Positions 1 through 64,000 of a stretch of 64,000 bases of DNA are shown in pieces. The translations under genes were made by a program, and so were the position numbers. The notes below the pieces were generated by a model. That model saw nothing but the letters and a program-made list of their open reading frames with translations, was not told the origin of the DNA and did no database searches. The DNA comes from Phycisphaerae bacterium (GTDB lineage: Bacteria > Planctomycetota > Phycisphaerae > Sedimentisphaerales > Anaerobacaceae), in the NCBI GenBank assembly GCA_017993835.1, contig JAGOLX010000003.1:62001-126000 (forward strand), read 5' to 3'. How positions within the stretch are numbered: position 1 is the stretch's first letter; the number at the start of each line of letters is the position of its first letter.

Positions 1-181
1 GATGTGACCGATGAGCACTTCCAGCAGGCGGCGCAAAATCCGGCGCACTTGGCGCAAGAAGCGACTCAGTATGCCGCCGCATGTCACTGCATAGGCCCGA
101 GCGAGAACCAGCAGGAAGACCACGAAAACGCCGATTTCGCGATTAGCGGGCTGGAAAACGAACGCAGAAAAAAAGCGGGAA
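1..181 (-). other. Window edge downstream of the tRNA; possible start of an unidentified ORF
   Basis: The minus strand stays open from the tRNA to the window edge in one frame. From a possible GTG at 123 it would encode a hydrophobic stretch (VVFLLVLARAYAV) followed by an Arg-rich stretch, which could be the start of a membrane protein. There is no convincing ribosome binding site, and only about 41 codons are visible. A run of seven T on the minus strand lies about 8 bases past the tRNA 3' end, with no hairpin other than the tRNA itself. The plus-strand ORF here runs through the tRNA and is not credible. Confidence 0.2.
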
Positions 182-255
182 TGGGCGGCAGAGGACTTGA
201 ACCTCTGACCCCCAGCGTGTCGAGCTGGTGCTCTAGCCATCTGAGCTAGCCGCCC
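182..255 (-). tRNA. tRNA-Val (anticodon GAC)
   Basis: The reverse complement folds into a full cloverleaf of 74 nt: acceptor stem GGGCGGC/GCCGCCC with discriminator A, D arm GCTC/GAGC, anticodon stem CCAGC/GCTGG around loop TCGACAC, and T arm AGAGG/CCTCT around TTCAAGT. Loop positions 34-36 read GAC, so it decodes GUC/GUU valine. The CCA end is not encoded and must be added by nucleotidyltransferase. Position 33 is C where U is nearly universal. The gene lies downstream of the pilus operon on the same strand and has its own promoter-like sequence. Confidence 0.95.
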
Positions 256-274
256 AAGACCGAAGTCTGGGCAC

Positions 275-303
275 AGTATCGCCGACCGCGATGGAAAAAG
301 CAA
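275..303 (-). promoter_or_regulatory. Candidate sigma-70 promoter of the tRNA-Val gene
   Basis: On the minus strand TTGCTT (298-303) and GATACT (275-280) are separated by exactly 17 bases. The predicted start is about 13 bases before the mature tRNA 5' end, as expected for a stable RNA gene. It also lies just past the end of the pilus operon, so the tRNA can be expressed on its own. Confidence 0.5.
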
Positions 304-330
304 GCAATTATTTTGGGGATCGAGGAGGAT

Positions 331-804
331 TTAGGTTCCCAGGTTCCGGCGGACCACCGCGGCCCCGGAAATCGTGCGACGGACGTTGCCGCTCTGGACC
401 GTCAACGAAATCTGCACGCTCTTGTAGTCCGTGCCGTCATCCGTGGCCGTCTTGGTGAACGTGGCAGCGGTCACGTTGTCGCAGAGTACATAGTCGGTGC
501 CATCCTGCGTCAGATACAGCTTCTGGTTCAGGAACTTGTAGGTGGTGTCCACCCCCGCCGACGTAAAGAAGCTGCACTCGGTTTGGTTGGCCAACTCAGC
601 GATGTCGAAGTTGATGCCCGTGCGAATTTGAGCGGTCATTCGAGTCAGCGCCTGCCTGGCGCCGTTGATCGCGCGGAACATGTCCTCGTTCTCGCCATAA
701 TTGATTGCGGAGGCGTTGATCGCGGCGGCGATGGCCGCCAGCAGGATCGCCGAGATGGCCAGACCGATCAGGCACTCGACCAGCGTGAAACCTCTGTTCT
801 TCAT
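331..804 (-). CDS. Minor prepilin, GspJ/PilW-like
   Basis: A 157-residue type IV prepilin. The leader MKNRG is followed by FTLVECLIGLAISAILLAAI: prepilin peptidase would cut after the Gly, mature residue 1 is Phe, and the conserved Glu is at mature position 5. The hydrophobic N-terminal helix is followed by a globular domain ending in a beta-rich stretch, as in GspJ/PilW-type minor pilins, but the exact class is not certain. The start at 804 is chosen because the leader begins there; an in-frame extension to 942 overlaps the upstream gene. It is the last gene of the pilus operon, 16 bases after the other minor prepilin, and probably helps prime or cap the pilus. Confidence 0.88.
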   Translation of the reverse strand: MKNRGFTLVECLIGLAISAILLAAIAAAINASAINYGENEDMFRAINGARQALTRMTAQIRTGINFDIAELANQTECSFFTSAGVDTTYKFLNQKLYLTQDGTDYVLCDNVTAATFTKTATDDGTDYKSVQISLTVQSGNVRRTISGAAVVRRNLGT

Positions 805-820
805 GGCTCCCACTCCCCTG

Positions 821-1336
821 TCAGTAGTTCGCCCGGATCCAGCTCGCGGACACGAGTTGCCGCCCGTTCTGGCGGACCACGACGCTGACCCGCAGGAAGG
901 CACTGCCGTTGTCGGCGACCACGGTATCGAAGTTCGATGCACTGACGTTCTGGACCGTCACCTCCTGAGCGAATGTGGAGAACTCGGTCAGAACGGTCCT
1001 CGTGGCGCTGATCGGGCCGCCGAGGGAGCTGCTGTTGAAGCCGTCGAAGTCGTCGAGGTCGTCGTAGGTGGCCCAGGTGGCCTCCTTCGTGTCGAAGCCG
1101 GTTTCCGTCTCCGGATCGATTACCGGCAGCATCGCAGTCAGCTCGCGGATCTGCTCGGCCAGGAACTCCGCGGTGGACATGTCGGTCCCGGCGGCGTTGG
1201 CCATGGTGAACGAGCTGTTGGCGCCGACGAGACCCGCAATGGCCAGCCCGACCAGAAGGGTTGCGATCAGTACTTCAATCAGGGTGAATCCCTGGATCGA
1301 TCTTCGATGTTTGATTTTTGACGTGTGATCTTTCAT
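821..1336 (-). CDS. Minor prepilin, GspI/PilV-like
   Basis: A 171-residue type IV prepilin with leader MKDHTSKIKHRRSIQG and mature N-terminus FTLIEVLIATLLVGLAIAGL, with Glu at mature position 5. The rest is a soluble domain with no recognisable enzyme motif. The size and order (before a GspJ/PilW-like gene) fit a GspI/PilV minor pilin. An in-frame start at 1372 exists, but its extra residues come from an AT-rich quasi-repeat, so 1336 is preferred. It follows pilC after 76 bases of that repeat and is probably cotranscribed with it. Confidence 0.87.
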   Translation of the reverse strand: MKDHTSKIKHRRSIQGFTLIEVLIATLLVGLAIAGLVGANSSFTMANAAGTDMSTAEFLAEQIRELTAMLPVIDPETETGFDTKEATWATYDDLDDFDGFNSSSLGGPISATRTVLTEFSTFAQEVTVQNVSASNFDTVVADNGSAFLRVSVVVRQNGRQLVSASWIRANY

Positions 1337-1412
1337 TTTTGATTCGCGATTGGAAGAGCTGAATTCGAACATCTCACTTCAAACATCACACTTCCCACTT
1401 CGCACTTGCCTT
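1306..1412. repeat. AT-rich quasi-repeat (copy 1)
   Basis: Short words such as tgatttttga, tttcatttttgatt and cgcgattgg, followed by catctcacttc / catcacacttc / cccacttcgcacttg, make this stretch much more AT-rich and repetitive than its surroundings. Similar word-salad appears at about 40686, 40837, 46701 and 56396. It fills the pilC-prepilin gap and runs into the leader of the downstream prepilin (SKIKHRRSIQ). The function is unknown. Confidence 0.5.
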
Positions 1413-2624
1413 TCACTTTCCCGAAACCAGGCTCGACATCTTGAAGATCGGCAGAATGATGCTCATCGCGATGAAGCCGACGAGGCATCCCATGCAGACG
1501 ATCATGATGGGTTCGATCATCGAGGTCACCGCTTTGATCACGGCCTTGAGTTCGCGTCCATAGAAGTTGGAGATGTCGCGGAGCACGTCCGCCATGTTGC
1601 CGGAGTCCTCGCCGGAACGAATCATCTGCACGACGCTGCTGGGCATCAGCTTGGATTGCGCGAGGGCCGCGGCGACCTTCTTGCCTTGTCGCACCTCCTC
1701 GTAGACGAACAGCCACATTTCCTTGTAGAGGATGTTGCCCGAGATATGGGCGGTGATCGACAGGGTGTTGAGAATCGGCACGCCGGCGCGGGTCAGCACG
1801 CCCATGGTGTGCAGGCCGCGAGTGATGTACAGGCTCCGGCACAACGTGCGAATCAGCGGAAGGACCAGCTTGGTCCTGTCCCACCACAGACGACCTATCG
1901 TCGTGCCGATGAAGAAGTAGAAACCCCAAATGGCCGCGCCGATGCACGGGATGATCGCGTACCACCAATGGCGAAGGAACGCGCTGGTCGCCATCAGGAT
2001 GATGGTCGGCATCGGCAGGAGGTTCTCCTTGCCACGGAAGATCGCGGTGAAGCGGGGCAGCACGAAGCACAGCAGGAAGACCGTCACGCTCACCGCCATG
2101 ACGGCGATGATGACCGGGTAGACCATCGCGCTCTTGACCTGCGAACGGGTCTCGGCCTCCTCGTCGAGATACTCGGCGAGCTTCTGCAGCATGTCGCTGA
2201 GCGAGCCGGAAGCTTCGGCCGCCGCCACCATGTTGATGTAGAGATTCGTGAAGACCTGCGGATGCTCCGCGAGGGACTGGGAGAAGCTGTTGCCCTCCTC
2301 GATGCGGGTCTTCAGATCGCGAATCACCGCCTTGAACTTCTGGTTGTCCTGCTGGCTGGCGATGCCGTCGAGGGCGTCCTGGAGGCTGATGCCGGCGCGA
2401 ATCATGACGGCCAACTGACTGGTGAAATGGAGAATGTCCTTGCGGCTGGGCCCAAATTCGACGCGGAACCCTCGCAGCTTGTCCACCATGGATCCGCCGC
2501 CGGCGTTCTCCGCGCCCCCGTGGCTGTAGCCGCGAGCGCCGTCGCCGGAACCACGATGACTGGTGCCCTGCCAGCTTTCGGATGCGGCAGCTTCTTCCTG
2601 ACGGGAAATCGTCTGTGTTGCCAT
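1413..2624 (-). CDS. pilC: Type IV pilus inner-membrane platform protein PilC (GspF family)
   Basis: At 403 residues this has the normal family length. PilC sits in the inner membrane under the growing pilus and couples PilB/PilT motion to pilin insertion or removal. After a polar Gly/Ser-rich N-terminus there are two copies of the GspF domain (about 60-185 and 265-390). Membrane segments are near YPVIIAVMAVSVTVFLLC, WWYAIIPCIGAAIWGFYFF and IMIVCMGCLVGFIAMSII. Landmarks are FTSQLAVMIRAGISLQDAL and TMGVLTRAGVPILNTL, typical of each repeat. GGAGAA lies five bases before the ATG. It starts 12 bases after pilT. Confidence 0.95.
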   Translation of the reverse strand: MATQTISRQEEAAASESWQGTSHRGSGDGARGYSHGGAENAGGGSMVDKLRGFRVEFGPSRKDILHFTSQLAVMIRAGISLQDALDGIASQQDNQKFKAVIRDLKTRIEEGNSFSQSLAEHPQVFTNLYINMVAAAEASGSLSDMLQKLAEYLDEEAETRSQVKSAMVYPVIIAVMAVSVTVFLLCFVLPRFTAIFRGKENLLPMPTIILMATSAFLRHWWYAIIPCIGAAIWGFYFFIGTTIGRLWWDRTKLVLPLIRTLCRSLYITRGLHTMGVLTRAGVPILNTLSITAHISGNILYKEMWLFVYEEVRQGKKVAAALAQSKLMPSSVVQMIRSGEDSGNMADVLRDISNFYGRELKAVIKAVTSMIEPIMIVCMGCLVGFIAMSIILPIFKMSSLVSGK

Positions 2625-2636
2625 CTGGGTTCTCCG

Positions 2637-3746
2637 TTACCTCGTCGCACCCACCGCGGGCGCCTTGGACGAATCGTTGAGTTTGCCGGCGGCGACGAGG
2701 ATCTTTTCCATCTTGCCGGGATTGCTCGACCGCACGATGGCCTCGTCCCGGTCGATGAATCCCTTGAAGTACATCTCCGCGATGCTGTTGTCCATGCTCT
2801 GCATACCCAGTCGGCGCGAGGTCTCGATGATGTTCGGGATCTCGTAAATCCGGTTCTCGCGGATGCAGTTTCGCGTGGCGGAGGTGCATAGCAGGATCTC
2901 GGTGCAGGGCACCATGCCCGGCTGGTCGATTCGCCTGAACAGGGTCTGGGAAATGACCGCCTGAAGCGTGTTCGCCAGCATGGTGCGGATCTGGTTCTGC
3001 TGCCCCGCCGGATAGATGTCGATGATACGCTCGATGCTCTGCGGCGCGTTGATCGTGTGCAGCGTGCTGAACACCAGGTGGCCGGTCTCGGCCGCCGTAA
3101 TGGTGAAACTCGTCGTTTCAAGGTCGCGCATTTCGCCGACCATGATGATGTCCGGGTCCTGACGCAACGCGTGACGCAGACCCGACGCGAAGTTCGGGCA
3201 GTCGGAGCCGATTTCCCGCTGCTCGATCATGCACTTCTCGTTTTCGAGGTGGTACTCGACCGGGTCCTCCAGCGTGATGATGCGTTTGCTGTACCGCGAG
3301 TTGATCAGTCCGATCATGGCGGCCAGCGAGGTGCTCTTGCCGGAGCCGGTGTGGCCGGTGACGAGCACGAGTCCGCGAGGCAGGTCCGTCAGTTCCTTGA
3401 CGATCGGCGGCAGGTGCAGATCGTCGATCGTGTGGACCTGATTGGGGATGACACGGAACGAAATCGCCACGGTGTCGCGCTGGTAGTGGGCGTTGACGCG
3501 GAACCGGTGCCCCCCGGTGATGGACGTCGAGAAGTCCAGGTCGCGATTCTCGTCGTATCGTTTCATCTTCTCCGGCCCGACCATGGCCAACACCATTGCC
3601 CGCGCGTCCTGATTCGTCAGCGGCGGACAGTCCATGTCGATCAGCTCGGTGTCTTTGCGCAACACCGGGGGCATGCCCACGTTGATGTGCACGTCGCTGG
3701 CGTGATTCTCGATGGCGGCTGCCAAGACCTCTTTGATGTCAATCAT
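2637..3746 (-). CDS. pilT: Pilus retraction ATPase PilT
   Basis: A 369-residue hexameric ATPase that powers pilus retraction from the cytoplasmic side. It starts with the PilT-type N-terminal domain (MIDIKEVLAAAIENHASDVH). Walker A GHTGSGKST is near residue 130, the Asp box is ITLEDPVEYH, Walker B is IIMVGEMRD, and the His box is GHLVFSTLHT; all look intact. The length and the lack of the GspE N-terminal domain separate it from PilB. It lies 35 bases after pilB and 12 before pilC. The C-terminus (GKLNDSSKAPAVGATR) is short and unstructured. Confidence 0.95.
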   Translation of the reverse strand: MIDIKEVLAAAIENHASDVHINVGMPPVLRKDTELIDMDCPPLTNQDARAMVLAMVGPEKMKRYDENRDLDFSTSITGGHRFRVNAHYQRDTVAISFRVIPNQVHTIDDLHLPPIVKELTDLPRGLVLVTGHTGSGKSTSLAAMIGLINSRYSKRIITLEDPVEYHLENEKCMIEQREIGSDCPNFASGLRHALRQDPDIIMVGEMRDLETTSFTITAAETGHLVFSTLHTINAPQSIERIIDIYPAGQQNQIRTMLANTLQAVISQTLFRRIDQPGMVPCTEILLCTSATRNCIRENRIYEIPNIIETSRRLGMQSMDNSIAEMYFKGFIDRDEAIVRSSNPGKMEKILVAAGKLNDSSKAPAVGATR

Positions 3747-3781
3747 ATGTTCATCCCGTCCTGAAGGCTGACTCGATGGGA

Positions 3782-5659
3782 TCAGCGGATGTTTTCCACA
3801 AATTCCTCGTCCTCGCTCTGCCCGTACACCTCGGTGACGCGGAGGACCTCTTCAATCGTGGTGATTCCCTGCCGGACCTTCTTCATGCCGTCGTCGTAGA
3901 GCGCGTCGCGACCGCTCTCGCGGAACGCCCGGCGCATGTTGTTCACCGACGAGTCCTTGTTGACCATGTCGCGGAATTTCTCATCCATAATGAGCAGCTC
4001 GAAGATACCGGCTCGACCCACGTATCCGGACCCACGGCAGGCGTCACAGCCTTTTCCGTGGACGAGCTCATTGGCGTTGATGCCCGCTCGCTCGAAGTAC
4101 TTGAGCATCTGATCGGGGGCCTTGTACGGCTCCTTGCACTTGCTGCAGATCCGTCGCACCAGTCGTTGGGCGAGGACCGCGTTCATGGAGGCCGCGAGCA
4201 GATAGGGCTCGATGCCGATGTTCACCAGTCGCGTGACGGCCGTAGCCGCGTCGTTGGTGTGCAAGGTCGAAAGAACCAGGTGGCCCGTCAAGGCCGCCTG
4301 GACTGCGATTCTCGCTGTTTCGTTATCGCGGATTTCGCCGACCATGATCACGTCGGGGTCCTGTCGCAACAAGCTGCGCAGCGCCGCGGCAAACGTCAGG
4401 CCGGTCTTCTCGTTGACCTGCACCTGGTTGCAGAAATCCAGCTCGTATTCGACCGGGTCCTCGACCGTGGAGACGTTGAGCTTGTCGCCGTCCATCTCGC
4501 CCAGGGCGGAATAGAGGGTCGTGCTCTTGCCCGACCCCGTCGGTCCGGTCACCAGGAGGATTCCGTGAGGCAGCTTCACCTGCTCGCGGAAGGCTTCGCA
4601 GACATCCGGCTCCATGCCCATGTACTCGAGGCCGTGCCGGATGGATTTGCTGTCCAGAATACGAATCACGGTCTTCTCGCCGTGATTGAGGGGCAACGTG
4701 GAGACACGCAGATCGATCGCCCGGCCTCCGATAATCGCGGCCACCTTGCCGTCCTGCGGCACGCGCCGCTCGGAGATGTCCAGGTTGGCCATGATCTTGA
4801 TACGAGAGACGATGGCCGGGTGCATCTTCTGCGGCGCCTGCATGGCCTCGAAGAGGACGCCGTCGATGCGATAGCGGATCTTCGTCTGCTTTTCCTTGGG
4901 TTCGATGTGAATATCGCTGGCCCCTTCGCGGACCGCGTTGCTGATCAGGTAGTTGACGAATTTGATGACCGGAGACTGGCCGGCCATCTGCTCGAGGTCC
5001 TCCGAGATGTCTTCGACGTCCTGGACGACCTCGACCTCGGTCATGTCGCTGATGATGTCGTCGAGCACGCACTCGGTGGGCTGCTCGCGGAACGCTTCAC
5101 AAACGGCGACGATGTCTTCCGGCGTGCAGACCAGCACGCGAAGCTCCATCCCGGTCTGACGCTTGACGTCCTCGACCGCGAAGATGTTGGCCGGCTCACT
5201 CGTGGCGACGATCAGCTTGCCGGCGTCCATCGAGATCGGAACGATGTTGCTTCTGGCGATGAAGTCCGCATCGAGCTTCTGGAACGCCTGCTTGTCCACA
5301 TCCTGCGGCGTGATTCGACGGAACTCCAGGCCGTTGAGTCGGGCCTTCGCCTCGAGGACGTCGTTGGCGCCGATGACGCCCTCCTTGAGCAGCATCGACG
5401 TGGGATCGGTTCCGCCTTTGCTCAGGGTCTCGCGACGCAGGCGGCCGTACTGCTCGTCGGTGATCTTGTTCATCTCGAGCAGGACATCCACCACATCGCG
5501 CACGTGCGCACAGCTCGTCGGCTCGGGAGAATACAGATCGCACAGTCCGCGCACCTCGGCATCGTCCGGATAGATGGGGATGGAGGCGGGCGCACTCTGC
5601 CCCGAGCGGCTCGCCGCCGGGGCCTTCGTCTTGTCTCTGGCGGATAGGAATCGTAGCAT
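3782..5659 (-). CDS. pilB: Pilus extension ATPase PilB (GspE family)
   Basis: A 625-residue assembly ATPase. The N-terminal MshEN/GspE-II region (about 50-190) is followed by the N2D domain with VREGASDIHIEPKE, Walker A GPTGSGKST near residue 372, the Asp box TVEDPVEYE, Walker B VIMVGEIRD and the His box GHLVLSTLHTND. A tetracysteine zinc motif is present (CSKCKEPY and CDACRGSGYVGR). The ATG at 5659 shares one base with the stop of the upstream gene (TAATG), so translation is probably coupled; a longer in-frame start at 5737 would overlap that gene and is not favoured. Every catalytic element looks intact, unlike the second GspE-like protein at 48619. Confidence 0.95.
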   Translation of the reverse strand: MLRFLSARDKTKAPAASRSGQSAPASIPIYPDDAEVRGLCDLYSPEPTSCAHVRDVVDVLLEMNKITDEQYGRLRRETLSKGGTDPTSMLLKEGVIGANDVLEAKARLNGLEFRRITPQDVDKQAFQKLDADFIARSNIVPISMDAGKLIVATSEPANIFAVEDVKRQTGMELRVLVCTPEDIVAVCEAFREQPTECVLDDIISDMTEVEVVQDVEDISEDLEQMAGQSPVIKFVNYLISNAVREGASDIHIEPKEKQTKIRYRIDGVLFEAMQAPQKMHPAIVSRIKIMANLDISERRVPQDGKVAAIIGGRAIDLRVSTLPLNHGEKTVIRILDSKSIRHGLEYMGMEPDVCEAFREQVKLPHGILLVTGPTGSGKSTTLYSALGEMDGDKLNVSTVEDPVEYELDFCNQVQVNEKTGLTFAAALRSLLRQDPDVIMVGEIRDNETARIAVQAALTGHLVLSTLHTNDAATAVTRLVNIGIEPYLLAASMNAVLAQRLVRRICSKCKEPYKAPDQMLKYFERAGINANELVHGKGCDACRGSGYVGRAGIFELLIMDEKFRDMVNKDSSVNNMRRAFRESGRDALYDDGMKKVRQGITTIEEVLRVTEVYGQSEDEEFVENIR

Positions 5660-6378
5660 TATTCGGACAGCTTCAATGTAATGGTCAGATCTGTGGTTCC
5701 CGACGCGCTGGGCCCCGAGGTTCCCTCGGGCGACCAAACCAGCTCGACGCTGGTGCTGCCGATCTGGGTGATCGTGAAGCCTTCGATGACGTCGCCCTGG
5801 CGGAGGATCTGGTCGTTGATCATGCAGGAGTGACCGTCATCCGACCGCATGATGCTCAGCAGTTTCAGCGTATTGGCCTGCTCCTGCATTTTCTGTCGTC
5901 GGATCGATTCGGCCTGCGCCTGGGGGTCGATCTCCGCGACGGCGCCGCCCTTGATCCCCTTCATGGTCCCTTCCACCTGAAAAGGGTTCTTCACGAGCTC
6001 GCCCACCCGCACCTGGCAGACGTCGGAGAACTCGTAGAACTTCTGGATGATCTCGTCCATTCGACCGGCCATTTCCGATCGGATGCCGGTCAGCCGGCCG
6101 ATCGCGGCCTCGATCTTCGTTTCGTCGTTCACGGATTGCTTGGCCGACGCCGCCTGAGGCTGGCTCTTGCGAATCATGAACAGCAGGCAGACAAGACCGA
6201 TGGCAACCAGGATGGCCACCAGGACGGTGCTTCGCCGGACATTCTTGCTGTTGGCGGCAACGGTAAGGAACTCCTGGGCATCCGGACTGCCGACGGGACC
6301 GGCGCCCTGCGGACTCGTCCCGGCCGACGAATGATCGGATGGATTTCCGGCTCCCTGTTCATGCATGAAAGACAGCAT
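5659..6378 (-). CDS. PilP/GspC-like pilus alignment protein
   Basis: 239 residues. A polar N-terminus is followed by one membrane helix (about 50-69, TVLVAILVAIGLVCLLFMI), a predicted helical linker, and a C-terminal beta-rich domain (about 160-239). That domain contains LLSIMRSDDGHSCMINDQIL and GDVIEGFTITQIGSTSVEL, which resembles the PilP/GspC homology region that contacts the secretin. Its position between pilO and pilB supports this. It has no lipobox, so it is anchored by a helix and not as the lipoprotein PilP of proteobacteria. GGAG lies seven bases before the ATG at 6378. Function is inferred from context and weak similarity. Confidence 0.7.
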   Translation of the reverse strand: MLSFMHEQGAGNPSDHSSAGTSPQGAGPVGSPDAQEFLTVAANSKNVRRSTVLVAILVAIGLVCLLFMIRKSQPQAASAKQSVNDETKIEAAIGRLTGIRSEMAGRMDEIIQKFYEFSDVCQVRVGELVKNPFQVEGTMKGIKGGAVAEIDPQAQAESIRRQKMQEQANTLKLLSIMRSDDGHSCMINDQILRQGDVIEGFTITQIGSTSVELVWSPEGTSGPSASGTTDLTITLKLSE

Positions 6379-6446
6379 AAGTCAACTCCATCAATGCCTT
6401 GCCTGGGGGATGGCCATGGTTGTTCGCCATGCAACGCCTCCGGCGA

Positions 6447-6983
6447 TCAGGCGGTCTTGTTCTGAAAGAAAATGCTCAGGATGAACTCCGCTCCGATTTC
6501 GCCCTCGCTCTCGTTCTGCTTGTCGAGCTTGAGCTCCCGCAGCTTCATGATGCGAGGCAGCTTCTCCAGCTCCAGCAGGAACGAGTAGAAGGAGGTGAAA
6601 TCGCCCACGAGCTTCATCGTCATCGGCTGCTCGACATAGCCGTTGGCGTCCTTCTGCTGGAGGGTTTTGATCGTCTTGGGCTTGAGCCCCTGCTTCTGGG
6701 CGATGACCGTGACCTGTTCCAGGACCTTGTGCACCTCGCTGGTCGGAGGGAGCTTGCTCTCGAAGAACCGCACGGCCTCCTGGAGCTGCTCGACCTGCTT
6801 GTTGAAGTCCTCCGCCTGGGAGGTGGCCTCCTCGAAGTCCGCCAGTTTCGCCCGCTTCCCCTCGACCCGGCGCTTTGCTTCGGCCAAATCCTGGTTGGCC
6901 GGCTTGATCATGTACTGATATCCTGCGGCCGTCACGCCCACCAGCAGGATGAAGAAGATCGCTTGTCTCAAACCGCTCGTCAT
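6447..6983 (-). CDS. pilO: Pilus assembly protein PilO
   Basis: 178 residues: a short cytoplasmic tail, one membrane helix (about 8-24), a coiled-coil (about 30-90, rich in Lys, Glu and Gln) and a ferredoxin-like C-terminal domain. This is the PilO plan; PilO pairs with PilN in the inner-membrane alignment complex. Start choice: an upstream in-frame GTG at 6998 exists, but the sequence GGGAG that begins inside it lies eight bases before the ATG at 6983, so it is the ribosome binding site for the shorter form. It follows pilN by 57 bases. Confidence 0.9.
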   Translation of the reverse strand: MTSGLRQAIFFILLVGVTAAGYQYMIKPANQDLAEAKRRVEGKRAKLADFEEATSQAEDFNKQVEQLQEAVRFFESKLPPTSEVHKVLEQVTVIAQKQGLKPKTIKTLQQKDANGYVEQPMTMKLVGDFTSFYSFLLELEKLPRIMKLRELKLDKQNESEGEIGAEFILSIFFQNKTA

Positions 6984-7040
6984 GATATCTGCTCCCACAA
7001 TCCCAGGCTTTCCACGCGACGCATCGCACCGCGGAGCCTG

Positions 7041-7760
7041 CTAGAACTGGTACACGGTGTTCTCCGCCGTGGCCCGGATTTCGTCGATGTCCTCTTTGGT
7101 CAGATGAATCTCCGGACTCAGCATGGCCGTGAGCTTGAACTGGCGAAATGCGACGTCCTCGACCTTCTTCTCCTTCGACTCGACCAGCGCCACCTCCTCC
7201 AGCAGGATCGAGCCCCCGAGGTGTTCGATGTACGCGGCAACCTGAAGATCGCTGGGCGCGATCCCCTCGATGTCCATCCGGACCGACATCGCCTTCTCCG
7301 CCGAGGGGGCGGTCTGCACATCGCCGGCCGCCTTCGCCTGCGCCGCCTGGTACTTGGTCTTGGCCGCCCTGTTCTCCGTGGCCCTCGCCTTTTCTTCCTT
7401 CTGAATCAGGCCGAACTTGGTCAGGGACACGCCGGCCGGCAAACTGTTCGTCAGCGAGGCCAGCAGCACGCTTCGCGGGACGGGCTCCAGCAGCTCGGCG
7501 GTCGTCAGAGCGGTCCGCATCATCTCCTTGCGCTTCGTCTGGAGATCCTCGAACTGCCTGATAGACTGTTCCAGCCGCGTCATCTTGGCGTTCACGAGCG
7601 CCTCCTCGGCACGGCAGGCCCGCTGGCGAATCTTGATCGTCACAAAAGAGCCACCCAGAGCCGCCATCACGACCGAGAACAGGATCAGACACATCAGGTT
7701 GGCCCTGCGCGATTCGTTGCTCTGGATATAGTCATCCGGTACAAAGTTTATGTTCGGCAT
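7041..7760 (-). CDS. pilN: Pilus assembly protein PilN
   Basis: 239 residues. The N-terminus MPNINFVPDDYIQS matches the INxxP motif by which PilN docks on PilM. It is followed by one membrane helix (21-42), a coiled-coil, and a periplasmic ferredoxin-like domain that carries an Ala/Lys-rich insertion (about 140-165). The chosen ATG at 7760 gives the docking motif right at the N-terminus; an extension to 7877 would overlap pilM. It starts 14 bases after pilM. Confidence 0.92.
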   Translation of the reverse strand: MPNINFVPDDYIQSNESRRANLMCLILFSVVMAALGGSFVTIKIRQRACRAEEALVNAKMTRLEQSIRQFEDLQTKRKEMMRTALTTAELLEPVPRSVLLASLTNSLPAGVSLTKFGLIQKEEKARATENRAAKTKYQAAQAKAAGDVQTAPSAEKAMSVRMDIEGIAPSDLQVAAYIEHLGGSILLEEVALVESKEKKVEDVAFRQFKLTAMLSPEIHLTKEDIDEIRATAENTVYQF

Positions 7761-7774
7761 CGTTCTGTCTCCAC

Positions 7775-8713
7775 CTAACTGAGACTCAGCCCAAAGGCCA
7801 GGGCCCAGCTCACTGTGCCATTCCTTCGTTCCAGCCCGCAGCGATCCGGATCCTGAACCTCCACGGCCGCCATGCAATCGCCCATCTGCGCCTGGACTTC
7901 CAACTGCTTTGCGACGGTACGGTAGATGTCCGCATCGACGGCCAGCCCGGAGAGAAAGATCAGGCGTTCAATCTGGACATTCTTGTACAACGAGAGGAAC
8001 TCCCGCCGGCCCGCGGTCAGTTCCATGACGAGCCGTCCTACGGCCGCTTCGTCCTTGAATTGTCGGGAACCAATGGGCACATAACACGCGTAGAGCGGGT
8101 TCTTGTGCCGACTGATCACGACGTGCGTGCAGTCGGGCTGGATGTCGAGCAGCAGGACGATCGCGTCCAGGTCCGTCTTGCGCCGCCCGAAGAACTGGGC
8201 GTAGCAATTCGCCAGCGCCAGCGGCCACACGCCGATGGACTTGATCGCCAGTCCCGCCCTCTCGTAGATCGCCAGATGCCGGTCGATCACAGTCCGCTCG
8301 GCGGCCAGCACGATCACATTATCCTGCTCGGCCGGGATGTACTTGATCAGGGTGTTCTTCTGAATCGGCTCGAACGGCAGCTTCTGCTTGATCTTCGCGA
8401 AGATGGCGTCCTCGATCTTGCCGTCGAACTTCTTCGGCCACTTCAGATGATCGATGAAGACCTCGCTGGCAGGCAGAGCCGCGACGACGTCTTTGCTCTT
8501 GAATCGCCCGTTGGCCGTCGATTCGCGCATCGCGTCAATCGCCCAGCGCTGCCATCGCGCCGTGCCCGCCGTGACGTCCGCGGGACGACCGACGCACACG
8601 CCGGCGATCAGATGCGTCTGTTCCGTGCCGTTCGCCAACTGGGCCAGCTTTACACAGTCGCTGCCCAAATCGACCCCGATGAGATACGAGTTTTTCTTGC
8701 CAAATCCAAACAT
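7775..8713 (-). CDS. pilM: Pilus assembly protein PilM (actin-like ATPase)
   Basis: 312 residues of the actin/FtsA-like fold. The phosphate-1 loop is visible as IGVDLGSDCVKLAQL (12-26), then VVAALPASEVFIDHL (76-90) and a second nucleotide-site region LDAIVLLLDIQPDCTHVVI. PilM forms a cytoplasmic ring that binds the PilN tail. It is the first gene of the operon, with the candidate promoter about 180 bases upstream. The C-terminal GTVSWALAFGLSLS is the usual family ending. Confidence 0.92.
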   Translation of the reverse strand: MFGFGKKNSYLIGVDLGSDCVKLAQLANGTEQTHLIAGVCVGRPADVTAGTARWQRWAIDAMRESTANGRFKSKDVVAALPASEVFIDHLKWPKKFDGKIEDAIFAKIKQKLPFEPIQKNTLIKYIPAEQDNVIVLAAERTVIDRHLAIYERAGLAIKSIGVWPLALANCYAQFFGRRKTDLDAIVLLLDIQPDCTHVVISRHKNPLYACYVPIGSRQFKDEAAVGRLVMELTAGRREFLSLYKNVQIERLIFLSGLAVDADIYRTVAKQLEVQAQMGDCMAAVEVQDPDRCGLERRNGTVSWALAFGLSLS

Positions 8714-9149
8714 ATCAGGCTGACCTTAGAAGAAATGTGAGCGTGCTTCTCCGGATTGAAGCGTCGATGGTTCTGTCCATCTCACATTATCCGTTCGGAC
8801 CCCCTTTCGAGAACCCTGGCCCGAAGAGGCCGATTCTTCTTTTTCATAGCCATCCAGCAGACTGTGTTTCGACCATCTGCCTGGAGCCGATTAAAGTATA
8901 TGAAATGGAATCCCGCCGGACCAAAAGGGAGCGAGAGAACGGACCGTCCGGCACCGGGCGAACCGGAGGCCGCCGAACCGCGACCGATAACCTGGACCTG
9001 TCCATGAGAAGGCGGTTTCAGCGGAGACTTCGCGGGATACGGCGGGACTCGCCGCGGGCAGAACGTTTGGAATTCGCCGGCGCAGACCGACGGCATCCGA
9101 TCACACACACGAGAAGAACGCCGGGATCAACTCGATAGTCCGGCGAGCG
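8714..9149. other. Intergenic region upstream of the pilus operon
   Basis: 436 bases between gpsA and pilM, both on the minus strand, with gpsA transcribed away on the far side. Apart from the promoter-like site at 8895-8924 I see nothing I can name. An open plus-strand frame from 8737 to 9138 has low-complexity Arg/Thr content and no ribosome binding site, so I do not call it a gene. The roughly 180-base leader before pilM is long enough to hold regulation. Confidence 0.5.
8895..8924 (-). promoter_or_regulatory. Candidate sigma-70 promoter for the pilus operon
   Basis: On the minus strand TTGGTC (8919-8924) and TATACT (8895-8900) are separated by 18 bases. This would give a leader of about 175 bases before pilM. 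The -35 match is only moderate. Confidence 0.35.
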
Positions 9150-10196
9150 TTATGGGGCTTTCGCGGGCGACTTGGATGCCCCGCCGGGCCACTCGGCTTT
9201 CAACTGACGGCTCATCAGATTCTCGATGGCAGTCCGCACCGGCTTGTCTTCGAAGAGTACCTCGTGGACCGCCTGCGTGATCGGCATCTCCACGCGGTGT
9301 CTCGCCGCCAGAGCCACGACCGACTGGCAGGTGGAGACCCCCTCGACCACGGATGCAGTCGCCCCCTGGGCCTGCTGTCGCGTCATTCCCTCGCCGATCC
9401 GCTCGCCGAAGGAGCGATTCCGCCCGGTCGGCGAGATGCACGTCGTGACGAGATCCCCCAGCCCGGTCAGGCCGGCGAAGGTGTACTCGCTCGCGCCCAT
9501 GGCGAGTCCCAGACGGGTGATTTCCGCCAATCCCCGCGCCAGGAGGGCCGCCTTGGCGTTGTCGCCGGCGCGGACGCCGTCGATGATGCCCGCGGCGATC
9601 GCGATCACGTTCTTCATCGCCCCGGCCAGCTCGACGCCGATCAGGTCCGCATTCGTGTACACGCGCAGCCAGGGGCAGGTGAAAGTGGACTGGATCCGAC
9701 GGGCCAGCGTTTCGTCTCCGGCGGCCGCACAGGCCGTCGCAGGCAGCTTGCGGGCCAGCTCGTCGGCAATCGTGGGCCCGCTCAAGGCCGCCCGCGGGAG
9801 GTCCTCGCCCAGCACTTCGCCGAGGATCTGGGTGGGACGCAGCAGCGTCCCGTTCTCGATCCCCTTGGCCACCGAGACGATGGGCACGCGCTCCGGGACG
9901 TGCGGACGCAGCCGATTCCAGACCGCACGCATGTACTGACAGGGGACCGCGGAGACGATCAGCTCGGCATTCGCCAGCGCCCGGTCGTCTCTCGCTTCGA
10001 ACACCAGCGAGTCGGGGAGCTTGTAGCCGGGAAGGAACCTGGTGTTCTCGCGAGAGCGTTCGATTTCCCCCAATTGCCGGGCGTCGTACCCCCACATCCG
10101 CGTGGCAATCCCCTTCTCACAGAGGATGATCGACAGGACGGTTCCCATTCCGCCGTCGCCGACGATCGTGACATTCCGATATCCGCTGGCCTGCAT
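9150..10196 (-). CDS. gpsA: Glycerol-3-phosphate dehydrogenase [NAD(P)+]
   Basis: 348 residues; it reduces dihydroxyacetone phosphate to sn-glycerol 3-phosphate, the phospholipid backbone, in the cytoplasm. The Rossmann motif is IVGDGGMGTVLS (11-22; GxGxxG is kept but the usual SWG is replaced by GMG). SVAKGIENGT, ALSGPTIADELA and the catalytic-lysine segment AGAMKNVIAIAAGI follow, then GLGDLVTTC and SPTGRNRSFG. The start at 10196 places the Rossmann motif at the usual distance; the longer frame to 10349 has no family support. It stands alone on the minus strand downstream of a secreted-protein gene. Confidence 0.95.
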   Translation of the reverse strand: MQASGYRNVTIVGDGGMGTVLSIILCEKGIATRMWGYDARQLGEIERSRENTRFLPGYKLPDSLVFEARDDRALANAELIVSAVPCQYMRAVWNRLRPHVPERVPIVSVAKGIENGTLLRPTQILGEVLGEDLPRAALSGPTIADELARKLPATACAAAGDETLARRIQSTFTCPWLRVYTNADLIGVELAGAMKNVIAIAAGIIDGVRAGDNAKAALLARGLAEITRLGLAMGASEYTFAGLTGLGDLVTTCISPTGRNRSFGERIGEGMTRQQAQGATASVVEGVSTCQSVVALAARHRVEMPITQAVHEVLFEDKPVRTAIENLMSRQLKAEWPGGASKSPAKAP

Positions 10197-10250
10197 GATT
10201 ACCTCGATCCATCCGTGGGAACCCCGAACACAGCGTTCTGCATCGCGAGG

Positions 10251-10284
10251 CCCCTGTCTTTCGTGACGAACCCCGCGACAGGGG
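10251..10284. repeat. Palindromic GC-rich element upstream of gpsA
   Basis: CCCCTGTC (10251-10258) and GACAGGGG (10277-10284) are perfect 8-base inverted arms around an 18-base loop, followed on the plus strand by CGCGCTACC. There is no T-run on either strand, so it is more likely a dispersed intergenic repeat or mRNA-stabilising hairpin than an intrinsic terminator. Confidence 0.4.
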
Positions 10285-10388
10285 CGCGCTACCGGATTAA
10301 AACGACGAGAGGCCGGGAAGTCAACGGCCGCGTCTGAATCCGCGGACACAGGTGGGAGTCTGGGGATTGAACGAGGACCGGGCTGTAC

Positions 10389-11024
10389 CTACCGCATGAC
10401 CCAGCTTTGGCCCTTGTAGACCACCTCGACGGACGACCGCAGCGCGGGATCGCCACGCAGGGTGTAGTCCATTTCCAGGGTCTTGCGCAGATAGATCGGC
10501 ACCGGGTTGCCGTCCGCGTCCACCGCGACGGGGTGCGAGACGACAGCCGTTTCGTTGCTCAGGCCGCCGATAAACAGACGCAGACTCGTAGCTTGCGGAT
10601 CGAAGTCCTTCCAGATGACGGCGATATCCCGTGCGTTGTCTTCCCCTTCGAGGATACGATTGGGGACTCGCTGGAGGGATTCCAGCAGCGGATACTGGCT
10701 CGCGTGGCGCTGACGGATCATGTCGAACACGACCGGCGGCACCCCCTTGCCCGCCGGCAGGACCTGGAACGTGTCGGTCATCAGGTCGCACTTCGGATAG
10801 AAGTCGGCATCCATCCCGGTGCGGTTCGTCACCGTGATGATCGTATACCAGAATCGCTGCTCCCCGCCGGGACCCCACGGCAGCACAAGCTGCTGCAAAC
10901 GCTCGCAGCGGACGTCCAGCGTCCACTGGCCCGCCCGCTGGACCATCGCTGGCTCCGGCGCCGCTGTGCACAGACCCACCAGAAACGCTGTAAGTAACGC
11001 CCCACAAAGGAGATAGCTCTTCAT
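10389..11024 (-). CDS. Secreted protein of unknown function
   Basis: 211 residues with a Sec signal peptide (MKSYLLCGALLTAFLVGLCTA, about 1-21). The mature part is predicted beta-rich; it contains RFWYTIITVTNRTGMDADFY, which resembles the immunoglobulin-like modules that describe conserved 'Tis(V/I)TN' secreted domains, but I do not recognise a named family. GGAGAG lies ten bases before the ATG at 11024, which favours this start over the ATG at 11051. A good promoter lies 60 bases upstream. It is monocistronic. Confidence 0.75.
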   Translation of the reverse strand: MKSYLLCGALLTAFLVGLCTAAPEPAMVQRAGQWTLDVRCERLQQLVLPWGPGGEQRFWYTIITVTNRTGMDADFYPKCDLMTDTFQVLPAGKGVPPVVFDMIRQRHASQYPLLESLQRVPNRILEGEDNARDIAVIWKDFDPQATSLRLFIGGLSNETAVVSHPVAVDADGNPVPIYLRKTLEMDYTLRGDPALRSSVEVVYKGQSWVMR

Positions 11025-11086
11025 CGCGAATCCGCTCTCCAGAGAACACATTCCTATTCGGATGCACCAGATTCCACCAATTACCT

Positions 11087-11115
11087 ATTTTACACGAAGT
11101 CGGGCTCGAAGCCAA
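11087..11115 (-). promoter_or_regulatory. Sigma-70 promoter of the 10389-11024 gene
   Basis: TTGGCT (11110-11115) and TAAAAT (11087-11092) on the minus strand are spaced by 17 bases. The leader would be about 56 bases. Confidence 0.55.
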
Positions 11116-11207
11116 GAAGATTTTGGCTGCACCCAGGCCGGGCGTAGGGTAATCTTGCCTTTGTGGCCATGGCGATCCCGATCGGTTCTCTTTACGGAGG
11201 CTTTACG

Positions 11208-12437
11208 ATGACTGCGACGAATGGCGGGCGGACAGGGCAAATCACCCGGCGGGACTTCCTCTGCTCGACTGGGACCACGGTCGTGTCGTTTTCGATAGTC
11301 GGCGCCGGGGCGGTCGCCGGGACACGGGCGAACAGCCGGATCAAGGTCGGCGTTATCGGTCTGGGCGGTCGCGGGCAGATGATCGCCGGGATGGTCCAAA
11401 GGCATGGCGGGTACGAGATCGTCGCTATTGCGGACTACTTCAAGCAGGTCGCCGACGCCGCGGGCGACCCGTTGGGCATCGCGAAGGACAGTCGCTTCTC
11501 GGGCCTCTCGGGCTACAAGGCCGTGATCGCCGCCGGCATTGAGGCGGTCTTCCTGGAGACGCCGCCCTACTGCTTTCCCGAGCACGTCGAGGCCGCGGTC
11601 CAAGCGGGTCGGCACATCTACATCGCCAAGCCGCTGGGCTGCGACGTACCCGGTTGCCTGCGCATCCGCGACGCCGCAAGAAAGGCAACGTCGAACAAGC
11701 GGGTCTTCCTGTGCGACTTCCAGACCCGGACAGACCCGTTCTTCATCGAGGGCGTCCGTCGTGTGCGAGAAGGCGAGATCGGCCCGGTCGGCCTGCTCAG
11801 TTCCGAGTACAACGACGAGAGTTTCCGCGACCCGCCGAAGACCGCGACGGTCGAGAGCCGTCTGCAGCAGTTGATCTGGGTCAACGACGACGCCCTCGGC
11901 GGCAGCTACCTGGTCAACGCGGGCATCCACGCAGTCGATGTGGGCCTTTGGATCGCAGGCGAGATGCCGACCAGTGCGACCGGCGCATCGAGAATCGCAC
12001 GGGCCGATCCGCATGGCGACTCGCACGATGTCTTCTCGCTGACCTATGAATTCCCGAACGGCGCCATCCTGAACCATCGCGGCGAGCACCTCAAGAACCG
12101 CTGCGAATTCCGCAGCGATTGCACCGCCCAGGGCGCGGAGGGCTGGCTCGAGACCGGCTACACGTCCCGCGTCCGGATCCTCGCCAACTCCGGCGGCTGG
12201 CGCGGCGGCGACGTCGTCGATCTCTACCCGCGCGGCGCCGAGCGGAACATCGACGCGTTCCACAAGGCCGTCACGTCGGGCGACTGCGCCAATCCAACCA
12301 TCGAGCCCAGCGTCAACGCCACGCTGGCCACGATCCTGGGTCGGGAGGCCGCCCGCCGGCGGACGAAGTTGACCCTCGACGAAGTCCTCCGCGAGAACCG
12401 CCGCCTGGAACCCGACCTGACCGGACTGAAGACATAG
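11208..12437 (+). CDS. Tat-exported Gfo/Idh/MocA family oxidoreductase
   Basis: 409 residues. A twin-arginine signal is plain: ITRRDFLCSTGTTVVSFSIVG (RR at 14-15). Then comes an NAD(P)-binding Rossmann domain (IKVGVIGLGGRGQMIAGM) with the conserved lysine motif YIAKPLGCD, and the C-terminal alpha/beta domain with the catalytic histidine region NAGIHAVDVGLWIAGE. Planctomycetota carry many such periplasmic dehydrogenases, usually acting on sugars or cyclitols with a tightly bound cofactor; the substrate cannot be told here. GGAGG lies seven bases before the ATG at 11208, so this start is preferred over 11163. Confidence 0.93.
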   Translation: MTATNGGRTGQITRRDFLCSTGTTVVSFSIVGAGAVAGTRANSRIKVGVIGLGGRGQMIAGMVQRHGGYEIVAIADYFKQVADAAGDPLGIAKDSRFSGLSGYKAVIAAGIEAVFLETPPYCFPEHVEAAVQAGRHIYIAKPLGCDVPGCLRIRDAARKATSNKRVFLCDFQTRTDPFFIEGVRRVREGEIGPVGLLSSEYNDESFRDPPKTATVESRLQQLIWVNDDALGGSYLVNAGIHAVDVGLWIAGEMPTSATGASRIARADPHGDSHDVFSLTYEFPNGAILNHRGEHLKNRCEFRSDCTAQGAEGWLETGYTSRVRILANSGGWRGGDVVDLYPRGAERNIDAFHKAVTSGDCANPTIEPSVNATLATILGREAARRRTKLTLDEVLRENRRLEPDLTGLKT

Positions 12438-12852
12438 CGAGGCATCCCCCTCGTGGGAGAAGAGCATGTCCCCCGACAGCACCCAACGCACGACACTCGC
12501 AGCATTGGAGAGGACCTCATCCACGCTCAGCAACCTGGGCGTATGCGAGTTGGGCAGGTTCTGGTGATCCTGAGGGCTGCAAAACACCACGTGAGGAAAC
12601 AGGCAAGGCGGGCGTTCTGCCTTGGGGCCCATAATGTGAGGGACTCTCCAACGCATCGACGGGAGGGGTCGCGCCGGCACATGGGAAGCCTGCGTAATTT
12701 CGCGGATGACGGCAGGACACGGGGTTTTCCTGCTAACCCGCCGGGGGAGCTGGCCGATATTGCCGAGGTGATCGTCCTGCGAACGGCGGTCTTGGGAGAT
12801 TCAGCGTGTTCAGCTAATGGACCGCAGGACGACTGACTATCAGGACCGAGAT
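12438..12852. other. Intergenic region, no gene recognised
   Basis: 415 bases between the oxidoreductase and the CBS protein. Frames are open on both strands (plus 12453-12836, minus 12527-12865), but the encoded sequences are Arg/Pro/His-rich without domains, and neither has a ribosome binding site. I see no hairpin with a T-run. It may be a decayed gene. Confidence 0.4.
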
Positions 12853-13848
12853 ATGGAACAGGCACCGCAACGACAGAATCCGATGGGTCGCCGCCCGCTG
12901 CAAGCGGGCGACATCATGAGTCGCGAGGTGATCACAGCAGCCCCCCAGGATACAATCGCCTCGGCGGCCCGTACGATGTCGGAGCACAACGTCTCCTGCG
13001 TCGTGGTCGTGGAGGCAGGCCAGGCCGTCGGCATCCTCACGGAGAAGGACGTGCTCAAGGGCGTCGCCGGTCGGGACATCGATTTCCACCGTCTGCGGGT
13101 GCAGGAGCGGATGACCAGCCCGCCGGTGACCATCCCGCCCGACACGCCGATCCTCGACGCCGGACGCATCATGAGCGACAGGAACATCCGCCGTCTGCCG
13201 ATCGTCCAGGACGGCCGGCTCCTTGGCGTCGTCACCGAAACAGACACCACGCGCGGATTGGTGTCGCTGAACCCCTTGCGGTACATCTCCGACATCATGA
13301 CCGACCGCGTGGCGACCGTGGCCGCCGACGCCTGGGTGGACGAGGCCGCCAGGACCATGTCGGAGCAAAACGCCTCCTGCGTCATCGCACAGCATCACCA
13401 GGAGGCTGCGGGGATCGTCACGGAGAAGGATATCCTCCGGCGTGTCGTCGCGCTGCACAAGAACCCGACGCAGACGCACGTGGTCGAGATCATGTCGTTC
13501 CCGGTCGTGTCCATCCCTCCCACCTACTCGATCCTCAGCGCCAGCAGGAAGATGGAGAGCATGCACGTGCACCGCCTGATCGTCATGGAGGGCAAGGAGC
13601 TTCTGGGCCTGGTGACTCAGACGGACATTCTCCGCGCGATCCAGAACGCGTTCGAGGTCGTGGAGCGGGAACGCCGGGAGATGGTGGCGCAGTTCGTCGA
13701 GCTGATGCGGGGCGTGGTCCACGATGCCGCCAAGGCCCAGGACCTGATCGACCGAATTCAGGGATTCAGCAACAGCAGCGGTTCTCTGGGTTCGCCGCAC
13801 GACTCCCGCGACCTGTCGGTGGATCCCGCGGCCATGCACATCCTGTGA
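12853..13848 (+). CDS. Protein with four CBS domains
   Basis: 331 residues with four CBS motifs in tandem: IMSREVITAAPQDTIASAAR, RMTSPPVTIPPDTPILDAGR, IMTDRVATVAADAWVDEAAR and IMSFPVVSIPPTYSILSASR. The repeat ends are the usual VGILTEKDVLKG, GVVTETDTTRG, GIVTEKDILRR and GLVTQTDILRA. Two Bateman modules normally bind adenine nucleotides and sense energy state. The C-terminus is a helical tail (about 265-300) that could be a dimer or partner contact. No effector domain is attached. The ATG at 12853 has AGGA upstream; the ATG at 12817 is possible and adds 12 residues. Confidence 0.9.
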   Translation: MEQAPQRQNPMGRRPLQAGDIMSREVITAAPQDTIASAARTMSEHNVSCVVVVEAGQAVGILTEKDVLKGVAGRDIDFHRLRVQERMTSPPVTIPPDTPILDAGRIMSDRNIRRLPIVQDGRLLGVVTETDTTRGLVSLNPLRYISDIMTDRVATVAADAWVDEAARTMSEQNASCVIAQHHQEAAGIVTEKDILRRVVALHKNPTQTHVVEIMSFPVVSIPPTYSILSASRKMESMHVHRLIVMEGKELLGLVTQTDILRAIQNAFEVVERERREMVAQFVELMRGVVHDAAKAQDLIDRIQGFSNSSGSLGSPHDSRDLSVDPAAMHIL

Positions 13849-14083
13849 TCCGTGGTCAGGGCCATTCGGCAGACCCGCCGGACACGCAGGCTGCCTTCAT
13901 ACGAGGAAGAAGGGTCCATCCGTACTCGCAAGTATCGTCAAGACTACGTATTTTTCTGGTATCGTGGGCGCTTTCGCGCCATCGCGGCTCAACCTCGGGC
14001 GAGTCCCACCGAGAACAAAGATAGGACGACGGAGGAGGCTGCACGTACTGAAACGGATGTGAATGCGCGATCTCGGGAGGACT

Positions 14084-14689
14084 ATGGAGCAGACCTTCAA
14101 GTCACGATATGAGATTCGTCCGGCGACCTTGGTCGATGTCCCGGACCTGATCCGCATGGAGATCGCCTTACAGGAGCAGATGGACACGATTCGGCGCAAT
14201 CTGGTCCGGCCGGACCGGACCCAGATCGCGGGACTGCGGGACTACTATCACAGCCGAATCCAGGACGAGCATACCCGGTTGCTCGTCGCGTGGTGTGCGG
14301 ACTCATCCAGAGCGGTGGGGATGGGCGCCGGCAAGATCTGGCTGCACCCCGATTGCCTGCCGGCACGGTCGGGCGAGCTGATCGACGTGTGGGTCGATCC
14401 CGAGCATCGCAGGAGACGACTGGCCCAGCGGATCGTGTCCCAACTGCTTCAGTTCTTCAGGGTGAACAGGATCGATCTCGTGGTCGTCAGTTACGTCGAG
14501 GGCAACCGGGTGGGTGAGGGCCTGTGGAAGCGGTTGGGATTCGAGCCGGTGCTGGCCACGGCCGCGGCCAATCGCAGAGATATCGAGCGGGCGCTCGGCA
14601 TCCCGGCCGGACGGGTCGTCCCGCTGGCCTACCGGTCGGTGCTGGGCGCGAAGACACCGCCCAACCTGGCCTCGGTTCCCGCCGGATAG
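14084..14689 (+). CDS. GNAT family N-acetyltransferase
   Basis: 201 residues with the acetyl-CoA fold. YEIRPATLVDVPDLIRME is the usual N-terminal strand-helix; the cofactor loop is VDPEHRRRRLAQRIV (a variant of RxxGxG/A); the C-terminal part GEGLWKRLGFEPVLA is typical. The acyl acceptor is unknown. The start at 14084 is chosen because GGGAGG lies immediately upstream, although only three bases separate it from the ATG; 14063 is an alternative. It stands alone between the CBS protein and a small DNA-binding-like gene. Confidence 0.87.
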   Translation: MEQTFKSRYEIRPATLVDVPDLIRMEIALQEQMDTIRRNLVRPDRTQIAGLRDYYHSRIQDEHTRLLVAWCADSSRAVGMGAGKIWLHPDCLPARSGELIDVWVDPEHRRRRLAQRIVSQLLQFFRVNRIDLVVVSYVEGNRVGEGLWKRLGFEPVLATAAANRRDIERALGIPAGRVVPLAYRSVLGAKTPPNLASVPAG

Positions 14690-14854
14690 CCTCCCCCCGG
14701 AACCGTATCATGGGTGCGGGCGGACCAGGCGAGCGTTCTCCTCGACCTGCCACGCGTACTCCCCGCCCTGCGCGACCGATTCGATCCCCTGTGCCACCCC
14801 GCCTCCGCAGATCGCGGCCTTCGCGGCGGCCATCAACCCCTTCCGAGCGACCTT

Positions 14855-14883
14855 TTGGCGGCTCGCAGATTAGTTCGTACACT
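14855..14883 (+). promoter_or_regulatory. Sigma-70 promoter of the 78-codon gene
   Basis: TTGGCG (14855-14860) and TACACT (14878-14883) are separated by exactly 17 bases. The transcript would start near 14890, giving a leader of about 54 bases. Confidence 0.55.
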
Positions 14884-14943
14884 TTTTCATGGCAGGAGCA
14901 TTATGACACTCAGATAGGGAACGATCCTTGCACGGAGAAAACC

Positions 14944-15180
14944 ATGAGAACCTTCAAGGTATCCGATGAGGTGTACGACCAACTGAAGAGCTTCGTTGTC
15001 GATCCGTTCGACGACACGCCGGAAATCGTCATCACCCGGCTGATCGAGATCGTCAACAAGGCCAAGAACCGCTGGTGTCCGTTCAATCCGGACGACACTC
15101 CCGAGGAGGCCGCACCGCCCGCGGCGCCCCGCCCGCAGCGCCGGGCGGTCCCGCAGGAAGAGCCGGTCGTAGTCCTCTGA
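14944..15180 (+). CDS. Small ribbon-helix-helix/SeqA-N-like protein
   Basis: 78 residues. The first half, MRTFKVSDEVYDQLKSFVVD then TPEIVITRLIEIVNKAK, has the strand-helix-helix pattern of ribbon-helix-helix proteins and recalls the SeqA N-terminal oligomerisation domain. The second half is a Pro/Ala/Arg-rich tail (PPAAPRPQRRAVP). This points to a small DNA-binding or adaptor protein, but the assignment rests on pattern only. The longer in-frame ORF beginning at 14524 is a shadow of the acetyltransferase gene. The gene is a neat single unit, with its own promoter 60 bases upstream and a strong terminator 67 bases after the stop. Confidence 0.72.
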   Translation: MRTFKVSDEVYDQLKSFVVDPFDDTPEIVITRLIEIVNKAKNRWCPFNPDDTPEEAAPPAAPRPQRRAVPQEEPVVVL

Positions 15181-15247
15181 TGAATTTGACGCGCCGTCCG
15201 CAGGCTCTCTGCGGTGGCGTCACTCAGTCCGCGGCGCGAATGCTGAA

Positions 15248-15296
15248 GGCGGTGGCCAAGGCACAGGAACCCTGATGCCTGCCACCGCCTCTCTTT
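15248..15296 (+). terminator. Intrinsic terminator
   Basis: GGCGGTGGC (15248-15256) pairs with GCCACCGCC (15281-15289), with an inner AGGCA/TGCCT stem, followed by TCTCTTTTT. It closes the 78-codon gene and separates it from the convergent lipoprotein gene. Confidence 0.85.
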
Positions 15297-15404
15297 TTGG
15301 GGTGTGGGAACGCGCAAACGAAGGGCCGGGCCTTCGCTGTTGACGATCAAACGGGGGGAACAACCACTTGGAGGGGGCTATGGACGAGGTCGGCTCGACG
15401 ACGG

Positions 15405-15671
15405 TTACCACACGGCGGCGTAATCCGTCCGCGCGATAGTGAACCCGTCGTTCCAGCCCTTGTTGTACTGGCGATCCCGCTCGTAGCGATCGACGTTCTT
15501 GGTGAACCGACACAGCGGATGCCCGACCGCGCGGCAGCCGGCCGAGTACCCGTCGACGTATCCGTCCGCGTACTCATTGCTGTAGCCGGCGGCGATCAGT
15601 CCCTGGCGATCTATCGAACTGCACCCTGCAACGAACGATAACACCAACAACGCAACGACAGCCTTCTTCAT
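15405..15671 (-). CDS. Small lipoprotein
   Basis: 88 residues. The signal MKKAVVALLVLSFVAGC ends in a lipobox (VAGC, Cys17). The mature part is rich in Tyr, Asp and Gly, with the tandem-like pattern NEYADGYVDGYSAG and YNKGWNDGF; such GY/GW-D-G patterns occur in small envelope lipoproteins of unknown function. The ATG at 15671 is chosen since it begins the signal peptide; GGAG is eight to ten bases upstream. A near-ideal promoter precedes it. Confidence 0.82.
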   Translation of the reverse strand: MKKAVVALLVLSFVAGCSSIDRQGLIAAGYSNEYADGYVDGYSAGCRAVGHPLCRFTKNVDRYERDRQYNKGWNDGFTIARTDYAAVW

Positions 15672-15766
15672 GCCCGGTTCTCCAGAGGCATCCCACAACA
15701 TCTGGGTAGAGGAACACCCTCGTGCACAAGACGGTGGACCCGACGTCGAAAAGACATTAGCTATGT

Positions 15767-15795
15767 ATTATACGTGATGTCAAGATAAATAGCAA
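15767..15795 (-). promoter_or_regulatory. Sigma-70 promoter of the lipoprotein gene
   Basis: On the minus strand TTGCTA (15790-15795) and a perfect TATAAT (15767-15772) are spaced by 17 bases. A second perfect -35 word TTGACA occurs inside the spacer but only five bases from the -10, so it cannot pair with it. Confidence 0.6.
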
Positions 15796-15958
15796 GAAAA
15801 AACTAAGTTTCAGTACTGCCAGGAGAGATCGGACACTTGGCTGGATGAAACGTGCCTCTGCCACGCAGGGTGGCCCCCCCCTGAGCACGGAGGGACTCGC
15901 AAATTCGCCTGAGCATCATCGCCCAGGACGATTCAGGGCAGGTTCCAGCGACCAGAAC

Positions 15959-15993
15959 GGATGTAACTCCCCTCAGAAAAAGCCCTTACATCC
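15959..15993. repeat. Inverted repeat after the GLUG-thioredoxin gene
   Basis: Perfect 8-base arms GGATGTAA / TTACATCC around a 19-base loop. Confidence 0.5.
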
Positions 15994-16041
15994 ACCTCGC
16001 CCAACCGCGTTGCCGGTAGGTTGCATCTCACAGCCCGGCTG

Positions 16042-18531
16042 TTACATCGAGTTCACCGCCGTCAGGATGGCCGCGACGAGCACGTCCGCACTGGTTACGC
16101 CTATGAACCGTTGGACCTCGACGCCGTTTCGGAACAGGATGAGCGTCGGGACCGCGGTGACGCCGCATCGCTGGAGGATGCTCCGGGCCTTGTCGATATC
16201 CAGCTTGGCGACCTGCGCCTTGCCTTCGAGCCGGTCTGCGACCTCCTCCAGAATGGGCGCCTGGGTCGTGCAATGGGAGCACCACGTCGCAAAGAAGTCC
16301 ACCAGCACGACGCCCTCCGCGATCCCAGCGTCGAACGTCGTCGCATCCAGCTCGCTGACCGGCAGTCTCACAGCCGGCCTGGGCTCCCACCACAGCCTTG
16401 GATAATCCCGCCCTTCCTCGATCCACCAGATGTCATCAGTCCCGTTGGCGGTCTCATCCTCAAAGTCCCACCCGGCCTCCAGGAACGTGCCAGCCGTCTG
16501 CATCTCCGCGGTCGTCTTGCCCGTGCCGCCCGCACTCGTCGTCTGACCTGAGGTCTGAATGTCCCAGAAGCCACTGGTCACGGCGGGAGACCATCCAAAG
16601 CCTACCAGCCCCCCGACAACAGTACGGCCGCTGACGAGACCCCTGCTGTAGCACTGGTCTACAGTGCCGGCGTTCCACCCAACCAGGCCACCGACATCGG
16701 CCTCACCAACAACGGCGACCCCGCTGTAGCAGTTGGTCACATCCCCATTGTTGTATCCCACCAGCCCGCCGACATATTGGCCACTGCCACCGACCACTCC
16801 AGTGCTGTAGCAGCGGCTCAAGAACCCTACATCGAAAGACGAAGTGCCGTTCATTCCCACCAAACCGCCGACACAGACGCCCGAACCGACAATGTTCACG
16901 TCTGCGACACCGAGGTCTGTGACCTTGGCCCCTGCCTCCAATTGGGCAAACAGACCCACATAGCTCCCGCCATTGATCGTCAGACGTGAAATCGTGTGAC
17001 CGTTGCCATTGAAAGAACCGACGAATGGATAAAACTCACTGGCTATCGTGTGGAAATCAAGGCCTGTCATATCAACGTCGTTGACCAATTCGAAATGGGC
17101 GTTCATAAACCTGGGATTGTACCCAATGCCATCCAGTTCAGCGGGTGTCGATAGCCGGTACGGGGCAGCCGATTCTCCGGTCCCGCCGGAGAAGGTCGGT
17201 AGTTGGGGCATCGGCGATTGCTGCCACCAGAGAATCGGGTACCCGCCGCCAGCGGGCTCGACCCAGATGTCATGTGGGCCATCAGGCTGACCGACAAAAT
17301 CCCAGCCCACAGTCTGGAACGTGTTCGGGTCATGCATTTCAGAAGTGCTCCTGCCTGTCCCGCCATCACTTGTGACTTGGCCCGACGCTTCCATGTCCCA
17401 AAGGCAGGCGATGAAGTGCTTCGGCAGGTCCGACCATTTCTCCGCGTATCCTACGAGGCCGCCGACACTATCCGCTCCGCTGACTGTGCCCGTGCCATAG
17501 CAGCGTATCATATTGCCCAGGTCATTGTAGCCCGCGAGCCCGCCAACAATGCTATTACCTCTGACTACACCCGTAGCGTAGCAATCGACCATAGTGCCAT
17601 AGTCATTCTGACCCACCAAGCCGCCGACACGATCATTACCGTCGACGCTACCGGTACTGTAACAGCCGATTATCTCACCGGGCGAAACCTCCTCTCCCGA
17701 CGGGGCGCCGTTACACCCCACCAAGCCCCCCACTCCTTCGACTCCGTTAACGACGCTCGCACTGTGGCACTGGGTGACGACACCACCGTTCACGCCCAGC
17801 AGTCCGCCGACATATCCACCTCCCATAACCGCCCCCGTGCTATGGGACCTGGTGATGGACCCACCGTTGCTGCCAACCAAACCGCCGACGTTCCACCCAC
17901 CTCTGACCACAACAGCGCTGTCACAGTTGGTAATATGTCCGCCGTTGCCGCCCACCAAGCCGCCAGCAGAACCATCCGCGTTCCTGACTACACCGGTGCT
18001 GCGGCATCCCGCGATGGTTCCGTCGCTATAGCCAGCCAGCCCACCGACTCCCCCGCCGGAACCGCTGACATTCACGTCCACGATCTCTAAGTTGCGTATC
18101 TCCCCCTCAGCCCCCAAGTAGCCAAACAGCCCCACGAAGTCACCGCCGACGGCCACAATATGCGAAATAGTCCTGCCATTCCCGTCAAGGCTGCCGACAA
18201 AGGGCTTGCCGTCAATCCGACAGTAGATGCGCGCGCACACGAGCACTGCGGGTGCGATGACAGCCTCGTCGAAGACCCTGCCACCGGGCAGGTTGGGGTC
18301 GAGGTCGATGTCGGCAGTCAGAATGAAGTGCCTGCCGTAATCGTTGGGTTCCTCGCCGAGGGCCATCAGATCGGCCGCCGTAGCAATCTGGTATGGGTCG
18401 TTCGGGTCTCCCGTCCCGCCGCTGTATTTGGCCGCGGCAACCGAAACGATGGTTAGAACCACGGCGACCACGACGATTCCCCCGAACGAGATTGCCGCGC
18501 TGCGCTCGCAATGACATGCTGCGACGTTCAT
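16042..18531 (-). CDS. Secreted GLUG-repeat protein with C-terminal thioredoxin domain
   Basis: 829 residues. An N-terminal hydrophobic segment (GIVVVAVVLTIVSVAAA) acts as signal peptide or anchor. Two blocks of GLUG-type repeats follow (about 110-400 and 510-640), each unit reading like VGGLVGYNNG...CYSTGVV; they form a right-handed beta solenoid used in surface adhesins and hydrolases. The blocks are separated by SGFWDIQTSGQ-like and TFSGGTGESAAPYRLST segments. Residues about 725-829 are a thioredoxin fold with active site ATWCSHC (Cys751, Cys754) and cis-Pro VPT (795). An extracytoplasmic thioredoxin fused to a GLUG solenoid is unusual. Residues 6-14 (CHCERSAAI) come from a dispersed DNA repeat; the longer frame to 18783 runs through further repeats and is not coding. 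Confidence 0.85.
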   Translation of the reverse strand: MNVAACHCERSAAISFGGIVVVAVVLTIVSVAAAKYSGGTGDPNDPYQIATAADLMALGEEPNDYGRHFILTADIDLDPNLPGGRVFDEAVIAPAVLVCARIYCRIDGKPFVGSLDGNGRTISHIVAVGGDFVGLFGYLGAEGEIRNLEIVDVNVSGSGGGVGGLAGYSDGTIAGCRSTGVVRNADGSAGGLVGGNGGHITNCDSAVVVRGGWNVGGLVGSNGGSITRSHSTGAVMGGGYVGGLLGVNGGVVTQCHSASVVNGVEGVGGLVGCNGAPSGEEVSPGEIIGCYSTGSVDGNDRVGGLVGQNDYGTMVDCYATGVVRGNSIVGGLAGYNDLGNMIRCYGTGTVSGADSVGGLVGYAEKWSDLPKHFIACLWDMEASGQVTSDGGTGRSTSEMHDPNTFQTVGWDFVGQPDGPHDIWVEPAGGGYPILWWQQSPMPQLPTFSGGTGESAAPYRLSTPAELDGIGYNPRFMNAHFELVNDVDMTGLDFHTIASEFYPFVGSFNGNGHTISRLTINGGSYVGLFAQLEAGAKVTDLGVADVNIVGSGVCVGGLVGMNGTSSFDVGFLSRCYSTGVVGGSGQYVGGLVGYNNGDVTNCYSGVAVVGEADVGGLVGWNAGTVDQCYSRGLVSGRTVVGGLVGFGWSPAVTSGFWDIQTSGQTTSAGGTGKTTAEMQTAGTFLEAGWDFEDETANGTDDIWWIEEGRDYPRLWWEPRPAVRLPVSELDATTFDAGIAEGVVLVDFFATWCSHCTTQAPILEEVADRLEGKAQVAKLDIDKARSILQRCGVTAVPTLILFRNGVEVQRFIGVTSADVLVAAILTAVNSM
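18488..18516. repeat. Dispersed repeat of the 'cattgcgagcg' type inside the GLUG gene 5' end
   Basis: On the minus strand this reads TGTCATTGCGAGCGCAGCGC and continues GGCAATCTC, a sequence family I recognise as a widespread bacterial intergenic repeat whose translation (HCERSAAIS) recurs in many unrelated proteins. Here it is in frame, between the start codon and the hydrophobic segment of the GLUG protein. Confidence 0.55.
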
Positions 18532-18547
18532 ACTCTGCCTCCCGTTT

Positions 18548-18626
18548 GTAGTGACGCCGTGAGGCGTTATTCTCCCGTGGGCGTATGCCCCTTCGGCGGA
18601 AAAGTATGCCCTCACGGGCACACTAC
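18548..18626. repeat. Multi-hairpin palindromic repeat upstream of the GLUG gene
   Basis: The element is bounded by GTAGTG (18548-18553) and CACTAC (18621-18626). Inside it are ACGCC/GGCGT (18554-18567) and CCCGTG/CACGGG (18574-18618) arms, so it folds into a branched structure. It lies 17-95 bases upstream of the GLUG start and would be in its leader. Confidence 0.55.
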
Positions 18627-18761
18627 GAACACTACGTACTCCGCTGCATTCCGATGCCGTCAGTCTACCATATTCGGGACCGCACAAGAACAAGATTCCT
18701 GCCCATGGGTGGTGCTCTGGTCGTCTGCCGTCGCAAGGACAGGTGGGTGGATGGCGTTTCA

Positions 18762-18817
18762 GTAGCATGGGCGTCCCGCCCATGAATCCGGGATCACGGG
18801 CAGAATGCCCGTGCTAC
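18762..18817. repeat. Double-hairpin palindromic repeat (copy A)
   Basis: Outer arms GTAGCATGGGC (18762-18772) and GCCCGTGCTAC (18807-18817) enclose two hairpins, CATGGGC/GCCCATG and CACGGGC/GCCCGTG. A second copy is at 42730-42778. The last base overlaps the stop codon of the GHL10 gene, so the element forms the 3' end of that transcript. Confidence 0.75.
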
Positions 18818-20532
18818 TATCGGCGGGCTGGCGGCGCGTAGGCGGGGACTTCGGTCGGGTAGAACTCGGACCGACAGACCCAGATCATCGAGTCGGTGAG
18901 GTGCTGGAGGGAGAAGAAGGTCTCGCCGTGCGTGCCCTGGCGACGACAGAGCTGGCGCTGGCTGCGGATGACGTTGACATTTCGCGGCGTCGTCTTGCCG
19001 GCGGCCTCCTGGTAGAGGGCCAGGCCGGGGATGATCCGCCGCAACTGCGGATCGACCGTCTTCCACCCACTGATCTGGCGGCCCAGCTCCGCGGTATCCT
19101 CGGTATAGGCCATCGGGACGACGAAGTCGATCGTCTTGTCGCGGAGCCAGCGGGGCCAGTCCTGGCAAACCGAGTCCGCCGATTCCAGCGAGCTGAACAC
19201 CGCGGCGGAGACCTGGACCTCCGGCTTGATCGCCTTGGCCCTTCGATAGACATCGCGGACCAGTTCGGTGACCCCTTGCGTACGGAACTCGACCCATCTG
19301 GCCGTCCGTCGCTTCCAGTGGGCCTGGTCCAGTCGATGCTTGCCCTTCGGCACGAGGGGACTGCGTCCCGTGGACCGGATGATCTCCAGGCGATTGATGA
19401 ACCGCCCGGTGGTCGCAAAACCGGTGATCCGCTGCATCGCGGGCAGCGACATGGATTTGGTCGGGCCGTCGATAATCAGCAGCTTCCCGCCCTTGCGGAC
19501 GAATGTCTCCAAATCGCGAGCGGTATTTTCGGGAATCAGGTAGACCGCAGGCAGGGCCAGGACGCTGCGGACGGGCAGGGTGGCGATCTGCTCGGCGGCG
19601 ATGGACTTCGGACGGTAGCCCAGGCGGGCCAGGGTGGCACGAGCGGCTTCGAATGAGTCCGTCCCGTACTGGCTCCGCGTGGCGGCCGTCGTGGTGATGT
19701 GAACCTGCGCGCCGTCGGTCGTCCAGACGCCCAACGCCAGCTTGACGCTCTCGCTCACCGCGGGCGGCATCTCCTTCTCCGCATGCCAGTTCAGCAGGAG
19801 CGAAACGCCGTCGCCCAGCTTGTTCATCGCGATGGCGGGCGTGCCATCCGAGAACTCGGCCAGGACGGCCGTGGTGGTTGGCTTCGTCAACGGATTGCCC
19901 GTGATCCGGGCAGCCGCAGGCAGAGTCGTGAGGCGTTCGCCCGTCAGGGGCTCGTAACCGGACCAGCGGGCAAAGGCGTTTTGGCAATAGTCACAGTAGC
20001 ACTGGTCGGGGCCGTAGCGGACGTAATCGAAGTGGAGACCGTCCACGTCGTATTTGCGGAGGCATTCGATCATCAAGTCGCTCTGGAATCGGCGGACCTG
20101 GGGTTTGGCGAAGTCGTACCAGAGGGGCCCCGCCCCGCCGGCCTGGATCGCCCAGTCGGGGTGTTTGTCGAGCACGTAGCGGACTTCCGGGGAACCATAG
20201 GAGCCGTTGACGAACCAGGCATGGACCTGGATGCCCCGCTGGTGGCACTGCTCGACCATGTATCCCAGGGGGTCGTAGCCGGCCTGAACCCCATCTCCCA
20301 TCGGGCAAGCGGTGTTCTGGAAGAACGCCTGGCCTCCCCAGTACCAGACCAGGAGAAAGACCGTGTTGAAGCGGGCCCGCTCGATCTTGGCGATCATCTC
20401 ATCGGCCTGGGCGGGCGTTTTGGCCTGGGTCGCGTGCATCCAGACGCCGCGAAACTCGGGCGCCGGCTCTGCAGCCCACGCGATGGAGACAAGCGACAGA
20501 ACAGCCAACGGCAATGTGATCTGCGCCCGCAT
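18817..20532 (-). CDS. Secreted glycosidase-like protein, GHL10 (PF02638-type) with inserted domain
   Basis: 571 residues with a Sec signal peptide (MRAQITLPLAVLSLVSIAWA). The mature protein begins with EFRGVWMHATQAKTPAQAD and contains HAWFVNGSYGSP and VDGLHFDYVRYG, the hallmarks of the GHL10 TIM barrel. The barrel is interrupted at about 195-375 by a segment containing ALPAVYLIPENTARDLETF and GGKLLIIDGPT, which looks like the amidotransferase-like domain of beta-galactosidases; the barrel resumes with VEFRTQGVTELVRDVYRRA and IDFVVPMAYTED. It probably acts on an exported polysaccharide; the substrate is unknown. It lies eight bases after a pilin-like gene, so the two are cotranscribed. The start at 20532 begins the signal peptide. 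Confidence 0.87.
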   Translation of the reverse strand: MRAQITLPLAVLSLVSIAWAAEPAPEFRGVWMHATQAKTPAQADEMIAKIERARFNTVFLLVWYWGGQAFFQNTACPMGDGVQAGYDPLGYMVEQCHQRGIQVHAWFVNGSYGSPEVRYVLDKHPDWAIQAGGAGPLWYDFAKPQVRRFQSDLMIECLRKYDVDGLHFDYVRYGPDQCYCDYCQNAFARWSGYEPLTGERLTTLPAAARITGNPLTKPTTTAVLAEFSDGTPAIAMNKLGDGVSLLLNWHAEKEMPPAVSESVKLALGVWTTDGAQVHITTTAATRSQYGTDSFEAARATLARLGYRPKSIAAEQIATLPVRSVLALPAVYLIPENTARDLETFVRKGGKLLIIDGPTKSMSLPAMQRITGFATTGRFINRLEIIRSTGRSPLVPKGKHRLDQAHWKRRTARWVEFRTQGVTELVRDVYRRAKAIKPEVQVSAAVFSSLESADSVCQDWPRWLRDKTIDFVVPMAYTEDTAELGRQISGWKTVDPQLRRIIPGLALYQEAAGKTTPRNVNVIRSQRQLCRRQGTHGETFFSLQHLTDSMIWVCRSEFYPTEVPAYAPPARR

Positions 20533-20540
20533 CAGGCACC

Positions 20541-21308
20541 CTACGGGCGATTGCCGGTGTACCACCAGGAGGGGACGTCATCGCCGGTGGTCTCGTTGAG
20601 CGGCGTGACGTGGGCGTCGAGCCACAGGATGTTCGCCCGTCCCCCGGTCTCATAGGCGTCGCTGGATCGCATGTGGTGGCGGAAGATGCCGCGATAGAAC
20701 TTGGACCGACTACCGCCCTCCCGATACCCGGTGAGGTTCATGGTCCCGACGCCGTTGTTGTGGAACATGTCGATGGCGCCCTGCTCGAGCTTGGGCTCCG
20801 CGTGATCGTGGGCGATGATGAACTCACTCTGGTTGCGAATCGTGTTGACCGTCCCGCGTTGCTTGCTGGTCTTGGGATCATACCAGAAATACCGGCTGAT
20901 CCCATAGGCGGCGTCGTAGATCAGTCTCGGGGGCACGTTGTAGATCAGCCCTTCCGCTTCGGCCACGCTGCGGAAGCTGGGGCAGCCGAACACGTGCGGG
21001 TCTTTGATGTAGGCAGCATAGCCAACGCCCCAATAGGCGTCGCCGTCGCTGGTGGTTCGGAGCGTCCCATTCGTGTTGTACCAGTAGAAGCCGTTCGTCG
21101 TGTCGTTGTTGATGGGCTTGAAATCGTTGTCCTGCAGGAACAGGGTGATCCCCACGCCGATGTTCCGCAGGTTGGACCGGCATTTCACGTCGCGGGCGCT
21201 CTCTTTGGCCTTGCCCAAGGCGGGAATCAAGACCGCCATCAGAATGGCGATCACCGCGATGACAACAAGCAGCTCGATCAACGTGAATGCTCTGGTACGG
21301 TGTGTCAT
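20541..21308 (-). CDS. Pilin-like secreted protein with prepilin leader (planctomycete type)
   Basis: 255 residues. The leader MTHRTRA precedes [20 protein letters not shown]; in this class the cleavage Gly is replaced by Ala (RA|FT), which may affect processing. The body has the [19 protein letters not shown] segment and ends with a [12 protein letters not shown] motif, as in the large planctomycete families of prepilin-leader proteins. It is a close paralogue of 54412-55182 (both have ..SHDH/AHDHxEP and FRHxxRS). Such proteins are often adjacent to carbohydrate-active genes; here it precedes GHL10 by eight bases. GGGAAGG precedes the ATG at 21308. Confidence 0.85.
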
Positions 21309-21386
21309 GATACCTTCCCGTTCTTCATGAGTGCGCATCGATCCACGGGGTGAAGATGCCAGACCGGACAGTCCACCAACAGGTCT

Positions 21387-21415
21387 ATTGTACACGATCA
21401 AACGACGCGAGACAA
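21387..21415 (-). promoter_or_regulatory. Sigma-70 promoter of the pilin-like/GHL10 operon
   Basis: TTGTCT (21410-21415) and TACAAT (21387-21392) on the minus strand are spaced by 17 bases; the leader would be about 72 bases. Confidence 0.55.
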
Positions 21416-21455
21416 GCCCTCGGGGGAAATCCGCGGCGAATATGTCGCCTGCCCC

Positions 21456-22145
21456 CTAAGGGCGGGAGGTCACCGCCTTCGACAGGAAAGGGCGCAAGAC
21501 CCGCGTCCAGACGGCATACCCCTCGGAATTGAGGTGCAACCGGTCGGAGAGGTAGTACTCGGGCTTGGGCGAGCCATCCGCAGCCAACAGGACCGTCGCC
21601 AGGTCGGCGAAGTGGAGACGTTCGTCCCCTTGGCAGAACTCGCGAACCAGATCGTTGGCCTTCTTCATCTCGGGCCAGAGTAACCATCGCTGCCCGCTGG
21701 GCTTGATCGTGATGTAGACGATCCGCGTGGCAGGCAGTTTCGCGTGAACGAGTTCGACGAACCTGCGGTAGTCGTCCGCGACGCGCTGGGCCGACTTGCC
21801 GCCGGCAATATCGTTGTCCCCGGCGTAGAAGACAAGCACTTGCGGATCGTACGGCAAGACCACCCGGTCCAAGTAGTGAATGACGTCGGAGACGTGGCAG
21901 CCCCCGAATCCCCGGTTGACGACGGGGAGATCGGGAAAGGACTCGCGCGTCCGCCACATCCGAATGCTGGAACTTCCGACGAACAGCACGGGGTCCGCGG
22001 GAGCCGCGTTCTTGCTGTCCCACTCCGAGAAAGCCCTGATTTCCCCGGCGAAGCGATTCGGGTCCGGGTCCACAGCCACTTGCCCCGAGGACACCACGAC
22101 CGCCACCGACAGAATCGACATCACCAGGATCTGGCCTGCTGACAT
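21456..22145 (-). CDS. Secreted SGNH/GDSL hydrolase
   Basis: 229 residues with a signal peptide (about 1-22). Block I is VLFVGSSSIRMW (nucleophile Ser in GSS, 57-60), block II is NRGFGGCHVSD, block III is YAGDNDIA and block V is SDRLHLNSEG (Asp and His of the triad). These are the platelet-activating-factor acetylhydrolase-like esterases, which commonly deacetylate polysaccharides or cleave small esters. It is transcribed with or just before the pilin-like/GHL10 pair (the promoter of that pair lies between them). AAGGG precedes the ATG. Confidence 0.9.
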   Translation of the reverse strand: MSAGQILVMSILSVAVVVSSGQVAVDPDPNRFAGEIRAFSEWDSKNAAPADPVLFVGSSSIRMWRTRESFPDLPVVNRGFGGCHVSDVIHYLDRVVLPYDPQVLVFYAGDNDIAGGKSAQRVADDYRRFVELVHAKLPATRIVYITIKPSGQRWLLWPEMKKANDLVREFCQGDERLHFADLATVLLAADGSPKPEYYLSDRLHLNSEGYAVWTRVLRPFLSKAVTSRP

Positions 22146-22657
22146 ATGCTTGCCCTTTCATCCTTGGCACCGAAACGGGTCTGCGATCGAACCCACAGCC
22201 CGCACGAATCGTACCGTTCTGCGTTCCACGATGCAAATGTCTTGTGAACTTCCCGTTGCACTCTGTCAGACAACTTGAGCGACAGCGGGGCTTGACACGG
22301 AAGTGCATCCTGGTATAATCGGGGCATGTTTCAGGTGCATGGAAATGGCAACCTCATGGATACATCCTGTGTTCTCCGCGAGGGGGACGTTGCAAGGCGA
22401 GCGTTCCCGTTGGTGGCCTCCGTGCAATCTCGCTGGACCTGTCCTTCGGAACAAGCATCCGCACCTTCCTCGCAGCGATGATCCCCCTACTGGCACGACC
22501 TCGTAGGGAGATGTTGCGCCGTTCCGGCATTCCTTCGACCTGCCATGCTCAGGCCTCCACATTGGCATAGGAACGCGCAGATCGCGAACGGTCTGGCGTG
22601 CATTTCCCGCTGATTCATGACCCGGATGATGTATATCGAAAGGAAAGGAGATACCCC
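22146..22657. other. 512-base region with a strong promoter and long leader
   Basis: It lies between the divergent SGNH hydrolase and Rnk-like genes. The plus-strand promoter at 22292-22319 would give a leader of about 330 bases before the Rnk-fusion gene. An ATG at 22326 opens a 51-codon frame inside the leader, but this coincides with the predicted transcription start and has no ribosome binding site. I see no obvious riboswitch consensus. Confidence 0.45.
22292..22319 (+). promoter_or_regulatory. Strong sigma-70 promoter of the Rnk-like genes
   Basis: A perfect TTGACA (22292-22297) and a perfect TATAAT (22314-22319) are separated by 16 bases. It is one of the two strongest promoter matches in the window. 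Confidence 0.75.
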
Positions 22658-23362
22658 ATGAACGAGGCAAAAGTACGAGAGATCGTGGGCGAGACCGTCG
22701 CCCGGACGCCAATCGAGCCCTGGAAGTACTACCACGTGTGCTGGTGGGAAGGGAGAATCCAGTGCCTCCATGTCCACCACACGAAGGAAGCCCACCCCGT
22801 CTTCTACGGCGCTCCCGGACAGGTGTTCGCCGACGGACTGACCCCGCGCCAGTGGCAACTGATGGTGGACCGGGTCATGGATTTCTGTCGGACGCGCAAC
22901 ATCAAACTGGCGACGCTGTCCGCAAGACCCTGGGGCAAGACGCGCCGGAAACCGGGCCAAGGCGGGCTCCAGATCACGGAGTTCGACTCCGTGCGTCTGC
23001 GGGCGATGATCGCGAGCATCCAGTCGCCCGAATCGCCGTCGAACACACTGCTGGACCGGCTCCGGTGTCTGCTGGAGTCCGCCCACACGGTCCCCCCCCA
23101 GGACGTGCCGTCGGACGTCGTGACGATGAACTCCCAGGTGCGTCTGAAGGACGATGAGAAGAACAGCGAGATGACCGTGTCCCTCGTCTTTCCGCTGGAC
23201 TCAGTAAGAGACAAGAGAGACTTCGATGAGCTGAACGTCTCAGTCCTCTCCCCGATCGGCCTGTCGATCCTGGGTCGACGGGTGGGCGACACTCTGGACG
23301 GGCGCATCCGGGTCGACCGGCTGTTGTACCAGCCGGAAGCCGCTGGGGATTTTCACCTCTGA
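22658..23362 (+). CDS. Two-domain protein: unknown N-terminal domain fused to Rnk/GreA-C-like domain
   Basis: 234 residues. The C-terminal part (about 140-234) matches the Rnk/GreA-GreB C-terminal FKBP-like fold: DVVTMNSQVRLKDDE, MTVSLVFPLDSV and SVLSPIGLSILGRRVGD. This fold binds RNA polymerase near the secondary channel, or acts as Rnk. The N-terminal 115 residues (with YYHVCWWEGRIQCLHVHHTK) match nothing I recognise; the region has clustered His, Trp and Cys. GGAG precedes the ATG at 22658 by seven to eight bases. The last residues (RVDRLLYQPEAAGDFHL) are nearly those of the next gene, so the two arose by duplication. Confidence 0.82.
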   Translation: MNEAKVREIVGETVARTPIEPWKYYHVCWWEGRIQCLHVHHTKEAHPVFYGAPGQVFADGLTPRQWQLMVDRVMDFCRTRNIKLATLSARPWGKTRRKPGQGGLQITEFDSVRLRAMIASIQSPESPSNTLLDRLRCLLESAHTVPPQDVPSDVVTMNSQVRLKDDEKNSEMTVSLVFPLDSVRDKRDFDELNVSVLSPIGLSILGRRVGDTLDGRIRVDRLLYQPEAAGDFHL

Positions 23363-23448
23363 ACTCGCGGCAAACCCGATGGATCGCGCGGACCGAGCGG
23401 TGAGACAGGCAGGAAAACCGATCTCGCAGACGGAAAGGAGACGATGCC

Positions 23449-23859
23449 ATGGCGGAAGAACAGACGCGACAGTTGGTGACGGACCTCGACCGCAAACGGC
23501 TGCAGATCCTGCTTGCCGCCGCGAGGGCGTCACAGCCCGAGATCATGGCTTGGCTGGAGACACTCCAGCAGTTGCTGGAGACGGCCGATGTCATACCCGC
23601 GGAGGACGTCCCGCCGAATGTCATCACGATGAACTCCGAGGTGCGACTGTGGAACAACGACACCGCCAGAGAGATGACCTTGTCTCTGGTGTTCCCGGCT
23701 GATGCACGCGGCAGCGACATGGACAAGGTCAAACTCTCGGTCCTGACCCATCTGGGGATGTCCATACTCGGCCGAAGGGTCGGCGACGTTGTCGAGGACA
23801 GCATCCGAATCGACAGACTGCTGTACCAGCCGGAGGCAGCGGGTCACTTCGACCAGTAG
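23449..23859 (+). CDS. Rnk-like nucleoside diphosphate kinase regulator
   Basis: 136 residues, the same length as E. coli Rnk. A helical N-terminus (about 1-50) is followed by the GreA/GreB-C-like domain: NVITMNSEVRLWNND, MTLSLVFPADARGSD and SVLTHLGMSILGRRVGD. Family members bind RNA polymerase; E. coli Rnk affects Ndk expression, but the role here is inferred only. AAAGGAG lies seven bases before the ATG. It follows its longer paralogue by 86 bases and shares its promoter. Confidence 0.87.
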   Translation: MAEEQTRQLVTDLDRKRLQILLAAARASQPEIMAWLETLQQLLETADVIPAEDVPPNVITMNSEVRLWNNDTAREMTLSLVFPADARGSDMDKVKLSVLTHLGMSILGRRVGDVVEDSIRIDRLLYQPEAAGHFDQ

Positions 23860-23912
23860 AACGCACGCCCCCACTGTGGACTGGGAATTCGGAGCATCGT
23901 TAGCCGAGGACG

Positions 23913-24488
23913 TCACGGGCGTGAAGGCGGGGAACCGGCCTCGCCGGTGAAACCGGACGGGCTGCGATCCGGCTTTCCGCCAGCCGCCAGGAGCGAACTG
24001 ATGATGTCCATGCCGCGTTTGCCGCTGTTCTTCGCGATGTCGCCAATGGACTGGCTCTCGCCGGACACCTGGAAGCCCTGGCCCTTCAGGAAGGCGACCG
24101 ATTCTTCCGCGGAGACACCGAGCACCGGCGCCACCTGGGCCAGGGATGCGCCCTCGATGCGGGCGAAGATCTCCATCGGCGACCTGCCTCTGCGAGAGCC
24201 GTTCCCGCCGCTGCCCGTGAATAGGAGCACGACGAGGACCGTCACGACGACCGCCAGAACGATCGTCAGCGGCTTTCGCACATACGCAACGAAACAACCC
24301 CAGTTGACGACCAGGTGAGCCGCTGCAGCCACGACGAACACGATGCTGACCATCTCGTGGAATTCCTTGATCGTCGCACTCTTGACGTCGACGAGCATCA
24401 GAACGCCCGTGAGGGCCACGATAACGAACGACGCCGTGGTGATCGGCGTGATGGTCGACCGCTTCCAGAGTCCCGCGAACTTTGCCAT
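23913..24488 (-). CDS. DUF4405-type membrane protein
   Basis: 191 residues. The N-terminal half has three membrane helices (about 16-34, 46-66, 74-92). It includes TASFVIVALTGVLMLVDV and EFHEMVSIVFVVAAAAHLVV, where the spaced histidines fit the haem ligands proposed for DUF4405 (flavinylation-associated cytochrome-like). The C-terminal half is soluble and contains a helical repeat-like segment ASLAQVAPVLGVSAEESVA that recurs in membrane-anchored redox proteins. AGGA lies seven bases before the ATG at 24488, so this start is preferred to 24494. Convergent with the Rnk-like genes. Confidence 0.8.
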   Translation of the reverse strand: MAKFAGLWKRSTITPITTASFVIVALTGVLMLVDVKSATIKEFHEMVSIVFVVAAAAHLVVNWGCFVAYVRKPLTIVLAVVVTVLVVLLFTGSGGNGSRRGRSPMEIFARIEGASLAQVAPVLGVSAEESVAFLKGQGFQVSGESQSIGDIAKNSGKRGMDIISSLLAAGGKPDRSPSGFTGEAGSPPSRP

Positions 24489-24649
24489 TGACATATCCTT
24501 TCCAGTTCCGCTCCAATGAATTCACGTTGGGGAGAGCGATAAAAGGGTGCCGATGGCTCTGTGTAGATCGCCGTTCAGCGAAGAAAACACACCGACACCC
24601 CTTCGTATAGGAGCTTGTTCCGGGCCTGGGAGCCCGGCGAGAGTAGAGC

Positions 24650-25360
24650 CTATTCCAACCCCCTTTTCTTCAGCGTCACACTGACCCCGCCGGCCTGCGT
24701 GTAGAAGATGGTTTCGAGGTCCGGGTTCGTCGTGATGGCCTCCACGAATTTCGCATCCGCCATCTGGGGGGTTACGTTGTGACCGACGATCAGACCGCCC
24801 GGACGGACCTTGGGCAGCAGCTTGGTCAGATAGTCGACGTACCCTTCTTTGTCCGCATCGATAAACACGACATCGACAGGGCCGGCAACTTCCACCACCT
24901 TCTCATGTGCGTCTCCTTCGACGAGCGTGACGATGTCGTCTACGCCGGCCTTCCGGAAGTTCTGTCGGGCCAGTGCCGCACGCGCCGGGTCGATCTCGAA
25001 GGTGGTCAGCTTGCCGCCCGTGGCCTTCAAGGCCAGGCACAGCCAGAGCCCGGAGTAACCGTTCGATGTGCCGATTTCGACGACCTGCCTGGCTCCGGTG
25101 GACTCGGCCAAGAGCCGGAGGAATCGCCCGTCCTCGATGGGGACGTTCATATTGCCCCCCCGCTGGTTGCGGTCCATTTCGTCCAGCACGTCGAGAATCG
25201 CTTTCTCCTTGGCGTTCCTGGCCATGGGGGCCTTGTTTGTGAAGCCTTGTAGGCCGCCCCGTCCTCGCCTGCCGCCGGGTCCCGGCTGAGCCAGGAGCAG
25301 GCCGCCTGCGATCAGCACGGTGGTTCCCACAAGACCGATCCAGACTCTCTTGGACATCAT
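24650..25360 (-). CDS. Exported class I O-methyltransferase-like protein
   Basis: 236 residues. Residues 1-25 (MMSKRVWIGLVGTTVLIAGG then LLLAQPG) look like a Sec signal peptide or anchor. The rest is a catechol/caffeoyl-CoA O-methyltransferase-type fold: VVEIGTSNGYSGLWL (SAM motif I), TTFEIDPARAALARQNF, VDVVFIDADKEGYVDYL and GGLIVGHNVT. The SAM-binding residues appear intact, so an extracytoplasmic location would be odd, since SAM is not known there; the segment may instead anchor the enzyme with its domain inside. AAAGGA lies seven bases before the ATG. Confidence 0.83.
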   Translation of the reverse strand: MMSKRVWIGLVGTTVLIAGGLLLAQPGPGGRRGRGGLQGFTNKAPMARNAKEKAILDVLDEMDRNQRGGNMNVPIEDGRFLRLLAESTGARQVVEIGTSNGYSGLWLCLALKATGGKLTTFEIDPARAALARQNFRKAGVDDIVTLVEGDAHEKVVEVAGPVDVVFIDADKEGYVDYLTKLLPKVRPGGLIVGHNVTPQMADAKFVEAITTNPDLETIFYTQAGGVSVTLKKRGLE

Positions 25361-25673
25361 GAGCGTATCCTTTCACGGTTCGCCATCACGTACTTCGAGC
25401 CAGATGCCCACAATGGGCTACCCGATACTCAGTGTCCCGTCGTCGGCGCCGGTTACAGGTTTCTCCTGATTCCACCGCCTCCAGACGGAGCGGCTGGAGA
25501 GACAGAGCCGCAGCAACGGAGGGAGTCCGTCATCGGACACCACAGAGACAGGTGCCAGTCCGATAGTCCAGCCCGCAGAGACGGGCTCTTCGCTTCGACG
25601 AGGATGATGGGGGAATCTTCCGGTGGTCTCCAACCCGCGGTCTCGCGCCATAGCGGTCCCTTCCGGGTCCCGC
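25361..25673. other. Intergenic region with a doubtful 77-codon frame
   Basis: 313 bases between the efflux permease and the O-methyltransferase. A minus-strand frame (25418-25651, starting MARDRGLETTGRF) has a GAAGGGA upstream, but the sequence is Arg/Ser/Pro-rich without a recognisable fold. A perfect hairpin AGCCCG/CGGGCT lies inside it. It may be a dispersed-repeat relic or a short gene; I cannot decide. Confidence 0.3.
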
Positions 25674-26942
25674 CTATTCGTGGCGGAGGGCCACGATCGG
25701 ATCGACCTGAGCCGCGTGCATGGCCGGATACAGGCCGAAGAGAATGCCGATGGCCATGCTGATAACCAACGGCAGCAAGATCCCATTGAGGGTAACGACC
25801 GTCGCCATGCCGGAGAAGTGCGTGATCAGAAGCGGGATCAGCACGCCCAGGCCCAGCCCGATCAAGCCGCCAATCATCGAGAGCACCACGGTCTCGATGA
25901 GGAACTGTACGATGATCTGGCGGCGCTTGGCGCCGATGGCCCGACGGATGCCAATCTCCCGCGTTCGCTCGGTCACGGAGGCCAGCATGATGTTCATGAT
26001 GCCGATGCCGCCAACGAGCAGGCTGATCCCGGCGATGGAGCCCAGGACGATGTTGAACGTCCGCTTGGTCGCCTCCGTCTGCTTGAGCAGGGCCAGCGGG
26101 ACGCTCACCGCGAAATCTCTCTTCTTGTGGAACTGGGCGAGCATCCTCTCGATGCCCGCCGCAGCAGCCTCCACGTGCTTGGGATCGTCCACCTGAACGA
26201 TGATCTGGTGCAGTTCGACCCGCTCCCGCTCGAACGAACCCGAGGTCATTCTCGCGAAGATATCGCCGTAGTACCTGCGCGCCACCTCGAGGGAGATGTA
26301 GACGTCCGCCTCCTGATCGGGAAGCTGGATACTGCCGGCCTGCCCGGTTTCGCTGCGAATGATCCCGACGATCTGGAACTCGTTGCCGCCAATCCGCAGG
26401 GTCTGTCCGACCGTACCCAACGTCGCCAGCAGCTTCCTGGCGCCGAACTCGGTGAGAACGGCGACAGGAGCCTTGCTCTCGGCATCCGCCCGCACGAGGA
26501 CTCGGCCCGCCTCCACGCGCCGTGGAACCAAGTCAAACCATTCCGGCGTCGTCCCCACCACCCGAAGCTCCATCGACCGCTCGCGAAGGCGGGCGTCCTT
26601 GCGAATGATCTTGGCCGGCGCAACCTGGCGGACCTGTCTGATGCTCTGGGCCATCCGCCGATAGTCGTCATAGGTCAAGCCGTAGACGAGCATGGAATTG
26701 CGCGTCACGACGGTCTGGTCCTGTTCCACCGGCTTCATCGAAGAAACGATGATGTTGTTGCTCCCGAGCCGGCGGATCTGAGCGAGCGCCTCCTGGCTGG
26801 CGCCCTCTCCGACCGAGAGCATCGCGACGACACTGCCGACGCCGAACACGACACCCAGCATGGTCAGAAACGAGCGCAGCTTGTGCAACAGCAGGTTTTC
26901 GACGCCCAGCCAGATATTCCGCACGATTTTCGATTGTGTCAT
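25674..26942 (-). CDS. MacB/FtsX-type ABC transporter permease (second copy)
   Basis: 422 residues with the MacB plan: N-terminal helix ([21 protein letters not shown], in two parts), a large extracytoplasmic MacB_PCD domain (about 45-270), then three C-terminal helices carrying the FtsX domain (SIAGISLLVGGIGIMNIMLA, RREIGIRRAIGAKRRQI-like). It ends in VDPIVALRHE. It is about three-quarters identical by eye to the permease just upstream, with the main differences in the periplasmic domain. The start at 26942 matches that paralogue. It is the last gene of the pump operon. Confidence 0.93.
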   Translation of the reverse strand: MTQSKIVRNIWLGVENLLLHKLRSFLTMLGVVFGVGSVVAMLSVGEGASQEALAQIRRLGSNNIIVSSMKPVEQDQTVVTRNSMLVYGLTYDDYRRMAQSIRQVRQVAPAKIIRKDARLRERSMELRVVGTTPEWFDLVPRRVEAGRVLVRADAESKAPVAVLTEFGARKLLATLGTVGQTLRIGGNEFQIVGIIRSETGQAGSIQLPDQEADVYISLEVARRYYGDIFARMTSGSFERERVELHQIIVQVDDPKHVEAAAAGIERMLAQFHKKRDFAVSVPLALLKQTEATKRTFNIVLGSIAGISLLVGGIGIMNIMLASVTERTREIGIRRAIGAKRRQIIVQFLIETVVLSMIGGLIGLGLGVLIPLLITHFSGMATVVTLNGILLPLVISMAIGILFGLYPAMHAAQVDPIVALRHE

Positions 26943-26967
26943 ACGACTCCGCAACCTCTCGCTGTTG

Positions 26968-28236
26968 TCATTCGTGCCGCAAGGCGACGATCGGATCGAC
27001 CCGGGCCGCATTCAACGCAGGATAGATGCCGAAGAGAATACCGATGGCCATGCTGATGAACAGCGGCAGCAGAATCCCGTTCAGAGTCACAACGGTCGCC
27101 ATGCCGGAAAAATGCGTGATCAGCAGCGGGATCAGCACCCCCAGTCCCAGACCGATCATGCCGCCGAACATGGACAGCACGACCGTCTCGATCAGGAACT
27201 GAATGACGATCTGGCGGCGTTTGGCGCCGATGGCCCGACGGATGCCGATCTCCCGTGTCCGCTCGGTCACCGAGGCCAGCATGATGTTCATGATGCCGAT
27301 GCCGCCAACGAGCAGGCTGATTCCGGCGATGGAGCCCAGCACGACGTTGAACGTCCGCTTGGTGGCCTCCGCCTGCTTGAGCAGGGCCAGGGGCACGCTG
27401 ATCGCGTAGTCCTTCTTCTTGTGGAACCGCTTGAGCATGGCCTCGATGCCGCCTGCGACCGCCTCGGCGCTTCTCGGATCGTCGACCCGGACGATGATCT
27501 GGTGCAATTCCACCTTCTCCCGTTCGTCGGAGCCGGAGGTTCTCTTGAAGGAGATGTCGCCGAAGTACCGCTGGGCCACGTCCAGGGGGATGTACACGTC
27601 GATCTCCTGGTCGGGAATCTGGATGTTGCCTGCCTGTCCGCTCTCGCTGTGGATGATGCCAACGACCGTAAACTCATCGCCCCCGATGCGAAGGGTCTGT
27701 CCCACGGAACCCTCGGTGGCCAGCAGCTTCCTGGCGCCGAACTCGGTGAGCACCGCCACAGGAGACCGCGAGTCCTGGTCGCCCTGCGAGATGATGCGCC
27801 CGGCCACAATGCTGCGGGGCACGAGACGGAACCATTCGGGCGTCGCCCCCACGACCCGCAGTTCCATCGCCCGCTCGCCCAGGCGCGATTCCTTCCGCAG
27901 CAGCTTCGCGGGCGCCGTTTGGCGGATATTCGCGAAGCTGCTGGCGATCCTGCGATGATCCTGGTAGGTCAAGCCATAGATGCTCATGTGCGAGTGCGTG
28001 GTGCTCATCTGCTGCTCCTCGGCCGACTTGACCGAGGAGACGATGATATTGTCACTGCCGAGCTTGCGAATCTGGGAAAGGGCCTCCTGGCTGGCGCCCT
28101 CCCCGACGGAAAGCATCGCCACGACACTGCCGACGCCGAAGACAACGCCCAGCATGGTCAGGAACGAGCGCAGCTTATGAAGCAGCAGATTCTCGATGCC
28201 CAGCGCGATGTTTCTGGCTATTCTGGTTTGCCGCAT
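26968..28236 (-). CDS. MacB/FtsX-type ABC transporter permease (first copy)
   Basis: 422 residues, the same length and architecture as the downstream paralogue: [19 protein letters not shown] at the N-terminus, a MacB_PCD periplasmic domain and the C-terminal FtsX module (ERTREIGIRRAIGAKRRQ). It overlaps the end of the ATPase gene by 62 bases; the start is nevertheless secure because the N-terminus ([20 protein letters not shown]) aligns with the paralogue. FtsX-type permeases work as dimers, so the two copies could form a heterodimer on a shared ATPase. Confidence 0.93.
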   Translation of the reverse strand: MRQTRIARNIALGIENLLLHKLRSFLTMLGVVFGVGSVVAMLSVGEGASQEALSQIRKLGSDNIIVSSVKSAEEQQMSTTHSHMSIYGLTYQDHRRIASSFANIRQTAPAKLLRKESRLGERAMELRVVGATPEWFRLVPRSIVAGRIISQGDQDSRSPVAVLTEFGARKLLATEGSVGQTLRIGGDEFTVVGIIHSESGQAGNIQIPDQEIDVYIPLDVAQRYFGDISFKRTSGSDEREKVELHQIIVRVDDPRSAEAVAGGIEAMLKRFHKKKDYAISVPLALLKQAEATKRTFNVVLGSIAGISLLVGGIGIMNIMLASVTERTREIGIRRAIGAKRRQIVIQFLIETVVLSMFGGMIGLGLGVLIPLLITHFSGMATVVTLNGILLPLFISMAIGILFGIYPALNAARVDPIVALRHE

Positions 28237-28945
28237 GAATGCCTTCGATTCTGTCGATGTTGCCGTCGATCATGTGCAACCTGCTGCCGGCGTAAGCCGC
28301 GATGTCCGGCTCGTGCGTGACCATGATGACGGTCTTGCCCTCTTTGTTCAGGCGGGTCAGCAAGTCCATAATCTGTACGCCGGTGGCCGAGTCGAGGTTG
28401 CCCGTGGGCTCGTCCGCAAAGATGATCTGCGGATCGTTGGCCAAGGCGCGGGCGATGGCCACTCGCTGCATCTGCCCGCCGGAGAGTTCTGTGGGTCGGT
28501 GGTTCAGACGGTCGCCCAAGCCGACGCCCTCCGCCAGTTCTTTCGCTCGTTGGGCGCTGCGAATCGCATCCCAACCCAGGTAGTACAGCGGCAACTCGAT
28601 GTTCCGCTGCACCGACAACTGGGGAATCAGATTGAAGCTCTGAAAAATGAACCCCAGATACCGCAGGCGCAGGTCGCTGAGCGAATCGTCGTCCAGCTTG
28701 CTGACGTCTTTGCCGTCGAGATAGTAGGAGCCCGTGGTCAAACGGTCGAGACAGCCCAGGACATTCATCATGGTGCTCTTGCCGGAACCGCTGGGACCCA
28801 TGATCGCCCAGAAGTCCCCCTTCTCGAACGTCATGCTGACGCCCGCGAGGGCGTGAACCTCCTCGGTACCCATCTGGTAGACCTTGCGGGCATTGTCGAG
28901 TCGGACGATCTCCCGTTCGTTGTCGGGCAGAGTCACGCTGGCCAT
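28175..28945 (-). CDS. MacB/LolD-type ABC transporter ATP-binding protein
   Basis: 256 residues. Walker [11 protein letters not shown]-loop [14 protein letters not shown], signature [15 protein letters not shown], Walker [14 protein letters not shown] and the switch His VTHEPDIA are all intact. The class is that of MacB/LolD ATPases, which power mechanotransmission and not transmembrane transport as such. Its ATG follows the adaptor stop directly (TAGATG). In E. coli MacB the ATPase and permease are fused; here they are separate. The C-terminal 20 residues ([15 protein letters not shown]) lie in the overlap with the permease. Confidence 0.95.
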
Positions 28946-30961
28946 CTACTGTCCCCTTCCCGGCTGTCCGGATCCGGAATCGGCGTCACCCCGACTGCCC
29001 CCGCCCGGTCCGCCACCGCTGCCGTCTCTGCGACCTCCGGGGCCGAAGCCCCCGCCCTCGCCGCTGCCACGACGCTGACGCATCTGCTCTCGCTCCTCCG
29101 GCGACATATTCTGGAATCGCTGGCGTCTCTCTTCCATCTGCTGACGCTGCTCGGGCGTCATACTGCTCTCCATCTGCTGGCGCATCTTCTCCATCTCTTG
29201 CTGGCGTTGTTCGGGCGTCATGCTATCGAAGCGTTTCCTCATTTCCTCCATCTGCGCCGCGGAGGGCATCTGGAAGCCCTGGCCCCCCGGCTGGCCCGGT
29301 CCGGCCTCTGGGCCCGCCTGCCCCATCGGGCCGGCTGAGGACTGCATCGCCCGGCCGGAAGGCACGCTCGGCTTGTTGGCTTCGCTGACCGCCTTGAGCT
29401 TCTCCGTGATCTTCTGGGCGGTCGTATCATTGGCGTCGCCCGATCCAGAGATCCGCCCCCCGGGCGAGAGAGCCGCCGCCTGCAGCGGAGGCGTCAGCAG
29501 GACCACCTCTCCTTCGCTGAGGCCCTTGAGAATCGCAATGTCGATGGCGTCATCCAGGCCGATCTCGACGGCACGCTTCTCAGTTTGGCCGTCCTTGACA
29601 ACATAGACGGTGGGCTGTCCCTCCACCCGCAGGACCGCCTGGACCGGGATGTACACCACGTCGTCATACTGCCTGACGATGATGTCCGCCCGGCAGTTCA
29701 TGCCGCTCCGCAGAGCCGAATCGGGGCTCTCCAGGTCGATGTTCGTCGTGTAGACTTTCAGATCGGGGTTCATCCACATGCTCTGTGCGTTGGGCAGCGG
29801 CGCGATGCGAGAGACCGTCCCGAAGAACTTCTTGCCCGGCAGCGCATCGACCGTCACGACCGCAGGAAGTCCCGCTTGGACCTTGTCCAGACTGGCCTCG
29901 TGAACGTCGACCTCCGCCACGGAGGACGAGGATTTCGGGATGTAGATCAGTTCCTGGCGCTCCCAAACTTCGACGCCGTCGGCCAGCGGCTTGCGGTCAT
30001 CTCGTCCGAACCCGCCGCGGGAACTCGTCGCATAGACGACCATCCCTTCCGCCGGCGAAAACACGGTGGCTTTCTCGATTTGGTCCAAGAGCTTGTTGAG
30101 TTTGTCGATCTGGCGTTTGTGCTCTTGCTCCTTGGCACTCAGGTCGGTCTCCGCCTGAATCACGTTGGCTTCCGCCTTGCTGATCGTGCGCTCGAGCGCC
30201 AGCTCCGCCTGGTTGACGTCGCTGGCGTACTGTTCCATCTTGCGGCGCCTCGTGTATTTCTCGAGCAGTTCCTGGTCGTTCTGCGCGACGGTCAGGCTGT
30301 TCTCCGCTCTGGTCACCGCCAACTGGTCCGCCTGCAGCTCCGTCTTGGACAGATACTTCTCCTTGTAGAGGGTCTCGGACCAGTCCCGGGTCGTGGTCGC
30401 CCGAGTCAACACCTCCTGCGCCTCTTTCACCTTGTTGCCTGCGGCGGTCAGGTCGTTGGGATACTGCTTGTCGTTGTAGATCTCCAGATCCTGCTTGGCG
30501 AACTTGAGGGTTAAATCGGCTTTGTCAATGTCGCTCTTCGCCTGGTTCTTGGCGATCTCCAGGGCCTTCTCGGCGTTCACCTTGGCCGCTTCGGCATTCT
30601 TGACCTTGATCTCCTGGTCGATCTTCTCGTCGTCCATCGTGCTGGCGTCCAGCTCAACCAGCTTGTCCCCCACGTTGACGTGCGTGCCCTCGGCAACGAT
30701 CGAAACGATCGTCGTGCGTCCCTCGACCTCGTTGCGGACGATCACCTGATCCTTGGCCTTGATGGCGCCGGACTCCAGAACACTGATCGTCAACGGACCC
30801 CGTTTGGCCACGCTGGTGGCCATCGTCGCGGTGGGGTCCTCCTGGGCGCGAACGACCTTGAGCCAGACGACCGCGAGAACGACCGCCGCCACAAGGACGG
30901 CGGCGCCGATCAACTTGACGGGCTTGCGAGAACTGCCATTAGCTTTGTTGCTGACTGTCAT
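28946..30961 (-). CDS. MacA/HlyD-type periplasmic adaptor with Met/Gln-rich C-terminal extension
   Basis: 671 residues, against about 370-400 for ordinary MacA. There is an N-terminal anchor (about 16-38), a split biotinyl-lipoyl domain (ESGAIKAKDQVIVRNEVEG and KATVFSPAEGMVVY), a long alpha-hairpin coiled coil (about 115-290), a beta-barrel and membrane-proximal domain (FFGTVSRIAPLPNAQS; VVYIPVQAVLRVEGQPTVYV). The unusual part is residues 565-631, with repeats built on MTPEQRQQ and MSPEERE, then about 40 residues of Gly/Arg/Ser. Similar Met/Gln repeats are found in CpxP/Spy-like or metal-related proteins, but the role here is unknown. It overlaps the outer-membrane gene by 23 bases. Confidence 0.9.
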   Translation of the reverse strand: MTVSNKANGSSRKPVKLIGAAVLVAAVVLAVVWLKVVRAQEDPTATMATSVAKRGPLTISVLESGAIKAKDQVIVRNEVEGRTTIVSIVAEGTHVNVGDKLVELDASTMDDEKIDQEIKVKNAEAAKVNAEKALEIAKNQAKSDIDKADLTLKFAKQDLEIYNDKQYPNDLTAAGNKVKEAQEVLTRATTTRDWSETLYKEKYLSKTELQADQLAVTRAENSLTVAQNDQELLEKYTRRRKMEQYASDVNQAELALERTISKAEANVIQAETDLSAKEQEHKRQIDKLNKLLDQIEKATVFSPAEGMVVYATSSRGGFGRDDRKPLADGVEVWERQELIYIPKSSSSVAEVDVHEASLDKVQAGLPAVVTVDALPGKKFFGTVSRIAPLPNAQSMWMNPDLKVYTTNIDLESPDSALRSGMNCRADIIVRQYDDVVYIPVQAVLRVEGQPTVYVVKDGQTEKRAVEIGLDDAIDIAILKGLSEGEVVLLTPPLQAAALSPGGRISGSGDANDTTAQKITEKLKAVSEANKPSVPSGRAMQSSAGPMGQAGPEAGPGQPGGQGFQMPSAAQMEEMRKRFDSMTPEQRQQEMEKMRQQMESSMTPEQRQQMEERRQRFQNMSPEEREQMRQRRGSGEGGGFGPGGRRDGSGGGPGGGSRGDADSGSGQPGRGQ

Positions 30962-32807
30962 GTTTCATATCCTCAGGAGAAAACTCTTCCCACAATCCCT
31001 CTTGGGTGATCGTCAACAGGTCCAGATCCCGCTGGAACTGCAACTCCGTCGTGCGGTAATTCACAATCGCGGAGGTCAACGAGTTCTGCGCCGACAGCAA
31101 AGCATCCTGGGCTTCGAGCAGATCGCGGATCTCGGACCGCCCGGCCTCCAGGAACAGCGTGGTGCTGCGGACCTGCTTCTCGGCCACCAGGACGGACTTC
31201 GCCTGGATCTTGACGGTCTCGCGGGATTCCAGGAGCGCCCGCAACTCGCTGCGAACCGACTGCTTGATCTCGTCCTCCAAACTCTGGACACTCCGCGTGG
31301 CCTGCTCCAGAGCGATCAGACTGTTGCGGTACGCATTGCGTTCCTGGGTCCTGCTGCGTTCGTCGATCGGCAGATCGATCGACGCGGTGCCGGAATAGCG
31401 AGTCCCCTGAAGGCTGCTCGTGCCGTCGGAGTCGTCGCCGGAATATGCGGCACGAGCGCCCAACGTCAGCTCCGGGCGCAGCGCGTCGGCCGCCACTACG
31501 ACTTGCCTTTGAGCGTCAAAGACAGCGCCGTTGGCCGCCTTGAGGTCCAGCCGGTTCTCCAGGGCCAACTGGATCGCCAACGCCTCGTCGATCTCATACG
31601 GCCCGGCGCCCACGTCGTCGGCCGGGACCAGCGTCACAGGGGCATCCGCCGCCGGAACTGTCTCGGCAGGGCCGCTGGACGCCTGTCTCATGGTCGCAAT
31701 ATACTCCTCCGATCTCGCCCGCAATTGCACGAGGTCGTTCGGATCCAGCTCAATCCATGCGTCCGGGGGCAACCCGATCGTGGTCTTGAACGAATCCAGG
31801 CTGTCCTTCAATCCCTGCTGCGTCGAGATCCAGTTGTTGCGTGCGCTCAGCTCCCTTTGCGCCGCCTGGTCCACCTGGATTTCCGAGATCCGTCCGGCAT
31901 CCGCCTGCCGACGCGACCAGCGAGCCGACTGGATGGCGCTGCGGTAGTTGTTCTCGCTGTTCGTGAGCGAATCCATCTGGCGCAAAACGGAGTAGTACCG
32001 CTGAGCGATGTTGACCGCGAACGTGCGTTTGTACCGCTCAAAATCCCACATTTCATACGCCACGTTCCGTTCGGCCTGAGTCAGGGACTCGGTCACGATA
32101 TGTCGGCCGGCGCCCCGCAACAGCGGAATCGACACCGACGGATCGATGTTCCATCCCAGCGTGTCTGCCCCCGGCAACAGGCTCAGCAGGCTGATTGCCA
32201 GAGCCGCGCTGATATCCACGCCGTTCTTCAATGTCCGACCCACGTCGGCGGTGGCGCCAGCGTCGAGAGTCGTCTCGTCCGCGACGGTGTTCCTCGCAAG
32301 CGTCGCGTCCGCCCCCGTCCTGAAGACGGTCCGAAACGCATCCCGCCGGAGATCGAGGGTCAGGGCAACACGGAAGATGCTCTCCTTTCGCGATTGATAA
32401 TCCGGACTGTTGCGGGCTGCGATTTGCAGCGCGTCGATCAGCGAGATCTTCACAGGCCGATTCGGCTCAATCGGAATACTCGCGTCCGCAGAGGACACTT
32501 GCAGCGGGTAGTTCTCATCAGGCCAGTGCGGAATCTGCTTGAGTCGGTCCGTCCCGAGCGAGGCCTCGCTCGAAACAGGCAGCGCCTGGATCTCGATGAG
32601 CCGACGACGCAAGATGTCGCTGGGGCGCTCGACGACAATGGGCTCGGTCTTACCGAGGGCCTCCTGCTGCTTCTGCTCAATAATGTCGTAGGCCGCTGTG
32701 TCCGCCTTCTCCCGGTACTTGGCGGGACTACGACACCCGATCAGAGCCATGCCACAACAGGATAGCGAGACTGCACAAACCAGCCAACCGACAGCGCTTC
32801 GTTTCAT
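30939..32807 (-). CDS. TolC-like outer-membrane efflux lipoprotein
   Basis: 622 residues. The signal MKRSAVGWLVCAVSLSCCGM leads into ALIGC, a lipobox, so it is probably acylated. Two outer-membrane-efflux repeats follow (about 130-380 and 410-610), with long coiled-coil helices (NIAQRYYSVLRQMDSLTNSE; SALRALLESRE-like) typical of TolC/OprM. It is the outer-membrane duct of the pump. It is longer than usual by an N-terminal segment (about 25-130) with ADTAAYDIIEQKQQEALGK. The start at 32807 begins the lipoprotein signal; the longer frame to 32990 is not supported. It is first in the operon, ahead of adaptor, ATPase and permeases. Confidence 0.92.
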   Translation of the reverse strand: MKRSAVGWLVCAVSLSCCGMALIGCRSPAKYREKADTAAYDIIEQKQQEALGKTEPIVVERPSDILRRRLIEIQALPVSSEASLGTDRLKQIPHWPDENYPLQVSSADASIPIEPNRPVKISLIDALQIAARNSPDYQSRKESIFRVALTLDLRRDAFRTVFRTGADATLARNTVADETTLDAGATADVGRTLKNGVDISAALAISLLSLLPGADTLGWNIDPSVSIPLLRGAGRHIVTESLTQAERNVAYEMWDFERYKRTFAVNIAQRYYSVLRQMDSLTNSENNYRSAIQSARWSRRQADAGRISEIQVDQAAQRELSARNNWISTQQGLKDSLDSFKTTIGLPPDAWIELDPNDLVQLRARSEEYIATMRQASSGPAETVPAADAPVTLVPADDVGAGPYEIDEALAIQLALENRLDLKAANGAVFDAQRQVVVAADALRPELTLGARAAYSGDDSDGTSSLQGTRYSGTASIDLPIDERSRTQERNAYRNSLIALEQATRSVQSLEDEIKQSVRSELRALLESRETVKIQAKSVLVAEKQVRSTTLFLEAGRSEIRDLLEAQDALLSAQNSLTSAIVNYRTTELQFQRDLDLLTITQEGLWEEFSPEDMKHDSQQQS

Positions 32808-33257
32808 GAATGCGTCCACAAACCAAAAGACACCTGCCAACACGCCACGCCAAGGGCGCCGGCCGAACCGTTTGGCCGCTGCGAGGCCCACCGGTCCACC
32901 CGGTCGCAGACTGCGGTTTGCCCCATGGACTGTTCTCCGGGGTTCACCGCGCAGCCACTGCCGCGAGTCGGCGCAGGGCCACCTTTGCACCCTTAGACGC
33001 TTCTCAAACTCAATTCATTGCACATAAATGCTCATCGGCGCCCGTCTCCTGAGACAAATGCCGCTGCGCGGATAAGTGGCCTGAGAGTATACCGTTACGA
33101 CGGGGAATTGGAAGAGAAAAGCCGACGTTCTCGGGCAGCTCTCAATCCGGCGGTCAAAAGGCTTGCCTTCGACGGCATCCCCCTGTAAGGTGACGCCTAT
33201 CGCGGCGGTTGAGCCACAGGAGGTCGCTGCTGTCGGACCATGCGAAGGATAGCCCCT
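32808..33257. other. Divergent intergenic region between efflux and trehalose genes
   Basis: 450 bases that must hold promoters in both directions. The part near 33000-33100 is AT-rich, but I find no promoter pair with good spacing on either strand, and no hairpin or repeat. Nothing else can be supported here. Confidence 0.4.
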
Positions 33258-35492
33258 ATGAGACTCCTGGTCGTGTCAAACAGGCTGCCGATTGTAGCCG
33301 TCGAGGAAGGCGGGGAGGTGACGTTCCGAGAAAGCGCGGGAGGCCTCGTCTCGGGCATCAGCGCCTACCTGGATTCCCTGAAGGGTTCCTCATTCGCCGA
33401 GACCGAACATGTATGGGTCGGTTGGCCGGGCATTACGATCGAGGATCCCGCGAGGCAGTCGGCTACGGCGGCCGCCCTCTCGGATTTCGACGCCCACCCC
33501 GTGTTCCTGAGCGAAAGGTCGATGGAGAAGTTCTATCATGGGTTCTGTAACAAGATCCTCTGGCCTCTGTTTCACTACTTCCCCACGTACGCCGACTACG
33601 ACGAGAGCTTTTACGCCCACTACAAGTGCGTCAACCAGATCTTCTGCGAAGCCGTGACCGAGATCATGCGCCCCGACGACGTGATCTGGATCCACGACTA
33701 CCATCTGATGTTGCTGCCCAAGCTGCTGCGAGACAGGAACCCGTCCGCCCAGATCGGGTTCTTCCTGCACATTCCGTTCCCCTCCTTCGAGCTGTTTCGC
33801 CTGCTTCCCATGACCTGGCGATCCGAGATCATCGACGGGCTCCTCGGCGCCGACCTGGTCGGTTTTCACACGCACGACTACGCCCAGTACTTCCTCCGCT
33901 GCGTCCTGCGGCTCCTGGGCCACGAGCACAGCCTGGGCAAGATCCTTCTGCCCAACCGGCTCGTGAAGGTCGATGCCTTCCCGATGGGCATCGATTTTCA
34001 GAAGTTCCGCGCCGCAGCCGCCAAACCACCCGTCCGCACGGAGATCCCCGATCCCCTGGAGTCGCTGAAGCGATTCAAGATCGTCCTGTCCATCGACCGG
34101 CTCGACTACGCCAAGGGCATCCTCAACCGCCTGGAGGGTTACCGCCTGTTTCTGGAGAACTACCCCGAGTGGCGGGAGAAGGTCGTCCTGGTCCTGGTCG
34201 TCGTGCCCTCCCGCGTGGGCGTGGAGTACTACCAACAGACCAAAAGGCAGATCGACGAGCTCGTCGGCAAGATCAACGGGGGGTTCAGCACGGTCGGCTG
34301 GACGCCGGTGCTCTATCAGTACAAGTTCCTGCCCTTCGAGAAGCTCAGCCCGTTGTACGCCGCCAGTCACGTCGCGCTGATCACCCCGCTGCGGGACGGC
34401 ATGAACCTCATCGCCAAGGAGTACATCGCAAGCCGAACCGACAAAAGCGGGGTCCTCATCCTCAGCGAAATGGCGGGCGCCTCCAAGGACCTGGCAGAGG
34501 CCCTCATCATCAATCCCAACAGCGTGGGCGAAATCGCCGCCGCCCTGCGGACAGCCCTCGAGATGCCCCAGGTCGAGCAGATTCGTCGCAATGAGATCAT
34601 GCAACATCGCCTCCGGCGGTACGACGTGGTTCGGTGGGCCCAGGACTTTCTGACCCGTCTGTCCAGCGTCAAGGAGGAGGGGAACCGGTTGCGGTCCCGC
34701 CTGCTGGGCTCTCGCGCCAAGGAGCAACTCGTCCACGACTTCCGCCTGGCCCGCCGCAGAACCCTCTTTCTCGACTACGACGGCACCCTCGTCCCCTTCG
34801 CCCTCGACCCCCAGGCGGCCCGTCCGACGCCGGAACTCCTGGCCCTGCTCCGGGACATCACGGAAGAGCCCTGCAACGAGATCATTCTCATCAGTGGGCG
34901 AGGCAAGAACACGCTCTGGGACTGGTTCGCGGAACTTCAGCTCACGCTGGTCGCGGAACACGGGGTATGGACGAGGAGGCCGGGCCAGGACTGGCAGCTT
35001 GCCAAGCCACTGGACAACGCCTGGAAATCCACGATGCTGCCCGTCCTCCGGAACTATGCAGACAGACTGCCCGGGGCATCCGTGGAGGAGAAGGAATACT
35101 CGATTGTCTGGCACTATCGCGCTGCGGACCCTGAACTGGGCTCCAGTCTCGCCAAGGAGCTTGTGGACGACCTCGTGAGTTTCACGGCCAACATCAATGT
35201 CCAGGTGCTTCAGGGAAGCAAAGTCGTCGAGGTCAAGTGCGCGGGAGTCACCAAAGGCGACGCCGCCGGGTCTTTGCTGTCCGACGCCACCGAGTTCATC
35301 CTGGCCATCGGCGACGACTGGACGGACGAAGATCTGTTCAAGGCCCTTCCGGACACCGCCTACACGATCCGGGTCGGCATCCGCCACTCTCACGCGAGGT
35401 TCAACGCGCGCGACCATACCGAAGTAATGGATCTGCTGAAGGAACTCGCTCGGCAGCAGAGTCCGCAACGCAAGGGCAAAGAGCAGGGCTGA
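33258..35492 (+). CDS. Bifunctional trehalose-6-phosphate synthase/phosphatase
   Basis: 744 residues. Residues 1-460 are a GT20 synthase (UDP/ADP-glucose + glucose-6-phosphate to trehalose-6-phosphate): LLVVSNRLPI, GGLVSGI, IHDYHLMLLP near 147, SIDRLDYAKGI and ALITPLRDGMNLIAKEYIA. Residues 490-740 are an HAD phosphatase: LFLDYDGTLVPF (nucleophile Asp near 503), ILISGRGKNTL, and GDDWTDEDLF near 685. Both active sites look complete, so one polypeptide can make trehalose, a compatible solute. The start at 33258 has AAGGA eight bases upstream; 33240 is possible. It is monocistronic on the plus strand, convergent with the CotH gene. Confidence 0.95.
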   Translation: MRLLVVSNRLPIVAVEEGGEVTFRESAGGLVSGISAYLDSLKGSSFAETEHVWVGWPGITIEDPARQSATAAALSDFDAHPVFLSERSMEKFYHGFCNKILWPLFHYFPTYADYDESFYAHYKCVNQIFCEAVTEIMRPDDVIWIHDYHLMLLPKLLRDRNPSAQIGFFLHIPFPSFELFRLLPMTWRSEIIDGLLGADLVGFHTHDYAQYFLRCVLRLLGHEHSLGKILLPNRLVKVDAFPMGIDFQKFRAAAAKPPVRTEIPDPLESLKRFKIVLSIDRLDYAKGILNRLEGYRLFLENYPEWREKVVLVLVVVPSRVGVEYYQQTKRQIDELVGKINGGFSTVGWTPVLYQYKFLPFEKLSPLYAASHVALITPLRDGMNLIAKEYIASRTDKSGVLILSEMAGASKDLAEALIINPNSVGEIAAALRTALEMPQVEQIRRNEIMQHRLRRYDVVRWAQDFLTRLSSVKEEGNRLRSRLLGSRAKEQLVHDFRLARRRTLFLDYDGTLVPFALDPQAARPTPELLALLRDITEEPCNEIILISGRGKNTLWDWFAELQLTLVAEHGVWTRRPGQDWQLAKPLDNAWKSTMLPVLRNYADRLPGASVEEKEYSIVWHYRAADPELGSSLAKELVDDLVSFTANINVQVLQGSKVVEVKCAGVTKGDAAGSLLSDATEFILAIGDDWTDEDLFKALPDTAYTIRVGIRHSHARFNARDHTEVMDLLKELARQQSPQRKGKEQG

Positions 35493-36132
35493 GAGGACGA
35501 GGGTCGCTGAGGCCAGAAACGACGCCGGCGGCGAAATCCTCAGGTGGAGATCTCACGCCGGGGAGTGTCGTAGTGCAGACGCAAAGGCATGTCGTTGCGA
35601 GTCGGGAAGCCGCTTCGCGGCGGGTAGGTGGAAGAGAATGGGTGCATCGGCCAGTGCATGGCCATGTGGCACCCCCGCCCTCGGGGGTGATCCCAGCGAT
35701 CCCAGTGATCCCAGCCGGGGGCGGCTGGGCTACATTCCTGCCGGCTGAGGGAACTCCGAACCAAGCGGACGAGGTCCCCCAAAGCGGTGGTACACGCTAC
35801 CGAGCCCATCTGTCGAAACTCATTGGGCGAGCCGGCGGATGACGCCGACGACCTTTGCTGAATCGACGAAGGCAAGGACCATCCGCGATTGTGGTGGGAG
35901 ACCCCAGAAGAACAACGCCGCGGCTATGAACATCTGAATGGCGAATCTTGAACCTCCTGGACGAGACGAGGCATCAGGCGCCCGCCCAGGGAGAGGTTGT
36001 CGTGCCTCATGGGCTTCGATTCTCCCTCTGTACGGACGGTTGCCACTGCCCCCTGATCCTTGACAACCAACTCGTGATCCCGAGTCTCCCCGTCGGGGGG
36101 AGCGTACTTGATACCCTGGATTGAGTTTGCTT
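35493..36132. other. 640-base convergent intergenic region rich in palindromes
   Basis: It lies between the ends of the trehalose gene and the CotH gene. It contains CACCCCCG/CGGGGGTG (35670-35689), three tandem copies of a gatccca(g) word (about 35690-35713), and CAGCCG/CGGCTG (35712-35727). A 37-codon minus-strand frame (35820-35933, MFIAAALFFWGLPPQSRMVL) has a hydrophobic start but no ribosome binding site. I see no gene I would defend; the region looks like accumulated repeats and decayed sequence. Confidence 0.45.
35670..35727. repeat. GC-rich double palindrome
   Basis: Two perfect hairpins, CACCCCCG-CCCT-CGGGGGTG and CAGCCG-GGGG-CGGCTG, flank a tandem gatcccag tract. The design (two adjacent GC hairpins) resembles the repeats at 18762 and 42730, but the sequence differs. 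Confidence 0.5.
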
Positions 36133-39100
36133 TCAGCGGATGCCCGGAGGCCTGGCGCTCCCGGGCGACGGTGCCAGGGCACGCCAGTTGAGCGGGTCGT
36201 CCCCATACAGTTCAGGGACCATCCGCGTCAGCGAGAGGCCTTGGCCGTCCGCCTGGACTGGCCAGAGATCCACGCCCGCAAGGAAATCCTCAGGGTGTGA
36301 GCCGTCGCTGTAGCGAATGCGATCCACCGGGATCCAGGTCCGAACCCCATCGCTGTCGGGTTCGCCCGGCCGGCTCAGTTGGATCGTTTCGCCGGCATTG
36401 CTCAGTTTGCCCATCCCCCAGGAGAGAATCTGCACGTCGGCCAAGGACGAGAACTGGCTCTTGAATATCTGCAGGTCCTTCACCAGCAACAGGTACTCCC
36501 CCGGCGCCAGCGTGACCGGCACATCGGCGGGGAACAGCAGGTCGATGGCCGGGTTTTCGGGGTCATCGGTGAACCGCCACGGCGCGCCCCGGCTCGGATC
36601 GTACAGCGCGACGTTGGCGTCGCTGACGTTGAGCAGCTCGACGAATTCGACATCGCTGGAACCGCTCGAATGGTACAGGATTTCGCTGATGACGACCGGG
36701 CCCACCGACGGATCGGCGTTCGCCTGGCCGGGGGTGGGCTCCGTCAGCGGGACGAGACTGGCGACGGTCGCATCGGTCGCATACCGTCCGAAGGTAACTC
36801 CCGGCTCAGACGCACCGAACCGGGCGCGATCCTCATAGCCGGTGATCCCCGAGGAATCGCCGGAGTGCAAGTGGACCGTTTCGCCGCCGGCGCTGAGCCC
36901 GAAGGACTTGCGACAGCCGGGATCGTTGGGATTGCCGAAGTGATCGTCCTCGTCGAGCAGGAGGAAGCCCTGCGCCGGCAAGACCGTCCCGTCGGCGATG
37001 CGATACCGGGTCGGTTCGTCCCCGTCGTCGCTGAGGAACCAGCCGCCGATATCCACAGGCTCATCTGTCGTATTGTGCAGCTCGATCCAGTCCGGACCGA
37101 CGCCGGAGGAGTTCGCCAGCAGTTCATTGATGACGATCGTGCCTGGAGCGGGCACGTCGGCGCTGTCGTCCCGGCCGGGCGAACCGCCCGGCGCCGCACT
37201 GAGCCGCCAAGCGCCCGCGTTGCCCCACAGGTCGGGGGCCATTCCCGCCGGGTCGATCATCGTCAGCGAGAATCCCCGACCGTCGGCCAGGTCGAACCAG
37301 TCGTCGCCGTACTTGAAGCTGTGGATGACCACGCCGAGGGCGTCGCACAGCTCGATCCGTTCGCCCGCGTCGGCAAGAGATCCCATGTATTGGCCTGCGA
37401 TGGGCAGGCCAGAGCCATAGCGGGCCTCGAACGCCTCGCGGTCCTTCACGACCAAGCAGAAGGCCCCAGGCGGCAACTCCACATCGGAGAAGGTGAAGTG
37501 GATGCCCTTGGTGAACTGCGCCAAGTTCAGGTTGACCGTCTGGCCGCCGACGTTCGTCAGCTCGACGTATTCGCAGTTGGGGTCGTCCGAATCACAGGGG
37601 TGGAACAGGATCTCGCTGATTCGGAGGCTCTCTCGCACCGGCCCGACCGCGAACACCGCGTCGGCCAGGGCGCTCCACGTCGCGCCGTTCTTGGCGCGGG
37701 CCTTGATCCGAGTGCTCTGGGTCAACGCCAGCGGCGTCGAATACTCATGCTCCCCGACGGTGTCTTCCACGATCGCGGCCTGACCGACAGCGAGGGTGGC
37801 TCCAATCAGGAAATCGGAGCTCCCGATTCCCGCGTTCAGGCCGTGGATGGCCAGGACGTTGTCGCCCTGGCGGAGCTTGCCGAGGTGTGCAGACACGTCG
37901 ATGGCCTCGAAAACCTCCGAGGCCGTGTCGTCGTGGCCCGCGCTCGCGATGGAGTTCCACGCAGGTTCCCCCTCGAAGTTGCGCCGCGCTACTTCCGCGC
38001 CGTTCAGATAGGCGACGAATCCGTCGTCGTACTGCATCCTCAGGGTCAGGGTCTGGAAATCGCTCGAACTGCCGCTGAACTGGAAAGGAATGCGGATGTA
38101 GCAGGAGCCGTTGATGTTGTACATCAGGTTGCCGACGTCCAGGCTGATAGAGTCCTCGTAGCCGGAGCCCTGCTCGTAGCCGACGCCGCCGGGAGCGCCC
38201 GAACACAGCAGCCAATGGGAGTCCTTCGCACGCAAGGATTGCCAATTCCCCTCGCTCGCGTCGATCGGGATCAGGACCCGCTTGGGCGCATCGGCAGCCA
38301 CCAGGGTGGTCGAGAGGGACGTCTGCGAATACGTCGAGATCGAGGGGACCGGGTCGTTTCCATCGAGCGTGTAGTAGACAGGCAACCCAGCGACCGGTGA
38401 CACGATCTCGACCGACTCGCCGGCGTCGAGGTACGCGCCATACTTCGACACGCCGCCGACCGCGAAGCTCGGACCCGCGAACGTGTACACGCCCTCGCTG
38501 GCGCACATACTCAGGAAGACGCCATGACGGCTGGGCGCCCAGGTGTCGACGATGGCTGTGCTCAGGCTGGGGATGACCCCGTCGAGCTCTTCCCGCATCT
38601 GGGAGAACCGCCAGGCGACATTGTCCTGGGTCAACGCGCCGCCGTTGAAGAAGTGCTTGTAGAGGCGATCGGCGAACAAGAGTCGAAAACTCGCGTTTGC
38701 CCTGAGCGCCCGGTAGAGGGATGCGTTGGCGTTGCTCTGACCGTTCAATTCGCCAAATCGGCTGTCGTACACCTGGCCGGACTCGAAGGTGCCTTCCGCG
38801 TCCCACACGAAGAACTTCCACTTGCCCGTCGCGGACCGCTCGCAGGCGGCCGACCAGTTGTTTTGCGGCCAGTCCCAGTCGTTGGGCCACAAACGCGCGA
38901 TCAGGTAGTCGATGAAGCAGACGACGTCGAGCTTCTCGCACATCCCGGCGTAGGCCGCCGGATCGGCCAGGTTGTTGTTCTGGGCATAGCGGAGCATGGC
39001 GTTCCAGGATTCCGTATCGCCGTCCCGGATGCCGTTCATGGTCATCACGTCCCAGGATTCGTCGCTGTCGAACCACTCCTGACACGATTCCTCCGTCACC

Positions 39101-40611
39101 TGCTCGGTGGGGTTGTAGTAGCCCTTGTGCTCGCCGTTGATGAACAGGCTGGCGAAGGCGCCCATACAGGCGACCTGGCCCATGTCCCGGTGGAGCCGAC
39201 GGACCAGCTCGTCCCTGATGAAGGGGTTGAAGGGATCGTTGTGGCCCGCACGGAGGATAACCGTTGCGAACTGCTCGGCCTCGGAGAGCGGAAACAGCGG
39301 GTGTTCCAGACGTCGCTGGCCGTACTCGCTCCGGAAGTACAGTCGCAGACCGATCTTGCCTCGGTAGTCGCCCCAGTAGCCGCTCTGGCGGATGTACCGA
39401 GGGCGCGTGTAGTCGCTGCCGTGGACCCGCAGGCCGCAATCGACCTGGAAGGCGTCGTCCTCGCCTGCCACGAACCACTCGACCGAGACGGGACGTTCCA
39501 ACTCCCGGTTCAGCATGTTGTTGTAAGTGCCCGCGCCGCTGGAGGTCCACACGCCGTCGGAGGTGCGTGTGCCGCCAACGATGGCCATCACGCCGTCAGG
39601 CTCGTAGAAGGTCTTCTTCGAATCGCCGACGAGGGAGACAATCGGCAGCGACTTCACCGAATCGCGGATGTCAAAGAGATACGTCTGGGTGTAGATCTTC
39701 GTGGACTTCCAGCCGGCCTTGCGGGCCATTGCCCGCACGCAGGTCGTACTGACGACACGGATCGGCCCGGTGTAAACGATTCCCGGCGGGACCCGGTAGG
39801 ACGTGGATTCATCGTCCGGTGCGGCGCCACCCAGCGTGTAGACGATTTCGGCGTCCGGAGTGGTTGTGGTGATCGTCAGATAGAAGCCTGGCTCGCGGCC
39901 GTCTCGCGTCACAGCGGCGGAGTAGAACCCCCGCTCCTGGCTAAACCTCAGCGGCGCGACCTGGCCGAGGTAGCCTTCGTTGTTGGCGGCGCCGGGCGTC
40001 GGCTCGCCGAAGAACCGCAGGGTGTCCCCGCCGTCGGGATAGCGGCCATAGGAGACGTCCGGCGTCTGCTCGTCGAAGACCAGGCTGTCGATCCGCGTCA
40101 CGCCGTCGGCGTCGAACAGATGGATCTTGTCGCCGCTGGCGTCCAGGCGAAACCCGGCGTGGAACCCCGAGGCCGGCAGGTCGCTCGTCCGCGTGCCCGA
40201 CTGCTCGACCGGCACGAAGTCACCCGTGTCCCCGTCCATCCAGATGACCAGGTATCGGCCGGCGCCCAGGGGGGTGGACTTTCCATAGGCCGCCGGGATT
40301 TGCCACTTGGTCGGCTCGTCCTTGTCGTCGGTCAGGTACATCCCCGACAGGTTGACGGAGACGTCGCCGGCATTGTACAGCTCGATCCAGTCGTCGTACT
40401 CGCCCTGCGGATCCGCATACGATTCCACATTGGAGGCCATCACCTCGTTGATCACCACCTGGGCCCGCGCCAGACCCGACCCCAGGAGCACGATACCAGC
40501 GATGAGGGACAGAATGGAGTGTTTCTCGCGATGTTCTCGGACTAGGCTGCGACTTGCCACTCGATGCTCCACATACGCACATTCACCACGTTCTCCTCCC
40601 CTCTTCTCCAT
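36133..40611 (-). CDS. Large secreted protein with lamin-tail domains and CotH kinase domain
   Basis: 1492 residues. A signal segment (HSILSLIAGIVLLGSGLARA, about 33-52) precedes LTD 1 (VVINEVMASNVESYADPQ). Then come a chitobiase-like module, a CotH kinase-like domain (about 330-700: LPIVSLVGDSKKTFYEPDG, CGLRVHGSDYTRP, FASLFINGEHKGYYNPTEQV, NDWDWPQNNW, FFVWDAEGTFES), another sugar-hydrolase-like module (PVYYTLDGNDPVP), and three more LTDs (LRISEILFHPCD, IVINELLANSSGVGPDWIEL, VVISEILYHSSGSSDVEF). In spore coats CotH phosphorylates proteins; in planctomycetes such proteins are exported and their substrate is unknown. The ATG at 40611 lacks a clear ribosome binding site and lies directly after a TATACT at 40619-40624, so the true start may be a little downstream. 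Confidence 0.85.
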   Translation of the reverse strand: MEKRGGERGECAYVEHRVASRSLVREHREKHSILSLIAGIVLLGSGLARAQVVINEVMASNVESYADPQGEYDDWIELYNAGDVSVNLSGMYLTDDKDEPTKWQIPAAYGKSTPLGAGRYLVIWMDGDTGDFVPVEQSGTRTSDLPASGFHAGFRLDASGDKIHLFDADGVTRIDSLVFDEQTPDVSYGRYPDGGDTLRFFGEPTPGAANNEGYLGQVAPLRFSQERGFYSAAVTRDGREPGFYLTITTTTPDAEIVYTLGGAAPDDESTSYRVPPGIVYTGPIRVVSTTCVRAMARKAGWKSTKIYTQTYLFDIRDSVKSLPIVSLVGDSKKTFYEPDGVMAIVGGTRTSDGVWTSSGAGTYNNMLNRELERPVSVEWFVAGEDDAFQVDCGLRVHGSDYTRPRYIRQSGYWGDYRGKIGLRLYFRSEYGQRRLEHPLFPLSEAEQFATVILRAGHNDPFNPFIRDELVRRLHRDMGQVACMGAFASLFINGEHKGYYNPTEQVTEESCQEWFDSDESWDVMTMNGIRDGDTESWNAMLRYAQNNNLADPAAYAGMCEKLDVVCFIDYLIARLWPNDWDWPQNNWSAACERSATGKWKFFVWDAEGTFESGQVYDSRFGELNGQSNANASLYRALRANASFRLLFADRLYKHFFNGGALTQDNVAWRFSQMREELDGVIPSLSTAIVDTWAPSRHGVFLSMCASEGVYTFAGPSFAVGGVSKYGAYLDAGESVEIVSPVAGLPVYYTLDGNDPVPSISTYSQTSLSTTLVAADAPKRVLIPIDASEGNWQSLRAKDSHWLLCSGAPGGVGYEQGSGYEDSISLDVGNLMYNINGSCYIRIPFQFSGSSSDFQTLTLRMQYDDGFVAYLNGAEVARRNFEGEPAWNSIASAGHDDTASEVFEAIDVSAHLGKLRQGDNVLAIHGLNAGIGSSDFLIGATLAVGQAAIVEDTVGEHEYSTPLALTQSTRIKARAKNGATWSALADAVFAVGPVRESLRISEILFHPCDSDDPNCEYVELTNVGGQTVNLNLAQFTKGIHFTFSDVELPPGAFCLVVKDREAFEARYGSGLPIAGQYMGSLADAGERIELCDALGVVIHSFKYGDDWFDLADGRGFSLTMIDPAGMAPDLWGNAGAWRLSAAPGGSPGRDDSADVPAPGTIVINELLANSSGVGPDWIELHNTTDEPVDIGGWFLSDDGDEPTRYRIADGTVLPAQGFLLLDEDDHFGNPNDPGCRKSFGLSAGGETVHLHSGDSSGITGYEDRARFGASEPGVTFGRYATDATVASLVPLTEPTPGQANADPSVGPVVISEILYHSSGSSDVEFVELLNVSDANVALYDPSRGAPWRFTDDPENPAIDLLFPADVPVTLAPGEYLLLVKDLQIFKSQFSSLADVQILSWGMGKLSNAGETIQLSRPGEPDSDGVRTWIPVDRIRYSDGSHPEDFLAGVDLWPVQADGQGLSLTRMVPELYGDDPLNWRALAPSPGSARPPGIR

Positions 40612-40685
40612 CTTCCGTAGTATAGCAAATCCCGGCCGGCGAATCGAACGAATTCCCCTCGCGGATCGTCGCAACGGCCTTTGGG

Positions 40686-40720
40686 GATTTACTATTTGCG
40701 ACTTGCGATTTACGATTGGG
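40686..40720. repeat. AT-rich quasi-repeat (copy 2)
   Basis: Words tttactatttgcgac, ttgcgatttacgatt in close succession. The same vocabulary recurs about 120 bases on and at the other copies in this window. Confidence 0.45.
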
Positions 40721-40836
40721 TCGCGTGCCGCGGTTGTCATCCTGAACGCAGCACAACAGAGTGAAGAACATGGCCGACGACCGAGAGAAACCTCGGGGCT
40801 GGTGCCCAGGTCCTTCGCCCACGGCCCAAGATGACC

Positions 40837-40867
40837 GAATCATAAATCGTAAATCATAAATCGAAAG
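40837..40867. repeat. AT-rich quasi-repeat (copy 3)
   Basis: The words cataaatcgtaaatcataaatcg form three near-identical units directly upstream of the MazG-like gene. Confidence 0.5.
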
Positions 40868-40883
40868 TGCCGAGGGGGTTCCC

Positions 40884-41225
40884 GTGCAAGAGCTGATCCG
40901 ACGAATCCGGGACTTCAACCACGAACGGGACTGGGAACAGTACCACTCGCCCAAGAACCTCGCGATGTGCCTGGCCGCAGAGGTGGGCGAGTTGCTCGAG
41001 CAGTTCCAGTGGCTCTCGGAGCAGCAGAGCCGGGACCTGCCCCCGGCCAAGCGGGCCGCGGTGGACGAGGAGATCGGCGACGTGACCATCTGCCTGCTGA
41101 ACCTGGCGGACAAGCTGGGCATCGACATCGTCGAGGCCGCCGGCCGCAAGCTCGAAAAGAACAAGGTCAAGTACCCCGTCCACAAGGCCAAAGGCCGCGC
41201 GGACAAATACACCGAATTGGGCTGA
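40884..41225 (+). CDS. MazG-like nucleotide pyrophosphohydrolase
   Basis: 113 residues of the all-alpha NTP pyrophosphatase superfamily (RS21-C6/MazG-like), which hydrolyses non-canonical or excess dNTPs to monophosphates. The metal-binding motif is split as AAEVGELLEQF (E-x2-E) and VDEEIGDVTICLLNLADKLG (E-x3-D); ENNKVKYPVHKAKGRADKY-like basic residues at the end match the family. The start codon is GTG at 40884 with GAGGGGG upstream. It stands alone and is convergent with the M48 peptidase gene. Confidence 0.92.
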   Translation: MQELIRRIRDFNHERDWEQYHSPKNLAMCLAAEVGELLEQFQWLSEQQSRDLPPAKRAAVDEEIGDVTICLLNLADKLGIDIVEAAGRKLEKNKVKYPVHKAKGRADKYTELG

Positions 41226-41334
41226 CCGCGCAGTCGGAACCCACACGTTGGAAGAGAACAACCGTTTGAAGCGGCTCTTGTCACTTGGTCGGCTTACACT
41301 TGAGTCGGTCAAACCGTTCGGTGGGGCCGAGTTG

Positions 41335-42078
41335 TCAAGGCGACGCAGGACGGGTCGCGAGGTAGGCGCGGATCGCCTGGATGCGGACTTCCGCGGTCGG
41401 GTGGGTGGAGAGATACTCGCCCAGGGTCAGCGGGTCGGGGGATTGATGCAGTTGGCCCAGGCGAGTCAGCAGGCGGATCGCGCCCTGCGGATCGTAGCCT
41501 GCGGCTGTGGCCACACGGACACCCAGTTTGTCGGCGTCCAGCTCGTTGTCCCGCGAGTAGGCGGTTTCGAGGAAGCGGACGCCCACGTTCCGCAGCCAGA
41601 CGCCGAGGGGACTGCGAATCGGGGCGCGGGCGGCAGCGGCCACCGCCGAATTCGTCATGATCCGGTCGATGGCGTGCCCTTTGAGGACGTGGCCCATCTC
41701 GTGGCCCAGAATGAAGGCGACCTCGTGCTCGTTCCAGCCGCACAGGTCGAGGAGGGGACGACCGATAAACACGAATCCGCCAGGCAGAGCGAAGGCGTTC
41801 GGCTCGCCGCACAGGAAGGCGTCGAACTGGAACGTGCGGAGCTTGTTGGCCACGTGGGCGACCAGACGCGGACCGATCTCGTCCAGAAGCGTTTTCGTCT
41901 TCGGGTCCGCATCGATCTGGAGCTGCCCTCGCGCCTCGTGGGCCAGGTCCAGCCCAACGCCGTGCTCCAATTGGATCGTCTCGGCCTCGGTCCCCGTCGC
42001 GGAGGTCCACAGCCACCGCGCCTTGCGGAGCTTCGGACCCATCTTGCGCCCCAGATGATAGAATAGACTCTCGGACAT
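41335..42078 (-). CDS. M48 family metallopeptidase
   Basis: 247 residues. The zinc motif HEMGH (126-130) and the third ligand in ELDAD (179-183) are intact, as are NAFALPGGFVFIG and the C-terminal STHPTAEVRI. It has no signal peptide or membrane helix, so unlike HtpX or BepA it seems to be a soluble cytoplasmic member. I see no ribosome binding site before the ATG at 42078. It lies between a MazG-like gene and a MauE-like gene, with no clear functional link. Confidence 0.9.
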   Translation of the reverse strand: MSESLFYHLGRKMGPKLRKARWLWTSATGTEAETIQLEHGVGLDLAHEARGQLQIDADPKTKTLLDEIGPRLVAHVANKLRTFQFDAFLCGEPNAFALPGGFVFIGRPLLDLCGWNEHEVAFILGHEMGHVLKGHAIDRIMTNSAVAAAARAPIRSPLGVWLRNVGVRFLETAYSRDNELDADKLGVRVATAAGYDPQGAIRLLTRLGQLHQSPDPLTLGEYLSTHPTAEVRIQAIRAYLATRPASP

Positions 42079-42218
42079 ACGCGTTAAAAGAACCCGGCCC
42101 CCTGGGCGCGCGAGGCATCTGCCGTTGACAATTCCTTTCCATTCGGCTCACGGATTGAATCCGGGCGACGGTCACACCCCAAGCCGGACCCCCATAGTAT
42201 GCCGCAAACACGAGAGAG

Positions 42219-42803
42219 TCAATCACCGCGAGTCGGTCTCGATCCAGGACTCAGGGTCGCTGGCTCGCTCGCGAGGAATTGCCGGGGTTGCAGAAGGATA
42301 AGCCCGGCGTAGGCTGCCGCACTGACAGCCAATATCACGATTGCCCGAATCAGGGTCAGGTAGCTGATCTTGCCTGCCGCCGAACTGCTGAAGCAGCCGC
42401 AACTGATGTCCAGATGCCGCCACAACGCCCAGGCCAGCACGAACGTGAACATCGCACCCATGCCCATACTGGCCAGCAATGCCCCACCCACGAACACCCC
42501 GCCGACCAAGCAGACGCCCGCAAACAACTCCACCCACGGCAGCACCATCGCCACCAACACGCCCATCTGCGGCCCGACAAGCTCATACCCGTAGACGCTG
42601 CCGAGGAACGCATACGGCTGGCGAATCTTCGGTACGCTGCTCGCGATGAACATGAACCCAAGCCCCAGCCGGACCACGAGCACAAACGCAGACAGCGTCG
42701 CGTCCCTGTTCGGCAAGAGTCGCCTCATCGTAGCATGGGCATCTTGCCCATGAATCACGGGCGGGACGCCCGTGCTACTTTTCAGCAATCGCCTCAGCCT
42801 CAT
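42219..42803 (-). CDS. MauE/DoxX-like membrane protein with in-frame palindromic repeat
   Basis: 194 residues with four membrane helices (about 39-58, 78-96, 104-124, 144-163). The motif DISCGCFSS after helix 3 matches the CxC motif of MauE-type proteins, which are thought to support disulphide or quinone redox steps in the envelope. The start at 42803 has AGGAGG six bases upstream and overlaps the stop of the previous gene (ATGA), so the two are translationally coupled. Residues 9-25 (SSTGVPPVIHGQDAHAT) are encoded by the palindromic repeat at 42730-42778; the protein without it would start MRLRRLLK and continue MRRLLPNRD, which look like two versions of the same start. Confidence 0.8.
   Translation of the reverse strand: MRLRRLLKSSTGVPPVIHGQDAHATMRRLLPNRDATLSAFVLVVRLGLGFMFIASSVPKIRQPYAFLGSVYGYELVGPQMGVLVAMVLPWVELFAGVCLVGGVFVGGALLASMGMGAMFTFVLAWALWRHLDISCGCFSSSAAGKISYLTLIRAIVILAVSAAAYAGLILLQPRQFLASEPATLSPGSRPTRGD
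42730..42778. repeat. Double-hairpin palindromic repeat (copy B), in frame inside a gene
   Basis: Arms GTAGCATGGGC (42730-42740) and GCCCGTGCTAC (42768-42778) enclose hairpins CATGGGC-ATCTT-GCCCATG and CACGGGC-GGGAC-GCCCGTG. It is the same family as copy A at 18762-18817, with changed loops and a shorter spacer (AAT instead of AATCCGGGAT). Confidence 0.8.
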
Positions 42804-45010
42804 CGCGAGCCTCCTGCAGCCTCTTTCTTGTCTGTCCAGTCACTCCAGCCACCCCGGTAGATCGAGATATCCGAGTAGCCTTCCTCGATCAATCGCAACG
42901 AGACCTTCTCAGCGTATTTGCAGCCCGCGCTCTGGCAATACGTAATGATCGGCCGGCCCTGAGGAATCCTCGCCAACGTCTCTTTCCACAGAGTATCATC
43001 TGCGTTGACCGGCAGGCTGATCGCACCGTCGAGATGGCCATTCTTGTAGTCCGCTGCCAGCCTGGCGTCGATGAAGACAGTACCAGTCCCAAGCAGTCTG
43101 TTGACCGTTTCTTCTCGCACCTTCGGAATGAAGGTGCCTGCGTAGCCTTTCTGGAGTGCTTGGGTTGCCACCGCGTTGGCCAGCAATCCTCCCTCGCTGA
43201 AGAGGTGATAAGCACCGGCACACAGCACTGCAGCCAGTGCCAGCGCCGACACCTGTCCCACTGTCAGGCCCAGAGCCCAGCGACGCGTGATCGGCGGCGA
43301 CAGCGACAGCCAGACCCGCCTGCCGATGTGCCCTGCCAGAATCACCAGCAAGCCAATCATGCTGTACCACAGGAGATGCTGCCGGTCGGCAGCAAGAATA
43401 AGATCGGTCTCAATCGGAGCTCTGGAGATGAACAACGCGCTGGCGTCCCAGCGTGTCGCGAGGTCCGCGAACGATACCAATCGCGGTGCCTGGGGTGGAT
43501 TGAACAGCTTCGCCTTTCCCTGCTCCACGCCCAGGAACAACTCGTAATGGTCGTACTTCGGGGATTCCGGATATAACCTGACATGGAGAATCGCCGGATA
43601 GGGACAGTGGCTCAATCCAGATGCGCTCAATCTGCCCACAGGCTCTGCCCTGAAACCCAAATCGAGGGCCGCCTGACGCAGTTCCAAGAGGGAACTGCCC
43701 TCGTGACTCCCCAAATACTGTGGCTTCACCAAATCCTGGAAGTCCACTTGTTGACCCAGCATCACCATCATCGAATAGACGCAATAGAGACCGCAGTGGG
43801 GATATGGTGCCCTGCGGTTCTTCGTTTTCACATCCCCCTGCACTTGCGGCGTAAGAGAATCCGCCTCCCCCTCCGCAAGGCTTGTCCCATCTCGTGGTTG
43901 GGTGGACAACGTCAGATCGACTCTCGGACCGGCAGCGGATGGGCTGGGGCGAGAGGCATCCGTCAAATCCGCAGGAGACACTCCCTTCTGTTCTGCCAGG
44001 ATGGTCGCTACCGTGTCGTCAATCCGTCTGACGGCATCATGGTCAAACATGGGGCGAAACACGCCCTGCTGCCAGATACACTTGATCTGGTCGTGGGGTG
44101 CAACCCAACCCCATGTCCCGTCAACAACATCCCCGTGGGCGAATGACCCGAGGGATTCGTGATCGGGGTCCAGAGATAACTCTGTCACCTCGACACGGGA
44201 CTTCGACGTATAACTGCCCCCTTGGGGGAGGTCAAAGAACTGGTCCACCGTGCCCTCGATTGCCACCCACATCCCCTTGAACTCACGGAATTGCGATATC
44301 TCGATCATGGAGTTCCAGTTCCCACGCACGGGGTTGTCAAGATACCAGTGTTTCTGTTCCTGGCTCGCGTGAATCTGAGCCTTGGCGACGTTGAATCCAT
44401 GTTCTGGGTCGATCCAGAGCGTATAGTCGCCGTACTTTGTCTTTGCGTCGATCACGAAGCAATCCACGCCATTGACCGGTTCGGCATGCTCACGCAATGA
44501 GACGTGCCGTGCGTCACGTAGGATGGAATCGATCCGTGCATACGCATTCGGATAGCAGCCCAACAAGGGGGCCGCCACATGCAAACAGCGCAGAGATTTC
44601 ACGTCCCGCGGATTGGGGTGCGGATCGACAAAAATGACCCCTTTTGCATTCTTGCTCTTTGTCCGGTAGTTGCTGAAGGCTTGCCCATCCCAGACGATGC
44701 TGTGATAGCTCGCTTTCTCCTCGGGAAGGCACATCCTTGTCCCTACGGCACCTCCCCATTGTCGCCGGGACCAAGCCACGCGTTCTCCATCGGAATACAC
44801 ATCCGATGCCCGATAGCGCAAGTCAACCCTGTTCGGATCGTCAAACAGGTGATAGTTCTGCGTACTCTTGCAGGAGAGTCGCCACGAGGTGGCTTGGTCC
44901 GCGTTGGCTGTGTAGCGATCCAACAGTCCGCCGGCGTCCCGCGGGCTCGCGACACCAGAAATCTGGATTAGAGCAGCCGCAAAGAAGAGGCTCGACGTGG
45001 GCACAAACAT
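42800..45010 (-). CDS. Fusion of LolA-like, C39-peptidase-like and rhodanese domains with two membrane helices
   Basis: 736 residues. Signal peptide about 1-22. Residues 25-300 resemble outer-membrane-lipoprotein-sorting (LolA/LolB-like) domains and carry several Cys. Residues 400-530 resemble a C39 peptidase: PHCGLYCVYSMMVMLGQQVD (catalytic Cys406), YDHYELFLGV (His488) and KLFNPPQ, where Asn504 stands at the place of the usual Asp. Two membrane helices follow (547-565, 585-603). Residues 640-725 are a rhodanese: VFIDARLAADYKNGHLDGA with active-site loop CQSAGC (Cys692). By topology all three soluble domains would be outside the cytoplasm. AAGGAGA precedes the ATG at 45010. It lies after the six-cysteine protein gene and before the MauE-like gene. 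Confidence 0.8.
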   Translation of the reverse strand: MFVPTSSLFFAAALIQISGVASPRDAGGLLDRYTANADQATSWRLSCKSTQNYHLFDDPNRVDLRYRASDVYSDGERVAWSRRQWGGAVGTRMCLPEEKASYHSIVWDGQAFSNYRTKSKNAKGVIFVDPHPNPRDVKSLRCLHVAAPLLGCYPNAYARIDSILRDARHVSLREHAEPVNGVDCFVIDAKTKYGDYTLWIDPEHGFNVAKAQIHASQEQKHWYLDNPVRGNWNSMIEISQFREFKGMWVAIEGTVDQFFDLPQGGSYTSKSRVEVTELSLDPDHESLGSFAHGDVVDGTWGWVAPHDQIKCIWQQGVFRPMFDHDAVRRIDDTVATILAEQKGVSPADLTDASRPSPSAAGPRVDLTLSTQPRDGTSLAEGEADSLTPQVQGDVKTKNRRAPYPHCGLYCVYSMMVMLGQQVDFQDLVKPQYLGSHEGSSLLELRQAALDLGFRAEPVGRLSASGLSHCPYPAILHVRLYPESPKYDHYELFLGVEQGKAKLFNPPQAPRLVSFADLATRWDASALFISRAPIETDLILAADRQHLLWYSMIGLLVILAGHIGRRVWLSLSPPITRRWALGLTVGQVSALALAAVLCAGAYHLFSEGGLLANAVATQALQKGYAGTFIPKVREETVNRLLGTGTVFIDARLAADYKNGHLDGAISLPVNADDTLWKETLARIPQGRPIITYCQSAGCKYAEKVSLRLIEEGYSDISIYRGGWSDWTDKKEAAGGSR

Positions 45011-45092
45011 CTTATTCTCCTTTCAGGCGCCCATGCTCCCGCCCCACGAGGGTCCTTCTGCGGAGTCGCTGCTCCCCAGGAACCCGTATTCG

Positions 45093-45124
45093 AGTGCGGA
45101 GCGCCGCGCGTGGCGCTCCGCACT
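45093..45124. repeat. Perfect 13-base palindrome between genes
   Basis: AGTGCGGAGCGCC (45093-45105) and GGCGCTCCGCACT (45112-45124) are perfect arms around GCGCGT. There is no T-run on the minus strand, so it is probably a repeat or mRNA-stability hairpin between the Cys-rich gene and the fusion gene, setting their relative expression. Confidence 0.6.
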
Positions 45125-45173
45125 TGGTTGTGCCATCGGCACGGCGGTTGGTCAACAGCACCGGACACCACTC

Positions 45174-45542
45174 TCAGTAAGTCTCACAACTCGCATCGTA
45201 CAAGGTTGTGCAGCGCGGATGATCTCCGCTGCATGCAGACAGACCATCGGCAAAAATCGTCAACCCCGTGATTTCGGTGTCAGACACCGCCACGGTCACA
45301 TTCCCACCCCAGCAGTTGTAACGCTCATACTCGCTGCATGGCAGTGACGTTGTGCCTAGACAATAGTCGTAGTTGGGGAGCGTTGTGGCAACACGATAAG
45401 TGTGGTCTACCCAGGCGTAGTAGAACGTGCCGCCCAGAACCGGGCCATTGACTCCCACAAACGGCGTAGACCCCACCCAGACAGCGGTCATGCCCACCAC
45501 GATTCCAACCAGCAGTATAAGCTGTGACAATCTCTTCTTCAT
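45174..45542 (-). CDS. Small secreted six-cysteine protein
   Basis: 122 residues. A signal peptide (MKKRLSQLILLVGIVVGMTA, then VWVG) leads to a short mature protein with six cysteines (61, 69, 77, 104, 111, 119), enough for three disulphides. It has VNGPVLGGTFYYAW, in which a Gly-Gly (37-38) follows the hydrophobic part; this may or may not be a C39-type processing site. I do not recognise a family. GGAGG lies seven bases before the ATG at 45542. It is the gene just before the C39-like/rhodanese fusion on the same strand, which suggests it may be a substrate or partner. The longer frame to 45587 has no support. Confidence 0.75.
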   Translation of the reverse strand: MKKRLSQLILLVGIVVGMTAVWVGSTPFVGVNGPVLGGTFYYAWVDHTYRVATTLPNYDYCLGTTSLPCSEYERYNCWGGNVTVAVSDTEITGLTIFADGLSACSGDHPRCTTLYDASCETY

Positions 45543-45854
45543 AGCAGAACCTCCAACATATCGATGTATCTTGTGCGACAATCCCATCCGCAGACATGTT
45601 CAGACTCACGGTCCCCGAATCATGGTTCTCACCTCCTTCTCGTCCTCGAGCCCTCGATCCATGCCCACTGACATCGGCTTTCCAAATGCACGCATAGTCC
45701 ACGTGCTTGGTACTTCAGGGATTGTCATGAACGACCTCGCAAAGTGGTCATCCCTAACCTATATTCCCCAACCTTGGCGGAGTCCGCTTCAATCCTCTTG
45801 TCTCAGCAAGAAAGCCTCGCGACAAGTCACGCGGTACGAGTCACGAGCCACATC
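45543..45854. other. Leader region of the Cys-rich gene, with a five-codon mini-ORF
   Basis: 312 bases. On the minus strand a perfect anti-Shine-Dalgarno match AAGGAGGTGA (45629-45638) lies five bases before an ATG that opens MIRGP and stops (45606-45623), 63 bases ahead of the Cys-rich gene. It could be a leader peptide or a broken start of a lost gene. I see no clear promoter pair. Confidence 0.35.
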
Positions 45855-46805
45855 CTAATAGTCCTTGAATCCTCTCATCCACTCAGGCCAGTCCTCCGGC
45901 TGGACGCCGCCGGCCTTCGTCCAGGGACCCGCCCGGTCAAAGTCTTCGCACCAGTTTAGCGTCCAGAGCTCTTTGATCCCCACCTTGCGAACGGACCAGT
46001 CCATGAACAGGATGTTGATCCCGCCCGCGTGGCGGTTCATCGCGTAGCAAGGAAGCCCCACGCTGGAAGGCCAAGAACTCCAAGGCACGTCCTCGCAGGA
46101 TGGGGGTTCATCGATGTGGCACGGCAGAGCCACTGCAGCTCTGGACTCGGAGTACACCGGCACCTCCGACGCTCCCTTCATCAGACAAGAACGCCAGTAG
46201 GTCGCGCCTTCCTTGACAAAACCGGGCGAGGGGTAGAACCAGATGTTCTGCGCATAGCTGGAGCCTGAGACACCGCTGATCCCCGCATCCACTCGGAAAC
46301 TCCAGGCCAACCGAGTCATCCCATTCCGGCAGGCCAAGCCAGTGGACGCCGGATCAAGCGGTTGGGGTTTTGTGGCCGGACAGAGCAAGAGCCTCCGCCC
46401 CTCGCGCATTGTCGCGTCAGAGGCGCCCAAGTCATAGCCCCCGCCATCGCTGGCGAAGAACTCCCTGGGCAGGACCGGCGGCACAAAGGCATACCATCGC
46501 GTTCTGTCCACCACCGACGGCATCTTCCCCTCGTTCTCCGTCGTGTACATGGAGTAGTACAGACCCCACTGGCGGAGATTCGCCTGGCAGCCGGCAGCGT
46601 GCGCCTGGGCGCGGACCCGCGATATGACCGGCATCAACACCGCCAGGAGCAGGGCAATGATCGAAATGACCACCAGCAACTCGATCAGGGTGAAACCACG
46701 AGGATTTGCGATTGACGATTTCCGATGGATGATTCGTGTATGCGACCGCTCCGCCCCGGCCGAAGTCGGCTTCCTGCTTCTCGCTCGTTTCTCCCTGCCA
46801 GCCAT
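45855..46805 (-). CDS. Pilin-like secreted protein with long prepilin leader
   Basis: 316 residues. A long basic leader ends in NPRG, then [20 protein letters not shown]. The conserved CQANLRQWGLYYSMYTTENE and C-terminal NILFMDWSVRKVG and GGVQPEDWPEWMRGFKDY belong to the planctomycete prepilin-leader families. The leader's IIHRKSSIANP is encoded by AT-rich quasi-repeat copy 4. GGGAG lies seven bases before the ATG at 46805, so this start is preferred over 46880. It is on the same strand as the Cys-rich gene, 312 bases away, so cotranscription is possible but not shown. A remnant of a sister gene lies upstream at 47055. Confidence 0.82.
   Translation of the reverse strand: MAGREKRARSRKPTSAGAERSHTRIIHRKSSIANPRGFTLIELLVVISIIALLLAVLMPVISRVRAQAHAAGCQANLRQWGLYYSMYTTENEGKMPSVVDRTRWYAFVPPVLPREFFASDGGGYDLGASDATMREGRRLLLCPATKPQPLDPASTGLACRNGMTRLAWSFRVDAGISGVSGSSYAQNIWFYPSPGFVKEGATYWRSCLMKGASEVPVYSESRAAVALPCHIDEPPSCEDVPWSSWPSSVGLPCYAMNRHAGGINILFMDWSVRKVGIKELWTLNWCEDFDRAGPWTKAGGVQPEDWPEWMRGFKDY
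46701..46738. repeat. AT-rich quasi-repeat (copy 4), inside a leader-peptide coding region
   Basis: Words ggatttgcgattgacgat and ttccgatggatgattcg lie in frame within the leader of the pilin-like gene. Confidence 0.4.
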
Positions 46806-47054
46806 CTGTCCACTCCCATCCCAGAGACCCCGTATCTCACCGCCAAGATCCCCCGCCGGGCGATCTTTCGCCCAATCCATCCGCCCACGTCCTGCTCTGC
46901 CACTTTCTAAGGCGCTTGTCAGCAGGCGGATGTTGATGACATTTCCAGAAAAATATCAAAAATTCCTCTCGGCCGCACCCTCGCCTTTCGCACTCCTGCC
47001 CCTCTGACTCCGGGTCGCCAGGCCAAAGCCCCCGCGGCGCTTGAGCGGGATTGC

Positions 47055-47132
47055 TCAGTACTCCCTGAGTCCCCTCATCCACTGGGGCCAATCCTCCGGC
47101 TGGACCCCGCCGGCTCTGGTCCAGGGAAAGGG
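47055..47132 (-). pseudogene. C-terminal remnant of a pilin-like gene
   Basis: On the minus strand this stretch translates to PWTRAGGVQPEDWPQWMRGL then REY and a stop, which matches the end of the 45855-46805 protein (PWTKAGGVQPEDWPEWMRGF then KDY). Upstream the similarity stops; the frame continues only to an ATG at 47180 with unrelated residues. So it is the tail of a deleted tandem copy. Confidence 0.8.
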
Positions 47133-47198
47133 CTTCACTTCGCCAGGGATGCGCGTTAAGAGAGGCGAACCGTTCGTCATGGGGCCAGAGTATCGAGC

Positions 47199-47237
47199 TT
47201 GACAATCCACGAGATTGCCTTATAATGATGTTATCAT
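47199..47237 (+). promoter_or_regulatory. Strong sigma-70 promoter with overlapping palindrome
   Basis: Perfect TTGACA (47199-47204) and perfect TATAAT (47221-47226) are spaced by 16 bases. The palindrome ATGAT-GTT-ATCAT (47225-47237) starts inside the -10 and covers the expected start site, a classic place for a repressor operator. Confidence 0.75.
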
Positions 47238-47386
47238 AAGGGTTTGTTTCTGCAAGCCTTATGCTGCTTCGTGTGGTGGTGTTCCGCTGCGAATCGTCGG
47301 TGGCGGATGGGAATTCTGAAGGCTCGACCACGAATCGTGATCGAGTGACAAGGGCAGTTTTTTGCATACAGGGAGTCCGCAGGGGT

Positions 47387-48523
47387 ATGGGCACGGAACA
47401 TCCACTCGACGCGCAGGATGCAAAGGGCAAGAAAGAACCACAACTGAACAAGTACTTCAAGGCGGCGATCAAAACCCTGGCCAACGACATTCACCTGAAG
47501 GTGGGCCAGCCGCCGAAGCTGCGACTGCACGGCGAGCTCAAGAGCACGACGGGAGACATCCTCACCGCCGAGCGCATGGAGGAGCTGGTCTTCGAGATCA
47601 TGAGCCCGGCCCAGAAAGAGCAGTTCCTCAAGAATGGGACGCTGGACTTCGCCCATGAGGTCGGTCGCGAGCACCGATTCCGCCTGAACGTGTTTCGCCA
47701 GCGGGGCATGATCAGCCTCGTGGGTCGTCGGGTCAGCGCGCACGTGCCGTCGTTCGAGAGCCTGCACCTTCCGCCAATCCTGGAGAAGATCGCGGAATCC
47801 CGCCAGGGACTGGTGCTGGTCGTCGGCGCCACGGGCTGCGGCAAGACGACGACGATCGCGGCCATGCTCGACTACATCACGCGGACGCGGTCGTGCCACC
47901 TCGTGACGGTGGAGGACCCGATCGAGTATCTGTTCAACGACAATAAGGCCATCGTGTCCCAGCGAGAGATCGGGATCGACGTGCCGAGCTTCGAGGAGGC
48001 CCTGACCTACCTGATGCGCGAGGACCCGGACGTGGTCTTCGTCGGCGAGATGCGAGATTCCCGGACGGTGACGGCGGGCATGCGCGCCGCCGAGACGGGA
48101 CACATGGTAATGGGAACGATGCACTCGTCCAACGCCTCGCAGGCGGTGCACCGGCTCCTGGACCTGTTTCCCACGAACGAACGCGAGCTGGTCCGCCAGG
48201 CGCTGGCGACCTGCATCCGGGCGATTGTCAGCCAGGTCCTGTTGCCGTCGATCCGCGAAGAGGTGGACCGCATCCCGGCGGTGGAGGTCCTGCTCGGGAC
48301 GCCGCCCGTCCGCAAGCTGATCAGCGAAGGACGCGAGGGCGACCTGCCCTCCGTGATCCGGGCCTCCCAGCGAGAGGGCATGCAGGACCTGACCGACAAC
48401 CTGTGCCGATTGGTGCAGGAAGGCTGGGTCGATCCGAAAGACGCCTACGGATTCGCCCCCAACGCGGAGGAACTCAAGATGGCCCTCAAGGGCATCCGAA
48501 CCACCGCTGAGGGCATCCTGTGA
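47387..48523 (+). CDS. PilT/PilU-like ATPase of a second motor operon
   Basis: 378 residues. After a charged N-terminus: AAIKTLANDIHLKVGQPPKL (PilT-type N domain), Walker A GATGCGKTT near residue 147, Asp box TVEDPIEYLF, Walker B VVFVGEMRD and His box GHMVMGTMHSSN. All catalytic elements are present. It differs from the pilT at 2637 in sequence and context, and is closest in style to PilT/PilU retraction ATPases. The ATG at 47387 has AGGGG only one base upstream, so the start is uncertain; a longer frame begins at 47261 but is not pilT-like. It starts an operon with a membrane-anchored GspE-like protein and a CvpA-like protein. Confidence 0.9.
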   Translation: MGTEHPLDAQDAKGKKEPQLNKYFKAAIKTLANDIHLKVGQPPKLRLHGELKSTTGDILTAERMEELVFEIMSPAQKEQFLKNGTLDFAHEVGREHRFRLNVFRQRGMISLVGRRVSAHVPSFESLHLPPILEKIAESRQGLVLVVGATGCGKTTTIAAMLDYITRTRSCHLVTVEDPIEYLFNDNKAIVSQREIGIDVPSFEEALTYLMREDPDVVFVGEMRDSRTVTAGMRAAETGHMVMGTMHSSNASQAVHRLLDLFPTNERELVRQALATCIRAIVSQVLLPSIREEVDRIPAVEVLLGTPPVRKLISEGREGDLPSVIRASQREGMQDLTDNLCRLVQEGWVDPKDAYGFAPNAEELKMALKGIRTTAEGIL

Positions 48524-48540
48524 AAGATGAAGCATGTTCT

Positions 48541-48576
48541 GCAAAACGGAGGATCATGCCTAATCCTCCATTTTGC
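48541..48576. repeat. Long inverted repeat between the motor genes
   Basis: GCAAAA-c-GGAGGAT (48541-48554) pairs with ATCCTCC-a-TTTTGC (48563-48576): 13 pairs with one mismatch around an 8-base loop. It lies 17 bases after the PilT-like stop and 42 before the next start. There is no T-run after it, so it may act as attenuator, processing site or protein-binding site. Confidence 0.65.
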
Positions 48577-48618
48577 GGAACTCAGGTCGGTGAACACCTG
48601 TTGACTATGGAGCACTGA

Positions 48619-50268
48619 ATGACAGATTCGCTGCTGATGGCCGTCGAGTACGGCGGCTACATCTCAATCGTGAAATTGGCCGTGTTCCTGGCCTGCTACT
48701 TGGCCTGGCTCGTGCTCCTCGGCTGGACGCACAAGGACGCCAAGGCGGTGAACACGAACGTTCCCCTCTGGGTCGGCATCCTCCTCGGCGCCGGCGCCCT
48801 GGGCATCCTGCTCTGGTGGCTGATCCCCCTGTTCCCCGTCGGACTGCTGGCCTGCGCCATCGCCGTCGGGGGCGCAGCGCTGGCCTACGTCAAGCACCGC
48901 AACGGCCGCGTGCTCGACTTCGACAGGGTCCTGACCATCGACCACATCAAGAGCCTGTTCGCCAAGTCGGAGAAGCTCGATGCGATGGCGAACTTCATGT
49001 TCATCACGACCAACAACAATGAAGTCCCGCCGCCGGAGCCCCGCACACCCACGTTCTTCGGCTACCGCACCGCCTACGACGTGCTCACGGACGCGATGTG
49101 GCGACGGGCCAGCACGATCAGCTTCACGCCCAAGGGCGAGAGCTACGAGGTGGTCTACAACATCGACGGCGCAGCAACGAGACAGCCGCCGATCCAGCGG
49201 GAACAGATGGAGTACTTGATCCACTTCGTCAAAGAGGTGTCCGGCTTGGACGCCAAGGAGAAGCGGAAACCGCAGAAAGGCAAGTTCCGCACCCGCCAGG
49301 TGAAAGTCAACACCGACTGGGAAGTGCAGACCGCGGGCTCGACGGCCGGCGAGCAGATCCGGCTCAAGCATGTCACTAAGGAAAGCGCCATGCGGCTCAC
49401 CGACCTCGGACTGGCGCCGGACCAGCTCGAACAGTTGGGTCGCTTCAAGGAAAGAAAGCAAGGCCTGTTCCTCATCACCGGGCCCGCCAAGAGCGGCGTC
49501 ACCACGACGATGTATGCCCTCGTGCGCGATCACGACGCGTTCCTGAACAACATCAACACGCTCGAGAAGCAGCCGACCGGCCAGCTTCTCAACGTTACGC
49601 AGACGGTCTTTTCCCTCACGGACACGGGAACCTCGACGTATGCGAAGAAGCTCCAGTCGATCGCCCGCATGGGCGCGGACATCATCGGCGTCGGCGAGTG
49701 CGAGGATGCCGACACCGCCAAGACCGCCTGTGCGGCCGCCCGGGAGAGAATCGTCTACGTCGTCATGGAGTCCGGCAGCGTGCTCCAGGCCCTCGCCAAA
49801 TGGCTCAAGATGGTCGAAGACCGCAAGCTCGTGACCGAGACGCTCATCGGGATCAGCAACCAGCGCATGTTCCGCAAGCTGTGCGACACCTGCAAACAGG
49901 GGTACGCCCCGAACAAGGAGCTGCTCAAGAAGTTCAACCTGCCGGCGGAGAAGGCCAAGGTCCTGTACCGCCCGGGCAAGGAAGTCTTCGACAAACGAGG
50001 CAAGCCGTCCACGTGTGACATGTGCCAGGGAACCGGGTTCATCGGGCGGACCGGTGTGTTCGAGATGATCATCCTCGACGACGAGTTGAGGAAGGCCGTC
50101 AGGACCGTCAAGCAACTGCCCGAACTCGGGGTCCAGTTCCGCAAGGCCAAGATGCTCTATATGCAGGAACAGGCCCTCCGCAAGGTCATCGCCGGCACGA
50201 CGGCGATCAACGAGATGCTTCGCGTGCTGGCGCCCCCGAAGAAAGAGGGCGCCCCGGCCGCCCAGTGA
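48619..50268 (+). CDS. Membrane-anchored GspE-like pseudo-ATPase
   Basis: 549 residues. Three N-terminal membrane helices (about 15-33, 49-67, 69-87) are unusual for GspE. The soluble part follows the GspE plan: N2D-like (AYDVLTDAMWRRASTISFTP), P-loop region LFLITGPAKSGVTTTMYAL, Walker B-like ADIIGVGECED, tetracysteine CDTCKQGYAP and CDMCQGTGFIGRTGVFEMII. The P-loop reads GPAKSGVT where GPTGSGKT is expected: the catalytic Lys is Val, with a Lys two positions before the second Gly. The His box is replaced by RERIVYVVMESGS. So ATP hydrolysis is unlikely; a structural or regulatory role beside the PilT-like ATPase is inferred. It begins 95 bases after that gene and precedes a CvpA-like gene by 66. 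Confidence 0.85.
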   Translation: MTDSLLMAVEYGGYISIVKLAVFLACYLAWLVLLGWTHKDAKAVNTNVPLWVGILLGAGALGILLWWLIPLFPVGLLACAIAVGGAALAYVKHRNGRVLDFDRVLTIDHIKSLFAKSEKLDAMANFMFITTNNNEVPPPEPRTPTFFGYRTAYDVLTDAMWRRASTISFTPKGESYEVVYNIDGAATRQPPIQREQMEYLIHFVKEVSGLDAKEKRKPQKGKFRTRQVKVNTDWEVQTAGSTAGEQIRLKHVTKESAMRLTDLGLAPDQLEQLGRFKERKQGLFLITGPAKSGVTTTMYALVRDHDAFLNNINTLEKQPTGQLLNVTQTVFSLTDTGTSTYAKKLQSIARMGADIIGVGECEDADTAKTACAAARERIVYVVMESGSVLQALAKWLKMVEDRKLVTETLIGISNQRMFRKLCDTCKQGYAPNKELLKKFNLPAEKAKVLYRPGKEVFDKRGKPSTCDMCQGTGFIGRTGVFEMIILDDELRKAVRTVKQLPELGVQFRKAKMLYMQEQALRKVIAGTTAINEMLRVLAPPKKEGAPAAQ

Positions 50269-50334
50269 GGCAGCGACGACAAGAAGACACGGATCGCCGT
50301 CCGCGGCGCAATGGAATAGATCGGAGAATGTGTC

Positions 50335-51546
50335 ATGGTCAGTTTGGCAATGCTCGTCATCATGGCGGGATGTGCGGTGTTCCTGTTCCTGAAGGGGACC
50401 CTGGCGCAGGGGATCGCGATGATCTTCAACGCCTTGATCGCCGGATTCGCGGCGTTCGGATTCTATGAGTGGTTGGCCGACTACCTGGTCAAGTACTCGC
50501 CCGGCATCGCGGTCTGGGCGCCCATGATCTGCTTTCTGCTGTTGTTCGTTCTGGTCTTCGCGATCCTCCAGGCCGTCGCGATGCAGATCAGCAAGGAGAA
50601 GATCAGCCTCGGCAAGCTACCCGAGCAGATCGGCAGACCTGCGACCGGCGTCGTTCTCGGCTACGTCGTCACCGGGCACCTGCTCGTCGCGGCGGCCATG
50701 GCCCCCATTCCGAGCCAGTACCCCTATCCGCGATTCGAGGAGCGGAACCCCAACCCGTCCACGCCGAAGAAGGCCTTGCTGAGTCCGGACGGATTCGTGG
50801 CCGGCCTGTTCGGGACCGTCAGCGGCGGGAGTTTGAGCCCCCTGGGCGAGCCGAAAAGCTTTGCCCTGTTGCACGCAGGATTCGTCGATCAGCTCTATCT
50901 CAACCGCCTCAAGAGCAAGGATGCGCCGCTCATGACGTCGACGCCGGCCATCAACGTGCCCGCCAAGAACGGCGTGTGGGAAGCCCCGGAGGGCCTGCGG
51001 GATTCGAACGGCAAACCCGTATCGGCTCAGGCGGGCAAGAACCTCATGCTCGCCCGCGTCGAGATCCGCAAGAGCGCGTTGAAGGACGCGGCCAAGTTCA
51101 CGCTGTCGCAGTTCCGCCTGGTCTGCGGACCCAAGACCGGCGCCGCGGAGCCGCTCGCGGCCAAGGGCGAGGCCGTGTACCCCGCCGGGTACATTGGGTC
51201 GTCCGGACGACTCGACGCCAAATCGCTGGCCGAGCTGATCACAATCGATCCGGCCAAGGTCTCCGCCGATTCCGTGACGATCGACCTGGCGTTCCATGTC
51301 CCGACCAACCTGGTTCCGGTGCTGATCGAGTTCAAGCGAAACAACGTCGCACGAGTCTCTGCGGTCGCTGCGGCGGAGGATGCCCCCGAACCGGTGCCGT
51401 TCATCGAGTCGCAGGCCAAACCGAAATCGGAGTCCTCCGGCGAATCCTCAGAGCAGCCCGGGGAGACAAAGGACCGATCAAAGCGACCGCGAGGGCTCAG
51501 CGACGTCAGTCGCAGCGTGACCGGGGATCTCGATCAGGAGAATTGA
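50335..51546 (+). CDS. CvpA-like membrane protein with large extracytoplasmic domain
   Basis: 403 residues. Four membrane helices lie in the first 125 residues (about 3-19, 23-44, 58-80, 100-118), in the CvpA/colicin-V-production style (MLVIMAGCAVFLFLKGTLAQ; FGFYEWLADYLVKYSPGI). The remainder (about 125-350) is a soluble domain I do not recognise; it includes VAGLFGTVSGGSLSPLG and a beta-rich part with ADSVTIDLAFHVPTNLVPVL. The tail is Glu/Ser/Lys-rich. It is the third gene of the motor operon and may be the membrane partner of the GspE-like protein. Convergent with the 49-codon gene. Confidence 0.8.
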   Translation: MVSLAMLVIMAGCAVFLFLKGTLAQGIAMIFNALIAGFAAFGFYEWLADYLVKYSPGIAVWAPMICFLLLFVLVFAILQAVAMQISKEKISLGKLPEQIGRPATGVVLGYVVTGHLLVAAAMAPIPSQYPYPRFEERNPNPSTPKKALLSPDGFVAGLFGTVSGGSLSPLGEPKSFALLHAGFVDQLYLNRLKSKDAPLMTSTPAINVPAKNGVWEAPEGLRDSNGKPVSAQAGKNLMLARVEIRKSALKDAAKFTLSQFRLVCGPKTGAAEPLAAKGEAVYPAGYIGSSGRLDAKSLAELITIDPAKVSADSVTIDLAFHVPTNLVPVLIEFKRNNVARVSAVAAAEDAPEPVPFIESQAKPKSESSGESSEQPGETKDRSKRPRGLSDVSRSVTGDLDQEN

Positions 51547-51635
51547 GAGATAGCAGGTTCGGTGGAACCCCCCAGGTGCGGGGCGCCTGCGGCTGCGCTG
51601 GGATCTGCCGCGAGGCGGGCCCCCAAGAGGGGGGA

Positions 51636-51663
51636 GTCACCGGCTGCAAGACCCGCCGGTGAC
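51636..51663. terminator. Hairpin between convergent genes, possible terminator
   Basis: GTCACCGG (51636-51643) and CCGGTGAC (51656-51663) form a perfect 8-pair stem around a 12-base loop. It sits between the stops of the CvpA-like gene and the 49-codon gene; no T-run follows on either strand, so termination is not certain. Confidence 0.4.
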
Positions 51664-51680
51664 AGGGGCAAGCACGGCGA

Positions 51681-51830
51681 TCAGGAGGCCACAGCCGCCT
51701 CCTCCAGGTTCAACTCCATGAGGTGCTCCAGATAGGCCCTCAACTCCCTCTCGCAGAATCGAGCGAGAAACTCCGGCTTGGCGGTCTTGTTGATCTCCCG
51801 GATGCATTCGATCAATTCGGTCTTATCCAT
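51681..51830 (-). CDS. 49-residue small protein
   Basis: A short gene: MDKTELIECIREINKTAKPE, then FLARFCERELRAYLEHLMEL, then NLEEAAVAS. GAGGA lies five bases before the ATG at 51830. The sequence is well-formed, amphipathic and helical, with regular Glu/Arg/Leu spacing, which favours a true gene; I do not recognise the family. The plus-strand frame across it is a shadow. Confidence 0.72.
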   Translation of the reverse strand: MDKTELIECIREINKTAKPEFLARFCERELRAYLEHLMELNLEEAAVAS

Positions 51831-52209
51831 AGTTGTCCTCTAAAGGCACGCCACGTTCGTTCGGAAACGACGTGGGGCATATCGGCAGCAACACGAGGTT
51901 TCCTTTAGCCCCCCCCTCGTGTGCGGTCCCAAGGCCCCATAACCGGACACCCCATATACAATAATGCGAGGATCGAGAACCACCATGCCTTGTGCCGCCC
52001 GGGTGGGTCTTGTGCCCACTCCTCCGACTGTCCAATAAAATCCGATGCGGAAATTCCGTCGCAGCGTCCCGAAAAATGTGCGTGCCGCCCGGCGATTCCC
52101 CGCAAATGCAAAAAAATCGCTTGAGATTCGCGTGGTGCGGTCTGTATCATAGTGGGTTTCATATTGGGCAAAAGAGCTAAACGATCACATCGCTGTTGGA
52201 GGTTCGAAA
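51831..52209. other. Divergent intergenic region upstream of the EF-G paralogue
   Basis: 379 bases between the 49-codon gene (minus) and the EF-G paralogue (plus). It contains the plus-strand promoter at 52121-52150. The rest has scattered open frames with no ribosome binding site and no hairpin that I would call. Confidence 0.4.
52121..52150 (+). promoter_or_regulatory. Sigma-70 promoter of the EF-G paralogue
   Basis: TTGAGA (52121-52126) and TATCAT (52145-52150) are spaced by 18 bases. The leader is about 55 bases. Confidence 0.5.
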
Positions 52210-54246
52210 GTGGCAGCAACGGGCGACATTCGGAACGTGATTCTCTTGGGGCATGGCGGCAGTGGAAAGACCTCGCTCACCGAGGCAATGCTGCACACGG
52301 CCGGCGCCGTCAGCCGGCTGGGGAGCGTTGACGAGAAGACCTCCGTCAGCGACTACTACGACGAAGAGAAGGAGCATCAGCACTCCATCCTGGCGGCCGT
52401 CGTTCACGCACAGTACAACGGCAAGCTGATCAACATCATCGACACCCCCGGTTCTCCCGATTTCGTGGGTCCGGCCATCGCGGCCCTGCCCGCGGCGGAG
52501 ACCGCGATCATCGTAATCAACGCCGGTTCGGGCATCGAAACGAACACTCGCAAGCTTTTCCATCTGGCCGGCGAGTTGGGCAAGCCTCGCGTGATCGTCA
52601 TCAACAAGATGGCCGCCGAGAACGTCGATATGCCCGAGCTGATCAAGGGGATTCAGGAGACCTTCGGCACACAGTGCCGATGTGCGAACCTTCCCGCCGC
52701 GGACAAGAAGTCCGTCGTCGACTGCATCGAGAACGCCACCGGCAGCTCGGGCTTGATCGATGTCGCGAGCGCCCATACCCAGCTCATTGAGAGCGTCGTC
52801 GAGGCGGACGACGCCCTGATGGAACGGTATCTGGGCGGCGAAGAGATCCCGGCGGCCCAGATCGCCGCCGTGTTCGTCAAGGCCCTGCGGTCCGGAACAC
52901 TGATCCCGATCGTCTTCACGGAAGCCCGCCAAGAGATCGGCGTCAAGGAACTGCTGAGCCTGATCACCCAGTACACCCCCTCGCCCGCGGAAGTCGAGCC
53001 GGCCAAGCTCGTCGACGGCGAGAAAATGACCGAGGTCAAGGCCGATCCCGCCGGACCGCTGATGGGCGTCGTCTTCCGCGTCGCGTTCGACCCGCGGTCG
53101 AACATGAAGTACTCCAGCATCCGCCTCTTCGGCGGCACGCTGAAGTCCGATACGAACATGATGCACAACGATGACAAGAAAGGCCTTCGACCCGGCCACG
53201 TCCTCAAACCCCAAGGCGGGGAGACAAGGGAAATCGACACCGGCATCGCGGGTGACATCGTCGTCCTGGCCAAGCTCGAAGAACTCCGGATCGGCGACCT
53301 CATCCACGACGGGCGGGTTTCCGGCCAGTACAAGATGCCCCCCTTCCCGGAACCGATGTTCTCCCTGGCCATGGAGCCGGCCTCCCGCGGCGACGAGCAG
53401 AAGATCGGCGGCGCCCTCGATCGGCTCCGCGAGGAAGACCCCTGCTTCAAGACCACGCGCGACGTGCAGACCAAGGAACTCGTGGCCCAGGGCCTGGGCG
53501 ACCTGCACCTGCGAATCATGATCGAGAAGATGCAGAATCGCTTCAAGCTCGCAGTCAACACGAAAGAGCCCAAGATCCCTTACAAGGAAACGATCACAGC
53601 CAAGGCCGAGGGCCACTACCGCCACAAGAAACAGACCGGCGGCGCCGGCCAGTTCGGCGAAGTCTACCTGCGCGTCGAGCCCGCCGAACGGAACAGCGAT
53701 CCGCCGCTGCAGTACAGTTGGGATGTCTATGGCGGCACCATCCCCGGACAGTTCGAGCCGGCCATCCTCAAGGGCATCAACGACGTCATGGTCAGCGGCC
53801 CCGTGGCGGGCTTCCCCATGCAGGACGTCAAGTGCTCCGTCTACGACGGCAAACACCACCCGGTGGACTCGAAGGAAGTCGCCTTCCGCGCCGCCGGAAA
53901 AGGCGCCTTCATCGATGCGATCAAGAAGGCCAAGCCCGCGCTGCTCGAGCCCATCGTGAATATGGAAGTGACCATCCCGGCCGAGAACGTCGGCGACATC
54001 GCCGGCGACCTGTCTTCCAAGCGCGGACGCGTCGTCGGACAGGACATGCTGCCGGGCAACTACATCGTCATCAAGGCCCAGGCGCCGCTGGCGGAAGTCG
54101 CCCAGTACACCAGCCAGCTCAAGAGCGTCACCGGAGGTCGGGGCAGCTTCTCCATGACCCTGAGCCACTACGAGCCGGTCCCGCCGAACGTGCAGCAGCA
54201 GATCGTCGCCCTCTACGGCAAGAAGAAGGACGACATGGAAGAGTAG
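52210..54246 (+). CDS. Elongation factor G paralogue (EF-G2-like)
   Basis: 678 residues with all five EF-G domains. G1 is GHGGSGKTSL, G3 is DTPGSPDF; domain IV contains the tip CSVYDGKHHPVDSKEVAF, with the His expected for translocation. But G4 is INKMAAENVD: the Asp of NKxD is Ala, and the switch I region reads EKEHQHSILAAVVHA instead of ERGITI-type. These place it among EF-G-like paralogues, not canonical FusA. It may act in recycling or under stress, or bind GTP differently. GGAGG precedes the GTG start at 52210. No rpsL/rpsG/tuf genes are nearby. It is monocistronic with promoter and terminator. Confidence 0.88.
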   Translation: MAATGDIRNVILLGHGGSGKTSLTEAMLHTAGAVSRLGSVDEKTSVSDYYDEEKEHQHSILAAVVHAQYNGKLINIIDTPGSPDFVGPAIAALPAAETAIIVINAGSGIETNTRKLFHLAGELGKPRVIVINKMAAENVDMPELIKGIQETFGTQCRCANLPAADKKSVVDCIENATGSSGLIDVASAHTQLIESVVEADDALMERYLGGEEIPAAQIAAVFVKALRSGTLIPIVFTEARQEIGVKELLSLITQYTPSPAEVEPAKLVDGEKMTEVKADPAGPLMGVVFRVAFDPRSNMKYSSIRLFGGTLKSDTNMMHNDDKKGLRPGHVLKPQGGETREIDTGIAGDIVVLAKLEELRIGDLIHDGRVSGQYKMPPFPEPMFSLAMEPASRGDEQKIGGALDRLREEDPCFKTTRDVQTKELVAQGLGDLHLRIMIEKMQNRFKLAVNTKEPKIPYKETITAKAEGHYRHKKQTGGAGQFGEVYLRVEPAERNSDPPLQYSWDVYGGTIPGQFEPAILKGINDVMVSGPVAGFPMQDVKCSVYDGKHHPVDSKEVAFRAAGKGAFIDAIKKAKPALLEPIVNMEVTIPAENVGDIAGDLSSKRGRVVGQDMLPGNYIVIKAQAPLAEVAQYTSQLKSVTGGRGSFSMTLSHYEPVPPNVQQQIVALYGKKKDDMEE

Positions 54247-54275
54247 GCTTCCCCGCTCGCATCCTGACATATCGC

Positions 54276-54312
54276 GGGCCCGACAGCCATCCGGTTGCCG
54301 GGCCCGTTTTCA
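54276..54312 (+). terminator. Intrinsic terminator of the EF-G paralogue gene
   Basis: GGGCCCG (54276-54282) pairs with CGGGCCC (54299-54305), with partial inner pairing CAGCC/GGTTG, followed by GTTTTCATTT. Confidence 0.75.
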
Positions 54313-54411
54313 TTTCCGTGTATCGATTCTGACGAAGGACATCCACGAAAGCGCCCTCGGCCGGGACACGTAGCCACGCCCTCACACGGGCGCGATTCGA
54401 TGCTGCGGCTG

Positions 54412-55182
54412 TCAGGGATTCTTCGCAAGCGGATCGTACCAGCGTTTGAGGACGCCTTCGCCGGTGGTCTCGCGAAGACGGCTGACGTGGGTGTCGAGCC
54501 ACAGGATATTGAGAGTGCCCCCCGTCTTGAAGTCGCCTTCCGATCTGATGTTGTGGCGGAAGATCCCGCGATACCAGTTGACCCGCCCGGCACTTCGATA
54601 GTGCGTCAGATTCACGCCGGTCGGGCTGGGGAAGAGCATATCCGAATTGCTGGCCTTGTTCCCATGCTCGACTCGCGGCTCCATGTGATCGTGTGACACG
54701 ATCACCTCCGCCGGGCGCGGCATCCGGTTCATGTTCTCCTTGGTCAACCAGCCGTTCAAGGTATAGGCAGACGTGTAGATCAGCTTGCTGTCGCCGCCGT
54801 AGAGCAATTCCTTCGCGATCATCTCGCAGAAATTACGAAAGGCCGGGCAGCCAAACAGCTTTCGCTCCCGGACGTAGTCGATGAAGGCGATACCCCAATA
54901 GGCATGATCGTCTCCCGCCCGCAACGGATATCCCCTGCTGTCCCACCAGAGATGCCCATTGGTGTAGTCGGTATATGTGTGCAGATCCGGCATCGTGTGG
55001 TCGTGGTCCTCCAGATACATGGCGATTCCGATCCCCACGCCTTTGAGATTGGACTTGCAGACGACGTCTCGCGCTTCGTCCCTGGCCCTCTGCAGCGCCG
55101 GCAGCACGATCGCCATGAGCATCGCGATGATCGCAATGACCACGAGCAACTCGATCAGCGTGAACCCTGCGCGGTCCTTCAT
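54412..55182 (-). CDS. Pilin-like secreted protein with prepilin leader
   Basis: 256 residues. The leader MKDRAG precedes [20 protein letters not shown], with Gly at the cleavage site. The body has [45 protein letters not shown] and [12 protein letters not shown], which match the 20541-21308 protein throughout; the two are paralogues in separate loci. Here the neighbour is not a glycosidase but carA upstream and an EF-G gene downstream (convergent). GGGGG lies six bases before the ATG at 55182. Confidence 0.87.
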
Positions 55183-55229
55183 GGTGGACCCCCGGACACA
55201 CCCCATGCCACTACCGATAGACCATCATG

Positions 55230-55258
55230 AGTCTACGGTTCCGCGTACGGCAGGTCAA
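55230..55258 (-). promoter_or_regulatory. Sigma-70 promoter of the pilin-like gene
   Basis: TTGACC (55253-55258) and TAGACT (55230-55235) on the minus strand are spaced by 17 bases. The -35 overlaps the carA stop codon, so the pilin-like gene can be expressed apart from carAB. Confidence 0.5.
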
Positions 55259-56376
55259 CTCCTTCTCGCTGCCATCAGGTCGATGAAATCGTCGAAGAGG
55301 TAGTTCGAGTCGTGGGGACCCGGGGAGGCTTCGGGGTGGTACTGGACGGAGAAGGCCGCGAGCTTTTCGCAGCGGAGGCCTTCGAGCGTGTTGTCGTTGA
55401 GGTTCATGTGCGTCAACTCGACGTCCTTGCCCTTGAGGGAGTCGAGGTCCACGCAGAAGCCGTGATTCTGACTGGTGATCTCGATCGTGCCGGTCCGGAG
55501 GTTCTTGACCGGGTGGTTGGCGCCGCGATGCCCGAACTTGAGCTTGTACGTCGTGCCGCCCAAGGCCAGGCCGAGAATCTGGTGGCCCAGGCAGATACCG
55601 AAGATGGGGACCTTGCCCAGCAGCGATTTGACCGTGTCGATAGTGTAAGTGACAGCCGCCGGGTCGCCGGGACCGTTGCTGAGGAATACGCCGTCGGGCT
55701 TTTTCGCGAGGATCTCCTGCACGGTCGTCTGCGCGGGGACGGCCGTGACGTCGCAGCCGTGCGAGACCAGCAGGCGGAGAATATTCTGCTTCATGCCGCA
55801 ATCGATGGCAACCACCTTGTACTTGGCCTCCGGCGGCTTGACACCCGGGTTCAGGACGTTCACGACGCCCTCTTTCCACGCATAGGGCTTGTCCACGGTC
55901 ACGTCCTTGACGATGTCGCGACCGACGAGACCGGGATATTCTTCGAGCTTGGCAGCGAGCTTCTTCGGGTCCGTTTCGACAGCCGAGAGGATGCCTCGCA
56001 TCGCACCCTTCGTGCGGATGTGCCGCACGAGCTTTCGCGTGTCGATGCCCTCGATGCCGACGATTCCATTCTTGCTGAGATACTCGTCAAGCGTCGCGTC
56101 GCTCCGCCAGTTGCTCGGATACGGACAGTTTTCCTTGACCACGAAACCGCTGATGAAGCTCTTGCGCGACTCCCAGTCCTCGTGGTTCGTGCCGTAGTTG
56201 CCGATGAGCGGATAGGTCATCGTGACGATCTGCTCGTGGTACGACGGATCCGTGAGGATCTCCTGGTATCCGCACATGCTCGTGTTGAACACGACCTCGC
56301 CGCACTTCTCAGCGCGGGCGCCGAACGCCCGACCCTCGAACAACGTGCCATCCTCTAACAAAAGTACCGCTTTCAC
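55255..56376 (-). CDS. carA: Carbamoyl-phosphate synthase small subunit
   Basis: 373 residues; the glutaminase subunit supplies ammonia to CarB for carbamoyl phosphate, feeding pyrimidine and arginine synthesis. The N-terminal domain has FNTSMCGYQEILTDPSYHEQ; the class I amidotransferase domain has the nucleophile in FGICLGHQILG (about 260-270) and the His/Glu in QYHPEASPGP. The start is GTG at 56376 with AAGGA seven bases upstream; the longer frame to 56451 translates the AT-rich repeat and is not coding. It follows carB after 175 bases of that repeat. Confidence 0.95.
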   Translation of the reverse strand: MKAVLLLEDGTLFEGRAFGARAEKCGEVVFNTSMCGYQEILTDPSYHEQIVTMTYPLIGNYGTNHEDWESRKSFISGFVVKENCPYPSNWRSDATLDEYLSKNGIVGIEGIDTRKLVRHIRTKGAMRGILSAVETDPKKLAAKLEEYPGLVGRDIVKDVTVDKPYAWKEGVVNVLNPGVKPPEAKYKVVAIDCGMKQNILRLLVSHGCDVTAVPAQTTVQEILAKKPDGVFLSNGPGDPAAVTYTIDTVKSLLGKVPIFGICLGHQILGLALGGTTYKLKFGHRGANHPVKNLRTGTIEITSQNHGFCVDLDSLKGKDVELTHMNLNDNTLEGLRCEKLAAFSVQYHPEASPGPHDSNYLFDDFIDLMAARRS

Positions 56377-56395
56377 GATGCTGTCCTTAACGGAA

Positions 56396-56565
56396 CAAAT
56401 CCGAAATTCGAATTTTGAAATCCGAAACAAGCACGAATGCCCCAAACCCAAAATCCCAAACGGCTCCTTCGATGGGCGTCAGCGTTTCTGTCATTTGGGT
56501 TTTCACTATTTTGAATTTGTTTCGGATTTCGTGCTTTGAATTTCGGATTTCTCATTTGTAGTACA
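56396..56565. repeat. AT-rich quasi-repeat between carB and carA (copy 5)
   Basis: The longest copy: words aaatccgaaattcgaatttt, gaaatccgaaacaag, tttgaatttgtttcggattt and gaatttcggatttctc. It fills the carB-carA gap around a GC-richer core, in which the two arms are roughly complementary (gaaatccgaa versus ttcggatttc), so the transcript could fold. Confidence 0.6.
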
Positions 56566-59500
56566 GTTGTATCGGCTTTACGCCGACCTTCTTGCCCCTG
56601 ACGGCCTCGATGGCCTTGACGACCGCTTCGGCCCCTCGCATCGTCGTGACGTAGGGGACCTGGCGGTCCACCGCACTGCGTCGGATCGCGAACGAGTCGC
56701 TGATCGCCTGCGTGCCCACCGCGGTGTTGACGATCAGATCGATCTGCTTGTTGATGATCGCGTCCACGATGTGGGGCCGGCCCTCGGTCATCTTCAGCGC
56801 GAACTCCGATGGGATGTTGTTCTTGATGAATTCGATGCACGTGCCCTTCGTGGCGACGATCCGGAAGCCCAGATCGCGGAGCCGCCGGGCCAGGGCCACC
56901 GCCTTGGGCTTGTCCCGGTCGTTGACGCTGAACAGCACGTTGCCGCCCGTCGGAAGGCTGTTGCCCGCCGCGATCTGGCTCTTGGCGAACGCGGTCCCGA
57001 AGTCGTCGGAGATCCCCATCACTTCGCCCGTCGAGAGCATCTCCGGACCCAGCAGCACGTCGGTGCCGGGGAACTTCAGGAAGGGGAACACAGCCTCCTT
57101 CACCGCGAAGTAGCCCGGCACGACCTCCTGCGTGAAACCCAGCTCTTCGAGCGTCATGCCGGCCATCACCTTGGCCGCGAGCTTGGCCAGGGGCACGCCG
57201 ATAGCCTTGCTCACAAACGGGATCGTTCGCGAGGCCCGCGGATTCACCTCTAGAATGTAGATTCGGTCCTCTTTGATTGCATATTGCACGTTCATCAGCC
57301 CCTGGACGTGCAGATTCATCGCCAGGAGCTTGGTCTGACGCATGACTTCGTCGATGACCTGTTTCTTGAGATTGACAGGCGGAATGGAGCAGGCACTGTC
57401 GCCGGAGTGGACGCCGGCTTCTTCGATATGCTCCATGATGCCGCCGATCACAACGGTCCGGCCGTCGCTGATCGCATCGACATCCAGTTCGGTCGCGTCG
57501 CCGAGGAACTTGTCGATCAGGATCGGGTGCTCCTCGGAGGCCTCGATGGCCTCCTGAACACAGGTCCTCAGCCCGTTCTCGTCGTGGACGACTCGCATCG
57601 CGCGGCCGCCCAGGACAAACGAGGGTCGGATCAGCAAGGGGTATCCGAGTTGGTTAGCAATCGCCAGCGTCTGTTCGTAGCTGGTCGCGGTCCCGCTCTC
57701 CGGCTGGAACAGTCCGAGCTTCGCGACGAGCTTGTTGAACCGCTCGCGATCCTCCGCCAAGTCGATGCTATCGGGCGAGGTGCCGACGATCCGGACGCCT
57801 GCCTTCTCCAGCGGGACCGCCAGCTTCAGGGGGGTCTGGCCGCCGAACTGGACGATGACGCCGTCGGGCTTCTCGGTCTCGACGATGGACATCACGTCCT
57901 CGAACGTCAGCGGCTCGAAGTACAAGCGGTCGGACGTATCATAGTCCGTGCTGACCGTCTCGGGATTGCAGTTGACCATGATCGATTCGACGCCGATCTC
58001 GCGGAGCGCGAAGGCGGCGTGGCAGCAGCAGTAGTCGAACTCGATGCCCTGCCCGATGCGATTGGGCCCGCCGCCGAGAATCATGATCTTGCGACGGGTG
58101 GTGGGATTGGCCTCGCACTCGCTCTCGTAGGTCGAGTACAGGTACGGCGTAGCGGCATCGAACTCCGCGCCGCACGTATCGACGGTCTTGTAGACCGGGT
58201 TGATGCCCAGCGACTGGCGGTGCTTGCGGAATTCAGGTTCCGAGATGCCGGCAATCGAGGCCATGTACTTGTCGCTGAAGCCATACTGCTTGGCCTGCTC
58301 CAGCGTGGCCGCCTCGGGAAGCTTGCCCTTCTCGGCCAGGAGTCTCCCTTCGAGCGAGACGATGTCCTTGATGTTATTCAGGAACCACGGGTCGATCTTG
58401 GTCAGCGAGAAGATCTCTTCGACGGACATGCCCCGCCGGAAGGCCTCCGCGACGTACCAGAGCTTGTCCCAGTAGTTCCGTCGCAGTCGCTCCTTCAACT
58501 GGTCGGATGAAAGCGACGTGTCGATGTGCCTGTCCGCCAGCGCGTACCGATTGATCTCCAGCGAGCGGATGGCCTTCTGCATCGCCTCTTTGAAGGTCCG
58601 ACCGATGGCCATCGCCTCGCCGACCGATTTCATCTGGATCGTCAGTTCCGGCGGCGTCTGCGGGAACTTCTCGAACGTGAACCGCGGCCACTTGACAACA
58701 CAGTAATCGATGGTCGGCTCGAAGCACGCCGGCGTCTTCTTCGTGATGTCGTTGGGGATCTCGTCGAGCGTGTACCCGACCGCCAGCAGCGAAGCGATCT
58801 TGGCGATGGGAAAACCGGTCGCCTTCGAGGCCAGCGCTGAGCTGCGCGACACGCGAGGGTTCATCTCGATCACGTAGAGCTTGCCGTTGGCGGGGTTGAC
58901 CGCGAACTGGATGTTCGAGCCGCCCGTCTCGACCCCGATGGCCCGGATGATCTTCAGGGACGCATCCCGCATGATCTGGTATTCTTTGTCGGTGAGGGTC
59001 TGGGCGGGGGCGACGGTAATGCTGTCGCCCGTGTGGACACCCATGGGGTCGAGGTTCTCGATGGAGCAAACGATGACCACGTTGTCCTTGCGGTCCCGCA
59101 TCACCTCCAGCTCGTATTCCTTCCACCCGATGACCGACTCCTCGATGAGCACCTGGTGCTTGGGACTGAGGGCCAGGCCCCAGTGGATGTACTTCTCATA
59201 CTCCTCCGCGTTGTAGGCGATGTTGCCGCCGGTGCCGCCGAGAGTGTAGGAGGGCCGGATGATGGCGGGAAAGCCTGTCTCCTTGACGATCTCCCTAGCC
59301 TGCTCCCAGGATTCGGCGTACCCACTTTTGGGGACCTCCAGCCCGATGTCGAGGATCGTCTTCTTGAACAGGTCGCGCTCCTCGGCCTTCTTGATGGAAC
59401 GGAGATTGGCGCCGAGCATCTTGACGCCGTACTTCTTGAGCACGCCGCTCTCCGCCAGGGCCACTGCGGTGTTCAGGCCGGTCTGGCCGCCCAGCGTCGG

Positions 59501-59761
59501 AAGCAGGCTGTCCGGTCTCTCCCGGCGAATGACCTTCTCGACCATCTCCGGCGTGATTGGCTCGATGTACGTCCGGTCCGCCACCTCGGGGTCCGTCATG
59601 ATCGTCGCAGGGTTGCTGTTGACTAGGACGACCTGGAAGCCTTCCTTGCGGAGCACCTTGCACGCCTGGGCGCCCGAGTAGTCGAACTCGCAGGCCTGTC
59701 CGATGACAATCGGTCCCGATCCGATGATCAGGATCTTGTGGATGTCCTTCCGTTTCGGCAT
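56552..59761 (-). CDS. carB: Carbamoyl-phosphate synthase large subunit
   Basis: 1069 residues, the usual length. Two homologous ATP-grasp halves: [20 protein letters not shown] and [20 protein letters not shown] mark their N-terminal parts, each with [10 protein letters not shown] / [10 protein letters not shown] glycine-rich loops and VNPRASRT / [11 protein letters not shown] metal-site motifs. The C-terminal allosteric domain has [10 protein letters not shown] and INTAVGT-like segments. It makes carbamoyl phosphate from bicarbonate, two ATP and CarA-derived ammonia. It starts 210 bases after gltD. Confidence 0.97.
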
Positions 59762-59971
59762 AGTTGTCTATAGTCCTCCATCCCTTGGAGTCCGGGTCCC
59801 GGCCTGCACCTGCACGCCGACCCCTCCATCAGACTGTCACCTGTCACACCGCAGAACTGCGCTTGGGGGATGGTGTAGGATACCCCACCCACGTCGGTGG
59901 CCTTCCAGTCCTTCTACGGAGCGCACGGGCAGGGGTTTGCTGCGTCGCTGGGGGATGGACTCCTGCACGCT
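59762..59971. other. carB-gltD spacer
   Basis: 210 bases on the minus-strand path from gltD to carB. I see no clear terminator or promoter pair; cotranscription of gltBD with carBA is possible. Confidence 0.35.
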
Positions 59972-61400
59972 CTATCGCGTGGGGAGGCCTTGACGCAGCC
60001 AACGGTCCATTGCCGCCGCCGCCTCACGTCCGCTGTTGATCGCTCGGACCACCAGCGAGGCGCCACTGATCGTATCGCCAGCCGCGAACACCCACGGCTC
60101 GCTGGTCTGGCAATCGGCCGCTATTACATTCCCTTTTGCGTCAAGTTGCAAGCCCAAATCCTTCACCAGGCCCTCGTGAACGACATGAACGAAGCCCAGA
60201 GCCAGCAGGACCAGGTCCGCGTGGAGCGTGAACTCCGTCCCCGGCAGTTCCGCGAGTTTCCACGAGCCGTTGACATTCGTCCACTCCACTTCGCAGGCGT
60301 GCAGTTCGTTCACAGAGCCGTTGCTGTGGCCGCCGAAGGCCTTCGTCTGCACGCTCCAGCGCCGCTCGCAGCCCTCTTCATGCGAAGAGGAGGTCCGCAT
60401 CATTCGCGGCCACATCGGCCAGGGAGTGTCTTCCGGCCGCGATTCAGGCGGTTTGGGCAGGATCTCCAGTTGATGAATCTCCCTGGCCCGCTGCCGACGG
60501 GCGGTGCCGACGCAGTCGCTGCCGGTGTCGCCGCCGCCGAGGACGATGACCGTCTTGTCCCGGGCGGTGATCCTCGGGATGTCGCCCAGCGCCTCGGCGG
60601 CGCAGAGCTTGTTCTGGGCGGTCAGGTAGTCCATCGCGAACAGGATGTTGCCGAGTTCCCGACCGGGCACGGCGATGTCGCGAGGCTGACGGGCCCCCAT
60701 CGCCAGACAGATGCCGTCGAACATCGTCCGCAGGTAGTGGGCGGAGATGTCCTTGCCGACATCGACGCCGGTCTGAAACTCGACGCCTTCGGCCAGGAGC
60801 TGCTCGATGCGCCGGTCGAGGATGTGCTTGCCGAGCTTGAAGTCGGGAATCCCGTAGCGGAGCATGCCGCCGACCCGTTCGTCCCGTTCGAAGACAACGA
60901 CGCAGTGCCCCGCCCGCGCCAACTGCTGGGCGGCGGCCAGACCCGCAGGTCCCGAGCCGACGATTGCGACCCGCCGGCCCGTCTTCTTCGGCGCCGGCAG
61001 CGGCTTGATCCATCCCTCCTGGAACCCCCGCTCGACGATCTGATACTCGATGTGCCGGATCAGCACGGGACGGTCGCTGACCGCCAGGGTACAGGCCGTC
61101 TCGCAGGGCGCCGGGCAGATCCGTCCCGTCACTTCCGGGAAGTTGTTCGTCTCGTGCAGGATGCGACAGGCCTGTTCCCACTGGCCCTTGTACACGAACT
61201 CGTTCATGTCGGGGATCGAGTTGCCCACCGGGCAGCCCGCGCCGTGACAGAAGGGAATACCGCAATCCATACAGCGCGCCGCCTGTTTGCGAATCGCATC
61301 CGGCGTCAGCGGCAGGTCGATCTCGTTGAAGTCGTGGATGCGCTCCTCGACGGGCCGATGCCCGATTTCCCGACGTTCGTATTTCAAGAATCCTTTGAGC

Positions 61401-61408
<8 letters not shown>
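59972..61408 (-). CDS. gltD: Glutamate synthase small subunit
   Basis: 478 residues; it transfers electrons from NADPH through FAD and Fe-S centres to GltB. The N-terminal Fe-S cysteines are CMDCGIPFCHGAGCPVGN (about 46-63) and CPAPCETACTLA; FAD is bound at AIVGSGPAGLAAAQQL and NAD(P)H at VIVLGGGDTGSDC. The C-terminal VFAAGDTISGASLVV closes the FAD site. The ATG at 61408 overlaps the end of gltB by eight bases, the usual coupled arrangement. Confidence 0.95.

Positions 61409-64000
<2,592 letters not shown>

Follow-up and report, generated by a model that had tools for sequence, protein, structure and literature searches.

The window, a 64,000-nucleotide stretch of a contig from a Phycisphaerae bacterium, carries two adjacent plus-strand open reading frames, so the tandem genes described in the initial annotation of this DNA are real. 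The first (22658 to 23362; 22658 to 23359 plus the stop codon) encodes a 234-aa protein, P0001, and the second (23449 to 23859; 23449 to 23856 plus the stop codon) a 136-aa protein, P0002; both are read in one direction across a gap of 86 bp, and GGAAAGGAGA lies ahead of each. P0001 is composed of an N-terminal putative metal-binding domain (N-domain; residues 1 to 88, positions 22658 to 22921, plus strand), a variable linker (residues 89 to 102, positions 22922 to 22963, plus strand) and a complete Rnk-type region (residues 103 to 234, positions 22964 to 23359, plus strand), the last consisting of a short two-helix part and a GreA/GreB C-terminal domain. P0002 is an Rnk-type protein without the N-domain. 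The extra length of P0001, put at about 115 residues in the initial annotation, is about 98 to 103 residues, domain and linker together.

The flanking genes are on the minus strand: a GDSL-type hydrolase gene (21456 to 22145), a gene for a 193-aa protein judged by eye to be a membrane protein (23913 to 24494) and an O-methyltransferase gene (24650 to 25360). The hydrolase and methyltransferase genes recur as flanks in relatives, and the 193-aa protein is also a flank in genomes G005 and G004. A tRNA at 182 to 255 is the only Rfam match in the window at the gathering threshold, and scans of 22300 to 24000 returned no promoter-like site and two terminator-like sites on the minus strand, versus 0.9 expected. 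The surrounding genome of 6.4 Mb has four places with the GreA/GreB C-terminal domain PF01272, namely, one GreA-like gene, two genes in which the N-domain is fused to an Rnk part, and P0002. The best outside matches of P0001 are Planctomycetota and Phycisphaerae records.

A GreA-C/Rnk-like domain had been proposed for both genes, and it is borne out by PF01272 scores of 45.1 bits (P0001) and 40.2 bits (P0002) against a Pfam cut-off of 26.9 and by the identity of 61 of 127 residues between the two proteins (48%; BLASTP, P0001 residues 106 to 232). Rnk_N (PF14760) stays below its Pfam cut-off of 23.7 bits in both, at 15 and 14.3, and a Pfam scan at E ≤ 1 gave no match to the GreA N-terminal family. 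Since the NCBIfam Rnk equivalog NF004396, with a cut-off of 109 bits, scores 72.1 for P0001 and 76.2 for P0002, we file both proteins as Rnk-type rather than as Rnk equivalogs. In the full-length model of P0001, the helices at 108 to 121 and 130 to 141 are only 14 and 12 residues long, the Rnk part keeps the layout of the Escherichia coli Rnk family, and the best PDB match is Rnk itself (3bmb; Foldseek E of 9.3e-13, TM of 0.78 on the target); the best PDB matches of P0002 by sequence are likewise Rnk-type structures. The GreA/GreB C-terminal domain, the short helical part and Rnk as the closest fold together place P0001 among Rnk-type proteins. Its residues Y224 to G230 do not vary in any of the 42 rows of alignment A5, a count that is inflated because the pattern YQPEAAGD fetched most of those rows, and plain planctomycete rows, i.e., those with an Rnk part only, are variable past YQPE. 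The shared ending to which the initial annotation pointed is thus real, but it does not tie the two genes to each other in any special way, since E. coli Rnk ends in YQPEAAG too.

E. coli Rnk binds RNA polymerase (RNAP) and competes with Gre factors, according to a 2015 review, which gives the function of Rnk as unknown (PMC4598747). One position differs notably between P0001 and P0002. Pro199 of P0001, a Pro in 39 of the 42 A5 rows, is His101 in P0002; the related G003 gene also has His there, and the G006 gene has Asp. Such a change could affect binding, but the hint is weak, because the Pro is also missing from 12 of 39 planctomycete rows (three of the 22 fused rows and nine of the 17 plain ones). 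In GreA, S121P impairs RNAP binding and S124L keeps it, as stated in PMC7527559. GreA S121 and S124 do not map onto Rnk positions with certainty, so that weaker RNAP binding by P0002 would be only a guess by analogy.

The N-domain is strongly conserved. In an alignment of 31 rows, chosen by similarity and 15 to 65% identical to P0001, His26, Cys28, His41 and His46 are invariant (31/31), Trp30, Cys36, Thr42 and Phe49 are nearly so, and His38 and His40 vary. By its conserved set of three His and one Cys, every one of these rows qualifies as a putative zinc-binding domain; outside the alignment, L160, L162 and a branch of PilZ-type proteins described below lack the full ligand set. The conserved set overall comprises His26, Cys28, Trp30, Cys36, His41, His46 and Phe49. 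The string emphasized in the initial annotation, CWWEGRIQCLHVHH, is present at residues 28 to 41, and among the residues stressed there His38 and His40 vary; for this reason, CLHVHH was rejected in detail as the metal motif. Cys36 is probably a core residue: the ligand-free PilZ branch retains it, two ligand-bearing rows (L135 and L144) lack it, and the strand register would point it away from His26 and Cys28.

Compared to the nearest relative, in G005, dN/dS is 0.18/0.77, or about 0.23, for the N-domain and 0.14/0.78 for the Rnk part (NG86), with 4 of 14 linker residues kept. Conservation and dN/dS therefore indicate that the N-domain is maintained, and a decayed sequence is ruled out. Searched alone, the domain has conserved homologues at 31 places in 16 of the 89 genomes of the family (the window's own included), at odds with a region that is absent from all homologues or decayed, the outcome named as adverse in the initial annotation. 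It carries no family name in the libraries searched, Pfam and NCBIfam among them. Residues 1 to 122 of P0001 gave no Pfam or NCBIfam match for the N-terminal part at E ≤ 1, and a Pfam scan of 22 N-domain members hit five families, each in one member only, with a best E of 0.0029.

The domain boundary and the conservation, family relations and synteny reported here were computed, and the fold is predicted. An AlphaFold model of the N-domain (8 rows, 94 residues) reached a pLDDT of 91.1 and a pTM of 0.81, the five models ranging from 91.1 to 77.9, with a helix at 3 to 16, strands at 24 to 30, 33 to 38 and 48 to 53, and helices at 54 to 59 and 63 to 80. The full-length model (42 rows) keeps this fold; since residues 90 to 100 have a pLDDT of <50 and the pTM is 0.59, it does not fix the relative placement of the two domains. 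Fold searches with the N-domain model gave no match at E ≤ 0.001 in the PDB or among viral models (best Foldseek E of 0.15). The C-terminal domain of Fe/Mn superoxide dismutase gave the best VIA-align Z, 4.7 (rmsd of 3.1, 74 aligned), a level that the tool calls common.

Profile searches found no significant PDB match either. The best one, over about 30 positions, was the ulvan lyase PL25 structure 5uam, with an E of 0.055 (alignment A1) or 0.023 (A3), which is weak and not significant alone. The matched residues are His, Cys and His at chain positions 240, 242 and 254, and the alignment contains a one-residue gap, with HxC-x12-H in P0001 versus HxC-x11-H in 5uam. PMC13193363 lists the PL25 zinc ligands as His208, His264, Cys266 and His278; from the spacing of 2 and 12 residues, the matched positions would be His264, Cys266 and His278, and His26, Cys28 and His41 of P0001 would then correspond to three zinc ligands. 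The fourth PL25 ligand is outside the matched stretch. His46 is our choice as a candidate fourth ligand, and the 5uam residue that matches it is outside the listed ligands. P0001 does not belong to PL25 by fold, the 94-residue model being alpha-beta-beta-beta-alpha and no beta-propeller, and this weak likeness to a different fold may be convergent or due to chance.

The suggestion of an Rnk-type factor with a domain that may bind metal is therefore strengthened by invariant His and Cys residues, conservation and a confident fold. It is unlikely, in our judgment, that the His and Cys residues serve only as core or catalytic residues without metal and that the ulvan lyase likeness is chance. Such a reading can appeal to the sole outside match being weak (E of 0.023) and in an unrelated fold, and to the existence of relatives without the ligand set, but three of the four invariant positions align, with the one-residue gap, to zinc ligands. 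The same relatives, which have the same fold, indicate that metal is not needed for folding. Metal binding by His26, Cys28, His41 and His46 is what we infer.

The distribution of the N-domain is narrow. Besides the 16 family genomes, it was found in 7 of the 9 genomes of the genus (the window's own included), in 12 of 397 class genomes and in 1 of 392 genomes of the phylum sample, the window's own. About a dozen first-look candidates were scored per genome in the class and phylum samples, where absence is thus no proof. Eleven of the 12 class genomes are in the same family, and the distant one holds a ligand-free PilZ protein (G043). Together, the four samples suggest that the N-domain is nearly confined to one family. 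With P0002 as the query, 19 of the 89 family genomes yielded 36 Rnk places, of which, by our assignment from comparing searches, 23 have the N-domain upstream and 13 are plain Rnk. One of the 23 fused places is frame-broken (G008, C344:12126). A third N-domain/Rnk copy in G008, L115:7738-8429, has its two parts in different frames and is probably a decaying gene.

The N-domain also stands alone. Two overlapping small stand-alone genes lie directly behind the second fused gene in the window's genome (G000, C34:113212-113798), and others were counted in G005 (two) and G006 (one, beside a fused gene). The domain without Rnk is also seen in one short open reading frame of G075 and in three copies of G100, which has no Rnk match. 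Examples are seen at L110:8210-8937, L112:5467-6194 and L114:1056-1529, with overlapping pairs in L110 and L112, and three of the longer stand-alone genes have a common SPWF.IW-like C-terminal tail. The G100 copies, on short contigs, are all (3/3) directly upstream of or overlapping tyrosine recombinase genes of about 200 aa, and the N-domain-like copy L162 keeps His26 only of the four ligands. Loci that combine an N-domain-like open reading frame and a recombinase are L206:3838-4694, L207:5702-6552, L208:136-1058 and L218:2668-3588. The L206 contig also carries a tail-collar-like gene, according to a PHROG match, as does L208 on reading, and L207 carries a ParB-like gene. L218 is an IMG/VR contig with the same recombinase, and the similar small open reading frame upstream, recognized by eye, has none of the four ligands; it probably belongs to the same fold. 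A tblastn search of phages and plasmids gave no match to the N-domain, and pattern-limited scans of viral contigs with A1 and two G100 copies gave no relative.

Another branch heads longer proteins. In 12 of 161 genomes of the order, a ligand-free version of the N-domain begins such a protein (L160:1090-1734 and L164 to L175), none of the four ligands being present in the G043 protein (L160) or the 11 similar ones. Pfam, run on the G043 protein, finds a PilZ domain there, and the alignments of the other 11 cover most of the G043 protein. Against this PilZ-type profile, the N-domain scores an hhalign probability of 96.8 and an E of 2.8e-10 with a single template. With a chance that we put slightly short of even, the metal site serves structure alone and the N-domain is a protein-interaction adaptor, for a partner or for the polymerase, that senses nothing. 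The same module without ligands in PilZ-type proteins suggests a general adaptor, and the stand-alone copies and those upstream of recombinases fit an interaction module. Nevertheless, all 31 rows keep the ligands, which homologues of the module can do without, and this suggests a role that goes further than stability.

To follow the history of the pair, a tree of the Rnk part, rooted by midpoint only, was built from 64 of 117 rows: 22 fused and 17 plain planctomycete rows, together with 25 of the 75 remaining ones, after three fragments had been removed. One branch (support of 93/97) sets apart 26 rows, namely, all 22 fused ones plus P0002 and three further plain ones; inside this group the partners of P0002 are fused genes of G003 and G006 (87/82). 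Since neither support reaches the star level of the program, the root is at the midpoint and the fused label has to change three times, the tree separates gain from loss only in part. P0002 and the paired G003 and G006 genes have T-H or T-D versus mostly S/T-P in fused genes; T-D is also seen in two other plain rows. Gene order adds to this. Different loci repeat different subsets of a set made up of a GDSL hydrolase gene, a fused gene, a YitT-family gene, the gene for the 193-aa protein and an O-methyltransferase gene. The order in G006 is fused gene, YitT, another fused gene, O-methyltransferase; in the window it is fused gene, P0002, 193-aa protein, O-methyltransferase. The leader and about the first 10 codons of P0002 (plus strand) resemble the start of N-domain genes; in each of seven comparisons, whose targets we chose, the alignment brings the two start codons together. 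The score exceeds all 500 shuffles in two of the seven (both G003 genes) and is reached by 10, 36, 54, 128 and 199 of 500 shuffles in the other five, with a contribution from the ribosome-binding site.

Tree, synteny and the 5' end of P0002 thus point, with moderate confidence, to P0002 as an old paralogue that lost the N-domain in frame; the first gain of the domain predates the pair. The initial annotation had P0001 gaining the domain relative to P0002, which is probably the reverse of what happened. A gain by P0001 after duplication of a plain Rnk gene seems very unlikely to us. In the loci fetched from outside this family, Rnk is plain, so that the N-domain was gained at some earlier point, and the four plain genes within the fused-gene branch are in a poorly resolved part of the tree, both of which leave such a gain some room; but P0002 is inside a mostly fused group and next to two fused genes, though at the supports given above, a fused gene of G006 occupies the corresponding slot, and the start of P0002 matches those of N-domain genes in all of the chosen comparisons. 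Other gene arrangements were seen in passing. Neighbouring plain Rnk-type genes form groups of five in G016, four in L015 and two each in G036 and G010 (loci L209, L015, L210 and L213). An unknown protein of roughly 94 aa is encoded just upstream of the fused gene in 8 of the loci listed (L215:4541-4822, L216:4179-4460 and L131:1869-2150; also L142, L114, L115, L117 and L118), and its L141 copy has no Pfam match. A YitT-family gene is near the fused gene in nine loci (L111, L113, L115, L116, L120, L131, L142, L215 and L216).

Overall, we lean somewhat toward P0001 being an Rnk-type RNAP-binding factor with a metal-holding N-domain and P0002 being a paralogue without the module; binding to metal and polymerase, the tether and decoy roles and the module loss in P0002 are all inferred. 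The C-terminal part of P0001 would dock on RNAP at the secondary channel, as its family suggests, and the compact alpha-beta-beta-beta-alpha domain would use His26, Cys28, His41 and His46 to hold one metal ion, most likely zinc. On the tether that the disordered linker would provide, the module might either signal the state of metal or redox or bring a partner to the polymerase. Stand-alone module proteins, some beside fused genes, could act as decoys that compete for the module's partner, and P0002 would keep the Rnk part only, after losing the module. We hold it doubtful that the N-domain, as a sensor of metal or redox state, turns the Rnk part on and off: the three His and one Cys are of the type found in the nickel site of HpNikR and the linker is flexible in the model, but no metal-transport or metal-stress gene was recognized among the few neighbours scanned, the recurring ones being a GDSL hydrolase, a YitT-family membrane protein and an O-methyltransferase. 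Such a sensing role and, given RNAP binding, a competition of the pair for one site were raised in the initial annotation, both as conjectures. A broader proposal, which we regard as unlikely, is that the N-domain founds a so far undescribed family of modules in planctomycetes and small phage-like elements, one that is joined to Rnk with a metal site and to PilZ (cyclic-di-GMP-type) proteins without it, and that neighbours tyrosine recombinases; in Rnk fusions it would switch transcription elongation in response to metal or redox state, with free-standing copies tuning the switch. The Rnk part is known, and the fusion and its N-domain were not found in the libraries and literature searched: no report linking Rnk, planctomycetes and RNA polymerase was found, and no GreA-zinc finger fusion of this kind among titles and the beginnings of abstracts. 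With 23 of 36 Rnk-type places in 89 genomes carrying a conserved, probably metal-binding domain, the N-domain could offer a handle on what such factors respond to.

Among known systems, E. coli Rnk (3bmb; NF004396) is the closest to both proteins, sharing the short two-helix segment, the GreA-type C domain and the ending, whereas P0001 has an additional N-terminal domain, scores under the NCBIfam cut-off and lacks a 7-residue hairpin stretch present in the non-planctomycete Rnk rows shown. The GreA/GreB cleavage factors and Gfh1 have in common with the window proteins the C-terminal domain PF01272 above cut-off, but P0001 and P0002 have no GreA N-terminal match and the model helices of P0001 are short. 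PRK14720 (NF011309), a long GreA-domain protein, also has a GreA-type C domain after additional N-terminal sequence; its C-terminal part is matched by P0001 and P0002, far under the cut-off of this 906-position model, and the match leaves out the N-domain. Ulvan lyase PL25 shares the HxC-H arrangement, one residue shorter and with three zinc ligands in it, but it is a beta-propeller enzyme with its fourth ligand elsewhere. The PilZ-type proteins of related planctomycetes (G043 and 11 others) possess a homologous N-terminal module in which the His/Cys ligands are absent and which PilZ, not Rnk, follows, by Pfam for G043 and by similarity for the others.

Follow-up and report, generated by a model that had tools for sequence, protein, structure and literature searches.

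Possible maturation of disulphide-rich secreted proteins by a recurrent C39 peptidase-rhodanese gene cassette in Planctomycetota

The window analysed here is a stretch of 64,000 nucleotides from a Phycisphaerae bacterium (contig JAGOLX010000003.1). Three genes stand in a row on its minus strand, each where an earlier sequence-only reading had placed it: a Cys-rich secreted precursor (45174..45542), a large fusion protein (42800..45010), and a MauE-family membrane protein (42219..42803). The precursor has 122 residues and consists of a hydrophobic leader (residues 1-38) ending in V-L-G-G and a six-Cys core (residues 39-122); the leader is encoded at 45429..45542 and runs to a predicted double-glycine cleavage site after Gly38, the cleavage itself being inferred. 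The order of hydrophobic helix, Gly37-Gly38, and exactly six Cys (61, 69, 77, 104, 111, and 119) agrees with that reading, which proved right in nearly all its details. The same holds for the 736-residue length of the fusion protein, its Cys406, His488, Asn504, and Cys692, its two membrane helices, and the CGC motif and overlapping start of the MauE-like protein.

The fusion protein comprises a signal peptide, a LolA-like domain, a C39 peptidase, two transmembrane helices, and a rhodanese. The C39 domain (residues 401-531, 43418..43810), which contains Cys406, His488, and Asn504, matches Pfam Peptidase_C39 (PF03412) at 39.6 bits against a cut-off of 22. Its predicted structure comes closest to the ComA peptidase (3k8u, Z 17.1, 127 residues aligned at rmsd 2.3) and the LahT150-leader complex (6mpz, Z 16.8), so that residues 400-530 passed the test set for them in advance, namely that they form a C39 fold. 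Across 12 divergent homologues neither the Cys nor the His varies, and the Asp/Asn is nearly always kept. Canonical C39 peptidases have an oxyanion Gln before the Cys; in these homologues no Gln is conserved there, as judged from alignments only and not from coordinates, and given this absence the catalysis may differ; the role of this residue (Gln21) has been questioned in work on LahT (PMC6363468). The rhodanese domain (residues 634-731, 42818..43111) matches Pfam Rhodanese (PF00581) at 58.8 bits against a cut-off of 22.2 and bears the motif C692-Q-S-x-x-C697, of which both Cys residues, together with a DAR motif, are invariant in the 12 homologues. A first alignment was too divergent for the pattern search.

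The N-terminal domain (residues 26-306, 44093..44935) has no Pfam LolA match up to an E-value of 1 and is thus LolA-like by fold only. In the predicted structure it matches LolA3 (9tp6) with Z 15.0 over 206 aligned residues, a DUF1329 protein (4z48) with Z 15.6, and several LolA/LolB proteins with Z of about 9-12, which bears out the LolA-like assignment proposed from the letters alone. Outside the genus of the window this part is often a separate adjacent gene, and the fusion corresponds to two genes in most relatives. The two transmembrane helices (residues ~535-604, 43199..43408), assigned from hydropathy, charge, and the helices of the predicted model, are joined by an Arg-rich turn and should place the C39 and rhodanese domains on the same, periplasmic side of the membrane. 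Since the LolA-like and C39 domains lie in one chain without a transmembrane segment between them, both should be periplasmic. The signal peptide and domain order are those of a periplasmic C39 peptidase with a Sec signal; this topology is argued from sequence, without localisation data. The C39 domain is not fused to ABC membrane or nucleotide-binding domains, its partners being the LolA-like and rhodanese domains, and the plasmid records searched for C39-rhodanese proteins gave no match.

The MauE-family protein matches Pfam MauE (PF07291) at 78.2 bits against a cut-off of 27, with CGC at residues 135-137, and its ATG overlaps the fusion TGA by 4 bases (42800-42803). The first ~25 codons of its frame encode a repeat-like peptide (TGVPPVIHGQDAHAT). 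As this peptide also occurs in a second species of the genus (L034) but is missing from a third (L033), translation may truly begin at the ATG further in (MRRLLPNRD).

Upstream of the cassette lies a gene for a type IV pseudopilin-like protein (45855..46880, minus strand), a probable component, in which the prepilin methylation motif was recognised (Pfam N_methyl, 31.3 bits against a cut-off of 21.2) and which has no DUF1559 match in Pfam. A pseudopilin is also found upstream of the cassette in L034 and L072. In other loci, from Planctomycetia, a DUF1559 pseudopilin follows MauE directly, and in five genomes it is fused in frame to MauE; these fusions score 112-138 bits for DUF1559 in all five cases and exceed the N_methyl cut-off in four. 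The DUF1559/type IV pseudopilin is probably a further component of the system. No pseudopilin figured in the sequence-only reading. By motif, the genome of the window encodes 85 pseudopilins, a number that counts, with the missing DUF1559 match, against the maturation model set out below. Two type II secretion/type IV pilus ATPases are neighbours on the plus strand, a divergent PilT-like gene (47261..48523, Pfam T2SSE 134 bits) and a PilB/GspE-like gene (48619..50268, T2SSE 167 bits), and both are possible partners not shown to belong.

The arrangement is more than chance because it recurs across the phylum. Throughout Planctomycetota, MauE stands beside 38 of 39 C39-rhodanese genes (none was found at L040) and a LolA-like protein beside about 34 of the 39. 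A small secreted Cys-rich protein accompanies 32 of the 35 genes at which it could be sought, with none found at L064, L116, and L126. The recurrence of Cys-rich and MauE-like neighbours, which had been named beforehand as the support to look for, is thus seen, the test set in advance to refute the reading did not refute it, and the cassette neighbours occurred in none of the 18 control windows. Under a fixed filter, 7 of 14 newly examined loci carried the cassette against 0 of the 18 controls (p = 0.001), and 12 of the same 14 did so when judged by eye. That a rhodanese alone brings MauE with it was rejected, as neither MauE nor a LolA-like protein lies beside any of ten stand-alone rhodaneses. 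Glycosyltransferases (a GT2-MauE fusion in L061 and a GT2 in L072) and a TPR membrane protein in L040, which were raised together as components, were dropped for want of loci. No ABC gene, regulator, or transporter recurred among the neighbours examined, and neither methylamine dehydrogenase subunits nor MauD were present among the neighbours scanned. Without a dedicated search, no FapF outer-membrane pore or amyloid-repeat subunit of the Fap kind was noticed near the loci examined.

The Cys-rich proteins vary in sequence and, apart from the Cys themselves, keep no common spacing. Searches of Pfam and NCBIfam matched the family of the window to no known family; it is present in 6 of 61 related genomes, and in 5 of those 6 at cassette positions. 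A G[GAS] site precedes the Cys-rich core in all 33 precursors (32 found by script, and a GS in L042), with V, I, L, or M at position -4 in 23 of them. In 51 of 55 and in 10 of 10 pairs, conservation is stronger in the leader than in the core. The precursors thereby show the marks of a double-glycine leader, that is GG, GA, or GS, a hydrophobic -4 residue, and a leader better conserved than the core; in LahT, Val-4 of the leader sits in a hydrophobic groove (PMC6363468). Tandem precursors, in two to three copies each, are found in two genomes. The AlphaFold model of the Cys-rich protein is weak (mean pLDDT 68, core mostly 50-75), and a fold search on it was accordingly judged unjustified. The idea that this protein is the substrate had rested on gene order, to which the motif, the leader and core conservation, and the tandem copies now add evidence. 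The broader proposal of an envelope locus for peptide maturation or thiol redox is likewise supported, with the chemistry of rhodanese and MauE remaining inference.

Resting on the observed gene system, folds, double-glycine motif, and link to a pseudopilin, the reading considered reasonably probable is that planctomycetes across the phylum have a system for making small secreted proteins rich in disulphides, through export, double-glycine cleavage, thiol handling, LolA-like carriage, and pseudopilin delivery. By an inferred route, Sec would export the precursor, whose hydrophobic leader would keep it tethered. The membrane-anchored periplasmic C39 domain would read the leader motif [SD]-[VIL]-x-G-[GAS] and cut after it to free the Cys-rich core, a cleavage for which there is no experiment. 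The rhodanese (persulphide or dithiol, CQSxxC) and MauE (CGC) would exchange thiol equivalents and so form or proofread the disulphides of the core, the direction of this chemistry being inferred as well. MauE has been speculated to form disulphides (PMC7794033), and PspE, a rhodanese, is able to stand in partly for DsbA/DsbB (PMC5403849). The LolA-like domain may hold or ferry the hydrophobic precursor or product, a presumed cargo. The DUF1559-type pseudopilin would link the product to a pilus-like type II/IV machine that carries it to the surface or out of the cell. A further proposal, advanced only tentatively, is an undescribed planctomycete secretion system with periplasmic leader cutting, in which a rhodanese-MauE relay replaces DsbA-DsbB and the cores pass to DUF1559 pseudopilins, which would account for part of the large expansion of pseudopilins in this phylum.

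The thiol chemistry could also run towards sulphur delivery instead of oxidation, which is considered unlikely. The periplasmic rhodanese would modify the Cys-rich core or the pseudopilin with a persulphide or with sulphur in another form, with MauE giving reducing equivalents and C39 still trimming the precursor. Rhodaneses classically carry a persulphide on the loop Cys, which is invariant here, and the cassettes showed no DsbA-like thioredoxin. In about a quarter of the cores the Cys count is odd, so that intramolecular pairing cannot take in every Cys and one is left free for modification; however, 24 of the 33 cores have an even number. The second invariant Cys, five residues on in CQSxxC, rather favours a dithiol/disulphide cycle, and MauE is tied to disulphides in the only system known for it.

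It is quite improbable that the C39 domain has a binding or chaperoning role in place of a proteolytic one, in a system that would serve pseudopilin or pilus assembly as a redox chaperone. On this view the Cys-rich protein would be a structural subunit, anchored by a leader that it never loses. RTX transporters, whose C39-like domain has such a non-protease role, are a precedent, and both the absence of a conserved oxyanion Gln from the alignment and the fusion of DUF1559 pseudopilin to MauE speak for it. However, neither catalytic residue, Cys or His, varies in the phylum-wide alignment, unlike in C39-like domains that lost the Cys, and this view would leave the G[GAS] site with its V at -4 unexplained. 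An envelope stress or metal response, with Cys-rich proteins that sense redox or bind metal and are then reset by the enzymes, would suit small proteins of variable sequence and the general thiol theme, but it is very improbable, as neither a conserved Cys spacing nor a recurring regulator or transporter accompanies them and a double-glycine leader would not be expected. A chance neighbourhood of an unrelated protease-rhodanese gene and common envelope genes, conceivable where pseudopilins and LolA-like genes are abundant, is effectively refuted by the recurrence of MauE, LolA-like, and Cys-rich neighbours across families and classes, by the empty control windows, and by the LolA-C39 and MauE-pseudopilin fusions.

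If the preferred reading of a maturation system for disulphide-rich proteins is true, double-glycine peptide maturation would exist in a periplasmic form that has thiol enzymes of its own, in a phylum about whose secretome little is understood. The reading also points to a large unstudied pool of disulphide-rich secreted proteins, which could be antimicrobial, adhesive, or signalling. The sequence-only reading could not name the system, and the combination indeed matches none that could be named; literature searches on C39 with rhodanese and MauE, on C39 in planctomycetes, and on NVEALA found nothing relevant.

Among known systems, FapD of the Pseudomonas Fap functional-amyloid secretion system is a Sec-exported periplasmic C39 protein whose active Cys is required and whose target was still unclear in that source (PMC5557850); the cassette, if the preferred reading is true, would offer candidate substrates for a periplasmic C39 peptidase. 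Both systems place such a protein in an operon with secreted substrates, and the candidate Fap targets have GG/GA sites. In contrast, no rhodanese is described for FapD, and Fap has the outer-membrane pore FapF and Asn/Gln-rich amyloid repeats, whereas the proposed planctomycete substrate is Cys-rich with a leader/GG/core layout and the cassette adds MauE, LolA-like, and pseudopilin proteins. The AMS/PCAT peptidases (LahT, PCAT1, ComA) share the C39 fold (Z 16-17), the Cys/His(/Asn-Asp) site, and the double glycine with hydrophobic -4, but the planctomycete C39 lacks the ABC transporter domain and shows no conserved oxyanion Gln in the alignments, and its proposed substrate has a Sec-type hydrophobic leader, so that cleavage would be periplasmic. 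Maturation of methylamine dehydrogenase (MauE/MauD) likewise sets a MauE-family protein beside a many-Cys protein; however, the cassette has no methylamine dehydrogenase genes, and in it rhodanese and C39 take the place of MauD. Candidate RiPP clusters of Streptomyces (decRiPPter) pair a MauE homologue with precursors of at least eight Cys (PMC7794033); they are predictions in another phylum, and the available part of that source mentions no C39-rhodanese, LolA-like, or pseudopilin protein. Finally, the DUF1559 (SBP_bac_10) pseudopilins of Planctomycetes, whose function is unknown, belong to the same family that is fused to or beside MauE in the cassette, which, if the preferred reading is true, would give some of them a specific partner and a testable role.

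The window corresponds to positions 62001-126000 of contig C104, in an assembly totalling 6.37 Mb, and its minus-strand cassette encodes a Cys-rich precursor (45174-45542), a 736-residue LolA-C39-rhodanese fusion protein (42800-45010) and a MauE-family membrane protein (42219-42803). Close homologues are contained in metagenome assemblies labelled Phycisphaerae or Sedimentisphaerales. The residues and coordinates that the sequence-only reading had assigned to these genes, including C39 Cys406, His488 and Asn504, all proved correct when the sequence was re-checked. Pfam recognizes C39 and rhodanese domains within the fusion and assigns the small membrane protein to MauE, with no match for the LolA part or for the Cys-rich protein of the window. 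The predicted structure of the fusion (mean pLDDT 79.6) comprises a LolA fold at residues 26-306 (LolA3 9tp6, Z 15.0; several LolA and LolB, Z about 9-12), a C39 domain at 401-531 and a rhodanese domain at about 634-731. The modelled C39 domain matches the ComA peptidase 3k8u (Z 17.1, rmsd 2.3 over 127) and also the LahT150-leader complex 6mpz (Z 16.8).

In the fusion, a signal peptide is followed by the LolA-like domain and then by C39 without an intervening transmembrane segment, and the helix pair at 535-604 is linked by an Arg-rich turn that should lie on the cytosolic side. Because of these three features, the LolA-like, C39 and rhodanese domains are all expected to be periplasmic, an inference from sequence and predicted structure. 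In split-gene relatives, the C39-rhodanese protein mostly has its own hydrophobic N-terminus. At locus L121, a LolA-like protein is joined to C39-rhodanese, and both an anchor at the C-terminal end and a second signal-like helix are kept, which gives a topology matching that of the window fusion.

Among 99 relatives, two layouts are found. Members of the window's genus have the LolA-C39-rhodanese fusion, and most other genera carry LolA-like and C39-rhodanese as neighbouring genes. The fused layout is also present in another genus (L072 and L074). Profile searches detected C39-rhodanese in 13 of 89 genomes at family level and, with the first profile, in 7 of 392 at phylum level; a broader profile applied to the class of genome G477 matched 44 of 297, about 20 of these being stand-alone rhodaneses or partial matches. 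Neighbourhoods were inspected for 39 distinct C39-rhodanese genes. MauE adjoins 38 of them, L040 being the sole exception; it lies on the opposite strand in L074 and is partly masked in L039. L072, an 11 kb contig, holds two full cassettes with different Cys-rich proteins and a common single MauE. A LolA-like gene or domain is recognized by profile at about 34 of the 39, two of them weakly, and L064, L121 and L126 have an ORF resembling the LolA-like layout without a profile match. A small secreted Cys-rich protein occurs at 32 of the 35 loci with enough contig to look, including a fragment in L033, where the LolA-C39-rhodanese gene (7126-9408) is broken across several frames through either assembly errors or gene decay. 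Two loci, L059 and L060, have their Cys-rich genes downstream of MauE in tandem (two and three copies, respectively).

For new loci, a filter was fixed after the hypothesis (80-160 aa, an N-terminal hydrophobic stretch and at least six Cys in the remainder). After two duplicates and one contig edge were dropped, it found a Cys-rich candidate within the cassette at 7 of 14 new loci and in none of 18 control windows, each 13 kb long (Fisher p = 0.001); inspection by eye found one at 12 of the 14. The MauE and LolA-like profiles had no matches across the same 18 windows, and 10 stand-alone rhodaneses matching the C39-rhodanese profile had neither MauE nor LolA-like neighbours. Searched against 61 related genomes, the Cys-rich profile had five strong matches, each of them at a cassette position, and one further match that was weak. 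Since all five belonged to the training set of the profile, this result shows absence elsewhere and not discovery. It is almost certain that the cassette genes constitute one system.

A G[GAS] pair separates the hydrophobic segment from the Cys-rich core in 33 of 33 proteins (32 by script, L042 by eye), and is only suggestive of a cleavage site because composition alone predicts 22; strict GG was observed in 22 against 10.8 expected. Among the 33 precursors, 23 have V, I, L or M at position -4 and 18 have S or D at -5. The site was chosen without using -4, whose preference is the stronger sign of a leader site, with only rough significance as the precursors are interrelated. Ordinary signal peptides are usually not better conserved than the mature part, and leader/core peptides show the reverse. 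Here, the leader is the more similar part in 51 of 55 orthologue pairs, and likewise in each of the 10 paralogue pairs from L059/L060. The Cys-rich protein is very probably the substrate of the system, and it is likely that C39 cleaves it in the periplasm, following the double-Gly site. The L042 cassette is flanked by two more secreted proteins (5825-6703 and 9627-10622) with 35 and 58 Cys, one with C-terminal TPR repeats, which are possibly large substrates.

Across 12 divergent homologues, the Cys and His of C39 do not vary. In the rhodanese, the DAR motif, the loop Cys and another Cys five residues further are likewise invariant. The oxyanion Gln usual in C39 is not conserved. Each enzyme has a precedent. 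FapD is a C39 peptidase exported by Sec to the periplasm; amyloid secretion requires its Cys, and the target of FapD was still unclear (PMC5557850). The rhodanese PspE, together with DsbC, can partly substitute for DsbA/DsbB (PMC5403849). MauE has been speculated to form disulphides, and in Streptomyces candidates it accompanies precursors containing at least eight Cys (PMC7794033). That disulphides are formed or corrected by the rhodanese and MauE is about as likely as not, and sulphur transfer is the main rival. Other C39-like proteins without a rhodanese fusion are encoded in L046 (5994-7688) and L045 (8572-10401).

The first ~25 codons of the window MauE frame (42727-42803) carry a repeat-like peptide, TGVPPVIHGQDAHAT. 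As this insertion is present in L034 and absent from L033, the gene start seems to have been invaded by a repeat within the genus; no further close copy was found in the window genome at up to 3 mismatches. A 1535-aa secreted protein nearby (36133-40740, minus strand), with lamin-tail, CotH and chitobiase-C-terminal domains, probably has no link to the cassette.

In five genomes (L117, L122, L123, L126 and L127), the MauE frame continues into a complete DUF1559 pseudopilin with a prepilin motif (MauE 54-69 bits, DUF1559 112-138 bits). A same-strand pseudopilin gene is downstream of MauE in L062, L064, L111, L112, L113, L114 and L119, four of them confirmed by Pfam. At new loci, a pseudopilin follows or is fused to MauE in 8 of 15, against about 0.01 expected per slot from control windows. 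It is upstream of the Cys-rich gene in L034, L072 and the window (45855-46880, minus strand), where the adjacency taken alone is weak evidence because the genome has 85 pseudopilin motifs. T2SS/T4P motor genes found close to the cassette in L035, in L039 and in the window are only suggestive, as these genomes have 16-18 ATPase matches each (18 in the window genome). Delivery of the product by the pseudopilin remains a tentative proposal, somewhat short of even likelihood.

By inference, a role of the Cys-rich proteins outside the cell in competition, adhesion or signalling would be consistent with their variable cores and tandem copies. In L061 (5530-6840), MauE is fused to a family 2 glycosyltransferase, and in L072 (5790-6548) such an enzyme stands between the two cassettes; glycosylation of the product is possible. 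A TPR membrane protein follows the L040 cassette (9873-11990), with a relative near that of L038. Away from C39, LolA-like domains occur as tandem genes beside apparent sigma factor genes in L043, L044 and L047, and the domain appears to represent a larger planctomycete family. None of the family models searched covers the Cys-rich proteins, and a literature search found no publication on the C39-rhodanese/MauE/Cys-rich combination. C39 removal of double-glycine leaders is already known in kind; what is new is the combination of a periplasmic site with rhodanese and MauE partners, a LolA-like part and a pseudopilin.
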